Positions 1 to 64,000 of a stretch of 64,000 bases of DNA are shown here, piece after piece (the stretch's first letter is position 1; every line of letters starts with the position of its first letter). A program made the translations under genes and the position numbers. The stretch is taken from assembly GCA_034620365.1 (NCBI GenBank), contig JAQGEQ010000295.1:62001-126000 (forward strand), read 5' to 3'. Under the pieces are notes generated by a model. That model was not told where the DNA came from. It saw only the letters and a program-made list of their open reading frames with translations, and made no database searches. The DNA comes from Pegea sp. RAD2-039. Its lineage: Eukaryota; Chordata; Thaliacea; Salpida; Salpidae.

Positions 1-175
1 TAGCCAAATGATAATCATAATAATTTTCTTCAAGATTATATAATTAAAACATAAGTTGTACATGGTTGAATATTGCAAAATAATATACAACAAATTTTTT
101 GATAGTATATAAAACATTGTATTTAAAATGCTTTAACAATGCTAAGTAATCAAAGTTATATTTCATTTTTTTAAG

Positions 176-2772
176 GATATTGCAAAGCTTTTGGTTGCTA
201 TTCCAGAAGAGCAACTTAGATTACAAATGTTCAAAGAACAAGATCATTTAGAAGAAGCAAAAAAATGCCAACTTGGAGATGTAGTGCAGGTCACAAGATA
301 TGATAATATTTATGAAGGTAACTTTCAAATTTATTAACAGACTAAGCTCACTAGACTTATGAATCTTTAGGAGTTGTACGATACAAAGGGGAAATTAGTA
401 AAAAATTTGGTACTTACTTTGGAATAGAACTATTTTGTTCAGTTGTTGGAAGTTCAGACGGTGTAGATTGCAACTGCAGGTAATTGAACTTTAGTTTGAT
501 GTAAAATACAAATATGCTATTGTAATTTGCAGACTTTTCACTTGTGAAATGGGATCTGGAATATTTGCCAGTATGGACAATATAATATTTGATAGAAATA
601 TAAGTAAGACATGTTATGATGCCATATTTACAATATGCCAATTCTCTTAATATATCAGTTTGCTGGATAAAATATTTATGTTTTTATCATTTGTGACATC
701 AATTTCTAAAATATTATAAAAATATTCCATTTGCAGATCTTGATCCATACGGCAAGATTTCAAAGGAAGGAGGGATTCGGAATTATATCTGTGCTGGATA
801 TGAAATTGCTATAAAGTTTAAAGGCAAAGAAAAAGAAGAACAGGGAACAGTTATGTTTGTTGGTAAGTAAACAGAAGCTTAGGGGTTTTACAAAGTAGTT
901 GAAGAAAAATTGCCGTAAGAACGTTTTTTTTTTTAATTCAGGTCGTTTACCGGGAAATCCACCATCAACTGCGCTTTATGTCGGCATCAACTTAAAACAT
1001 GCTGCTGGCTGTGGAACAGGTGTTTACCGCGGAGTTCAGTTGTTTGATGCCCCATTAAATCATGCAAAGATAGTTCGCTTATCTACTCCGATGATTAGTA
1101 ATTATCAACAAATGTTAACCAAAAGTGAAGTTTCTCCAAACCAGCCATCAGCCAGTTCTTCCTCAAACAGCATAAGAAATTTCGAAATTCTCACAAATCC
1201 ACACAACCGATATGCCAATTCTAATCAAACTATCCACTATTCACTGGTAAATTAATGTTTAACATTTAGAATAGATTTATGTAAGATAATTATATTATTT
1301 AACAAATAATTTTCTTTGAATTTCGTTTCAAACTAGTTTAATGAAAATTGGTTGTTTTACTTATAGGATAGTTTGCCCTTAGGCTTTCTGAAGCTTAGCA
1401 TGGATATACCACCTCTAAAAGGTAATACAATTGAACAGAAAGTTTCATATTATCCAATAGTAATACCGAGCAAAATTTGCACCATCAAAATTCCTCCTAT
1501 AAGAGTTGATAATATTGAAGAATAGATTTATTTAAAAAGTAAACTGTATAACTGATTTAAATAAGATAAGAATAGATTTTATGGAAAATAGTTTAATATT
1601 AAATATTATACAATTTAAATAAACAACTGACTCAAAAAAAATGAAATGCTTTTTTTGCTTTCTAACACTTTTATTTTGATAGAAACACAATCAGTTATAG
1701 ACTCCGTGACAGGATCATTAATTGAAGTTGGAACTTTTATTCAAATAGATCCCTATAATGTTTTTTATAAGGGACTTAAATTGAACAATTTTTTCCTTGG
1801 TATAGTTAGGTGGTTAGGAATAGGACCAGCAAAGGAGGTTTGTGGTTATAATCTAATTTCTGTACTTTCCGTATTACTGTAAGAAGTTTCACATAAATCT
1901 GCAATTTTCATGAGTTTTTTGAAAATTTTAAGTACTTGCAGCTTTAATAAATCAATTTAATTACTAATACATCAGAAACCTATTAAAGAATGTATTTAAA
2001 TCCCTACTCTAACAATTGTCTTGAGAAATATCTCTTGTATAATAGTAAACAACCATATAAGTAAACAGCTACTTAATGTAAACAAAATAATATTCTAAAA
2101 TAAATTAAGTGTGTCTTACAAAATTCGTTACATCCTTGAAAACACCTAAATGGTAGTCTTATTAATTCATCAGTTGACCTAATTTGTCAAAAAAAAAGTT
2201 TGTTGCTCTTAATATTTAGTTGTAAACTGGAAAACCAATTTGTTTCTCTCGTAGATTGTTGAACACAGTTAAATAGCTAAGTGAGTTTCATTACAATATT
2301 TTAAACACTCGACATTTTCGTAGAGTTTTGCTGGAGTGGAAATAAATCAGCAAATTCCTGGAATAGGTGACGGCATACATGAAGATGTGAGATATTTCAA
2401 AGGAATTTGTAATCGCAGTCTCTTACTTCCTACATCTATTTGTTATCCTGACAAAAAATTGATGATGTGCGATGAGATAGAAGGTTCCACACCAGTTTCA
2501 TGCGATGAAATTATTGACAATCAAGCTAATACTATGCTAAAAATCTTAAACACTCATATGACTCCAGTATGTAGCACATCTATTTTTAAATTTTGATATA
2601 CTTCGTGAAACTATTTAAGTTTACACTTTTATTTTAAAGCTTTCTTGTCAAAAATGAAAAAGGCTTGTTGAACTTGATAATGACAATTCTTTTACAGGAG
2701 GAAGAAAAGAAACAAAGAATGGAATCTAAAAAAGCAATTAATCGTAAGAAAAAAAGAAACTCTAAAAAATAA
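176..2772 (+). CDS. CYLD: CYLD-like protein, 3' part; three CAP-Gly domains, no USP domain
   Basis: The 5' end lies before the window. I assign nine exons: 176-317, 371-479, 533-603, 737-862, 942-1246, 1367-1421, 1683-1837, 2324-2566 and 2698-2772, all with GT-AG junctions and matching phases. The first CAP-Gly domain spans exons 2-3 (GVVRYKGEI, GTYFGIEL, SSDGV, LFTCE). The second spans exons 4-5 (GTVMFVGRLPG, YVGINL, GCGTGVYRGVQLF). The third spans exons 7-8 (GIVRWLGIGP, FAGVEI, GDGIHEDVRYFKG), followed by a C-YPDKK segment like the one after CAP-Gly3 of vertebrate CYLD. Known CYLD proteins are K63/M1-specific deubiquitinases acting on NF-kB signalling and microtubules, with a C-terminal USP domain. 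Here the protein ends in a lysine-rich tail (EEEKKQRMESKKAINRKKK...) and TAA at 2770-2772. No Cys or His box of a USP was found before 6.8 kb. It should therefore bind tubulin or proline-rich partners without cleaving ubiquitin (inference). Confidence 0.8.
1422..1525 (+). other. Possible alternative terminal exon of the CYLD-like gene
   Basis: If the donor at 1422 is not used, the frame continues for 34 codons of normal-looking coding sequence (NTIEQKVSYYPIVIPSK...) to TAG at 1523-1525. An AATAAA follows at 1618-1623, before the acceptor of the next exon at 1682. The sequence shows the open frame and the signal; that it is used as an alternative, shorter isoform with two CAP-Gly domains is inference. 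Confidence 0.4.
1618..1623 (+). promoter_or_regulatory. Poly(A) signal in intron 6 of the CYLD-like gene
   Basis: AATAAA lies about 93 bp after the readthrough stop at 1525 and about 60 bp before the next acceptor. The position fits intronic polyadenylation of the shorter isoform. Confidence 0.35.
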
Positions 2773-3119
2773 AGAAAAATGAGTTCTCCAGATTCTGAAG
2801 GATCATTGGAGTAAAACTTTGTAAATATTATTTCAGATAGAAGTTTGTGAGATAATCAGTAAATGAATATCTTTTAAACAAAAATTTCACCAACTTCTTT
2901 AATCACAAGCTACTTTAGTTTACGACTCAGTAAACATTTTTTGTACTTTTTGTCGCCTTAGCATTTAGACATACCATATTTTGATAGAAATTTTAATGAA
3001 AATAGAACTGTTTATATTTTTTGTTGTTTTGTATCTACAAAAACGGTATATTGTTTTATTTGTAAAAATTTTACTTTCTGAACAGTGAAACAACGCATTC
3101 AACATTGTTTTATATAACT

Positions 3120-3900
3120 GAATTTCATTCTTGTATTCGTCAATACTGTAGTCAAAGCTACATTAAGCACATTGTATTTACAAAATTTTAGTCGTTATTT
3201 TATACTCAAAATGATATAAATTTTAGCCATCTTACAAATTGTATTGCTTTTTTGAATGGAATTATAACTCTTGTAATTTAGTGATTGCACATATCTTTAA
3301 ATTGTGTTATTTATCACTTATTTTGCAGCTTCAACTAAGAATCAAAGCATTTTTGGTTGTTAATAATGCAAAATAAATTAAAAAAAGAGAACCTGAGCTT
3401 TCACTTGTAATTTTTTTAATCTGTATACAAATGATATGCGTCACGCAGTGGGAACAGCTAATTGCATTAGAAAGGTCACTTTTGTATAAGACAGACAGAA
3501 GGTTAAATGTAAAAGTTGACTATGATTAATTTTTGGATAAAGCTTTGAATTTAGCTTACTGCTTGCAGTTTACAGAGAATACAGCTCTAAAGAAAACTTA
3601 ACAAGTTCAATTAAATCAAATTTTGAATTTAGATTGAGCTAGCAAAACTTTTGAGATTATATTGACTGTGTAGAACCTAAATTGAGTTTTTAATTTAGTC
3701 TGAGATATAATAAATGATATAAGATAAATTAAAACGTTAAATAGTATGTTTATGAGGGTACCAGACTTAGTCTCTTTTTGTAGCCTTTTGTGGGGAAGTT
3801 TAGAAAAAGGGAAATACCCGAAAAAGTAATTTAGTATAGGATAATTGTTGGCCGGAATCACATTTGATTAACTGTTAAAAATAAATTTACTTTTTAATTG
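3120..3900 (+). repeat. Copy of the cassette-family 3' flank repeat (R3)
   Basis: This stretch aligns by eye with 13.97-14.35 kb, 21.40-21.79 kb and 28.81-29.76 kb. Shared landmarks are the run from TTGTATTC...AATACTG, the phrase CTTTAAATTGTGTTA, an AG followed by CTTCAACTAAGAATCAAA, and near its end AGGGAAATACCCGAAAAAGTA. The AG plus CTTCAACTAA looks like the start of a cassette exon, so R3 may hold a worn cassette. It is the only part of the family lying next to the CYLD-like gene. Confidence 0.7.
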
Positions 3901-4600
3901 TTATGATTTGTTTGCTTGGATTCTATAATAAGCTGTTACTTGAAACTACCAAATAATGTTCATATTATTAAAGCTGATTTTCAATTTTATTCACCTTTTC
4001 TTTACATCTTACAAAATTAATATTTAAATTAAAACTCTTAAATAAAAAAAGTTAGAATAAAATCAAGAATTAAAAAACTCAAATGGAACATATAATTTGT
4101 CATCAAATATTTATTATTATAAATTTAAATACTTTTTTTATATATAAAATGTGTTAAATTACTAGGATGGTAACATCGAGAAATTAACCTTTTTTTTTAA
4201 TCATTTAAGATAATGTAATGTTTATTTGGATTTTCTAGAAACCTAAGTCTACTGAAGTTTATCACGAAGTGTTTAATTTGACATATATTCATTAAAATTA
4301 GCACCAAAGAGGGTGCGTGCAAATTAAACACATCCTCTCGACTAAACTAGCTTCTTGGTAACACAAATACTCAAAATAATTCCTATTATATATAGATAAG
4401 TTGGAAATAAATAAGGGAAATTATGAAACATATGGCATGTTAGTAGTCCCCATACAAAATAGCAGTGAATATTTACAAAGAATTTTAATAAAATAAAAAC
4501 TAGAGAAACATAACACTTTTGAAACAATTGGCAATATAAAAATGTTTCAACTTTTGCTTGAACAGCAAGAATGATTCTGACATTGATCTGATATAAAATT
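3901..4600. other. Gene-free AT-rich stretch
   Basis: I see no exon, RNA gene or recognisable element here. Open frames on the minus strand are short and of low-complexity composition. Confidence 0.6.
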
Positions 4601-4689
4601 TACAATTTTTCTTCTCTATTTGTAATGATATTATGTAATTCCTATGTCATCATTCATAATATTACTTTATTTTTTATCTAGAAACATTT

Positions 4690-6860
4690 TACTTTACTAG
4701 AAATCTTCTACTTTTTTCAAAATTTTATTAAACATAGATATCGTTTTGAAGATGCGTTTAGAAAATTATTTTTTCTGTGCTTAAATATATTGGATTTTAC
4801 TAAAATCTTTAAAAATCGTTTGCTTCTGTTATTAACAGATCCATTATTATGTAATTACTAATTAAAATTATTGCTAATTATTGATTACTAATTAATAACA
4901 TATATAAAAGCCTTTTTGTAAAATTGATTTTACAATTTTTTCTTAAATATGATTTATGTTTGAATTGTGGTTATAAATAACAAAATTGATTTTAGTGTGA
5001 TGTTTATGAAGTATTCAAAGACTAAGACAATAACTATTAATTACCGTATATTTTTATTTACAGTTGTTAGCAAAGTTAAAATAATATTTTTGTTATATTT
5101 TTTCTTTATAAAATGATTCCAAATGTTATATGTAATTTTAATCAAATATATTTTCTATTTATTTGTTTGAAACATTAAACTTCAAATTAGAAGGAAAAAG
5201 TCTAGGCGTTGCTTTTAAGTTCAAATAAAATCTAATTATAAACTTTACAATTGTGTTTCTCTATTTGCATGAAATTATGTAATTACTATGTCATCATTCA
5301 TAATATTACTTTACTTTTTATCTAAAGGAAATTGTACTTAACCGAAAAATAACTGTATGTGTTTGTTTATTGTAATTAAATTCTTTAAAATTTAGATAAG
5401 TTAAGGTAAATTATTTTAGTTGTAGAAAAAAATGAATTTATGTTATTTAGTTTTAACTTTTAGACGTTTAATTAAACCTTAAGTTATTTAAATAAACTAA
5501 CAAATAAAGTGTAACCTAAGTGGAGATGAACTTAGCACATTGATAAGTTTGTATATACCTTAATAAATATATACAGCATTTATAAAGATTTGTAGTTTTC
5601 TTGTCGATTTTAAAGACTCTAATAAATACTGTATTACATTAAACTATCATTATTCAAAAGTAAAAAGCTTTTGTCTAAGTTTTGATAATAATTATTTTTT
5701 AATCTATTAGCTAAACAAACTTAAGTGGCTTCTATTAAAAACTTTTAATTTTAATGTAGTTAAGCAACAATTTCTTTTTTGGAGATTAAATTTTTCTATT
5801 TGTTATACTAACTTAGCAAACTTTTATTCAAAACTAGTCTGTATTCAAAAATTGTTTAAATTTAAACTTTACCATTCTATTCTTAGAGATAACTCTTACC
5901 TACTTCCTTATTCAAAATTTTATTAAACATAAATATTTTTGTGAAGATGCTTTTAGAAAATTACTTTTATTGTTCTTAAATAGTTTGAATTTTACTGAAA
6001 CCTTAAAATGGTTTTCTTCTGTTATTAACAGATTCATTATTATGTAAATACTAATTAAATTTTTTAATAATTATTGATTAGTAACTATTAACATATATAA
6101 AAGACTTAATTTTAAGACTGACCTTCGAATTTTTTTTAAATATAATTTATGTATAAATTGTGGTTATAAATTACAAAGTTGATTTAATTGTGATGTTTAT
6201 AAAATATTCCGAGATTAAGACAATGACTTTTAATTACCGTATAATTTTATTTACAGTTGTTAGCAAAGTTAAAATAATATTTTTGTTTGTTCTATTTTTT
6301 TTACAAAATGTTTCCAAATTTTATCTATAATTTTAATCAAATATATTTTCTATTTATTTATTTGAAACATTAAACTTCAAATTAGAAGGAAAAAAGTCTA
6401 GGCGTAGCTTTTAAGTTCAAACAAAATCTAATTATAAACTTTAAAATTTTGCTTCACTATTTGCATGAAATTATGAAATTGCTGTCATTTTTCATAATTT
6501 GACTTTTCCTTTTATCTAAAAAAAATTTTACTGAACCAGAAAACAACTTTATGTGTTTTGTTTTATTGTGTTTTCAGTGGAGATAAGCTTAGCATTTTAG
6601 TTTTTATATACTTTGAAAAAGAGTTTACAGCACTTATGTATATTTTTATATTTCTTGTAGATTTTGAATACTCTAATAAATACTTTATTACAGTAAAATA
6701 TCATTATTTAGTAGTTTAAGCTTTTTTCAAAGTTCTGATAAAAGAGGATTTAAACTAATCATAGTTTTTTTTTGTCAAATTAGAACTAAATTTAGATATT
6801 TATGTAAATTTATTCTTGTGTTATTTTTGTAACAGATTGATTTTTTCAGTTAAGTTTTTA
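4690..6860 (+). repeat. Tandem upstream repeats before gene A
   Basis: Two units with a period of about 1.2 kb lie head to tail. Landmarks recur: AAAATTTTATTAAACATA at about 4718 and 5917, ATTAACATATATAAAAG at about 4895 and 6089, and GAAGGAAAAA-GTCTAGGCGT at about 5191 and 6387. The same blocks recur upstream of genes B (about 15.9-17.9 kb) and C (about 23.4-25.4 kb), where an inner period of about 650 bp is also seen (AAGTGGC-TCT at 16.09 and 16.73 kb). They probably hold the promoters of A-C, because they are the only 5' sequence the three genes share. Confidence 0.65.
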
Positions 6861-6865
6861 CTAAA

Positions 6866-9800
6866 ATGGCTAGACCTAAGAAACTATTTCAAAAAACGAA
6901 AATGGAGAAAAAAAAGAAAGGTAAAATTTTGTTTTGAATTAAGTTGTTTAGTCTTCTACAAACAAGAAAGTAGTAAAACTAAGTAAAGTAGCAGATAAAA
7001 AAGAGAAGTTGAAAGTTTTTGAACTTTTTTGAAGTATAATATAAAGTTGTTATTTTACCAAATCTCTCATATCATTAAGTTTTTATAAGAACTTGTTTAC
7101 AAAACTGGTAGTTAAAACTACTAAGAAATATATGAGACTTCTAACAAAACAAAGTATAGATATTATTGTTTTTGTTATTTATTTATATAAAATTGGTTGA
7201 AAGATCTGTCTTTGAATATTTTAGTAAAATGATGAAAAAATATTTCGTCGTTTTTCTTATATATACAACTGGTTAAAATTGTTAATAATGTTGCAGTCTA
7301 ACGTAAATGACATTTCATTCTGTTCTACTTTTGATCTAAAAACTATGTAATTTCAATTAATCAATTTAAAAATAATTTAAATGTATATTTTTAAGGTAAG
7401 GCTTCAACCAACGTGTATCAAGCTCGTTGTTCAACAGGATATAGAAACTTGCAATATGCTCAAGAAATAGCTCATAACTCTAATGAAATAGGTGAGTTTT
7501 ATTAATAAACCTTTAAAAAGAAAATTTTTAAAGGATTTGTTGCATTAATTTTCTTACTAACAATTAGACCAACAATTAATTATTTAAAGGTACTTGAAAT
7601 TTTTTTTTATTCTTTTTGTTATTTAAAAAGTTACTATTTTAACAAATCAATAAAAAAATAATTTATCTGAATATTTTTCAGCTAAAGCTTCGACCAACGT
7701 CTATCAATCTGGTCGTTCAACAGAAAATATTTATTTTCAACAACCTCCAGAATTAGCTCACTTTTCTGGTGAAACAGGTAAGTTTAATTAAAAAACTTTA
7801 AAACATAATTATTCAACCAAAGTACTTTTTAACAATTAGACTAACAATCAGTGTTTTAAAGGTAATAGAAATTTATTTTAGTCTTTTTTTTTATTTAAAA
7901 ACTTGTAATTTTAACAAATCAATTTAAAAATATTTTGCCTTTCTAATTTTTAACTGAAGCTTCAACTAACGTTTATCAAGCTGGTTCTTCAACAGAAAAT
8001 TTCAATTTTCAACAAGCTCAAGAAATAGCTCACTACTCTGGTAAACAAATTAAAATTCATTAAGTCAAAACAAACAAAAACGAAAAATAACTTATGAAAT
8101 AAATGTACTTACTGAAAACTAGAATATCAATTGAGTTTTAAATATAATTAACATTTCATTTTTTTCGTTTTAATATTTAAAGTTTTTCTAAATTTAATAC
8201 GTCAACTCAAAAATAATTTATTGGTATATTTTTAAGGTAAACCATCGACCAACGTATATCAAGCTGGTTGTCAAACAGGAAGTAACAATGTGCAACAAGC
8301 TCAAGAATTAGCTCACTATTCTTATGAAACAGGTAAGTTTATTTAAAAAATTTTAAAAACATAATTATTGAATTAAATTCAATTTAATTTTTGAATGTAA
8401 TTGATAATTATTTTATTCTTTTTTATATCTAAAAAGCTACTAAATTTAAAAAAATCAATTTAAAAATATTTTATATTTCTATTTTTTAATTAAAGCTTCG
8501 ACCAACGTCTATCAAGCTGGCTGTTCAACAGAAAATATCTATTTTCAACAACCTCAAGATGTACCTCACTATTCTGGTGATACAGGTAAGATTAATTATA
8601 TTAAAACGATAAATTATTGAGTTAAATTACTAACTAACAATTATACTAACAATTAATTTTTTGAAACTAATTGAAATATATTCTATTCTTCTTCATATAC
8701 AACAAGTTAATATCTTTAACAAATCAATTTAAAAATAATTTATCTTTCTATTTTTTAATTAAAGCTTCGAACAACGTCTATCAAACTGGCTGTTCAACAG
8801 AAAATTTCAATTTTCAACAACCTCAAGAATTAGCTCACTTTTCTGGTAAAATACCTAAATCAATTAAACTAATAATAAAAAAACGAAAAAAACTTATCGA
8901 ATAAAATTACTTACTAAAAACTAGAGTAACAATTAAATTTTTAAAATTAATTAACATTCTACAGTGTTTCTTTTAATATTTAAAAATTTTCGAATTCTAA
9001 CAAATCAACTTAAAAATAATTTCTGTGTATATCTTTAAGGTCAGCCATCGGCCAACGTCTACCAAGCTGGTGGTCCAACAGGAATTAACAATGTGCAACA
9101 AGCTCAAGAAGTAGCTCACTACTCTGGTGGAAGGGGTAAGTTTAATTAAAAAACTTTAAACACATAATTACTGAATGAAACTCCTTACTAACAATTAGAC
9201 TAACGATTTATTTTTTGAAGATATTAAAGTTTGTTTTATTCTTTTCTTATATATAAAAAGTTGCTAGTTTTAATAAATCAATTCAAAAATAATTTATCTT
9301 TCTTTATTCAAATAAAGGTGCAACCAACGTCTATCAGGCTGGCTGTTCAACAGAAAATATATATTTCCAACAAGCTCAAGAAGTAGCTCACATTTCTGGT
9401 AAAAAACCTAAAATTAATTAAATTAAAATTAAACAAACAACAAAAATATTGAATAAATTTACTTGCTTAAAACTAAGAGCTACATTTTTCAAAGTACTTA
9501 AGTAACTTATATGTATATTTTGAAGGTAAACCATCGACCAACATTTATCAAGCTAGTTGTCCAACAGGAAATAACAATGTTCAACAAGCTCAGGAATTAA
9601 CTCATTACCCAGGTGGAAGGGGTGAGTTTAATTACACAATCTGTAAAACATAATTATTCAATCAAATTACTTACTAACAGTTAGTATTTTGAAGGTACTT
9701 GAAACTTATTTTATTCTTTTTAATATCTAAAAAATTTGTAATTTTAACAATCAAAATTAAAAATAATTATTCTTTCTATTTTTTAACTGAAGCTTCGACC

Positions 9801-12800
9801 AACGTCTATCAAAATGGTTCTTCAACAGAAAATTTCAATTTTCAACAACCCCAAGAAGTGGCTCACTATTCTGGTAAAAACCTAAAATTAATTAAATTAA
9901 AACTAAAAAAAAACTAAATAAATAAAATTAATAACCAAAGTTCATTGTAACAATTAAACTTTCAAAAGTAATTAACATTCTTCTGTGTTCTTTCTAATAT
10001 CTAACCATTTTCTAATTTCAATAAAAAAATTCAAAAATAATTTCTGTGTATATTTTTAAGGTCAGCCATCGGCCAACGTCTACCAAACTGGTTGTCCAAC
10101 AGGATATAGAAATATGCAACAAGTTCAAGAAGTAGCTCACTATTCTGGTGGAAGGGGTAAGTTAAATTAAAAAATTTAAAAACATAATTTTTGAATCAAA
10201 TTACTTACTAGTAATTAGAGTAACAATTAATTTTTAGGAAGTAATTGAAATTTGTTCTATACTTTTTTATATCTAAACACTTGCTAGTTTTAATAAAGCA
10301 TGTTAAAAATAATTTACTATTCTTTTTTCCAACTAAAGATTCGACTAACGTCTATCAAGCCGGTTCTTCAACGGAGAATATCTATTTTCAACAACCTCAA
10401 GATGTAACTCACTTTTCTGGTGAAACAGGTAAGATTAATTATATTAAAACGATAAATTATTGAGTTAAATAACTAACTAGCAATTATACTAACAATTAAT
10501 TTTTTGAAACTAATTGAAATATATTCTATTCTTCTTCATATACAACAAGTTAATATCTTTGACAAATCAATTTAAAAATAATTTATCTTTCTATTTTTTA
10601 ATTAAAGCTTCGACCAACGGTCACTTACCAAACAGGTAAGTTTAATTAAACAACTTTAAAACATAATTATTCAACCAAAGTACTTTTTAACAATTAGACT
10701 AACAATTAGTGTTTCGAGAGTACTCAAAATTTATTTTATTCTTTTCAGTATTTAAAAAGTTGCTTGTTTTAATAAATCAATTTAAAAATAATTTATCCTT
10801 TTTCTTCAACTAAAGGTTCAACTAACGTCTATCAGGCTGGCTGTTCAACAGAAAATATTTATTTTCAACAATCTCAAGAAGTTGCTCACTTTTCTGGTAA
10901 AAATCCTAAAATTAATTCAATTAGAATAAAAAAAGCAAAATAATTATTGAATAAAATTACTTGTTAAAAACTAAGAGCTGAATTTTAGAAAGTTACTATT
11001 TAAACTTTACTATTTTTAAGATTTTACAATTTTCTAAATTCAGTAAATCAAATTCAAAATAATTTCTGTGTATATCTTTAAGGTCAGCCATCGGCCAACG
11101 TCTACCAAGCTGGTTGTCAAACAGGAATTAACAATGTGCAACAAGCTCAAGAAGTAGCTCACTATTCTGGTGGAAGGGGTAAGTTTATTTAAAAAAGTTT
11201 AAAAATGCAATTATTGATTGAAAATAATTACTAACAATTAGAGTAAAATATAAATTTTTCAAAGTAATTGAAATTTGTTCTATTCTTTTCTTATATCTAC
11301 AAAGTAGCTAGTTTTAACAAATCAATTTAAAATTAATTTATCTTTCTATATTTCTAATAAAGGTTCAACTAACGTCAATCAAGCTGGTTCTTCAAAGAAA
11401 AATATTTATTTTCAACAAGCTCAAGAAGTAGCTCACTACTCTGGTAAGAAACCAAAAATTAATTAAGTTAGAATAAAAAAAAAAAAAACTAATGAACTAA
11501 AAGTACTTACTAAAAACTAGAGTATCAATTACATTTCTAAATATATATAAAATTTTATTTTTTTTATAATTAAAAAATTTCTAAATTTTAATAAGTCAAC
11601 TCAAAAATAATTAATAAGTATATTTTGAAGGTAAACGTTCGACCAAGGTCTATCAAGCTGGTTATCCAACAGGAAATAGAAATGTGCAACAAGCTCAAGA
11701 AGTAGCTCACTATTCTGGTGGAAGGGGTAAGTTTAATTAAAAAACTTTAAAAGCATAATTATTGAGTTAAACTACTTTATGATGATTAGAGTAACAACTA
11801 CAATTTGAAAGGAAGTGATATTTAATCTTTTTTCATATATATCTGAAACGTTAATAAATTTAATAAATCAGTTTAAAGATATTTTTTCGATTGTATTTTT
11901 TTAAGCTAAAGCTTGGAGCAACTTCAATCAAGCTGGTTGTTCAAAAGGAGGTGGAAATATGCAACAAGCTCAAGAAACAGCTCACTACTCTGGTGAGAGA
12001 GGTAAATTAAACTAAATAGAAACTAAGCTGGCATTAAACAAACTATTGAACAAATTTAGTTAATAATAATAGTAAAACTCATTTTTTAAACTAATTTCTC
12101 CTATTACTTACCTAATGCTGAGACTATTTAATAATATATTATTCCAAATAAAAGTTTGGATAAACTTATAGTTGTCGGTTGCTATAAATATCAAAATATT
12201 ATATGAAATTTCATAACAATAAACACTAAATCTACGATAGTAACATTGAATTAATTTAATGGAAAAAATTCTACATTTAGTTTATGTTTCATACTATATA
12301 AATTTGAAAATTCTCTAAGAAGGTTTATAATTTTAATTAAAATATACAAAATATTAGTTTATATAAGACTTTTTCTTAAGCTGGAAGATTAGTATATTTT
12401 GATTCCGATGAAACCCTTACTGATCCTGAAATGACTGATGATGCTGACAGTTCTAATGAAGAAGAAAATATTAGAAAAGCTCAAGAAAAACCTAGATTAC
12501 TTCAGCAGCTAGGTAAAACTCGATTATATATAACGATTGCTTATTATTAGTTTAAGGCAAGTGGTTTAGTTTATCTTGAAAGTAGTAAATGATCTGTATT
12601 TTGACTATTTTATAAACAATTTGTACTGAGAAATCATTAAAATAAAATTTTCTGTTATAGAAGCTTCAACTGGACAAACAGTAAAGAATTTTAAAATTTT
12701 TAAGGATGGTGCTCTGTTAGGAAAAATAGTTACTCTTACTAAAACTCATGATCCAAGAATAAGTAATTTCATCAATTTTTTTTTATAGTAACCAATATAT

Positions 12801-13181
12801 TTGACTTTGACATCAATCTAAAACAAACTGTTGAACTACTATTGTTAGTAAAATAAAGATAGATTAAATTTGACGTTTACTTAAAAGTCCAAATACTTAA
12901 AGGCGTTAAAATTATTAAATCTTCAACAAAATTTTTATCTGTTACATCCTGTTTAAACAGAGAAAACGATATTAATTAAGAAAAACTTCATAAGCGAATT
13001 CAGCAAGGACTTTGGTATCCCTCGTGTTTCAGCAAAAGTTCAGCCTTCAAAATATGGTGAGAACAACTTTTAATTTTATTTTTGATTAATATAATTGTAT
13101 CCTATCAATCTACCGCTAAAAATTGTTTTTTTTTTGCTAGCGCAACCATATATTGGGACAAACTTTTTTAAGGGTTTATAG
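6866..13181 (+). CDS. Gene A: cassette-array protein with 17 repeat exons
   Basis: Unknown family. Exon 1 (6866-6920) encodes the basic start MARPKKLFQKTKMEKKKK. Seventeen repeat exons follow, at 7396, 7688, 7960, 8237, 8496, 8765, 9040, 9318, 9526, 9793, 10061, 10339, 10816, 11083, 11363, 11631 and 11906. They are 81, 90 or 96 nt long and all phase 1-1. Each encodes one unit with the core S-T-N-V-Y-Q-A-G, then T-E-N or T-G-N, then QQ.QE.AHYSG. The constant tail is an acidic exon (12381-12512, LTDPEMTDDADSSNEEEN), an exon at 12661-12762 (GQTVKNFKIFKDGALLGK), one at 12961-13056 (FISEFSKDFGIPRVSAKV), and 13141-13181 ending GTNFFKGL and TAG. Joined, the frame is open for about 649 residues, leaving out a truncated exon at 10608. 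No signal peptide or membrane segment is visible; the basic start could be a nuclear signal. The function is not known to me. Confidence 0.8.
7396..12001 (+). repeat. Tandem array of symmetric mini-exons
   Basis: Exon plus intron is the repeat unit. Introns inside the array are mostly about 160-196 bp. Exon lengths run 96, 90, 81, 96, 90, 81, 96, 81, 96, 81, 96, 90, (truncated), 81, 96, 81, 96, 96. This reads as a trimer 90-81-96 of about 800 bp that was copied, with some copies lacking the 90-nt member. The 96-nt type usually ends YSGGR or YSGET, and the 81-nt type stops at AHYS. Introns of like position resemble each other as closely as the exons do, so whole exon-intron blocks were duplicated. 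Confidence 0.85.
10608..10635 (+). pseudogene. Truncated cassette exon in gene A
   Basis: The first 14 bases (CTTCGACCAACG...) match a 90-nt cassette start. The sequence then jumps to a cassette end (AAACAG followed by GTAAGT). The upstream intron matches the one at 8.59-8.76 kb and the downstream intron matches 7.78-7.87 kb, so this is a recombination scar between two units. At 28 nt it is the only cassette not divisible by three, and its inclusion would shift the frame. Confidence 0.7.
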
Positions 13182-13560
13182 AACGCTACAGCGGTAAGTT
13201 TTTATTTTCTATTTTACCGAATTAAAATAGCAATCTCAAAGTTAGGTCTAAGATATCTTTAAATTAAATTCTATAAATACTAGAAAATAAAGTATATTCG
13301 TAAAAGTACTTACGTTCAGCTTTTAATATTTAACTTCAAGGCTTAGGAAAAAAAATCAAACAACATTTTTGACTAATCTTATATTGTCATAAACAGATTC
13401 TTTATTTTTACAGGTGGAATTTATCAAGATCCATCATATCTTAAGACATTTTTACATTAGTTTAGTCAAGCTAGGTGCATCCACAAGCTATTTTTTGTCA
13501 ATTAATTTTAGTCTTGAAATCAATTATATAGTCGCAGTAAAATAAACCGTGTTATAGTAT
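13182..13560 (+). promoter_or_regulatory. 3' UTR of gene A with an intron and poly(A) signal
   Basis: A donor (GTAAGT) follows the stop by about a dozen bases, and an acceptor ends at 13413. The last exon begins GTGGAATTTATCAAG. AATAAA lies at 13541-13546. The same arrangement recurs after B (acceptor at 20825, AATAAA at 20979-20984) and, diverged, after C. Confidence 0.6.
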
Positions 13561-16500
13561 CATAAACTTGTTTTCTTTTCATAACAAGCAATAAATAATT
13601 ATACATAATGATATCAATTTATTACTTTGCAAACTTGAATCACAACAAATGCTTATATCTAACTTCAGACAATTATAGAAGACTGATAATTTGTGTTTTT
13701 TTATGCAATGATATAATTTGATGACGATCGGAGATTGGTTTATTATATTTTTAAATTTTCTATGTGATTTTTTCTACCTGATCACATATATACACAGATA
13801 TTATAGCTAAAAATCTGTAATCAGTCAATCGTCAGAGTTCAGTTGAAATAGGAACTGCAGGAAAATTTAACTGTCGATTGTTAGCAATATCATTTTTTTC
13901 ATAATTAGTATGTACTTAAAGTAAAAGAAAACGAAGTACAAAGCATAAATAAAAAAATATTAAACCTTGTATTCTTTAATACTGTAGTTATAGCTTCATT
14001 AAGCACATTATATTTACAAAACTTTTAGTCATTCTGTTAAATTCACAATAATATAAATTTTAGCCATCCTTCAAACTTTATTGCATTTATGAATGTAACT
14101 ATAACTCTTGTAACCTTAGTGATTGCACATATCTTTAAATTGTGTTATTAATCACCTATTTCGTAGCTGCAACTAAGAATCAAACCATTTTTGCTTGTTA
14201 ACAATGCAGATTTAATTTAACAAAATGAATTTGACCCTGTGCTTGTGATTTTTAAACTGTCTATAAATTTTATACGTCGTGTAGTGAGAACAGCTAGTTG
14301 CAATGAAAAGGTCAATTTGGTAAAAGATGGACAGAAATTTTTTATCTTGTCTTACTATTTAACATTTTTAGCAGTTTGCCATCTGATTATTGTAATCTCC
14401 CATATATCCTCAGAAGCTTTTCATTAAAAGTAAAACAAATCAACAACTTTAATAACACTCAGTAAAAATGCAGATTTTAGATAGGGTAACATCAAAATGT
14501 ATGACATATATTTACAATTTTGTTTAAAGATAGAATTTAAATGGTTACTTTAGTAATTAATGTTTAACACTACCAATAACTAACTTTCATCTTGTTGTTT
14601 GTCTCAATAAATAGTTGATATAAAAGTTAAATCTCAACAAGGTTTCTACAGTGTTTGTGTTCTTTTCCTATTAATTTTAAATTATAATATACCTAAGACC
14701 TAAATTACTTAATTCTTTGTATTATTTAGTTTTTGTCTGCTATAGAAGCTGCTAAGTTTCCTACTCAAGTACATAAATAAACCAAAACTTAAACATACAT
14801 TTTTAACAATAAATATGTAGACCAACGTTGTTTTCGATCAAAAAATTACAAACTGATCGGAAATTAATTAATATTTTATGTAGAAAATTATAGATAGTTA
14901 GACATTAATATACTTGTTAGTTTGCTAAGCTGGCATCAAAATAATTCTAAATTATTTTAGTAGTAATATATTACATAACTTGCTTAATTGAAAAAACACT
15001 AGAAGTTGTAAGTGGTCGGTCAATTGAGTACAAATCAAATAAATCAAAAGACAAAAGTGATATTGTTCCTAGTTGCATAAAAACTGAAGATTACATTAGA
15101 AAACAGAAAAATATGATATATTAAACTAAATTAGATTCTAACTCACTCTCTTTCTTACTCGGTCAAACATCCTAACTGTCTTCCAGAATTGTTTTAGAAT
15201 GTCAATTTAAAGTATCAGTACTTTGCAAATATCTAGAGTTTCCAAAAGTAGTTTGAGAAAGTAGTTTAAAATATATTAAACCTTAAGTATTTAACAATAA
15301 TATTAGCCTACAATGTTTTACTAAAGTGTTTGTATTTTGATATAGCGTCTTTAAAAAAATTATTACAACATATTTATTTGGCTCTTCTTTTGTATTTAAA
15401 TGAACTATTGCAAAAAGCTCTAAGAAATTAAGTTGTAAAAATAATTAAAATTTTCAGACTATGTTGTAAAATAACTCCTGTTTTTAAATATTCTAATGAT
15501 TATCACAATTTTAAGATTAAAAAAATTGCAAAAAGAAAACGTTCTTACTGTGTTTAGATTTAATGTCAATGTTACTAATGCCAATAGTTAGTGAAAATAC
15601 AAAACTTATCCACATACTAATAAAACAGTAAACTGGATAGCAGCCAATAGCATTAATAAACAAATATATTCAAATAGTAGTTAGATGGATGCTAATAAAG
15701 TAATTATTTAGTTAACTGGCCAAAAATTAATTAAAGTCCAATATGCCGGCCAGCTTCTTATTAGTAACTAGTCGGCCGCCAAAAATCAATAAAAGCTTCT
15801 TGAAATGCTTAACAAATGTCTCTAATCGTTGGAGTAAGGTTAATGATAATTAACTGTGAAACTACAGCAAAGTTATCTATGACATTGATATCATAAAAAT
15901 TATAATAAAGCTCTAAAAAGATTAACAAAAATTCCTCTTTTGTTAAAAATTCTGGAGTTGTTCATTGACCGATGAAATAATACTTTATTTTGTAATCTTT
16001 TTATACTTAATTTCAGTGACAAACAAAATTTTCAGTTAGGAATTTTTGAACAATAACTGTATAATCTAATAACTAAACAAATTCAAGTGGCGTCTATTAA
16101 AAACTTTGAGTTTAAATGTACTTAAACTAGCAATATGTTTTTGAGTAAATTAGTTTATTTTTATTTTTTGACCAACTTAACAAACTTTAATATTTTCAAA
16201 GTTAGATTTTAGTATTCTAATCTTAGAGATGAATGTTACATACTTTCTTGTTCAAAATTTTATTAAACAGAGATATTTAGTTGATTATGCTTTAACGAAA
16301 TTACTTTTTTTGAGGTTAAATATTTTCGATTTTACTAAAAGAACTTTTACTTAACTGAAAATTAACTTCATGTATTTTATTCTAGTAAATAAATTCTTTA
16401 GAGTTAAGATAACTTAAGGTAAGTTATTTCAGTCTTGGAAAACATTGAAATTATGTTATTTGTTAAGTTTTAGATTTTTAATTAAACCTTAAGTTATGTA

Positions 16501-17974
16501 AATAACTACTGAAAAAAGTGTAACCTAAGTGGGGATGAACTAACCATATTAATAAGTTTGTATTACCTTAATAAATATATACAGCACTTATGTATATTTT
16601 TAGCTTTCTTGTAGTTTTTAAAGACTTTAATAAATACTGTATTACAGTAAAATAATATAGTTTAGTAGTTTAAGCTTTTTATAAAGTTCTGATAATAATT
16701 AGTTTTATTTTTTAATTTCTTAACTAAAAAACTTAAGTGGCTTCTGTTAAAAACTTTTAATTTTGATGAACTTAAGCTAGAAATGTTTTCTTGGTAGATT
16801 AAATTTTTCTATTTATTATACTAACTTAACAAACTTTTATACAAAACTATCATGTACACAAAAGTTGTTAAGGTTTTTGAATTTACCATTCTTTTCTTAA
16901 AAATAAGTCTTACATTCTTCCTTGTTCAAAATTTTATTAAACATAGATATATTTTGAAGACGCTTTTCCAAAATTCCTTTTTTTATGCTTAAATATTTTG
17001 GATTTTACGAAAACATTTATAAATCGTTTTCTTCTATTGTTAACATACTTATCATTATGTAATCACTAAATATTATTATTGTTAATTATTAATTACTAAG
17101 AATTAACATAGATAAAATCTTAATTGTAAAACTGATTTCATATTTTTTTAAATATATGTTCTGTATAAATTGTGGTTTTAAATTACAAGGTTAATCTAAT
17201 TGTAATGTTTTTAAAGCTTTCGAAGATCATAACTATAATTTGTATTAATTTACAGTTGTTAGCAAACTTATAATAATACATTTTTTCCATAAAAATGATT
17301 GAAATGTTATGTATCAATTTAATCAAATAGATCTATTTATCTGTTTGAAACATTAAACTTCAAATTAGAAGGAAAAAAGTATAGGCGTAGCTTTTAAGTT
17401 CAAATAAAATCTAATTATAAACTTTACGTTTTTGCTTCTCTATTTGCATGAAATTTTGTAATTACGAGGTCATCTTTCATAATATTACATTTCAATTTAT
17501 CTAAATAATTTTTAGTTAACTGGAAAATAACTTTTTGTGGTTGTTTCTTGTGAATGAATATTTTAGAATTTGAATAACATTAGGTAAATTACTTTAGTTT
17601 CAGAAAACAATGAAATTATATAATTTTATTTTGAGTTTTAAACATAAGTTATGTAAACAAACTACTAAATAAAGTGTAACTTCAGTTGAGATAAACTTAG
17701 ACCTTTTTTAAGTTTGTATGAGCTGTAAAAGAATTTATACAGCAACTATAAATATTTTTTGATTTCTTGTAGATTTTGAATACTCTAATAAATACTGTAT
17801 TACAGTAAAATATCATTATATAGTAGTTTAAGTTTCTGTCAAAGTTCTGATGAAAAAGGAATTATATTGATTATAGTTTTTCGTCAAATTAGAACTGAAT
17901 TTAGATATATATACAAATTTCTTCTTGTGGTCTTTTTGCAATAGATTGACTTAATCAGTTAAGTGTTTGCTAAA
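13561..17974. repeat. A-B intergenic segment, near-duplicate of the B-C segment
   Basis: This stretch aligns without major gaps with 21.0-25.4 kb at an offset of about 7.44 kb. It contains an R3 repeat (about 13.97-14.4 kb), a middle part with no gene, a short GC-richer patch with GCCGGCCAGC and CGGCCGCC at about 15.74-15.78 kb, and upstream repeats from about 15.9 kb onward. I see no further coding exon. Confidence 0.75.
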
Positions 17975-20597
17975 ATAGCTACACTTAAGAAATTATTTCA
18001 AAAAATGATAATAGAGAGAAAAATGAAAGGTATAACTTTGTTTTGAATTAAGTTGTTTAATGCTCTACAAACAAAAAAGTAGTAAAACTAAGTGCAGTAG
18101 CAGATAACAAATAGAAATTGAAAGTTTTTGAACCTTTTTAAAGTATAATATAAAGTTGTTATTTCACCAAATCTCTCATATTATTAAGTTTGTATAAGAA
18201 CTTGTTTACAAACTGATAGTTAAAACTTCTAAGAAATATATGAGACTTCTAACAAAACAATGTATAGATATTATTGTTTTTATTTTTATTTATATTTATA
18301 TAAACTGGTTGAAAGATCTATGTTTAGCATAATATGAAAAAATGATCACAAAATAGTTCGTCGTTTTCCTTAAATATACCACTAGTTAAAATTGTTAATA
18401 AAATAATGTTGCAGTCTAAACTTAATGAAATTTCATTTTTTTCTTTTAGCATATAAAAGTATATGATGTCAATAAATCATTTTCAAAACAATTTCTGTGT
18501 ATATTTTGAAGGTAAACCTTCGACCAACGTCTATCAAGCTGATTTTCCAAGGGGAAGTAACAATGTGCAACAAGCTCAAGAATTAGCTCACTACTCTGGT
18601 GGAAGGGGTGAGTTTAATTACAAAATCTTTAAAACATAAATATTGAATCAGATTACTTTCTAACAATTAATGTCTTGAAGGTACTTGAAACTTAATTTAT
18701 TCTTTTAGTATTTAAAAAGTTTGTAATTTTAACAAATCAATTTAAAAATATTTTGTGTTTATATTTTTAACTAAAGCTTCAACTATCTTCTATCAAGCTG
18801 GTTTTCCAACAGGAAATAGAAATGGGCAGCAACCTCAAGAATTAGCTCACTACTCTGGTAAAAAACCTAAAATCAATTTTATCAAAATTAAAAAAAACAA
18901 ACAAAAACTTATTAAATAAGATTACTGACAAAAATTTTGAATAACAATTAAATTTTTGAAAGTAATTAACACTTCAATTTGTTCTTTTGAATGTTTAAAA
19001 ATATTCTAAACTTAATAAGTCAACTCAAAACTAATTAATGTGTATATTTTTTAGATAAAAATTCGACCAACATCTATCAGGCCGGTTGTCAAACAGAAAA
19101 TATATATTTCAAACAAGCTGAAGAGGTTGCACACTATTCTGGTGATACAGGTGAGTTTGATTATAATAAAAAAAGAAATTATTGAGTTAAACTACTAACT
19201 GATGATTAGAATAACAACTATTATTTGAAAGGAAGTGATATATGATCTTTTTAATATTTATCTGAAACGTTAATAATTTTAATAAATCAGTTTCTAGATG
19301 CTTTTTTGATTGTATTTTTTTAAGCTATAGCTTGGAGCAACGTCAATCAAGCTGGTTGTTCAACAGGAAGTGGAAATATGCAACAAGCTCAAGAAACAGC
19401 TCACTACTCTGGTGCTACAGGTAAATCAAACTAAATAGAAACTAAGCAGGCATTAAACAAACTACTGAATAAATTTAGTTGATAGTAATAACAGTAAAAG
19501 TCAATTTTTAAATATAAATTGTCCTATTATTTACCTAATGCTGAGACTATTTAATAATATACTATTCCATATGAAAGTTTAAATTAACTTTTAATTGTCG
19601 GTTGCTATAAGTATCAAATTATTATATGAAATTTCATAACAATAAATCTATGATAGTAACATTGAATTAATTTAATGGAAAAAATTCTACATTTAGTTTA
19701 TGTTTCATACTATATAAATTTGAAAATTCTCAATTAAAGTTTATAATTTTAATTAGAATAAGCAAAATACAAGTTTATATAAGACTTTTTCCTTAAGCTG
19801 GAATATCTGCCAATTTAGATTTCGATAAAATCCTTACTGATCCTGAAATGACTGATGATGCTGACAGTTCTAATGAAGAAGAAAATATTAGAAAAGCTCA
19901 AGAAAAACCTAGATTACTTCAGCAGCTAGGTAAAACTCGAATAAATATAACGATTGCTTATTATTAGTTTAAGGCAAGTGGTTTAGTTTATCTTGAAAGT
20001 AGTGAATGATCCGTATTTTGACTATTTTATGAACAATTTGTACTGAGAAATCATTAAAATAAAATTTTCTGTTATAGAAGCTTCAACTGGACAAACAGTA
20101 AAGAAATTTAAAATTTTTAAGGATGGTGCTCTGTTAGGAAAAATAGTTACTCTTACTAAAACTCATGATCCGAGAATAAGTAATTTCATCAAATCTTTAT
20201 ATAGTAACCAATATATTTGACTTTGACATCAATCTAAAACAAACTGTTAAACTAATATTGTTAATAAAAAAAAGACAGATTAAATTTGAGGTTTACTTAA
20301 ATGTCCAAATACTTAAACGCCTTAAAATTATTAAATCTTCAACAAATATTTTATCTTTTACATCCTGTTTAAACAGAGAAAACGATATTACTTAAGAAAA
20401 ACTTCATAAGCGAATTCAGCAAGGACTTTGGTATCCCTCGTGTTTCAGCAAAAGTTCAGCCTTCAAAATATGGTGAGAACAACTTTTAATTTTATTTTTG
20501 ATTAATATAATTGTTTTCTATCAATCTACCGCTAAAAATTGTTTTTTTTTTGCTAGCGCAACCTTATGTTGGGACAAACTTTTTTAAAGGTTTATAG
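17975..20597 (+). CDS. Gene B: cassette-family protein with four repeat exons, first ATG lost
   Basis: Exons are 17975-18029, cassettes 18512-18607, 18777-18857, 19055-19150 and 19325-19420, the acidic exon 19798-19929, then 20078-20179, 20377-20472 and 20557-20597 (TAG). Phases match gene A throughout and no stop interrupts the frame. The codon aligned with the start of A is ATA; an in-frame ATG lies nine codons later (MIIERKMK), so a shorter product is possible. The cassettes read KPSTNVYQADF..., STIFYQAGFPTGN..., KNSTNIYQAGCQTEN... and AWSNVNQAGCSTGS.... Repeats and tail are otherwise intact, so B is a live gene with a moved start or a very young pseudogene. Confidence 0.6.
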
Positions 20598-20984
20598 AAC
20601 GCTACAGGGGTAAGTTTTTTTTTTCTATTTTACCGAATTAAAATAGCAATCTCAAAGTTAGGTCTAAGATATCTTTAAATTAAATTCTATAAAAACTAGA
20701 AAAAAAATTATATTCATAAAAGTACTTTTAGCTTTTAATATTTAACTTCAGAGCTTAGGAAAAAAAATCAAACAACATTTTTGACTAATCTTATATTGTC
20801 TTAAACAGATTCTTTATTTTTACAGGTGGAATTTATCAAGATCCATCATATCTTAGGACATTGTTACATTAGTTTAGTCAAGCTAAGGTGCATCCACAAG
20901 CTAATTTTTTGTCAATTAATTTTACTCCATCATGAAATCAATTGCATATAGTCGAAATCAATTATATAGTCGCAGTAAAATAAA

Positions 20985-23900
20985 CCGCGTTTTAATATCA
21001 TCAACTTGTTTTCTTTTCATAACAAGCAATAAATAATTATACATAATGATATCAATTTATTACTTTGCAAACTTGAATCACAACAAATGCTTATATCTAA
21101 CTTCAGACAATTATAGAAGACTGATAATTTGTGTTTTTTTATGCAATGATATAATTTGATGACGATCGGAGATTGGTTTATTATATTTTTAAATTTTCTA
21201 TGTGATTTTTTCTACCTGATCACATATATACACAGATATTATAGCTAAAAATCTGTAATCAGTCAATCGTCAGAGTTCAGTTGAAATAGGAACTGCAGGA
21301 AAATTTAACTGTCGATTGTTAGCAATATCATTTTTTTCATAATTAGTATGTACTTAAAGTAAAAGAAAACGAAGTACAAAGCATAAATAAAAAAATATTA
21401 AACCTTGTATTCTTTAATACTGTAGTTATAGCTTCATTAAGCACATTATATTTACAAAACTTTTAGTCATTCTGTTAAATTCACAATAATATAAATTTTA
21501 GCCATCCTTCAAATTTTATTGCTTTTTTGAATGTAACTATAACTCTTGTAACCTTAGTGATTGCACATATCTTTAAATTAAGTTATGAATCACCTATTTC
21601 GTAGCTGCAACTAAGAATCAAACCATTTTTGCTTGTTAACAATGCAGATTTAATTTAACAAAATGAATTTGACCCTGTGCTTGTGATTTTTAAACTGTCT
21701 ATAAATTTTATACGTCATGTAGTGAGAACAGCTAGTTGCAATGAAAAGGTCAATTTGGTAAAAGATGGACAGAAATTTTTTATCTTGTCTTACTATTTAA
21801 CATTTTTAGCAGTTTGCCATCTGATTATTGTAATCTCCCATATATCCTCAGAAGCTTTTCATTAAAAGTAAAACAAATCAACAACTTTAATAACACTCAG
21901 TAAAAATGCAGATTTTAGATAGGGTAACATCAAAATGTATGACATATATTTACAATTTTGTTTAAAGATAGAATTTAAATGGTTACCTTAGTAATTAATG
22001 TTTAACACTACCAATAACTAACTTTCATCTTGTTGTTTGTCTCAATAAATAGTTGATATAAAAGTTAAATCTCAACAAGGTTTCTACAGTGTTTGTGTTC
22101 TTTTCCTATTAATTTTAAATTATAATATACCTAAGACCTAAGTTACTTAATTGTTTGTAGTATTTAGTTTTTGTCTGCTATAGAAGCTGCTAAGTTTCCT
22201 ACTCAAGTACATAAATAAACCAACACTTAAACATACATTTTTAACAATAAATATGTAGACTAACGTTGTTTTCGATCAAAAAATTACAAACTGATCGGAA
22301 ATTAATTAATATTTTATGTAGAAAATTATAGATAGTTAGACATTAATATACTTGTTAGTTTGCTAAGCTGGCATCAAAATAATTCTAAATTATTTTAGTA
22401 GTAATATATTACATAACTTGCTTAATTGAAAAAACACTAGAAGTTGTAAGTGGTCGGTCAATTGAGTACAAATCAAATAAATCAAAAGACAAAAGTGATA
22501 TTGTTCCTAGTTGTACAAAAACTGAAGATTACATTGGAAAACAGAAAAATATGATATATTAAACTAAATTAGATTCTAACTCACTCTCTTTCTTACTCAG
22601 TCAAACATCCTAACTGTCTTCCAGAATTGCTCTTGAAAGTCAATTTAAAGTATCAGTACTTTGCAAATATCTAGAGGTTCCAAAAGTAGTTTGAGAAAGT
22701 AGTTTAAAATATATTAAACCTTAAGTATTTAACAATAATATTAGCCTACAATGTTTTACTAAAGTGTTTGTATTTTGATATAGCGTCTTTAAAAAAATTA
22801 TTACAACATATTTATTTGGCTCTTCTTTTGTATTTAAATGAACTATTGCAAAAAGCACTAAGAAATTAGATTACGAAAAAAAAATTAAAATTTTCAGACT
22901 ATGCTGAAAAATAATTCCTGTATTTAAATATTTTAATGATTATCACAATTTTAAGATTAAAAAAATTGCAAAAAGAAAACGTTCTTACTGTGTTTAGATT
23001 TAATGTCAATTTTACAAATGCCAATAGTTAGTGAAAATACAAAACTTATCCACATACTAATAAAACAGTAAACTGGATAGCAGCCAATAGCATTAATAAA
23101 CAATTATATTCAAATAGTAGTTAGATGGATGCTAATAAAGTAATCATTTAGTTAACTTGCCAAAAATTAATTAAAGTCTAATATGCCGGCCAGCTTCTTA
23201 TTAGTAACTAGTCAGCCGCCAAAAATCAATAAAAGCTTCTTGAAATACTTAACAAATGTCTCTAATCGTTGGAGTAAGGTTAATGATAATTAACTGTGAA
23301 ACTACAGCAAAGTTATCTATGACATTGATATCATAAAAATGATAATAAAGCTCTAAAAAGATTAACAAAAATTCCTCTTTTGTTAAAAATTCTGGAGTTG
23401 TTCAATGACCGATGAAATAATACTTTATTTTGTAATCTTTTTATACTTAATTTCAGTGACAAACAAAATTTTCAGTTAGGAATTTTTGAACAATAACTGT
23501 ATAATCTAATAACTAAACAAATTCAAGTGGCTTCTATTAAAAACTTTGAGTTTAAATGTACTTAAACTAGCAATATGTTTTTGAGTAAATTAGTTTATTT
23601 TTATTTGTTGACCAACTTAACAAACTTTAATATTTTCAAAGTTAGATTTTAGTATTCTAATCTTAGAGATGAATGTTACATACTTTCTTGTTCAAAATTT
23701 TATTAAACAGAGATATTTATTTGATTATGCTTTAACGAAATTACTTTTTTTGAGGTTAAATATTTTCGATTTTACTAAAAGAACTTTTACTTAACTGAAA
23801 ATTAACTTCATGTATTTTATTCTAGTAAATAAATTCTTTAGAGTTAAGATAACTTAAGGTAAGTTATTTCAGTTTTAGAAAACATTGAAATTATGTTATT

Positions 23901-25414
23901 TGTTAAGTTTTAGATTTTTAATTAAACCTTAAGTTATGTAAATAACTACTGAAAAAAGTGTAACCTAAGTGGGGATGAACTAACCATATTAATAAGTTTG
24001 TATATACCTTAATAAATATATACATCACTTTTGTATATTTTTAGCTTTCTTGTAGTTTTTAAAGACTTTAATAAATACTCTATTACAGTAAAATAATATA
24101 GTTTAGTAGTTTAAGCTTTTTATAAAGTTCTGATAATAATTAGTTTTATTTTTTAATTTCTTAACTAAAAAACTTAAGTGGCTTCTGTTAAAAACTTTTA
24201 ATTTTGATGAACTTAAGGTAGAAATGTTTTCTTGGTAGATTAAATTTTTCTATTTATTATACTAACTTAACAAACTTTTATACAAAACTATCATGTACAC
24301 AAAAGTTGTTAAGGTTTTTGAATTTACCATTCTTTTCTTAAAAATAAGTCTTACATTCTTCCTTGTTCAAAATTTTATTAAACATAGATATATTTTGAAG
24401 ATGCTTTTCGAAAATTCCTTTTTTTATGCTTAAATATTTTGGATTTTACGAAAACATTTATAAATCGTTTTCTTCTATTGTTAACATACTTGTCATTATG
24501 TAATCACTAAATATTATTATTGTTAATTATTAATTACTCAGAATTAACATAGATAAAATCTTAATTGTAAAACTGATTTCATATTTTTTTTAATATAAGT
24601 TCTGTATAAATTGTGGTTTTAAATTACAAGGTTAATCTAATTGTGATGTTTTTAAAGCTTTCGAAGATCATAACTATAATTTGTATTAATTTACAGTTGT
24701 TAGCAAACTTATAATAATACATTTTTTCCATAAAAATGATTGAAATGTTATGTATCAATTTAATCAAATAGATCTATTTATCTGTTTGAAAATTAAACTT
24801 CAAATTAGAAGGAAAAAAGTATAGGCGTAGCTTTTAAGCTCAAATAAAATCTAATTATAAACTTTACGTTTTTGCTTCTCTATTTGCATGAAATTTTGTA
24901 ATTACGAGGTCATCTTTCATAATATTACATTTCAATTTATCTAAATAATTTTTAGTTAACTGGAAAATAACTTTTTGTGGTTGTTTCTTGTGAATGAATA
25001 TTTTAGAATTTGAATAACATTAGGTAAATTACTTTAGTTTCAGAAAACAATGAAATTATATAATTTTATTTTGAGTTTTAAACATAAGTTATGTAAACAA
25101 ACTACTAAATAAAGTGTAACTTCAGTTGAGATAAACTTAGACCTTTTTTAAGTTTGTATGAGCCTTAAAAGAATTTATACAGCAACTATAAATATTTTTT
25201 GATTTCTTGTAGATTTTGAATACTCTAATAAATATTGTATTACAGTAAAATATCATTATTTAGTAGTTTAAGTTTCTGTCAAAGTTCTGATGAAAAAGGA
25301 ATTTTATTGATTATAGTTTTTCGTCAAATTAGAACTGAATTTAGATATATATACAAATTTCTTCTTTTGGTCTTTTTGCAATAGATTGACTTAATCAGTT
25401 AAGTGTATGCTAAA
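20985..25414. repeat. B-C intergenic segment, second copy of the 7.4-kb duplication
   Basis: It is nearly identical by eye to 13.56-17.97 kb, including the R3 block and the upstream repeats. Differences are scattered single bases and short indels, which argues for a recent duplication. No additional gene was seen. Confidence 0.75.
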
Positions 25415-28046
25415 ATGGCTAGGCCTAAGAAATTATTTCAAAAAATGATAATAGAGAGAAAAATGAAAAGTAAAACTTTGTTTTGAATTAAGTTGTTTAG
25501 TGCTCTACAAACAAAAAAGTAGTAAAACTAAGTGCAGTAGCAGATAACAAATAGAAATTGAAAGTTTTTTAACCTTTTTAAAGTATAATATAAAGTTGTT
25601 ATTTCACCAAATCTCTCATATCATTAAGTTTGTATAAGAACTTGTTTACAAACTGGTAGTTAAAACTTCTAAGAAATATATGAGACTTCTAACAAAACAA
25701 TGTATAGATATTATTGTTTTTATTTTTATTTATATAAACTGGTTGAAAGATCTATGTTTAGCATAATTTGAAAAAATGATCACAAAATAGTTCGTCGTTT
25801 TCCTTAAATATACCACTAGTTAAAATTGTTAATAAAATAATGTTGCAGTCTAAACTTAATGAAATTTCATTTTTTTCTTTTAGCATATAAAAGTATATGA
25901 TGTCAATAAATCATTTTCAAAACAATTTCTGTGTATATTTTGAAGGTAAACCTTCGACCAACGTCTATCAAGCTGATTTTCCAAGGGGAAGTAACAATGT
26001 GCAACAAGCTCAAGAATTAGCTCACTACTCTGGTGGAAGGGGTAAGTTTAATTACAAAATCTTTAAAACATAAATATTGAATCAGATTACTTTCTAACAA
26101 TTAATGTCTTGAAGGTACTTGAAACTTAATTTATTCTTTTAGTATTTAAAAAGTTTGTAATTTTAACAATTAAATTTAAAAATATTTTGTGTTTATATTT
26201 TTAACTAAAGCTTCAACTATCTTCTATCAAGCTGGTTTTCCAACAGGAAATAGAAATGGGCAGCAACCTCAAGAATTAGCTCACTACTCTGGTAAAAAAC
26301 CTAAAATCAATTTTATCAAAATTAAAAAAAACAAACAAAAACTTATTAAATAAGATTACTGACAAAAATTTTGAATAACAATTAAATTTTTGAAAGTAAT
26401 TAACACTTCAACTTGTTCTTTTGAATGTTTAAAAATATTCTAAACTTAATAAGTCAACTCAAAACTAATTAATGTGTATATTTTTTAGATAAAAATTCGA
26501 CCAACATCTATCAGGCCGGTTGTCAAACAGAAAATATATATTTCAAACAAGCTGAAGAGGTTGCACACTATTCTGGTGATACAGGTGAGTTTGATTATAA
26601 TAAAAAAAGAAATTATTGAGTTAAACTACTAACTGATGATTAGAATAACAACTATTATTTGAAAGGAAGTGATATATGATCTTTTTAATATTTATCTGAA
26701 ACGTTAATAATTTTAATAAATCAGTTTCTAGATGCTTTTTTGATTGTATTTTTTTAAGCTATAGCTTGGATCAACGTCAATCAAGCTGGTTGTTCAACAG
26801 GAAGTGGAAATATGCAACAAGCTCAAGAAACAGCTCACTACTCTGGTGCTACAGGTAAATCAAACTAAATAGAAACTAAGCAGGCATTAAACAAACTACT
26901 GAATAAATTTAGTTGATATAATAACAGTAAAAGTCAATTTTTAAACTAAATTGTCCTATTATTTACCTAATGCTGAGACTATTTAATAATATACTATTCC
27001 ATATGAAAGTTTAAATTAACTTTTAATTGTCGGTTGCTATAAGTATCAAATTATTATATGAAATTTCATAACAATAAATCTATGATAGTAACATTGAATT
27101 AATTTAATGGAAAAAATTCTACATTTAGTTTATGTTTCATACTATATAAATTTGAAAATTCTCAATTAAAGTTTATAATTTTAATTAATATAAGCAAAAT
27201 ACAAGTTTATATAAGACTTTTTCCTTAAGCTGGAATATCTGCCAATTTAGATTCCGATAAAACCCTTACTGATCCTGAAATGACTGATGATGCTGACAGT
27301 TCTAATGAAGAAGAAAATATTAGAAAAGCTCAAAAAAAACCTAGAAAACTTCATCAGCTAGGTAAGACTCGATTATATATAACGATTGCTTATTATTAGT
27401 TTAAGGCAAGTGGTTTAGTTTATCTTGAAAGTAGTGAATGATCCGTATTTTGACTATTTTATAACAATTTGTACTGAGAAATCATTAAAATACCATTTTC
27501 TGTTATAGAAGCTTCAACTGGACAAACAGTAAAGAATTTTAAAATTTTCAAAGATGGTGCTCTGTTAGCAAAAGTTCAAAAATAGTTACTCTTACTAAAA
27601 CTCATGATCCGAGAATAAGTAATTTAGTATCAAAACTTTTTTTTTATAGCTGAACCAATATACTTGACTTTGACATAACAATAACCTAAAAAACTGTTAA
27701 ACTAATATTGTTAATAAAATAAAGACAGATTAAATTTGTTAACCTAAATGTCCAAATAGTTAAAGGCATTAAAATTATTAAATTTTCAACAAATATTTGT
27801 ATCTTTTACATCCTGTTTAAACAGAGAAAACGATTTTTTCATTAAGAAGAACTTCATAACCGAATTCATCAAGGGATTTGGTACCCATCTTGTTTCATCA
27901 ACAATTCAGTCTTCAAAATATGGTGAGAAAAGCTTTTAATCTATTTTTTTGATAATATTAGTGTATACTATGAATCAACCGCTAAAAATTGTTTTTTGGT
28001 GCTAGCGCAACCATATGTTGGGACAAACTTTTTTAAGGGTTTATAG
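25415..28046 (+). pseudogene. Gene C: cassette-family copy, frameshifted
   Basis: Exons are 25415-25469 (ATG present, MARPKKLFQKMII), cassettes 25946-26041, 26211-26291, 26489-26584 and 26759-26854, acidic 27230-27361, 27509-27618, 27825 onward, and 28006-28046. The five 5' exons are almost the same as in B. The exon at 27509 carries an 8-bp insertion relative to A and B, giving an immediate in-frame TAG, and the next exon has a further small insertion. A protein with four cassettes and the acidic block could still be made, but the conserved C-terminal block is lost. Confidence 0.7.
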
Positions 28047-28809
28047 AACGCTGCAGCAGTAAGTTTTTATTTTATATTTTATCAAATTAAAATAGCAATC
28101 TAAAAGTTAAGTCTAAGATATCTTTTAATTAAACTCTATTAATAGTAGGGAATAAAGTTTATTCGTAAACTTACTGATTTTCAGCTTTTCATACTTAACT
28201 TCTAAGCTTAAGAAAAAAAAAATTCAAACAACAAGTTCTGACTAATCTTATTTTGTATTAAACAGATTTGTTTACAAGTGGATCTTATCAAGAATCATCT
28301 TACTTCAAGACATTTTTACAATAGTTTAGTCAAGCTAAAGTGCATCCACAGGTTATTTTTTGTCATTTAATTTTATTCTATAAATCAATTATATCGTCGT
28401 ATAAAAATAAATCATATTATGATATCATCAACTTGTTCTCTTTTTATAACTTGAAATAAATGATTATACAAACTGATAAAAATTGATTGCTTTGCAAACT
28501 TGATTTACAACAAATGCTTATATCTAACTGCAGACAAATATAAAAGACTGATAATCTGTGTTTTGTTTGTAGCGATATAATCCGAAGACAATTGGATATT
28601 GGTTGATTTCATCTGTAAGTTTTTTTCTGATTTTTTATACCTGATTACAACTGCGATATTATCGTTTAAAATCTGTATTCAGTCAATTGTCAGATTTCAG
28701 TAAAAAAAGAACTTCAGGAAAGCTTAGCAGTTGATGATTAACAATATTATTTTTATAATAATTAGATGTAATTAAAGTAAAAGAAATCGAAGCACAAACA
28801 TAGATGAAA

Positions 28810-29900
28810 AAATTTAAACCTTGTATTCTTCAATACTGCATTTAAAGTTACATATTATTGTGTTTACAAAGTTTTAGTCATTCTTTTGAACTCTAAATAA
28901 TATAATGTTTAATCATCTTACAACTTTTAATGCTTTCTTGAAAGGATTTAATACTTGTGAGAATAGTGATTGCAAATATCCTTAAATTGCGTTTTAAATC
29001 ACTTATTTCATAGCTGCAACTAAGAATCAAACCATTTTTGCTTGTTAACAATGCAGATTTAATTTAACAAAAAAGAACCTGACCCTGTACTTGTGATTTT
29101 TCTATTTTGTGTATGAATAATGTACGTCATGTAGTGAGAACAGCTAATTGCAATGAAAAGGTCACTTTTGTAAAAGACGGACAGAAATTTTAATGTATAA
29201 TTTGACTTTGATTGTTTCACTGTCCTGCTTGTAGTTACGCGAAGCGGTTACTACACCTACCTTCTATCTAGGAACTACCGGGTTTGACCCCGGGTGGAGA
29301 CATATTTATAAACTCCTGATAAATACCATAAAAAAACTCGTGAAATGTTTGTTAGCTAGATGTGTTCTCTTTAGGCAACTTCCTTCGCATTTATATATAT
29401 AAATAAATAAATTTGGATAAATCTTAGGAATTTAGCTTACTGCTTGAAGTTGACAGAGAATACAGCTCTAAAGAAAACTGAAGAAGTTCAATTTAATCAA
29501 ATTTTAAATTTAGGAAAAGCTAGCAGATTGTTTTGAAACTATTGTGAACGTGTAGGACCGAAATTATTTTGTCTGAGAAATAGTAAATGATGTAAGACAA
29601 ATTAAAACGTTGTTTATTCCGTATCTGAGGCTGCCAAACTTAATCTCTTTTTGCAGCTCTTTGTTGTGAAGTTTAGAAAAAGGGAAATACCCAAAAAAGT
29701 AGCTTAGTATAAGATAGTTGTTAGCCGGATTTACATTTCATTAGGTGTATAAAAGTAAATGTAGTTTTTAATTGTTAGGATTTGTTTGTTTGGATCTTAT
29801 TTTAATCTTGCACTTGAAACTACCAGATAATGTTCGTTTTATTAAAGCGGGTTTTCATTTTCCTTCACTTTTTATTTACATCTTACAAAATTAAAGCTTT
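28810..29900 (+). repeat. Diverged R3 flank copy after gene C
   Basis: It aligns with 3.12-3.9 kb along its whole length and with 13.97-14.35 kb in its first part. It is interrupted by the SINE at about 29213-29411. The divergence is clearly greater than between the B and C flanks. Confidence 0.65.
29213..29411 (+). mobile_element. tRNA-derived SINE
   Basis: A GC-rich head holds an A-box-like TAGTTACGCGAAGCGG (from about 29232) and a B-box GGTTTGACCCC (about 29281-29291), spaced as in pol III promoters. It is followed by a non-tRNA body and an AT tail TTATATATATAAATAAATAA. The T arm has a mismatch and no full cloverleaf forms, so this is not a working tRNA. The paralogous site at about 3.52 kb lacks the insert, which defines its limits to within a few bases. 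No clear target-site duplication is visible. Confidence 0.7.
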
Positions 29901-29911
29901 AATAAGAATGT

Positions 29912-30900
29912 TCAATAAAAAATAAGTTACAATAAATTCAAGAAATAAAAAAATCAAGATTAACACATAATTTTTTAATTAGATATTTATTAGTATAACT
30001 TCAAACAATTTTTTCTTCATATAAAGTGATTTAAATATCGAGGACGCTAACGTTTTGAGACTAATTACCTTTTTATTACCCTCATATGTTTTCATTTAAT
30101 GTAATTTAATGTTTTTTTATTTTCTTAGTAGCTTAAGTTGGTTGAAGTTTATGTGAAAGTCTACATCTCGTTGTAGAATACTTAAGTTGAATTTTGATCT
30201 ACTAAACCTGAAAAAACTTTTTTAAGTAAAAGTTTTTCTTTGATAAACCATATTATGATACCATCAACTTGTTCTCTTTTTATACCTTGAAATAAATGAT
30301 TATCCAAAATGATAAAAATTATTGTTTTGCAAACTTGGTTTACAACAATCTTATATCTAACTGCAGACAAAAATAAAAGAAAAATAATGGGTGTTTTTGT
30401 ATGCACCGATATAATTAGATGACGATCGGAAGTTTGTTAAATTTATCTTTAAGTTTTTATGTGATTTCTTATACCTGATCACATATATACACATATATCA
30501 TAACTTGAAACCTTTAATAAATCAATCGTCAGATTTCAGTAGAAAAAGAACTTCAGTAAAATTTTGCTGTCGATGATTAACAATATTATTTTTATCATAT
30601 ATGTAATTAAAGTAAAAGAAAACGAAGAACGAAAGATAGAAAGTAATTTTTTAACATCATGTCAACTTAGAGTTTTGCTTTAAGTGTCAACTTACCTTAA
30701 CGATTTAAAAAGAAGCCTTAACAAATTACAGAAAGTATTTTGTGTTATTCAAAATTTTATCATTTTTATTCTTTTAGTGATACAGTGTTGTTGCCCTAAA
30801 TAAAGCTAATTTTATTAGAATATAGTATTTTCAAATAAAGCTACTTTTTTATATATAAGGCCGATGTTTTAGATAATTTTTAATATACTGTTTTTGTTAT
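29912..30900. other. Gene-free stretch with family flank sequence
   Basis: Part of it (30.24-30.62 kb) repeats the flank at about 28.43-28.78 kb (ACTTGTTCTCTTTTTATA, then TGATCACATATATACACA). I see no coding exon. Confidence 0.5.
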
Positions 30901-30920
30901 TTTAGGTTGCTTGCATTTAG

Positions 30921-31025
30921 ATGTGTTCATTCAACTGTAACTGTGGTATATAAATGAAGTAAAGCTTCAAGAAAACTTTCTTCATTTTCTTGTGTTTCTG
31001 ATATTTGATTCTCAAACAAAACTTT
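30921..31025 (+). promoter_or_regulatory. Promoter-like block upstream of the plus Crypton-derived gene
   Basis: TTCAACTGTAA is followed by a TATA-like TATATAAATGAAG and then GATATTTGATTCTCAAA. The same three blocks, inverted and partly changed, lie at 39.49-39.58 kb upstream of the minus copy. The last block also lies before genes D and E. This is the best promoter or 5' exon candidate in the region. Confidence 0.45.
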
Positions 31026-32427
31026 TGTCTGATATTTTTATATTTTGTTTTTGCTCATATAACTTATGAAATTGTTTAAAAATTTGTAAATAGAAGTTCA
31101 TAATACTTTAGCAAAGTAGATTAAAATAATGATAACATTAGATTGCTTTGTGCATTTTTGGCCAACTTTGTTGTAATAATCTTAAAAAAAGATTTATTAT
31201 TTATCATTTGCTAATAAACTGTAAGTAGCTGATAAGCAGAGTTAAACTTAACTTATTGTTCTATATAATGAACTTTTGACATATTGAAATTAGGTTTGTT
31301 TATTGCTTCAACTAAAGTTCAACTCATGTTTCAACAAGTTTTAAAAGTTTGCAATCATATTTTGTCACATAAGTTTGATAAAGAATTGACTTCTATGATT
31401 TCAAATTTAAAATTTTTTTTTTATGAAAAGCAAAATTTCAGTTGTTAACATAGAAACCTTCAGTTTTTTTTTTAATTTACAAAACTCACAGTATTTATTA
31501 AGTAAGGTATTTATTTTTTATTATCTATACTTGTAATGTTTAATTTTGTTTTATTTTGTTAAAACAATGAGGTTACTTACAGTTTGTTTAATATTTAAAA
31601 AAGGTTAGACATTTTTTTGAGCGTTGTTTAAATATTTAAAATTCAACAAAAAGTTAATTAAACAAAACTGAATTTTATTGTTTTAAAATTATATTTTACT
31701 TGTTGCAGTAATTTTACCTTTCTATCAAATGTCTGATAAAATGTTTATTGTCAAACAAGACAATCAATTTATTTATTGGTTGAAAATTTATTTTTGTCAA
31801 CTGATATAAGATATAATCTTTTTATGAGATATTATTTTTTTATCTTAAGGTTATCAAACTTATTTTTCTAAATCTATCAAATCGCTTAATAGATGCCTTG
31901 GAAGCTTAAAAAATTTTTATTTTCATGATTTGATTTAGATTTACTAAATGTTAAGTTAATTAATTAATACAAACAAAATATCTTGTAAATTGTATTATTC
32001 ATTATAATTTTTTTAATATTTATGAGTCTTTTCTATTTTTTATATAAACAAAGTTTTGGTAACATCAAAAATTTATTTCTTGTAAATTCACTTTTTTATG
32101 AAACTAAATAATTTTTTTAGAAAAATGGTTTGTTTATGGTAAATTAATGTTATATTATTTTATGGATACTTTAATGCTACTTGCTAGCTTGATTTATTTA
32201 CTTATCAAAGGTTTATTTATAATGAAAATTCATAAACAACATTATGTTTTTTTTTTATTTTTACTTTACATTAAAAAAGTAAAATTTTTAAACAAGTTGA
32301 TATATGAATTAAGAAAAATTATGATTATCAAAACTTCCAAAGCTTGAAGTTAAATTTTATTTAAATTTAACTTGTTTTTAGAAAAAGTCAAATATATTGT
32401 GTTATTAGAAGTAAGTGATCTTTTAAG

Positions 32428-33225
32428 ATGGACATTTCAAACGAAAAAATTAATGAAAACTGTGTCAAGGAGGTAAGAATTAACAATGAGGAATCCGAAG
32501 ATCAAACTAAATCACTTGATGAGTCAATGCCTAGTACTTCATCCAGCTCACTGGACTCTAAGACAGAAGATCCTTCAGAACTTGAAAGCCAGTTTCCTTA
32601 TCTACAATTTTTCATAAAGTTAGTGTTTGTTGTTAAGACTCAACTACCAAACTATGGTGCAAACGTCAAGCCCAAAAACGCTAAAGGTATTCCAATGAGC
32701 ATTAAGGCACGAAGCATTAAAAGCTTTTTCAAATGGAAATATTGGGCTCGAGAACGAAATATCAAAGTGAGTTGAATATTGCTACAAAGTCCAAATTTGT
32801 TTACTGATTTGTTTTTTTTTTCTAGCATATGAAATTCATCGGTAAACAAAGTGTTCAATTAGATATAGGACTTGTTAGAGATGAAGATCTGGATGACTGG
32901 CTATGTGTTTTCATTGAAGTAAGATGTAATCTGTTTATATGATAATTCAATTTGTTTTTGTTTCCAGGAAAACTTTCCAAGTGGTTCAAAATACCGTTCT
33001 GCAAAAAGTTTAAAGGAAATCTTAATGGGCCTTCAAAGCTATCTCCGATATCATGAAAATCGACCAGGATTTAAACTCTTCCGTAGCCATAACCCTGCGT
33101 ATAGAATGTTTGAGAAAAAGTTTAAAGAAAAAACTGCAGCACTTAATGAGTTGGCCAAGAAGAAAAAGAGTAATTTGAATTGTGAAATAATTGAAACTTT
33201 TGATAATTTCATAATTCCTTTTTAA
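32428..33225 (+). CDS. Crypton-derived DUF3504-like protein, short copy
   Basis: Three exons, all phase 0: 32428-32766, 32826-32918 and 32968-33225, giving 229 residues. The N-terminus is low-complexity and serine-rich (SMPSTSSSS). It is followed by FFKWKYWARERNIK, DDWLCVFIE and GLQSYLRYHENRPGF-KLF, the pattern of the helical N-terminal core-binding part of Crypton tyrosine recombinases and of host ZMYM2/3/4 and QRICH1. It is clearly a paralogue of the minus-strand gene at 36.3-37.8 kb, but it stops (TAA 33223-33225) just before the C-terminal catalytic-like half. It could be a domesticated DNA-binding fragment or a decaying copy. Confidence 0.7.
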
Positions 33226-33387
33226 CAATTTAATTAAAAATGCAAATAGCAATTAAAATATTTATCAAACTTTCACAATTTACTGTTAATAAGATAATAA
33301 GTCTCTTAATATCATTAACAATTGAACCATACAATCTTTGTTAACAAATTTGATTTTAGTGTTTTTAATTAATTTTTTTTTTGGTGT

Positions 33388-33760
33388 AGAGCACCGATAC
33401 AGTGGAAAAAAACTTCTCTAAGGGCGCAAGAAAACTGTTACAGTAAGTTTTTATTTTGTAACTTGCAAAAATAAGAAATTAATTTAGAATTGTTTAGCAA
33501 TAACTCTTGGCAGCATTATTCAATAACTGAATATTTCTTATCAAATAGTTTGGAAAATTAAATTTTTAAAACTCGTTTTATTTAAGTTTTACATATGACA
33601 TGCACAATGAATAAAATCTGATTATTTATAGAATTTATAAATAATCTTTTTTTGTACAGATTTTACACTTTCACTAGCAGAGCTTTCAAGGGATTAGCTC
33701 ACTTCAAGACGTTTAGTTCAATATCTAAGTCAATTAAGTTAAAGAATTTCTACAACCTAA
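33388..33760 (+). pseudogene. Cassette-family tail exons after the short Crypton-derived gene
   Basis: AG at 33389-33390 is followed by CACCGATACAGTGG...CTTCTCTAAGGG...GTTACAG and GTAAG. This aligns with the last coding exon of gene A (CGCAACCATATATTGG...TTTTTTAAGGG...GCTACAG). About 210 bp on, an acceptor and TTAGCTCACTTCAAGACGTTTA align with the last 3' UTR exon of A (TCTTAAGACATTT). This looks like the old 3' end of a cassette-family gene, now downstream of a different ORF. Confidence 0.55.
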
Positions 33761-34389
33761 ATTTTCACTTTCATTTCTTAAATCAGTTTTGGTTTGAAGG
33801 CTAGAAACTTGTGTACAATAAACTATATGAATATATAAACTTCTTGCCTTGTTCATAAACGTTACCTAATTAAGGAGAGGTGAAAACAACTGCTTTATAA
33901 AAATCTGGAACTCTTTTGGGAAAGTTAAAGTTTTAATTGAATGTCAAAGCATTTATGAGCTCAACAAGTTTTGCAATATATGTTTAAAGCAATCTTTTAC
34001 ATCTTTCATTAGTTTATTATCTAACTTAAACGATTTATATTCGTCTCTTTAGAAAAAAATAAAAATAATTTTCTACTTAGTTTAAAGTTAGTGGCTGCTA
34101 TTAAGTTTTTATGTCGGTATATTTCTGCAACGTTTCTGCAGTAACTCTATTGTTTTCTAAGAAGGAAAAAAAAATTGTTATAATACAAAGGCAAGTTTAG
34201 AACTAGTTAAATAAAACTAAGAAAAAGGAATAAAACAAAAATTTAAATAATTCATATAATTCATATTTATTTTACTAATCTTATAATAAAGTTTCTCTAG
34301 ATATTTTAACGGTTTCAAAAACAACAATTTTAACCAAAATCATTTTTCCTTCTATTTATACTTTTAGTAAAATGAACTCTTGTTTTTTT

Positions 34390-35440
34390 ATTTTAAATTA
34401 CTTGCCTTTATATATGCTTATTCAACTGTAAACAAGACATTTGGATAAAATAAAAGGCTATAAAACTTTTCATTATTCTTATAGTTATGAAATGTGATTC
34501 AAATAAAGCTACATCTTATTTTTAGGTAAAAAAATCTTCTTGTTAAAATAAACTTATGATTTTGTATAATTTTATAATAACATGATTATGTTTAATCAAT
34601 TTTTTTGTATTTTGACTTTAAGGCGTATTTTGTCTTCAAGTGAAGTTGTTAGTTTTATTTACTATATTAGAAAGTAAACTTAATTGTTTTGATGCTAACC
34701 AGTACAAAACATAGCTTATTAATTATACTTATAGTAATTGTGATGATTAATTTAAGGCTTATTTGTTGCTTTTAGATTCGAATTACTTTTCAAAATTATA
34801 TAAACTGTTAAAACACAATCTGAATGGGTTCCAGTTGTCAGAGCTTCATGATATAATGTTACGTAATAATTTTGTTACTTAATAATTGAAAAAGATATCT
34901 GAACACAAAGTTTTATAAAGTTGTTTGCTTTTATTGATAACTAACATTTAAAATCTTTAAAATGTTGGTTTCTATCTCAAATAGTATAGATAAATTGCAA
35001 TAATATATTTTTATACAAACTATCAAGTCTTAATTGCTTTGATACAAGACATAATATTTCTTTGTTTATAGTGAATTTGCAAGTCTTTTACACTTAAATA
35101 ATTTCTCTAACTTAAAGTGTTTCCCAGATAAGATACCTTTTATTTGTTGACTTTGTTATACCTTACATTGATTCAAATCTACTACACTACTCTAATTGGA
35201 ACTTTTATACATTTATATATACATTTAAGCAAGTAGATAAATGTTGTTTATTGTTCGATTAGAAAAAAGAAGAGTTTAAATTGAATTTAGAAGATAGTCT
35301 ATTTTCCTGAAAATCACACAAACAGCTTTGTACTATGAAATGATTAAAGTAGCAGATTTTATAGTGGTAGCATCAACTGGAAAAAGTTTAAATAATCAGA
35401 GATGGTGCTTCTGGTGGTAAATTCTAATCTGCACCAGAAA
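34390..35440 (+). pseudogene. Worn cassette-family fragment
   Basis: ATTCAACTGTAAACAAG at about 34421 matches the promoter-like block at 30.93 kb. At 35366-35420, GTAGCATCAACTGG...GAGATGGTGCTTCTGG matches the gene A exon at 12661. Nothing between is recognisably coding, so this is a decayed extra copy at best. Confidence 0.35.
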
Positions 35441-36119
35441 TCTATGCTTCAATTTTATACAATCTTTGTTTAGATTTTGTGGTTAGAAGTGGCTAGTAAG
35501 TTTTAATGTTGACATATTTTTGTCACAGTTTTGGTGTTGCTTAAAGCACGTAATCATTCAACCGTAAGCTTTAAAAATTTTCAATAAACTTAAACTTTAA
35601 GAACAATCTAAACATCGAAGAATTAATAGATTGTTAAAATTTTTTACAGCTTATCATATAAAAATAAAGTTTTTGAAATACAAAAGCTACATCTTTTCAA
35701 ATTACCAGACTGCTTATATAGTGGCCTATTTAATAACAACATTACCAGGAACTGTTTTATTGCAAAAAAACAGTATGTAAAGTCTCATAAGCATTAAATA
35801 AAGCACATTTATGCTTCTAAACTTAGATGAAATATACACAGCTGCGGACTTATTCTTAGTTTTTTTTTTCTTTTGGCCAATTTCCTCTTTATCTTTATCA
35901 GTACTACTGTATACTGGATCATCCAGTTAGAACTGATTTAAAGGAGACTGTTTAAAGAGTGAAATATCGATTTTTTTACTGGTTTCTTTAAAAACTTTTG
36001 CAATCAATTTTCTTCTTGTTAATCAAACCCTGTTGGTTAAACTTAACAACTTATTTTATCAGATCTACTAACCGTTTTTTAAACTTTAATTTATTATTAT
36101 AATTTTTTGAACCGAACAA

Positions 36120-36261
36120 TAAACATACTTCAAAAATTGATCGATTGAAAAAAGAAAACGAACTTTACTTCGATAAGTTTCGCAAAATAGATAATATCAT
36201 TCAGAAAGTTGAAAGTAGCCCTGAAGAAGTCAATGAATTAGTCAAGACCACTTTTGCTACA
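36120..36261 (+). other. Orphan coding-like exon, coiled-coil-like
   Basis: An open frame reads KIDRLKKENELYFDKF, then IIQKVESSPEEVNELVK and a hydrophobic helix to a donor-like GAG-GTTTGC. Codon content is clearly richer than the surroundings and the heptad-like spacing suggests a helix. There is no ATG and only a weak acceptor. It lies tail to tail with the minus Crypton-derived gene, 65 bp beyond its stop. I do not recognise the family; it may be the last coding part of a lost gene. Confidence 0.35.
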
Positions 36262-36326
36262 ATCATTGAAGTTTTATACGCGACTGAGGTTTGCCACAAT
36301 GGTTTTGTCATCAGTTTTACGATCAT

Positions 36327-37757
36327 CTAAAAATATTTCTTTTCTGTTTCTTTTGTAAACTGGACTGTTAAAAAAGGGTTGCCAGATTCAGCATTAGTCA
36401 TCCAAGGTTCAGAAGAAATTGGATGTTCTAGCCAAGACACAGAGACCTTTAAGTCAGTTCTTTCCATTAAAATTCCGTCGGTAGATAAGCAAGGAGGTTC
36501 TTGTTTTGAACTAGATGCTTGAGAAGCTACGAAATTTTTTGAAACTACTGACAGCTCATTTTTGAAAGAGATAATCATTTGAGCATCAAACGAAACCCGT
36601 TGAAAATTGATATTCGAGCCAGTTTTCCAAGTACCAGTTGTCCAGAAGTTGATGTAAGAACGAATCAAGTTGAAAAGTGACAAACAACCAAAATTATCAT
36701 CAAACACACGTAACCGCTTATTATGTCTTCGGGAAAAGTATCCACCCTGTTCAGTTGGGACAAATTCGACATAACTCTTATCTTTCTTGACTCCTAATTT
36801 AAAATGGTAAGGTTTCAAGTTCAAAATGTCTGAAACAGTTTTTAAGTTGAATGTAACAATGCAATGATACAAAATTGCTCTTGTTACATCAAAAGTCTCT
36901 TTTTCGTTATAATGTTTTAATACTAGTGAGTTTGGATCGGCAGGAAAATCTTTATCACAAAACTGGCCTGTTGAAACTTCCATAAAACAAGTTTGAATAT
37001 TTTCATGAATCAATTTGTTTTTCCTCTGTTTTACCAGCTCCTTAATTTCTTCATATTTTTCTTCAAACTCTTTCTTAAACTTATGAAAAGAGGAGCTACA
37101 GGTACGGAAGAGTTTAAATCCTTGTCGATTTTCATGATGCCGGAGATAGCTTTGAAAGCCCATAAAAACATCTTTGAAAGTTTTTGCAGAAGAGCATATC
37201 GAACCATTGGGAAAATTTTCCTGAAAAACAAAAACAAACTGAATTACTATAAAAGAAATTGCATCATACCTCAATGAAAACACATAGCCAGTCATCCAGA
37301 TCGTCATTTCTAAGAATTCCTATATCTAATGGAACACTTTGTTTGCCGATGAATTTCATATGCTAAGAAAAAACAAATCAGTAAACAAATTTGAAGTTAA
37401 TGGCAATACTCAACTAACCTTGATGTTTCTCTCACGGGCCCAGTTTTTCCATTTAAAAAAACTGTTAATGTTTCGTGTTTTTAAACTGATCGAAATACCT
37501 TCAACGTCTTTAGGCTTGACGTTTGCACCATAGTTTGGTAGTTGAGTCTTAACAATTGACATTAATGTCATAAAATATTGTAAAGAAACAAACTGGCTTC
37601 CATGTTTTGAAGACTTAACTGTCTTAGAGTTTGGTGAGCCGGACGAAGTACTTGGCATTGACTCATCAAATGATTTAGTTTGATCTTTGGGCTCCTTCTC
37701 GTTAATACTTACCTCCTTGATACAATTTTGATCATTCTTGTGGTTTGAATTGTCCAT
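36327..37757 (-). CDS. Crypton-derived DUF3504-like protein, full-length copy
   Basis: Three exons on the minus strand: 37757-37419, 37362-37270 and 37220-36327, phase 0, 441 residues. After a low-complexity N-terminus (MDNSNHKNDQ, SMPSTSSGS) come FFKWKNWARERNIK and DDLDDWLCVFIE, then GFQSYLRHHENRQGFKLF, the core-binding half. The C-terminal half (ILYHCIVTFNLKTVSDI, KSYVEFVPTEQGGYFSRR, LRVFDDNFGCLSLFNLIRSY) matches the tyrosine-recombinase-derived fold of DUF3504 proteins (ZMYM, QRICH1, KIAA1958 kin). The Arg of the usual FxLR-x3-EH box is Lys here and the His is absent, so it is unlikely to recombine DNA. A host-domesticated DNA-binding role is likely. No flanking terminal repeats were found. 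Confidence 0.75.
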
Positions 37758-40700
37758 ATTAAAATACCACTTTCCTGTAGTTATAGCAATTGATTGTCTT
37801 TCTTCTGAAAAAACAAGTTGAATGTAATTAAATAAAATTTAACTTCATGCCATGAGAACTTGTATAGTTTTAATTGTTCCTAATTCATTTATCAACTTGC
37901 TTAAAATATTTGTTGTATTAATAAAAATAATTTATGTGGAAGATTCATAGATAAAAAGTCCATTTTTTATAGTTTTAGTCTTGAGTTTATTTATTCAATC
38001 ATACAAATGATAAAAAAAAAACTTGTTATTTATATTATAGTACAGTATAGTATAGTAAAAAATATAAATAAATCTTTAATAAGCAACTATACAACGCTAT
38101 AAGCATTGGAACAACTTTATCTAAATGATATGGTTGAACCACAAAAAAAATTTAGTGAAAATATAGAAATTTTCATAAAAATCAGTAATTTCAGAAAAAA
38201 ACTTATGTATTTGAAGAAATTACCAAAAGTTCATTGAATACTATGAATTACAAATTAATCAGAAACGTTTAAAACTTATAATGAACAAATATAATTTACA
38301 TTATATCTACTTTGCTAATTGAGTTAGCATCAAAAGTAGTATAATCAAATCCATCCAGCCCAAATTAATCAATTAAGTCAGTCAAGTTTAATATACAAAA
38401 TAAAAAATCATTTTTTAGTGCACAGCGATTTGATTGATTTGCAAAAATAAATTTGATAAAGTCAAGATAAAAAGTTTTTATCTCATAGAAATACAGTTTT
38501 TATAGCAGCTTACAAAAATAGATTATAAAGTAGGAAATAAATTTATTTTATAGCTTGCTTAAAGCAATTAATCTAAAAGTAATTACAACAAGTAAAAAAA
38601 ATGATTTAAGAAAATAAAAAAACAATTTTTGATTATTTATTTTTATATAGAATTTTAAGTATTTCAACAATGCTGAAAGACTATCTTGATCAATTTTAAA
38701 AAAAGATTATAAATTTGTTTAAAAGTACAAACAAAATATGTTTAATCTCATCGTTCTAACATAATAAGATAAATTTAAACATAACAACTATAAAAATTAA
38801 AAAATACCAAGAATTACCAAAATAGGTAAGAAATACTGTTAGTATTATAAACTTTGTAGTTTTGTATGAAAACCAGAAGTTCTTTATAAACAACTGATAT
38901 TTTGTTTTCATAACAAAAACACTTTGAAATTTTAAATATTTTAGTTCATAATATTTTAGTTCAAAATATTTATAATTCGAATTTATTTTACTTTTGTACC
39001 AAATTTTATTTAAATTTGTCTGCATAGAAAATTATGAAAAGAAGAGTATACAGAAAATTATTATAAAATAGATAAATCTGATGATAGTTGTAAATATTGT
39101 TTAATTAACACGTACAAAATTAAAATATTTCATTAAACTATAAAACCTTAAATTTAACTAAAATATAATTACAAACTTTTAAAACTTAAAGGTCAATGGA
39201 TTGAACTTGAGTTGACGCAATAAATTAGACTAGTGTCAATCTGTCAAAACGAATAAAATAAATAAAAATAAAATAAAACAATATGTACTACTCCGCGTCT
39301 TATCCGCTTATCAGCTAAAAAATCTTTTTTTTTTAATTTACAAAAAAGTTAATAATGTCAAAAATATACAAATTGGTTCGATATTATTTTAATCTTGCTT
39401 GCTGAATTAACCCAAATCTTTTTATAAGTAATTAGCAACCATTTCCTTATAATCAAACGTCTAAACAATAAAAACTATGATTCATTTTTGTTTGAGAATC
39501 AAATATCAGAAATAAATAATAGCAGACAGTTCGGCTTTCATTAAGATATCACGCGGTTACAGTTGAATGAGCTCGTCTAAGTGCAAGTAAAATGAATTAG
39601 CAAAAATAAAATAGATATTAAAAACAAGGGTTATATTTTTAAAAAAAGTTTAGTTGAAAACAAAAAGTTCCTGAATTAGAGAAACATAACTATCCATTAA
39701 AAATGGAATTTGAAAAACTTTGAATAACATAAATTATTTTCTATAATTTGAGGCTTCTTTTTAATGAAAATATATTGATACTACAAGCATAACTGTAAAT
39801 TGACTTTATGTTAAGGTTTCATTTTATAATTTTTATTTTACATTATTTCGATACTAATTAAAATAAAAATAATATTGTTACTCTTCAAGAGCTAAAACGT
39901 TCTATAGGGTCTTTTATACTAAAATCTTACGGTTATTGTGGAATGATTACATAGTTTAAGCTTTAATATGGTAGCTATTTTTAGATATAAGAAATCACAA
40001 AAAACCTTTTAGATAAAATAACATCAGACTATTATTAGATTCTCTGGGTCAAAACAGAAACACAAATTGGTGGTTTATATATTTATTCTGAGTTAGATAT
40101 AAATTAGTGTTTTAAATCAACTTGGAAAATAATGTTGAACATAAAAAAACGTTTCATGCTCATTATTAAACCAGCCCAAAGGTAGAAAATTAAGTCAGTC
40201 ACGCTGAGTGAAACTTCATTAATGAAGTACATTTCTAAAAATTGTACAAAGTCTTCTGCAATTTATGAAATAAATTTCAAAAAATAAACAACTGAAAGTT
40301 AACAAAATAATGCAAGCAACATATAATAAGAAGCTTTATTTTTATACAATCAGTGATTTTTGTTTTTTTAACGACAACAAAATAAGTTATTGGTGAACCT
40401 TATATAACTGAATAAGATATTGAATATAATGTTTTGAAGTTTCTTGGTTTTTGATAAAGTATACCTGTAAAAATAAAGAAAACTTAAGGATTTTTGATAA
40501 TATACTTTTAATTAAAGATTTTTCAAACTGTTATTTATAATTTGTTGCTCAATATTTACTGGTGTTTATAAAATTTAATAATAACATAATATTAAAACTA
40601 ATTATATATTTATTTTTTCGACCTTGTGATTTATGAATTATATTGTACATAACTGCAGCTTGGCTCTAAGCCTTTAAACAATTTTCTCCAATATATCGTT

Positions 40701-40759
40701 GCGCTAAGCTAAAAAAAAAGCATTAATTTAACAGAATGTACAACTTTATTCAAAACATT
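37758..40759. other. Upstream region of the minus Crypton-derived gene
   Basis: It contains the inverted promoter-like block at 39.49-39.58 kb. The rest is AT-rich without a supported exon. Weak similarity to 31.0-32.4 kb marks it as the other arm of the inverted duplication. Confidence 0.5.
39488..39585 (-). promoter_or_regulatory. Promoter-like block, inverted copy
   Basis: On the minus strand it reads TTCAACTGTAA, then GATATTTGATTCTCAAA, in the same order and spacing as at 30.92-31.02 kb. Confidence 0.45.
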
Positions 40760-42428
40760 TTAATAACCATATTTTTCAAAAGCAATATTTGAAGGCTGAA
40801 TTGTTGATGAAACACGAGGGGTGTCAAAGCCTTCGCTGAATTCTGTTATGAGGTTCTTCTGAATTAATATCGTTTTCTCTGATTAAAAAGTTTCACAAAG
40901 TTACACTTTGTTAAATATTAATTGCTTTTAAGAGGTTCATATTGTAGCTATTTGATAAAAACTTTATTTAAATCAGTCCTTATTTTATTTAAAATGTTTG
41001 TTATGTTTTTAAAAAATTATTGAGAAGTAACTTTTAATAAATAAAATACTAGTAGAATAATTTTCATTTCCAAAAAGAAGATATAAAACTTAATCTAAAC
41101 CAAAGTGAAACATAAAATTAATTACAAAAAAAGATTTGATGCAATTACCTATTCTCGGATCATGGGTTTTGTTGAGAGTATATAAATGTCCAACAACAGC
41201 ATCACCGCTAAAATTTTTTAAATGCTTTACTTTTTGTCATGTTGATACTTCTACCAAAGAAAAATGATTAAATTTTGTTGATTTCATAGTAAAGAATATT
41301 TTATAGAACTTTAAGAGATACGAAATATCTTCTACTTGCCAAATAAACTAAAAAATTTATTTTAAGCAGTGTTTATTTATAGTTGAGTTTTACCTAGCTC
41401 CTGAATAAGTCTAGGTTTTTCTTGAGTTTTTCTAATATATTCTTCCTAATTGTAGCTGTCTGCATCATCCAACAGTTTAGGATCAGTTAGAGTCTTTTTG
41501 GGATCAGAATCATTAGAGATATCAGCTTAAGAAAAACAAAAGTGATTTAGACACTAATATAATTGTCTATGCAAATGAAAGCTAAATCATACTATTTGAA
41601 AGAATTTTAAAAAGTTTCCATAAAATCAAAAAGTAGAGTCGAAAGAAATTTATAATCATGAATGATATTTTGTATATTATGAAAAACAAACATTTAATCT
41701 GTTATTAGAAGAATAAGTGAATAATTTAAGATGTAAACTTATTTTAGGCATACAAAATTGTGTTTGAAGTCTTGTAACCTTCTTTAAAGTTACATCTAAA
41801 ATTATTATCAACAAATTTTATCAAACAGGAATTGTTATAATTATTATTATAATTATTATTTTTACTAACACACATACGTGTTTGAGAAGAGTAATAAGCT
41901 GATAATTGAGCTTTTTACTTACTTTCACTTGTCATTGAACAGTTAGGTATGTCCTTGTTAGTCATTGCTTTAGCTTAAAACAAGAAAGATAAGTTGATTG
42001 AAAAGAACAAAACAAAAAGCTGAATGTTGATTGCTCAAGTACAAAGCAGTAATAAGTCTCATAGAGAATATTTCGTAAAATTTATGAAACATTCATGAAT
42101 TTTAAATATTTTACAAATTACATAAACACAGTTGTAAACAATTACATTTTTTTATTCTGCTTTGAAAGTCTCATAGATTTTTATACTTTTTTTAATTTTT
42201 TTCAAAAATAATCATTACGATAGATAATTGTTAGATATCAACTTCTTATCTTAAGCTATTTTGAATTTGAAAACCTGTAGATTACTTTTTTAAACAACAC
42301 GTATAAGACCTTTTCTAAAAATATTTGAAAATCTTAATTTCGAAATGGAACTTTTTAACTTGTTTCAGTTTACCTTTTAATTTGTTTTCTGATTTTATTT
42401 CTTGGTTGAATCTTTTATCTCTAGCCAT
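40760..42428 (-). pseudogene. Gene D: single-cassette relative, interrupted
   Basis: On the minus strand, exon 1 is 42428-42374 (MARDKRFNQEIKSENKLK, 55 nt as in gene A). The only cassette is 41973-41878 or, with an internal GTAAGT, 41973-41923. The acidic exon is 41525-41394, then 41250-41149 and 40878-40760 (FEKYGY then TAA). The full cassette has an in-frame TAA, which the internal donor would avoid while keeping phase 1. The acidic exon has a TAG and the next exon a TGA where gene E has Glu and Arg. A peptide of about 60 residues could still be made. Confidence 0.65.
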
Positions 42429-43059
42429 TTTTGTTAAAATTCTAACGGATTATTGTAGTCTGATGAAAAAACTCTTAACAAAATTGTTTGCACATTTCAT
42501 CATATAATTTCAAGACGACAAAAATTAAAATTCATCGATATCATGAAAATGAAAAATGTTTATCAAGTCCTTCATTGTATTTTATCCTCTACTTAGTTTT
42601 TGATATAAGCAATCAAATTAAAAATCTTCAATTAGTGATTATACAAAAAATCTGAATAATTTCTAAAATTTTCGTTTAAAAATCTTGGTTAATCCATAGG
42701 TAACAAAATAAAAATATATTTTAAGAGTCTAAAAACTGGAAATGAAAGAAATTACCTTTTATATCATTGTTTTACATGGTGAAAATTAATTCGAATCTAA
42801 AAGCAAAAATTTTAGCTTAAATTAACAAATTAAAGTTACATAATAAACTAATAAATTACGGCTTATACTGGATATCATCAAAACAATTAAATCTCTAATC
42901 CAACATAGTAAAAAACAGCTAAGTCTTTCCTATTTATACAAACCAGTTTTCATAATAAAAATTAAAAAAAATCGGTCAGATATAAAGTTCCTTTATACAT
43001 AGCTTTTGAATACTTTCTCATTATCATAAGTCTATAATTTTGCTTCAGACTTAGATGAA

Positions 43060-43095
43060 GTTTTCTTTGAGAGTCAAATATCAGAAATACAAGAC
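43060..43095 (-). promoter_or_regulatory. TTTGACTCTCAAAG-type block before gene D
   Basis: On the minus strand it matches GATATTTGATTCTCAAA (one base changed), about 650 bp upstream of the ATG. The same distance is seen for E (46.85-46.88 kb). Confidence 0.35.
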
Positions 43096-43539
43096 CACTG
43101 AAATGTTTTCTCAATAATTATTTTAAATGTGTTTCTTATATTTAAATATGCAAGTATAAGTGTAAGTAATTTAAAGTAGCAAGAACAATAATACATATTA
43201 CGAAGAATATAGATTTTGATTGACTTCTAGCCGGTGTTGTAAAAAGAACGTTATTCATTCTGCTTGTAATTTGTCAAAATTCAGTAAAAACAGTCTAAAA
43301 AAAGCATTTTAATTACTTATGTAAGAATGTTTCTTAGTATCAATCAATAAATGCTTACTGCTAAACCTATTTATAAATATTTTACTGTAATTTTGTAAGT
43401 TACAAAATGCAAATTAACTCTAACAATTTTCAATAAGCTTTTAAAGAATTGTCTTCATATATATATTTGTGGTAGACCAAAAAAATAGCAGTAATTTAAT
43501 AGTATGTTAATCAAACGAATAGCAAAAAAAATAAAAGCT

Positions 43540-44250
43540 TTTTTCGCAAAAGCTTGAAGGCTGAAATGTTGATGAAACACGAGGATTGTCTAAGTCTATG
43601 CTGAACTCGGTTATAAGGTTCTTCTGAATTAATATCGTTTTCTCTGCTTAAACGAGATACAAAAAAGATTTTTTCAGTCTTAAAAGTGAATTATTATTTA
43701 GCTATTTAAACATAACTTAAATTATTCCGTCTTTTTTTTATTAACAATGTTTGGTTTACAAGTAAAAAAGTTATTTACAATCATGTGTATTTACAGCAGT
43801 TTTTATTTAACTTAAAATCTAAGTAAAACAAGTACTAGCTATGCAAAGAGTTGACGAAATTACTTATTCTTGCGTGGGTTTAATAATGTAAAAGAATATA
43901 CAAATTTGCAAAAGAATTATCATCTTTGAACATTAAATCCTCTACTTTTTTCCAGTTGATGCTTCTATCATAAAAAGTGTTATTTCATATCATTAGTTTC
44001 ACAGAATATAATTTTTCATACAATTTTTTGAGACACGAAAAATCCATTAACAGCAAAAAAACTCAATGGTTCGATTTAAATAAGTTTAATAGATTTTTAT
44101 TTATGATAGATTTTTACCTAGTTCCTAAAGTAATCTAGGTTTTTTTTCAAGCTTGTCTAATGTTTTCGTTTTCCTTGGAACTGTCGGCATCATCTGTCAT
44201 TTTAGGATCAGTTAGAGTTCTTTCAGGATTAGATTCGGTGGAGCTTTCAG
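43540..44250 (-). pseudogene. Gene F: 3' remnant of a cassette-family copy
   Basis: On the minus strand it has an acidic exon (44250-44118, ESSTESNPERTLTDPKMTDD, then an in-frame TGA), an exon at about 43.97-43.87 kb beginning EASTGK and interrupted, and the exon at about 43.65-43.54 kb (NPRVSSTFQPSS-like). No exon 1 or cassette was found. Confidence 0.6.
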
Positions 44251-44553
44251 CTAAAGAAAAATACAAGTTATTTAGAAACTTACATATTAATTATAAAAAT
44301 CAAACCACCAAACTGTTTTAAAGAATTTTAAACATATAAAATTAAAATAAAAGTCTATAGAAATAAAATTCATTTTTTTGATGTGATGCTATAAGAATAA
44401 CTAATTTTATATTTGCTACATCTACTTAGTGATTTAAGAAATACATTACATTACTGCAGCATGGTTTTAAACAAATTTGCGCAATTATATCGTTGCGCTA
44501 AGCTAAAAACAAAGCATTAATTTGACAGAAGATAAAACTTTATTCAAAACATT

Positions 44554-46211
44554 TTAATAACCATATTTTTGAAAACCAATATTTGAAGGCTGAATTGTTG
44601 ATGAAACACGAGGGGTGTCAAAGTCTTTGCTGAATTCTGTTATGAGGTTCTTCTGAATTAATATCGTTTTCTCTGATTAAAAAGTTACACAAAGTTTCAC
44701 TTTGTTAAATATTGCTTGCTTTTAAAAGGTTCACATTTTGGCTATTTGAAAAAAAAACTTTATTTAAATTAGTCCTTATTTTATTTAAAATGTTTGTTAT
44801 GTTTTTAAAAAATTATTGAGAAGTAACTTTTAATAAATAAGATATGGAGGTTATTTGTATATTTATTTTCAGTTAGTAAATATTAACTTAATCTAAACCA
44901 AAGTGAAACATAAAATTAATTACAAAAAAAGATTTGATGCAATTACTTATTCTCGGATCATGGGTTTTGTTGAGAGTATATAGATTTCCAACAACAGCAT
45001 CACCGCTAAAATTTGTTAAATGCTTTACTTTTTGTCTTGTTGATACTTCTACTATAGAAAAAATGATTAGATTTTGTTGCTTTCATAGTAAAGAATATTT
45101 TATAGAATTTTCAGAGATACAAAATATCTTCTACTTGCCAAATAAACTAAAAATTTTATTTTAAACCATGACTATTTATAGTTGAGTTTTACCTAGCTCC
45201 TGAATAAGTCTAGGTTTTTCTTGAGTTTTTCTAATATTTTCTTCTTCATTGGAGCTGTCTACATCATCCAACATTTCGGGATCAGTTAGGGTTTTTTTGG
45301 GATCAGAATCATTAGACATATCAGCTTAAGAAAAACAAAAGTGATATAGACACTAATATAATTGTCTATAAAAATGAAAGCTAAATCATACTATTTGAAA
45401 GAATTTTAAAAAGTTTCCATAAAATCAAAAAGTAGAGTCGAAAGAAAATTATAATCATGAATTCTATTTTGTATATTATAAAACTCAAGTATTTAATCTG
45501 ATATTAAAAAAATAAGTGAATAATTTAAGATGTAAACTTATTTTAGGCATACAAAATTGTGTTTGAAGCCATGTAACCTTTTTTGAAGTTCCATCTAAAA
45601 TTATTATCAACAAATCTTATCGAACAGGAATTGTTATAATTATTATTATAATTATTATTTTCTAATATTACACTTACATGTTTGAGAAGAGTTATTAGCT
45701 GATAATTGAGCTTGTTCCATACTTTCACTTGTCATTGAACAGTCAGGTAATTCCTTGTTGGTCATGGCTTTAGCTTAAAACAAAAAAGATAAATTGATTG
45801 AAAAGAACAAAACAAAAAGCTGAATGTTGATTGCTCAAGTACAAAGCAGTAATAGGTCTCATAGAAAATATTCAGTAAAATTTATGAAACATTCATGAAT
45901 TTTCAACATTTTACAAATTACATAAACACAGTTGTAAACAATTACATTTTTTTATTCTGCTATCAAAGTCTCATAAAGTTTTACACTTTTTTAAATTTTT
46001 TATCAAAAATAATCATTACGATAGATAACTGTTAGATATCAATTTCTAATCTTAAGTTAATTTGAATTTGAAAACCTGTAATTAAGTTTTTTAAACAACA
46101 TGTATAATACCTTTTCTAGAAATTTTTGAAAATATTAACTTCGAGATAGAACTTTACCTTTTAGTTTGTTTTCTAATTTTATTTCTTGGTTGAATTTCTT
46201 ATTTCTTGCTA
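44554..46211 (-). CDS. Gene E: single-cassette family member, nearly intact
   Basis: On the minus strand, exon 1 is 46211-46157 (ARNKKFNQEIKLENKLK, with ATA at the expected start). The cassette is 45773-45678 (KAMTNKELPDCSMTSESMEQ). The acidic exon is 45324-45193 (LTDPEMLDDVDSSNEEEN), then 45048-44947 (RQKVKHLTNFSGDAVVGN) and 44672-44554 (LITEFSKDFDTPRVSSTIQ, ending QKYGY, TAA). Lengths of the first four exons equal those of gene A and all phases agree, giving 167 codons with no internal stop. The single cassette keeps T-N, C-S, QAQ and the terminal S-S pattern but has lost NVYQ. ATG codons within the cassette could serve as start. Confidence 0.6.
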
Positions 46212-46844
46212 TTTGGTTAAAATTCTAACGGATTATTGTAGTCTGATGAAAAAACTCTTAATAAAATTGTTTGCACATTTCATCATATAATTTCAAGACG
46301 ACAAAAATTAAAATTCATCGATATCATGGATATTAAAAATGTTTATTAAATTCTTCATTGTATTTTATCCTCTACTTAGTTTTTGATAAAATCAATCAAT
46401 TTAAAAATCTTCAATTAGTGATTATACAAAAAATGTAAAAATATTCTAAATTTAAGCTTCAAAATCATGTTCAATCAGTAGGTAACCTAATAAAAATATC
46501 TTAGGAAAGTCTACAAGCTGGAAATGAAAGAAATTACCTTTTATATCATGGTGAAAAATATTTTGAATATAAAAGCAAAAATTTTAGCTTAAATTAAGAA
46601 ATTAAAGTTACATAATAAATTAATAAGTTACGGCTTATACTAGTTATCATCAAAACAATTAAATCTCTAATCCAACATAGTAGAAAATAGCTAAGTCTTT
46701 CCTATAAATACAAAACGGTTTTCATAATAAAAATAGAAAAAAATCGGTCAGATATAAAGTTTCTTTATACAGAGCTTTTGAATAGTTTCTCATTATCATA
46801 AGTCTATTTAAGCGAAACCATAATTTTGTTTAAGACTTAGATGA

Positions 46845-46882
46845 ACTTTTCTTTGAGAATCAAATTTCAGATGTACAGGACA
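46845..46882 (-). promoter_or_regulatory. TTTGATTCTCAAAG block before gene E
   Basis: It matches the block before D and before both Crypton-derived genes; it is about 650 bp from the start of exon 1. Confidence 0.35.
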
Positions 46883-47229
46883 ACTGAAAAGTTTTCTCAA
46901 TAATTCTTTTAAATGTCTTGCTTATATTTAAAAAACAAGTATAAGTGTAAGTAATCAAAAATATCAAGAACAATAATACATTTTACGAAGAATATAGATT
47001 TTTGATTGAATTCTGCCATTGTTGAAATAAAAATGTTATTCATTCTGCTTGTAATTTGTAAAAACTCAGTAAAAACATTCTGAAAAAAGCATATAAATTA
47101 GTTTTAAAGAAGCGTGTACAGAATTGTCTTCATGTAGAAACTTGTGCTAGACCAAGAAATAGCAATAATTTAATAGTATGTTAATCAAACGAATAGCGAA
47201 AAAAGCTTTTACTTTTTTCGCAATAGTTT

Positions 47230-48092
47230 GAAGGCGGATATAATGATGAAACACGAGGGGTGCCCAAGTCTATGCTGAATTCTGTTATAAAGTTTATTCT
47301 AAGAACATTTTTAAATCCTCTACTTTTTTCCAGTTGATGTTTCTATCATAAAAAGTGTTATTTTATATCATTAGTTTCACAGAATAGAATTTTTCATACA
47401 ATTTTTTAAGACACGAAAAATCCATTAACAGCAAAAAAACTAAATGGTTCGATTTAAATAAAATTTAATAAATTTTTATTCATGATAGATTTTTACCTAG
47501 TTCCTGAAGTAATCTAGGTTTTTTTCAAGCTTGTCTAATGTTTTCGTTTTTCTTGGAGCTGCCGGCATCATCTGTTATTTTAGGATCGGTTAGAGTTCTT
47601 TCAGGATCAGAGTCGGTTGAGCTTTAAGCTAAATAAAAATACAAGTTATTTAGAAACTTACATATTAATTATAAAAATAAAGCCACCAAACTGTTTTATA
47701 GAATTCAAGAGATATAAAAATAAAATAAAAGTCTATAAATATAAAATTCATTCTATTGATGTGATGCTATAAGAATAAGTATAACGTTTAAAATGTATTT
47801 AAAACTATTTTGGGCATACAGAGTTGTACTTGAAGTCTTGAAGCTTTATTTGAAGGTTCATCAAAAATTTATTCGACATTTAATATCAATAATTTATTTT
47901 TTTTTAAATGATAACCAAATACTTTATTCTTATTCAAACTGTTATAAAAGAAAATTAATTTACAATTTATCTACTTTGTTTATAATCATTCCGTTCCTTA
48001 AAAACTTCTCTGTTTGAGAAGAGTGATAAGCTGTTAGCTGGGTTTTTTTCTTATTGAATAACCAGCATTAGTGAGGTTGGTTGAAGCCCTAG
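47230..48092 (-). pseudogene. Gene G: decayed cassette-family copy
   Basis: On the minus strand, the cassette (48092 to about 48000) begins RASTNLTNAGYS and then shifts frame before a QL-AYHSSQT-like end. The acidic exon (about 47630-47497) is frameshifted, and the last exon (about 47.30-47.22 kb) retains only the stretch around TPRVSS. F and G correspond to each other as D and E do, so a block of roughly 3.4-3.8 kb holding two copies was duplicated. Confidence 0.6.
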
Positions 48093-50090
48093 CTTAAAAC
48101 AAAACAGATAATTTGTTTCTACTAACTAGATAAATACAACCTTTTCGGATGCATTGAAAAGAACAAAACAGAAAGCTGAATGTTAATTACTCAAATACAA
48201 ATAAGTAATCTGATTAACAATAACCATTTATATTTAATCAACAAGCAATAATCTATGCTTTGTAAGTTTTATTATTGCGATAGCTTAAGGAGTAAATGAC
48301 TTTTTTAGTTTATATCCAACAACGTAAAACCAGGAAAAAAACTTATTTTCGAGTTTTGATGCATTTTATGAACAAGTTAAAAAAAGATAAGAAAATAATT
48401 GCTGAAAAATTGTTAGAAATCTAACTACAGAGCAGTTATCACTAAATAAATGTGATTTAAATGAGTAGCTTCATTTATCAAAAACTTTAATTAATTACAC
48501 TTAATTTTTATAAGTTGTTGACATTAACATATTCTACGTATTATTTTACAGAAAAAGAGATTTAGTTTAAAATAATTTGAACACCTTGGTACAGAAAGAA
48601 GATATAGAAAATGCTTAAAGTAATTTATTCACATTTTCGAGCCAAAGGTTTTTTGTAGGACTGCTTTCGTTTAGTGTCCTGTTTAGTTTTAAAAATTCAA
48701 TCTATAAACTGTTAAATAAATTCAACAAGCTAAATATTATAAGACAGTTACTTTAATTTTCGTTTGAATCTATTTCTAGATTTATTTGATTAAATTTTAT
48801 TCATGTTTTAGAAATTCGTAGCATAACAGTTTCTAAAAACTAATTATGAAATATTTTGTTTTTAGTGGTAGTATACCAAGTGTGCAATTATATTAAATCA
48901 TTGATATTAATTTTATAAAAATCAAGATATAATAATTAGAGAAAAAAGTACCTAATTTTTTATGAAATAAGATTTTTTTAAAGAATTTTTTTGAATTTAT
49001 TAATAATCGAAATCAAACGCAGGAGTGTCAAATAAGCATTATTTATAGAATCATTGTGCTGAGAGCCTTTTTAGTTTTAAATTTGGAGATTTTTTTTCAC
49101 TAAGCAGAGTTTGGTTAATTTATGGTAAAAACGATTAGTTATTAGATAATCTAAAATTTTAAAGAAAAAAGTATTTTTAAAAGTATAGCTTTTTTTTCAA
49201 AGACAATAAAAAAAATAGATGATAGTTTTTGATAGAAAGGTTTTACTTTGTGCTTCAGTATTGTATAAATAATAAGGTTATTTATATTAATTTTAATATA
49301 TTATTTATAAATTTGAATAAAATTTATTAGCAAAGTTAGTATGGCTATAAATAATTTTAAATTAGATAAATAAAATTATAAATAAATTTTAATTATTTAT
49401 AGTTAAATAATTATTAAGAATATGGATAATTTTCTAATAAGTTATTTAGCATATTTACTCTATAAATCTAAGTAATAAGCTTGTAAACAAATTATTAAAT
49501 CAGATAAACTATTATTATAGATCTATTCTGATAAAAAGTTCTGATCATAGTTGATTATAAAAATTTTCAACGGATTAATGGTATTATGATAAATTTTATA
49601 TATAGCATGAAATACCTTTATTGAAATTTGGAAATATTTATATTTTTTTGGTTCATGACACTATCTTTTAAAATATCATAGAATTATATTTAGCATATAT
49701 TCGTTTTTTTTTCTTTTTAAAGGTAGAGATTTTTATCTTATATGTTTATCAACAGTTATTTTTAGTTTATATTATAAAAATATGTTGTATTATCTCTTAT
49801 AACAACAAATCAGAATTATTTATATAAGAAATATAATTTCAATTAACTCACTATAATTAATTTAAACTATTAATAGTTGAAAAATTTTTGTTATTTTATT
49901 TATTTTTTGATTAATTTACTTTTAATTTATATGAAAAAGTTAACAAATTTTTGTCTAGTTTTGAATATTGGCTTTTTTGTTTGAATTATTTACCAGATAT
50001 ATATAGTTTTAAATTCAAATTGAAATTAAATTTTAAATTAATACTATTTTTATAAAAATTTTTCTAACCTTTTTTCAGGATTCCGTTTTT
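48093..50090. other. Gene-free, very AT-rich stretch
   Basis: Long runs of A/T and TAATTATAA-like simple sequence, mainly in 48.9-50.0 kb. I see no exon, RNA gene or repeat shared with the family clusters. Confidence 0.6.
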
Positions 50091-50100
50091 ATATAAAAAA

Positions 50101-50364
50101 ATGCTAGTTATTACTGAACCACCAAACGAAATGTACTTAAACTATGAGTGTAATCCCCACTCTACGATTAAGGAGCTAAAGGATTTCTTAGAAAATGAGG
50201 TTGGAGTTCAGTGCAACAATAACCATTTTTATGATCAAAGATTTCGTGCCATCAATCTTGAAGATGAAATCAACCTACTACTGCGGGACATTGGTATAGA
50301 TGACAACAGCATCATCCTTGTTTCACAAGCTCAATTTCTAAACGGATTCTGTATCCATTTATGA
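50101..50364 (+). CDS. Ubiquitin-like (beta-grasp) small protein
   Basis: A single-exon frame of 87 residues in otherwise empty DNA, with an A-rich context before the ATG and AATAAA (50365-50370) right after the TGA. The order of strands and helix fits ubiquitin: MLVITEPP at the start, the helix STIKELKDFLENEVG, then FYDQRF in place of the I-F-G-K loop, and LLLRDIGIDDNSIILV matching the L-x-D-Y-x-I...I-x-L-V end. No C-terminal Gly-Gly is present, so it is not a conjugated modifier. It could be a lone UBL domain or the first exon of a longer protein. Family not assigned. Confidence 0.55.
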   Translation: MLVITEPPNEMYLNYECNPHSTIKELKDFLENEVGVQCNNNHFYDQRFRAINLEDEINLLLRDIGIDDNSIILVSQAQFLNGFCIHL

Positions 50365-51346
50365 AATAAAGATTTTTAATGACCACAATTGATCACTAAA
50401 ATATGCTTATACAACAACAGTTACTTTTTTATGAAATATGCTGGTTAGTGCTACTTTTAATGAATAAACTTTGATTACTTGTGATATTACTTAGTTGATA
50501 TATTGTATTGACATTTTTTCAATATTTGCAATTGTTTTGGTTAGATTATGTAAACACTATAATTTGATTCTATGCCTTTGCAACCTGTTGATTGAAATTT
50601 TTTCGATGAATATATTTAACAATTTTATATGAAATGCATGAATTAAAGTAACTAAAAGGAATTTGATTCGTTTTTTGATAAAGCTGTGTACAGAATGGTT
50701 CTTTAAACAATTATTTGCAAAAGGGTTCTAGTCTTTTAGCATTTGAGGCAGGTGCTGCACAAAAGAGGAGCCCTGAATGAAATCTCTATGGAAGATCTAT
50801 CTTGTTAACAAATGGCATGAATAAATAAGTTTTAACAGATTTCACTAAGAACACCTTAATGGCGGGAAATTAAAATAGCTAATTGTACGAAAAATTGTTA
50901 TTTCATTAGTAAATAATGAACTAAAATAACACACTAAGTCACCTGATTGAACAACTTTTTTATTGTTGTCACTTTTTGGTGATCTGATAATGTTTAGAAC
51001 AGTACGAATCTTTTAACAATTCTTATATAAGTGATTAGTTACTAGTAGAGGTATTGTAATTTTAAGATTTATTTACATCATAAAATTTGTGTTTCTTGAC
51101 TACCTTAGAGACTGAGAATGCAAGTCTTATAGATTCAGAAAGCATTTAAATTACAGTTCACCTTTAGAGCTGATTTTTTATGAATAGATTTGCAGAAACA
51201 TTTTAATTAATCATGCATGATCGTATTTTTTAAATAAAAATATTTTGTGACTCTTACACCAAGTAAAATTTATTTCATTTTACTTAAAAAAAAACTGTAT
51301 GATCATTACCCAAAATATCTACTAAATTACTATTTACTAGGTTTTA

Positions 51347-51491
51347 TTGTTTCTATTCCACAAAAATTTAACAATGTGTCAGGTTGAATCGTCAACTGAA
51401 GTTGCATATATACTGGCCATCGTAGACGATGAAAACCCCTCAGGCTATTTTGATTTAAATTTTACTTATATTTTAAGCAAAATTCATGAAG
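51347..51491 (+). other. Orphan coding-like exon
   Basis: Possible acceptor (TTTACTAG, ending 51340), open frame including CQVESSTEVAYILAIVDDEN and PSGYFDLNFTYILSKIHE, then a donor GTAAAT. An ATG lies at about 51373. Composition is richer than the surroundings. It may belong to the same gene as the UBL ORF one kilobase upstream, but no link is shown. Confidence 0.3.
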
Positions 51492-51694
51492 GTAAATTTA
51501 AACTTCATAATATTTACAAATATGTGATTTTTTATTTAATAAAGTACAAAATGTTTCAACTATGCTATGCATTCACAACATAACTGAAGTGAATAAAGCC
51601 AAACTATAAAAAAAATCAAGAAAAAGTACATTTGAAAAATAAAACAAAGAACTTTAAATAAAAATAATGATTCTAAGGTTTTCTAAAAGTTTTC

Positions 51695-51809
51695 TCAACA
51701 ATTCCTGGATGCTCTTCCAGCTCTTCCTTGAGAAAAAGATTTTGTTTCAGCTGCAGTGAAAATTTTAGTTTTGTCTATGCAGTAACGACCAGATTCAGAA
51801 GTATCTTTT
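51695..51809 (-). pseudogene. DExH helicase-like fragment
   Basis: On the minus strand an acceptor (AACAG) is followed by SGRYCIDKTKIF and FSQGRAGRASRNC, then TGA. The second part resembles motif VI of DEAH/DExH RNA helicases (Q-R-x-GRAGR), and the first the preceding (V)VD-G-x-K strand. No other helicase motif was found nearby, so this is a stray exon or a relic. Confidence 0.35.
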
Positions 51810-53740
51810 CTGTTAAAAAATAAAAGGTGTAAAAAAATAGTTATTTCTGTACAACTGGTTTTTGTACAACTTTTAACATTTAAAAAATTTTATTCGATAT
51901 TAAGTGGTAAAGTTTTTTTTTGGTTCTGTAAGCTGAATAAACTAATTACAGTTTTCTGAAATCAAATGAAGATCTTCTGGCAGAAGCTGGTGGCTTGATA
52001 ATTGATCATTCTATTCTGTATGTGATAAGAATATTTTCATCAAATGGATTTTAAAAGGATTGAAGACATTTTCAGTTTTTGGATCTTATTTATAAAGTCA
52101 GCAACTGGATTTTGAAAAATTATGAACATATAGAAACATTTTATTAAGTTGAGACATAATATAATATGGTTCTTTTCATCTTCTACTTCTTTTCATCATT
52201 AATACCATTTTGAGTTTCACATTGAATGACTTTTTAACGTCTGCTGAGGATTCCATGTTGGAAGATGTCCACCTTACCTAAAATAAATAAATAGAAATAA
52301 TGCAATTCAGCAATAAGTTTCTAGATTATTCAATCTCTGAAAGGTTGTGCAGCAAAATGAGATTTAAAATATTAGTAAAACTCATCTGTTTAATTCAAAA
52401 TAGAAATTTATAGTTTCAAATTAAATTTTTTGATTTGTAGTCAATTGTTATTGAAAAAATCAAGTTTAATAATCATATAGAATACTATTTCAGTTTAAAA
52501 ATTGCACCAGTTTTGTTGTATCTATCATAGTAGAGTAAAATTTATTACAACTAAAATTTTAAGTAAAATCTACCAAACCAACCTTATCATAAAAATAAAT
52601 TTATAATTCTTGTAAAGTTTGATTAGTTTTTAATTGTTTTAGTAGAAATCAGACAATATAATTTATTTACAATTATTTTTTACAAACTAAAGTAAAAAAG
52701 AATAATTTCTGTATGTACTAAACCCTTGTTTGGATATTGATACTAACTTCAAAATTAATCTTAAATTGATGATAAATTTACATTTATAAGCATCAATTAA
52801 GTAATACAAAATTATATGTTTATTTGAAAAAGGTGATAACTAATGATGTCAAAATGAATTTAAAGATGCATTTAGATATAAGAGATTATTCACATGATTA
52901 ATATAAACTAACTGAAAACATATGAAGTTAAGAAAACTTGATATACTGATAAAATAAATTTACGGCTTTGTTTTTATTTAAATAAGTTTTTTTTTGTTTT
53001 TAGTAGCTAACAACAAGCCTAAATCCAGCATAAATTAAGAATGGAATACTCACAGCTTTTAATTTCGAAGAGATTCTTTATCGGGATCAAATTTCTAAGA
53101 AAACTTCCATAAACTTTTTTGTATCAAATTAGTCATAGTTAAAGGGTTAAGAGTACCTTAAACTAGAAATTGAGTCACAATTCACTTGTTTCTTACAGGT
53201 ATCAGTGATGACATTAATAATCCATTCATTAACAAAAAAACTATTTAATTATTTTTATAATTATAAAAATAACCAGTTTTTAAAACTTAGGTTGTTATAA
53301 ATAAACTACTTTCAAAATAAAAAAATGTTATAAATGTATCACAATGTTATGCAGAAAATATTTAACTTATCAAATAAGAAATTCAAGGATGACAAAGAAA
53401 AACCTTTTTTATTTTAATAGTTTCCGAAATGATTGTAGAAACTATAAAAAAAGGATGTAAGGACAAGTTTTTCTCATTATTTTTGATAATGATTTTAAAG
53501 GTTACAAGTTTTTTTTTCCAAATTTTGAAAATAAAATCATAAATTATAATTTAACAGTATAGGATAGCAAATTAATCAATTTTAATAAGATTAGAGTTAG
53601 AAAGACATAGAGTTAGAAGCACAATAGAAGAAATGATAATATACCAGTAAATAACAATTTTAGTCATAGTAAGCAAAACTGAAACTTTAATATTAATACA
53701 AGTTAACAAAACAAAAGCATTTCATTACAAAAGGGAGAAC
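51810..53740. other. Stretch without a supported gene
   Basis: A short open frame on the minus strand at about 52.18-52.25 kb begins MESSADVKKSFNVKLKM; it is too short to call. The rest is AT-rich and shows no repeat family of this window. Confidence 0.5.
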
Positions 53741-55025
53741 TTACTTGGGAAAAGTTATGCCGTATGTAAACAAGTCAGTGAGGGGATAATATGCAGCTAT
53801 AATATTCTGTCACCAAAAAGAACTTAGGTTAGTAAACGTTTTCTGTAAAACTAACCGAATAACTTGAATTAGCAACAAATGGCTTATAAAAATCCTTATA
53901 AAAGCAATTCTAGGAGAAGCAAAACTTCAAGTTTCAATTCAGAGTTGCAGATTTACAATCAGTTTGTCATTTTACTTGTTATAATTTTACTTACTCGTTA
54001 TATATGCTCATTATGTGTCGAATTTTAGAGTTTTCCATGGATAGCTATATTCGTGCTGGTCAATGATTACTTGCTAAAACTAATATCAGCTACTACTCCC
54101 CAGGTTTCTATGACGACATTTAAGATTACAATTTGGATGAAAAAGGACGTTAAGTACTTGCAAGTTTCAGAAGAGAAGGTAGAACTATATTAGTTTTATT
54201 CATTGCTCCCAAAATTGTCTTCAGGACGCTTACAGTCTGCAAGAACTTTTGTAGTGTGGAAATCTTGTAGAAGCTCAGTTGGCAGTCAACTTGCCACCAT
54301 GCTCATCTTACTCGGTGTTAGAAACATTGAACACCACCAGTAAGAAATGCTTGGTTGAACATAAATTGGCACCAATAATTTCTGTAATTCATACCACAAG
54401 GTTTTACTGAGAAAATCTGCAAATACTGAAAAATAATTTTGATGAAGATAGCTTAGTCACCTTACAGAAACAACACCATAGCAAACGACTAAACACAGTA
54501 AGATTTCAAGCGCAGTAAGGACGTAGATTCAAATCGAGAGAGTATTTTCAGGAAAACCTAAGAGGAAACTTTACAAGATCAATCTCTTCGCTAAATTAAT
54601 TTTGCTACAGAATCCTAAATCATTTACTTGTCACTATTTGCTTTGTTTATTATTTTGGCTTAAAGCAAATGAATACTAAAAATAACCTTCAAAGGAATCA
54701 AATCTAGTCAGGCAAAATTAAAAATGGTATCTACACTTTCTTAAATTGGTTGATGGGTTGGAATTGCTTCTTTGTAAAAAATGGTTAGTTACAACAAATA
54801 GTTCTTCCCTTAGTCCTTCCCTCAAGTTATACCAATTTCAACGACAAACATTACACCTTAATAAGCCCATATCACCTAGTACTTGAATCAGAGCAAATTG
54901 TTTCTCATACCGCACAATTAATACTTGGAACCAGCTGCTATCAGACATTGTCATGGCAGAATCACTGGTGTTGTTCGAGCAAAAATTAAAACGTATTATT
55001 GCCAACATTATCATTTTTAAACTGT
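53740..55025. other. GC-richer segment of unknown origin
   Basis: Base composition is clearly richer than its surroundings over about 1.2 kb. Plus-strand frames at 54.0-54.3 kb are coding-like but broken (SYIRAG, SYYSPGFYDD, RREGRTILVLF). A minus-strand frame (55021-54838) reads SDSSWFQVLIVRYEKQFALI then LGDMGLL, loosely like a UBA domain. No family can be assigned; an old, inactive gene or element is likely. Confidence 0.35.
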
Positions 55026-55029
55026 GATT

Positions 55030-56589
55030 TTTTTTTACTTTTTTTGTATTATTAACATTTTATGTAATTGCTCACTGTTATATTCTATGAGGTCTACTGA
55101 AATACCACGTGTTACATCATTTGCTTTTTATATTTCTAACTTAATAAATATTTTTCGTGCGAAAAATGCTTTTTTAAGACCCCCTTCGTCGTATTTACTA
55201 AATTAAATAAATAAATGTGACAGAATTAACTTTTTTTAAGTCTGTATCTACTTTGTTTCATGAAAGTTGTATCTGAAGTTAAAACACTTTTTAATTAAAC
55301 CATTCTAGATTAAATTACAGGAAATGTTTACATAATTCTTAATTCTAGCTGTTATAGAAAAAAAAATCGTGTAGGAAAGTTAAATAGTAATTTTATATTG
55401 TTTGTTTAATTTATTTAAACTTTTTTATTACAATTGTTTTAACTTGTTTATGATGTAGTCAGTTAATTTTTTATGGTGTTTAAATAAATTGATTTAAAAT
55501 AACTAGAAACTAATTAAGAAAATGAAAAAAGGCTTTAGAAACTGCAATGTAAAATGCATTTTGTTGTACAAACTTTCTACATTATCACCTTTAAACGTCT
55601 AACGTTGTATTTTTTTAATACTTTATCACTTCAGGTACTCTTATTCACATCTATTGAAATAAATATTAACTAAAATAATATTAATATCATAATTCACAAA
55701 TTGATTAATCAAATAATTAAATCCTTATTTTATATATTCACCTGAAAGTATTCTAGAAAAATATAAATATTTTACTTCCAGATTTTATTAATCTCGAAAA
55801 TTTATCTTAACTTATTTCAAAAAGATTACTTTTCTATTGTCAACTTTTTCTGACTGTAATACTACAATCATTTAAATCCATAAATGAAATTTTTTAATTT
55901 AGATAACTTCACTTTTCCTCTTTTATTTTCTTTATATTTTTTAGGGAATTTTTTTTGTTTTTCAGGTATTCAAAATGTCTAAGAACATTTTGCTTAGAAA
56001 TTTTACAAAGAAGTAATTATTAGATACCTGTAGATAATTATTTTATGACCTGATAAAAAGTTGATGAGCTGATTGTTTTTCAAAAATATTGAAACTTTAG
56101 TATTTTATAAAAGTTCTTTATTATTTTTGTAACTTATTTATAAATAATAATTTTTTTATATCAACATTGATTTTAAATTTTTTGTTATTAAATAAACTTT
56201 TGGTTTTATACTAGTTAATAAAGTTAATCAAATTATCTTTTATCTTAAAAATTGTTATCATTTTTACCAAAATTTATTTAATGTTAATTTTAGATAATCA
56301 TATAAATTTAGGAATTTCTTTTAAACATAGTGTTTCATTTATAAAAAACTTTTTTTAAGAGTTTTAATTTTACAATTTGTTTTTTTTATAAATAAGTGAT
56401 TTATTTATAAATAATTATTTTATCATTTTATAATCAAATATAAAAATTAATAAAAGAGCATTTTACTCTTTATATTATTTATATAATTGTATCTTTTTAC
56501 ATTAATGAAGATTTTCACAATTTTAACAGGGCTTATTTAATATTTCACTTTACAACTTGTGAATAAGTGTTTTTGATAGAAATTTTATT
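55030..56589. other. AT-rich upstream region of the E2F gene
   Basis: The part at 55.80-55.97 kb repeats at 63.84-64.0 kb. No CCAAT or TATA arrangement stands out. No coding exon was seen. Confidence 0.45.
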
Positions 56590-58580
56590 ATGTCTGATGA
56601 TTATAAAGGTTTTTCTTCGGCAACTTTAGCTCAGCAAGACTGTGCTCAAAACCTTGAATCTGTTCAACCTGATATGCAGAACAGGTTTTCAATTAATCTT
56701 TAAAAATTTAAGTATATTTAAGACAATTTACTTTTTAGCTCTAATATCCTGAAGCCGGAAGTATCTTTAGGATATTCTGCTAATAATCTTCCAAATAGCC
56801 CGGAGAACTTCAACCCACCTCTGATAAGACCGGTAAATAAACTTTAAAAACTCTCAAAGACATTTGTGTTGAATGAATCACTTACAGGCGAAAAGAAGAT
56901 TAAATTTGGATGATGCAAATCTTTGGTGTGACAAACAAGTAATCAAGAAAGCAAATTCTGCTTATCTACCTTGCAAAGCAAACGTAACAAAAGTAAGACA
57001 TCATTTCATCTTTAATATTCCTAAAGAAATTTTCATTCAGAGTAAGAAAAAACCAACAAAGAAAAACCCAAGATCCTTTAAATCTCCAGCAGAGAAATCA
57101 AGATATGACACAGCATTAAGTCTGCTAACTAGAAGGTCCAGATCTTTAAACTAATTCCAAATCTTTTTATGTAGACTTACTTTTTACAGATTTATTGAGC
57201 TCATGAATAACTCACCAAATAGAATCATCAACTTAAACAAAGCTGCTGAGGTTTTATCAGTTCCAAAACGACGCATATATGACATCACTAATGTCCTTGA
57301 TGGTATTAAACTGATTGAAAAACAATCCAAGAACAATGTACAGTGGATGTGAGTGAATTTTTACAACTCCCATAAATTTTAAGAATTTTTGCAAAAATTT
57401 CCACAAAGCATTTTATTTTAACAATAAGTCACTGAATTTTCGAAAGTCCCAGAAAAAAACATAAGTTTAAAATCATCTTGTACGAGTATTATGTGGTTGC
57501 GAAGTAAAAAGTAAACAGTCAACTGTCAAACCATCACCGTGACTTGTAAAAACTCCTCGCCCAGCAAAAACTTGGTCAAAGTTGCCAAGCACTAAAGAAT
57601 TCGTTTTTATTTAGCACCTTCACTTCTAAAAAAGTTCATTTTTCGATCTCTTTTCATTTTCGGGACCTCACAAATTCAAACCTCCATCTTTTAGAGCTTC
57701 AAAAACCAGCAGCGAATCGAGCGCTTCTACCGCGAGTCATGTGGAGTTTTTAAAGAAGGAATGTAGTCAGCTCGAGGAACAAGAACATCTTCTGGATGAA
57801 ATGATTCTTGATCGTCAAATAGACATCGAACGACTCTCAGAGAAGAATTCTGAATACTCTTATGTGACGTACGAAGACATCCGAGACATCAGCGTTTTTC
57901 AGGATCAGCTTGTAATTTGTGTCAAGGCTCCTGAAAAGACAAAACTGGAGATTCCTGATCCCGGAAAGAACGGAGGAGTAAGTTAGATTTATCGCCCTCT
58001 AGTGGCTGAAATCAACAAAATCTTCATCTTACAGAAAATTCAAATGATGCTGAAGAGCACTAAAGGGGCGATCGATGTCTTATTTTGTCCAGATAATCAA
58101 TCAAAGGACAATAAAGAGGATAACGCGGAAGATTTCGATGCAGATTCTCTTCTGGAAGACACCTACACTAAAAGTAATTCTCACCAACTCCATCTTGTGT
58201 TTAAACTCACTCTGTGATATATTTCAGGTCCTACTGCTTCCTCATCACAAGCATCTTCGTCATCACGGACGTCACAACAACCTCAAGAATCCTCAAGCAA
58301 TGATTTAATGCCTTTGTCGGAGTTTGCTTACTTCTTAGATCCTACCTCTTCTTCAAGTCAACTCCAGGCGCCATCTCCGCGTGAGCAGCCTTCGACTGCA
58401 GAGTCCTCGTTTCCATTTTCTTCGGAGTAACAATTTATATCATCTCAAGGAGCAGATTCGGCTTTTATCGAGGATGAAAACCAATCTTGTATACGAGTTT
58501 CTGCTTCTGATCTTAACTGTCCATAGTATTTTTATAACCTTGAAGAGAGTGAAGTTATCTCTGATTTATTTGATATTTAA
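56590..58580 (+). CDS. E2F: E2F-family transcription factor
   Basis: Exons: 56590-56684, 56739-56832, 56888-56992, 57041-57135, 57190-57348, 57695-57977, 58035-58173 and 58228 onward, with consistent phases. The DNA-binding winged helix spans exons 4-5 ([57 protein letters not shown]) and includes the signature [10 protein letters not shown]. Exons 6-7 hold the leucine-zipper dimerisation part ([20 protein letters not shown]) and the marked box ([27 protein letters not shown]). It should bind DNA with a DP partner. The frame meets TAA at 58428-58430 (390 residues). In the same frame, 58527-58577 encodes [17 protein letters not shown], the Rb pocket-binding motif of E2F4/5-type proteins, ending TAA 58578-58580. 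An intron 58381-58455 (GTGAGC...CAG) would skip the first stop; a TAG at 58524-58526 remains. The last part of the model is therefore uncertain. Confidence 0.85.
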
Positions 58581-60440
58581 TCAAATGATCTTTCGTCGAA
58601 TTGATGCTTTCCTTTCTAATGTCTCATTTTCTTTTGAACCATACAAAGCAATGCAAGACTAATTTGTTGGCCTCTCTCTAATCTCTTGATTATCTCAATA
58701 TCAAGAGATTATTATTATTATTGTATTTATAGTAATATATTGTCAATCTATTATCAGATATCGTCTTGATGCTTGGTTTTGTGTTTTAAAGCGTTTCACG
58801 AAAAGTTCAATCGACATTTTTAGAGTGACATTTACATCTTTAGTTTTAAATATACGTTTTGTTTGATGAAAATGAATTTTACAGTGATCTTTTTAACATT
58901 TTTTTATGGGTTTAGATATCTGATCAAATTAAAGTTTACACAAGAATTCTTTTACAGGATTTTTAAGATTAAATCAAACTTTCTAGCTGTAATATAGTTT
59001 ATCACAAGATACTTGGCTAGGATCATATTCTTTATTTAACCTAAATTAATATAAGAAAGTTTTTACAAATTTTTTGTCTCATTAATTACTTCGAAGTCAG
59101 TCGTTTGTTAGGCAAAGTTCGATTTAAACTCAATTTGATTCAGAATACTTCTTAATTAGAATATCTTCTTTAAATCATTTATTTCAAATCTAATTATTTA
59201 ATCTATTCTTTTATTACATCTGTAAAAAATAAAGCTGGTAGTGGAAAATGTAGAAATAAATTAAATTCTGAGCTACATATTAAGCTCATCAAAGAATTTT
59301 TGTTCTCAAAAAATTCATATAAATAAAACACTATTTTATCACAATTTATCAACATAAACAAATTTATTTGGTATATTATACAACAATAATTTTCTCATAC
59401 AATTATCATATATCGTATACAAACAAAAGGATTACCAGATTCTTTTATTGAAACTTTTATTTGAGCAAACACTGGCAACAGGTATCATCGGTATCACCAG
59501 TTGAATATGATGATAAAAATGGTCAGAAGCAACAAATTTCCACAAGCATAAGTCAACTCCTTTATAAAATAATGAAAAACAGATTTAAGCAGACTTGAGG
59601 TCGAACAGGTTAAATAATAAGTAACTTACACTGATCATGATAAGTAACTAGCATCACTGAACTGATTGACCAAATATATTAATTACATAAATCTCATTAT
59701 AGAACAATTCGTAAGAATTTAAAAGCTAAAAAATCGAATCTTGCAAAAATAAAGATGAACAAAAATTGATGACTTTTCTACAAACCGTTGAAAAAGTGAA
59801 AATAATTTTTACTATTTAATGTTTAAAATAAAAAAGGAGTGAAAAAAAACGTTTTAAAAGCTGGGTTAGATTCCTATTATTGAATTTATATTCTTGTGAT
59901 TTTTTTGTAAAGTTAGCAGTAGAAGAAGGATAAATTTCTAAATTGGCTGATCTTTATTAACTTAGTTGTGCTTAAACATATAAAAAACGAGTTAATAAAT
60001 TTAACTCTAGATTTACTTGAATGTGAAAGTTTGTTGAATGATTAAAAAAGTTTTATGAAAAAACGAACAGAAGTGATATGAACAAGTATACATTATGTTA
60101 CAAAAGAATAAAGCAAGATACAGATAGAATAATTGACAGATTTAAAAGGATATTGGTATCGGGCATGTTTTTCTCAAAATAATATACTGCCACTAATCCA
60201 CAATTACAATTAATCATAGGAATTATCAAAACTCCAGGTATGAACGACGTAACAAATATAAAGATACAAAATAGTACAAGAAAACCTTTTAATTAGAATA
60301 AACTAAAAGATTACTGCTTGATTTTGAATCATTTATTCCCATCAACTAGAATCAGCTTCTCGTTTCATCCATCTTATAAAAGATCATAAACTTTCTGGAA
60401 AATTATGATCTTTGTTTTATTTGTTTATTTAAAAAATATT
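58581..60440. other. Gene-free stretch after E2F
   Basis: The E2F 3' UTR probably occupies the start. An imperfect hairpin (TCTCTTGATTATC...GATATCAAGAGATTA-like) lies at 58.68-58.71 kb. Nothing else is recognisable. Confidence 0.45.
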
Positions 60441-60457
60441 ACAGCTTCAAATTTAAA

Positions 60458-60571
60458 ATGAACTTTAAACTTATTGATGACGTCAAACGAGGCGCCAATC
60501 TCGATGTAGCAGCTATTAGCTTGAAGTTGTCAGCTGTTTTAAGCAGAATAACACCATCTGTTCAGGAATAA
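60458..60571 (+). other. Short ORF in a GC-richer patch with promoter-like motifs
   Basis: After an acceptor-like TATTACAG, an ATG opens 37 codons (MNFKLIDDVKRGANLDVAAI...) to TAA. The same patch contains the palindrome TGACGTCA (CRE type) and GGCGCCAAT (CCAAT/E2F-like), so it may be a promoter or a first exon rather than a small protein. No similarity is recognised. Confidence 0.25.
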
Positions 60572-63500
60572 TTATGTTAAAATGGTTAAACAGGTCACCG
60601 TATATCTCACTAACTCATGTCTAGACATGATATCATAATCTTTTTATATTTATCGATTTTTATAAATTAAAAAATAACCACAGACAATTTATATTAGAAG
60701 ACTTAATAAAGTTGGTTTTTCAGTGATCATACTCGTAAGAAAACCTTAAAAATAGAAACGTATTCAGGTTTGTAGGTTAAATTTTAAGTAGTTTAGAAAT
60801 TTAAGTAAAGTTAAAAAAAATAGGATTCTAGAATGATCTTCAAGATTGATACCCACTATCAGGAATAAAACTTGAAAAAAAAACAAAAATGTGATACTAT
60901 TTAAAACTCAAACAGGTAAAGGTGATGGCTAAACATTAGCTAATGTTTGATAAACACATTTCAAGCTAAATTTTGCTAACTTTCAATAAAATGTTTATAA
61001 TTATTTCAAAACAATTTTTAACTCATAGTTTGATAGTCTTCCTAAAAATAATATCTATTGAAACTTATTTCATTAAATTCAAAAGAAATTTACCAAATAT
61101 TTGTCCTGTAATATCAGATGGGTGAAGGCTACTCCAAGTTGCAATCTATGCTTTAACGCTGATCAGCAGATGTAGGATAATAACTTACACAGACGAAATT
61201 TAATCTAAACTTTAAATTTAAAAACAAAGTCATTTTTATCTGACTTTTGAAATATAATTTTGTAAGTTCATACTTCATCTGACAAAAAAAAATAATTAGA
61301 TTGTTCCAGCAATAATTCACAGAAATTTTAATTAATTTTTTAGATAGAATCAAAGTATTTCGCAGAAAAAAAATTATTACTATCAAAATTTAGTAATTTT
61401 TTTAAAAATTAAAAGATTTCTAATTCCCTTATATCATCTAAAATTGCCTTAAATAGGCACATTCTGTCATTTATAACAACATTTTAAAAACCAATATGTC
61501 TAAATGTAAAGAATGTTATCTTACTTTATTAAATAAAATTAAACTAATATCAAAATAAACATTTTACTGCTGCTACAATACAATTATTTTAGTCAAAATA
61601 AAATAATAAATTATCACACAAAAGTGTTAAGTTATTCTTATGGCTATCAAATTTATTTATAAAGTTTTTTAAAATAAAGTTGATATAAAAAAGAATTTAG
61701 AAATTTAAATTAATTATAAAAAATGGTTGAAATTTGAAAAAGTTAAATCAATTTTCTCAAAATATCAGTCATTAAAAACTATAAAAAAATGCATAAAACT
61801 ATAAATAAAACAAGTAGCTCAACGTATCAAATTAATATTAAATAAAAAAATATATCTTTTAATTGATTACAGAAATTGTTTTTACATTTCCTCTTGATTT
61901 TGTAGAATATAATTTATAGCAATAAAAATGTAATAAATAAAAATGTTAATTACATATCCTATTAGGTCTATTTCAATGAGTAGAAAATAGATATGAAAAT
62001 AAAAGTTTAAACATAATTAGTATAATTATAAGAAATAATTAAAATAAATATAATTAATACAAATTATAAGTAATAGATATTAATAATTATAAATAATGAT
62101 TAAAATAAATATAATTATTAGTAATTATAAAAGGCTATTTTCTAAATGAGTTTTATTTACAAATAAAATATAAATATATTACACAAAATATATATTTTGT
62201 GTTTATGAACAATTAATTATATAATTATAAAATATAATAGCTTCATTAATGTTTTATAATTATTGATAACTTGTATGATTTTTAAATATAACATCTATGA
62301 TAGTTTAAAATTATTATTATTTATTGTTATATAAATTTGTATATACAAAAAGTATATTCATAAGATGTTATAATGTTAGTCAAAACTCCAATAAATCAAA
62401 ATTTGTTTGAATTTTTCATATTTAAAATTTATATAGAAAATAATTTATTTTTATTTTTATACATTTTTGATAAATTTTATAAATTTAAACCAAATATTTC
62501 TAGTGAAGTGAAAATGCCCTGTTAGTAGGTTAGTTAAATGTATCTTCCTAGAATCAAAACAATTGAAAAATATAATTCAACTTGGTATGTGAGTATATTT
62601 TAAATTAGTTGAAATAACTTAAAAAGTAAACAAAACATTAAGTTATACAAAAATGGGTTTTTATTCTTTTGAAAACTTTTTTGTTAATTTTTCTTGAAAT
62701 CATAAATTAATTTTTTGAAAACAAATTGATAAATACAAGATTTACATAAAATACAACTCAAAAATATAATAAACCTATTTTAAAAATAAGTACAATTGTG
62801 ATGTTAATTTTAGTTAAAATATTTCTCATTATTCAACTGGTTTAAAAAATAATTTATTACTTTTACAATTATAATTAAATAATTTTTGAGTCGATTTCAA
62901 TCATTTTGCTTTAATTTCGTTAAGTTTAAAGGAAATACACAAAAAGTTTATAGAGAACTTCCATGCTGTTGAGCTCAAAAGATGAAATGAATAATTTCAA
63001 AAATTAATGAAGCTTAAAAGCAAAGCAAGACTCAGTGAAATGCAAAACAAAACATTTAGGGGTTGCTTGTTAAGAGCTATGTCTTTCTCTCTCTGCTTCA
63101 GTTTTTTTAAGAATACATAGCGCCATTTGGAGGTAGTTGATGGTATTTATATTTAGCGGATGTATATCGCCCTTGCAGGTATCTTTAAAACAAAGACAGG
63201 GGTGGCCAAATATTTCATTTGCCTTGTAACAGCTCTTTAGAAAACAGATCCTTTAAGATCCACCCGTCATTTATTCGATGAAAATCTCAGAACTTAGGTT
63301 GGTAAAATTGTGTTGTAAAACTAGTCGAGTAACTTAAATTAACAACAAGGGGCCAATAAAAAGTCAGGAATTCATGTTTAGAAGATCTCATTGATAAAAA
63401 TATGCATTAAAGTTCATCTTATAAACTGTTGAATGAAATGTTGAAACGATAAAAAGATCAACTTTGCTAACAATTAGAAGATAGGGAAAATTTAAAATAT

Positions 63501-64000
63501 GATTTTACAGTACTGACAAAAAGATGCCGTTTTTATAAGCCAAAAAGTTACTTTGTAATTATAATAATAAAATATAGTCAAACATTTCTATTTAATTTCA
63601 TCTTCAGGCTTTTATTTTAATCTCATTCTTCTTTAAAAAAATCCGAAATTTTTATCCAAACAAAAAAATGTCTTTTTTTTTCAAAACTATTTATGCTGTT
63701 ACTTGCTTGAGTGATATTAGGTTCTACGCGTTTTCCTTAAAAAAATCTTTATTCATTTTATACTTCAAATTCATGTTAGAATATTTAGAATATAATTTAG
63801 AAAAATTAAAGTTTTGTTTTTATTTTAGCCTTTTACTAGTCTCAAAAGTTGATATTAAATTAGTTCAAATAAATTACTTTTTTATTTTCAACTTTTTTCG
63901 ACTTTGATATTATTTAATAATCCAATCATTTAGATCCATTACTGAAATTTTATTTAATTTCCTTCACATTTTTTCTTTTAATTTTCTTCATAATTTTCTT
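60572..64000. other. Mostly gene-free AT-rich end of the window
   Basis: 61.9-62.5 kb is simple sequence built of ATAATTATAA-like words. 62.9-63.3 kb is GC-richer and contains CAGGGGTGGCCAAA at 63198, like the end of a hAT transposon, without a matching partner. 63.28-63.37 kb and 63.84-64.0 kb repeat sequences at 53.82 kb and 55.82 kb. Confidence 0.45.
63285..63370 (+). repeat. Repeat shared with 53.82-53.91 kb
   Basis: AGAACTTAGGTT-GTAAA, TGTAAAACTA and TAACTT-AATTA-CAACAA occur in the same order and spacing in both places, with scattered changes. Confidence 0.55.

What the first reader, a model, noticed from the sequence alone, without database searches (positions are those of the whole stretch)
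6866..13181. Gene built from 17 interchangeable phase-1 mini-exons
Every full cassette is 81, 90 or 96 nt, begins and ends in phase 1, and encodes one copy of an NVYQ...QQ.QE.AHYS unit. Any subset could be skipped or duplicated with the frame intact, between a constant basic N-terminus and a constant acidic plus C-terminal tail. The layout recalls flatworm micro-exon genes and other diversity loci, but the repeat is of no family I know and there is no signal peptide. The exon structure is seen directly; combinatorial splicing is inference.
Basis: partly seen in the sequence, partly recalled or inferred. Interest (0 to 1): 0.88.

Follow-up and report, generated by a model that had tools for sequence, protein, structure and literature searches.

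The report
Gene of seventeen repeated small exons
A gene of unknown function, probably from a small animal, has copied one small exon until it has seventeen, each coding the same short protein unit; shorter relatives nearby suggest how it grew, but nothing in the DNA shows that the exons are mixed and matched.

Summary
A plus-strand gene at 6866-13181 has 22 coding exons, 17 of them homologous 96/90/81-nt cassettes, all introns phase 1, no stop in 493 complete cassette codons. It belongs to a small family. Two neighbours carry four cassettes (17975 and 25415). Minus-strand relatives at 40.7-48.1 kb include an open one with a single cassette and a dead copy. A relative on contig C51 has no cassette but the same phase-1 plan. 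The series 0, 1, 4, 17 and block duplications point to growth by unequal exchange. The uniform phase is shared with the cassette-free relative, so frame-neutral cassettes are no evidence for combinatorial splicing. A dead 28-nt cassette with good splice sites would truncate the protein if included. Cassettes are under modest constraint (dN/dS 0.31-0.62). No signal peptide or credible relative was found (Pfam, PDB, viral contigs). Most likely this is a lineage-specific intracellular repeat protein made from constitutively joined cassettes; decay or alternative splicing is not excluded. Expression, splicing, function and organism were not determined. Aphid bicycle/megacycle genes and schistosome MEGs are the closest layouts, but defining features of both fail.

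The parts
6866..6920 (+). Copy 1 exon 1, basic N-terminus MARPKKLFQKTKMEKKKK (net +8 over the first 19 aa)
7396..7491 (+). Cassette 1 (96 nt, A type)
7682..7777 (+). Cassette 2 (96 nt; in-frame alternative acceptor gives 90)
7960..8040 (+). Cassette 3 (81 nt, B type)
8237..8332 (+). Cassette 4 (96 nt, A type)
8496..8585 (+). Cassette 5 (90 nt, B type)
8765..8845 (+). Cassette 6 (81 nt, B type)
9040..9135 (+). Cassette 7 (96 nt, A type)
9318..9398 (+). Cassette 8 (81 nt, B type)
9526..9621 (+). Cassette 9 (96 nt, A type)
9793..9873 (+). Cassette 10 (81 nt, B type)
10061..10156 (+). Cassette 11 (96 nt, A type)
10339..10428 (+). Cassette 12 (90 nt, B type)
10608..10635 (+). Dead cassette remnant, 28 nt, good AG and GTAAGT sites; inclusion shifts the frame and ends the protein after 390 aa
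10816..10896 (+). Cassette 13 (81 nt, B type)
11083..11178 (+). Cassette 14 (96 nt, A type)
11363..11443 (+). Cassette 15 (81 nt, B type)
11631..11726 (+). Cassette 16 (96 nt, A type)
11906..12001 (+). Cassette 17 (96 nt, terminal type AKAWSNFNQ..; alternative acceptor gives 90)
12381..12512 (+). Copy 1 acidic exon (44 aa, net -7)
12661..12762 (+). Copy 1 C-terminal exon EASTGQTVKNFKIFKDGALLGKIVTLTKTHDPRI
12961..13056 (+). Copy 1 C-terminal exon KKTILIKKNFISEFSKDFGIPRVSAKVQPSKY
13141..13181 (+). Copy 1 last coding exon AQPYIGTNFFKGL and stop
17975..20597 (+). Copy 2: same plan, cassettes 18512-18607, 18777-18857, 19055-19150, 19325-19420; start codon reads ATA, frame otherwise open
25415..28046 (+). 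Copy 3: same plan, cassettes 25946-26041, 26211-26291, 26489-26584, 26759-26854; ATG present, frame broken in the C-terminal exons
44577..46212 (-). R1: relative with one cassette (45773-45678), an extra exon (45594-45538), acidic and two C-terminal exons; start reads ATA; frame open over the six exons modelled, last exon not placed
40784..42428 (-). R2: like R1, ATG present, in-frame stops; dead copy
43524..44250 (-). Partial relative (acidic and C-terminal pieces with stops)
47217..48100 (-). Partial relative (degenerate cassette-like stretch near 48.1 kb, seen by eye only; acidic and C-terminal pieces with stops)

Best explanation
This is a protein-coding gene, probably of an animal, that grew by serial duplication of one small symmetric exon inside a young, clustered gene family. 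The founder was probably a gene for a protein of about 140 aa with all introns in phase 1 and no cassette (a relative of that form survives on contig C51). One cassette exon is present in the minus-strand relative R1, four in copies 2 and 3, and 17 plus a dead one in copy 1. Growth was by unequal exchange between similar exon-plus-intron units of about 270 nt, often in blocks of two or more. The cassettes are most likely all joined constitutively into one 651-aa protein that stays inside the cell: basic start, 17 low-charge Q/N/Tyr-rich units predicted mostly disordered, acidic linker, small basic C-terminal block. The likeliest mode of action (weak inference) is a multivalent binding or self-associating scaffold whose strength follows the number of units. 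Shown here: anatomy, phases, paralogues, modest constraint on the cassettes, no hydrophobic N-terminus. Inferred: constitutive splicing, direction of growth, intracellular location, scaffold role.
For: Exons, splice sites and phases. No stop in 493 codons; dN/dS 0.57 over all 136 copy-1 pairs, 0.31 for the B type (36 pairs of nine cassettes), 0.62 for the A type (21 pairs of seven; cassette 17 left out of both groups). Exons differ less than the introns that follow them in 99 of 105 pairs (15 units; cassettes 12 and 17 left out), mean 20% against 31%. C51 relative: 41% identity over the C-terminal 79 aa and the same exon plan, all phase 1. One-cassette R1, four-cassette copies. Mean identity of units (18, the remnant counted as one) is higher at even than at odd shifts (2, 4, 6, 8: 78.2, 78.6, 77.6, 79.0%; 1, 3, 5, 7, 9: 75.1, 76.5, 75.8, 77.1, 75.2%), and a 1.1-kb block 7656-8776 matches 9500-10619 at 80%. 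Cassette region: Q+N 23%, Y+F 11%, below the charge-hydropathy boundary. The most hydrophobic 9-residue window of the first 40 aa averages -0.3.
Against: No transcript: expression and splicing are untested. The 28-nt remnant carries good splice sites in short introns and would truncate the protein if used. Constraint between gene copies is weak: copies 1 and 2 differ at 16 of 371 C-terminal exon sites (4.3%) against 22 of 429 in their introns (5.1%), and at 62 of 369 cassette sites (16.8%) against 114 of 530 in cassette introns (21.5%); copies 2 and 3 differ at 27 of 368 C-terminal exon sites (7.3%) against 40 of 424 (9.4%). That is expected if copies 2 and 3 are dead, but it gives little support for constraint on the C-terminal block. 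Both four-cassette copies look broken (start or frame), so decay of the whole family is possible. Direction of growth is inferred without an outgroup species. The scaffold role rests on composition only.
Confidence: 0.58

Rival explanations
1. Combinatorial splicing locus: subsets of the 17 cassettes are included to give many isoforms.
For: All 17 cassettes are frame-neutral; GTAAGT-like and GTAAAA-like donors tend to alternate along the array; the dead remnant must be skipped or trimmed to make the full protein.
Against: Phase-1 uniformity is shared with the cassette-free relative. GTAAAA donors also serve exon 1 and the acidic exon, so they do not mark optional exons. The cassettes are close variants of two types, a poor source of diversity. 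No transcript data.
Confidence: 0.15
2. Decaying gene cluster: copy 1 is, or is becoming, a pseudogene and its array a drifting repeat.
For: Copies 2 and 3 and R2 carry start, frame or stop defects, and R1 has lost its ATG; the dead remnant lies inside copy 1; exons diverge little less than introns between gene copies.
Against: Copy 1 itself is open over 651 codons with 42 of 42 GT and AG ends of its 21 introns present; its cassettes have dN/dS below 1.
Confidence: 0.19
3. Secreted effector or surface protein family of the MEG, bicycle or KQY kind.
For: Many small same-phase exons, clustered paralogues, no recognisable relatives in the collections searched.
Against: No hydrophobic N-terminus; exon sizes and motifs differ. 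In copy 1 the acceptor with the best pyrimidine tract before the ATG leads into an in-frame TAA, and so do the matching sites of copies 2 and 3 (read); but an AG nearer the ATG leaves the frame open, so an upstream coding exon is not excluded.
Confidence: 0.08

Closest known systems
Aphid bicycle genes and the megacycle gene (PMC9168663, passages read)
   Same: Many small internal exons nearly all in one phase; the paper says bicycle internal exons start at codon position 2, which is what is seen here; megacycle proteins consist of repeated motifs; bicycle proteins resemble no known proteins.
   Different: [quoted passage not shown] here no signal peptide was seen, there is at most one cysteine per cassette, and the cassettes are 81-96 nt and clearly homologous to each other.
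Schistosome micro-exon genes (PMC10526429, passages read)
   Same: Serial small exons mostly a multiple of three between constant ends.
   Different: MEG exons are 6-81 bp, mostly 15 bp, introns up to about 5 kb, products secreted and alternatively spliced; here cassettes are 81-96 nt, copy-1 introns 84-475 nt, no signal peptide seen.
Pea aphid KQY/KHI cassette effectors (PMC7495047, abstract and passages read)
   Same: Gene made of many miniature exons; small family.
   Different: KQY1a: 37 exons, 33 of 15 bp or less, 45.7 kb, secretory signal. Not met here.
Long repeat proteins grown by tandem exon duplication (general knowledge, recalled)
   Same: One repeat per symmetric exon, growth by unequal exchange.
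   Different: The repeat is not one I could match, and shorter stages are still present beside it.

Membership tests
Schistosome micro-exon genes | Exons mostly a multiple of three | tested here: met
   All 17 cassettes are 81, 90 or 96 nt
Schistosome micro-exon genes | Very short exons, mostly 15 bp, and long introns | tested here: not met
   Cassettes 81-96 nt; copy-1 introns 84-475 nt; family range from passages of PMC10526429
Schistosome micro-exon genes | N-terminal signal peptide | tested here: not met
   No hydrophobic stretch in the first 40 aa; hydropathy only, no dedicated predictor, and an upstream exon is not fully excluded
Schistosome micro-exon genes | Alternative splicing of central exons | not testable with these tools
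   No transcripts held
Aphid bicycle genes | Many small internal exons in one phase | tested here: met
   20 of 20 internal coding exons begin at codon position 2; compared with passages of PMC9168663
Aphid bicycle genes | Signal sequence and CYC motifs | tested here: not met
   Hydropathy; at most one Cys per cassette. The content of the CYC motif is recalled
Pea aphid KQY/KHI | Secretory signal and exons of 15 bp or less | tested here: not met
   family data from the abstract of PMC7495047
Any Pfam family | Score above the curated cut-off | tested here: not met
   Full protein: 8 families at E up to 10, best 22.3 bits against cut-off 27. Cassette array alone: 6 families at E up to 0.01, best 8.8e-5, none over its cut-off; four column-permuted controls gave 1, 0, 2 and 1 families, the best at 2.3e-5

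The most novel reading that the evidence does not exclude
A somatic diversity gene without secretion: an intracellular multivalent protein whose number and order of sticker cassettes is chosen by splicing, with the 28-nt dead cassette acting as a poison exon that switches between the full-length protein and a truncated 390-aa array lacking the C-terminal block.
Probability: 0.1. Interest if true: 0.75.

Novelty: new member of a known kind. Interest (0 to 1): 0.42.

Why it matters
The locus and its relatives hold several stages of one process at once: a relative with no cassette, one with a single cassette, two with four, and one with 17 plus a dead unit, all with the same exon phase. That makes it a compact case for how symmetric-exon arrays grow and decay, and it shows that frame-neutral cassettes can follow from phase uniformity of the whole family and need not be a sign of combinatorial splicing. 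If the cassettes did turn out to be chosen by splicing, it would be a diversity gene that is not secreted.

Tried and rejected
Known family: Pfam, PDB by sequence and by profile, and viral contigs gave nothing credible. The array's weak Pfam matches lie below their curated cut-offs and name unrelated families. In the control the real array had more of them (6 families at E up to 0.01) than any of four permuted arrays (1, 0, 2, 1), but the best single E-value was a control's (2.3e-5 against 8.8e-5). The controls permute columns within each cassette length, so they are a little less uniform than the real array. PDB: one match at E 0.15 for the full protein, none for the C51 protein, two at E above 2 for the cassette profile, eight for the C-terminal profile, best a SNAPIN homologue at E 0.18, not followed. 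The provisional C51 join met IMP_cyclohyd at E 0.0056, below its cut-off.

Plain satellite: rejected, since exon cores are stop-free and more conserved than the spacers. In 23 further stretches of this genome (about 220 kb; L004 and L005 left out) one serial repeat was stronger than the window's, a 113-bp satellite, not a multiple of three. Weaker signals in L014 and L015 were checked only for tandem repeats.

Alternative splicing from donor strength: looked at the donors; the weaker type also serves constant exons, so nothing follows.

Organism: the COX1 family search found nothing. An 18S gene was read but there was no reference to compare it with; passages of an 18S paper on rotifers (PMC8194223) gave no usable sequence. 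A literature search with assembly size and contig number (12 of 150 papers listed) did not name it. E2F and (below cut-off) CAP-Gly matches of neighbours fit an animal.

The structure prediction tool was not used: it takes only unchanged translations, and these proteins are spliced.

Full report
What was checked. The window is G000:C53:62001-126000 of an unnamed 105.7-Mb genome in 387 contigs. Its composition is (21-32% G+C per 2 kb); a 198-kb sample of other stretches is 26.7% G+C. Reading 5800-14200 and modelling exons by AG/GT ends and frame gives a gene from 6866 to 13181 with 22 coding exons and a 651-aa product. The 17 cassettes are nine of 96 nt, two of 90 nt and six of 81 nt. Each of the 21 introns interrupts the frame after the first base of a codon.

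More than chance. At this base composition 8.8% of random codons are stops; none occurs in 493 complete cassette codons (about 2e-20). Nei-Gojobori estimates by my own script give dN 0.21 and dS 0.37 over all 136 pairs of copy-1 cassettes (ratio 0.57), 0.31 among nine B-type and 0.62 among seven A-type cassettes (cassette 17 left out of both groups). The pairs are not independent. The exon differs less than the following intron in 99 of 105 pairs from 15 units (unit 12 was dropped because its intron holds the remnant, and cassette 17 has no cassette after it). Units fall into A and B types that tend to alternate, and mean unit identity is slightly higher at even shifts. Together with an 80%-identical 1.1-kb block (7656-8776 against 9500-10619) this fits duplication of blocks of two or more units.

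A dead cassette. At 10608-10635 lies a 28-nt remnant with a good acceptor and donor. Its inclusion would shift the frame and end the protein after 390 aa; a 12-nt form using a weak internal donor would keep the frame. So the gene makes its full protein only if this piece is skipped or trimmed; whether it is, cannot be seen from DNA.

The family. A DNA query around cassette 16 finds 21 of 21 matches on contig C53, all inside the window. A six-cassette protein query finds 25 of 26 matches there, the other being C194 at E 2.1, not followed. The C-terminal query finds 19 of 20 matches in the window and one on C51 at E 0.07. The tool scores only the best candidates, so these are lower bounds. Copy 2 (17975-20597) and copy 3 (25415-28046) have four cassettes each. 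Copy 2 reads ATA at the start and is otherwise open; copy 3 keeps ATG but its C-terminal exons are out of frame. Copies 2 and 3 are 98-100% identical over their 5' and cassette parts and diverge downstream, whereas copies 1 and 2 are about 80% identical in the last four cassettes and up to 99% downstream: copy 2 is a mosaic, as unequal exchange or conversion would leave it. Across an imperfect inverted duplication between about 30 and 40 kb lie minus-strand relatives. R1 has exon 1, one cassette, an extra 57-nt exon, the acidic exon and two C-terminal exons in an open frame with ATA at the start; R2 has the same plan with stops; two more are partial.

The cassette-free relative. C51:60768-61935 is a gene of six exons and 142 aa with a similar basic first exon, an exon of 42 nt that resembles the extra exon of R1 by eye, an exon in the place of the acidic one, and the three C-terminal exons, all introns phase 1. 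Its C-terminal block is 41% identical to copy 1 (one residue of that row was provisional). The uniform phase therefore belongs to the whole family, and most simply came before the array. This is the main reason to read the frame-neutral cassettes as a consequence of ancestry and of what tandem duplication can tolerate, not as a design for combinatorial splicing.

The protein. The first 40 residues have no hydrophobic stretch. Q+N make up 23% and Y+F 11% of the 509-aa cassette region, whose mean hydropathy lies below the charge-hydropathy boundary (predicted disordered). The acidic exon has net charge -7 over 44 aa and the C-terminal block net +10 over 79 aa, just above the boundary. In copy 1 the acceptor with the best pyrimidine tract upstream of the ATG leads into an in-frame TAA, as do the matching sites in copies 2 and 3 (read). 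That argues against a missed signal-peptide exon but does not exclude one, because an AG closer to the ATG leaves the frame open. No credible relative was found in Pfam, PDB or viral contigs. The array's sub-threshold Pfam matches are more numerous than in four permuted controls (6 against 0-2 families) but none reaches its cut-off and the best E-value was a control's. Other invertebrate proteomes could not be searched.

How it may work. Shown: an open, spliced-looking repeat gene under modest constraint in a clustered family. Inferred: all cassettes are joined; the protein stays in the cell; the repeated Q/N/Tyr-rich units act as many weak binding sites whose number sets the strength of binding or self-association. 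The last step is composition-based and weak.

Against. No transcripts. Between copies 1 and 2 exons differ only a little less than introns (C-terminal 4.3% against 5.1%; cassettes 16.8% against 21.5%), and both four-cassette copies look damaged, so the cluster may be decaying. I raised the decay rival slightly on this account.

Comparison with known systems. Passages of PMC9168663 describe aphid bicycle genes with many small internal exons starting at codon position 2, signal sequences and CYC motifs, and a megacycle gene of more than 100 microexons with repeated motifs. [quoted passage not shown] Passages of PMC10526429 and the abstract and passages of PMC7495047 describe schistosome MEGs and pea aphid KQY/KHI genes. 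The layout here is most like bicycle/megacycle genes, but signal peptide and motif fail; MEG and KQY exon sizes fail. PMC13041983 (structures of bicycle proteins) was seen in a search listing only. The listings of searches for serial small-exon or symmetric-exon genes held no title that names such a gene with this repeat; the repeat's letters were not searched for, most listed papers were not opened, and the library lacks most subscription papers.

Verdict. A real and unusual-looking gene with a clear growth series, of a known general kind (tandem exon duplication), with a repeat I could not match and untested expression.

Noticed in passing
window 30321-40133: Imperfect inverted duplication (blocks 66-79% identical). 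It holds two copies of an unknown serine-rich gene (32419-33222 + and 37838-36330 -) without Pfam match at E 0.01 for the pieces tried; the cassette genes lie on one side and the one-cassette relatives on the other.
   Followed up: partly
window 899-2593 and L002 1570-3247: Tandem copies of a gene with a weak CAP-Gly match (E 3e-4, below the cut-off; window copy tested) flank the cluster; it looks CYLD-like by eye.
   Followed up: partly
window 57630-57983 and L003 1691-2044: An E2F-type gene (E2F_CC-MB, E 5.5e-21, window copy tested) has a second copy further along the contig on the other side of the cluster.
   Followed up: partly
L016 1229-9187 (contig C51 near 41-49 kb): A 113-bp satellite of about 70 copies, 91% matching, about 12 kb from the cassette-free relative.
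   Followed up: no
B-type cassettes of copy 1: The motif ENIYFQ resembles the tobacco etch virus protease site (recalled); taken as coincidence.
   Followed up: no
L010 6312-10000: Long open frames that look like a LINE-type retroelement by eye.
   Followed up: no
window 13541-13595: Two AATAAA words (13541 and 13590), possible poly(A) signals about 360-410 nt after the copy-1 stop, and a likely 3' UTR intron donor just after the stop (read).
   Followed up: no
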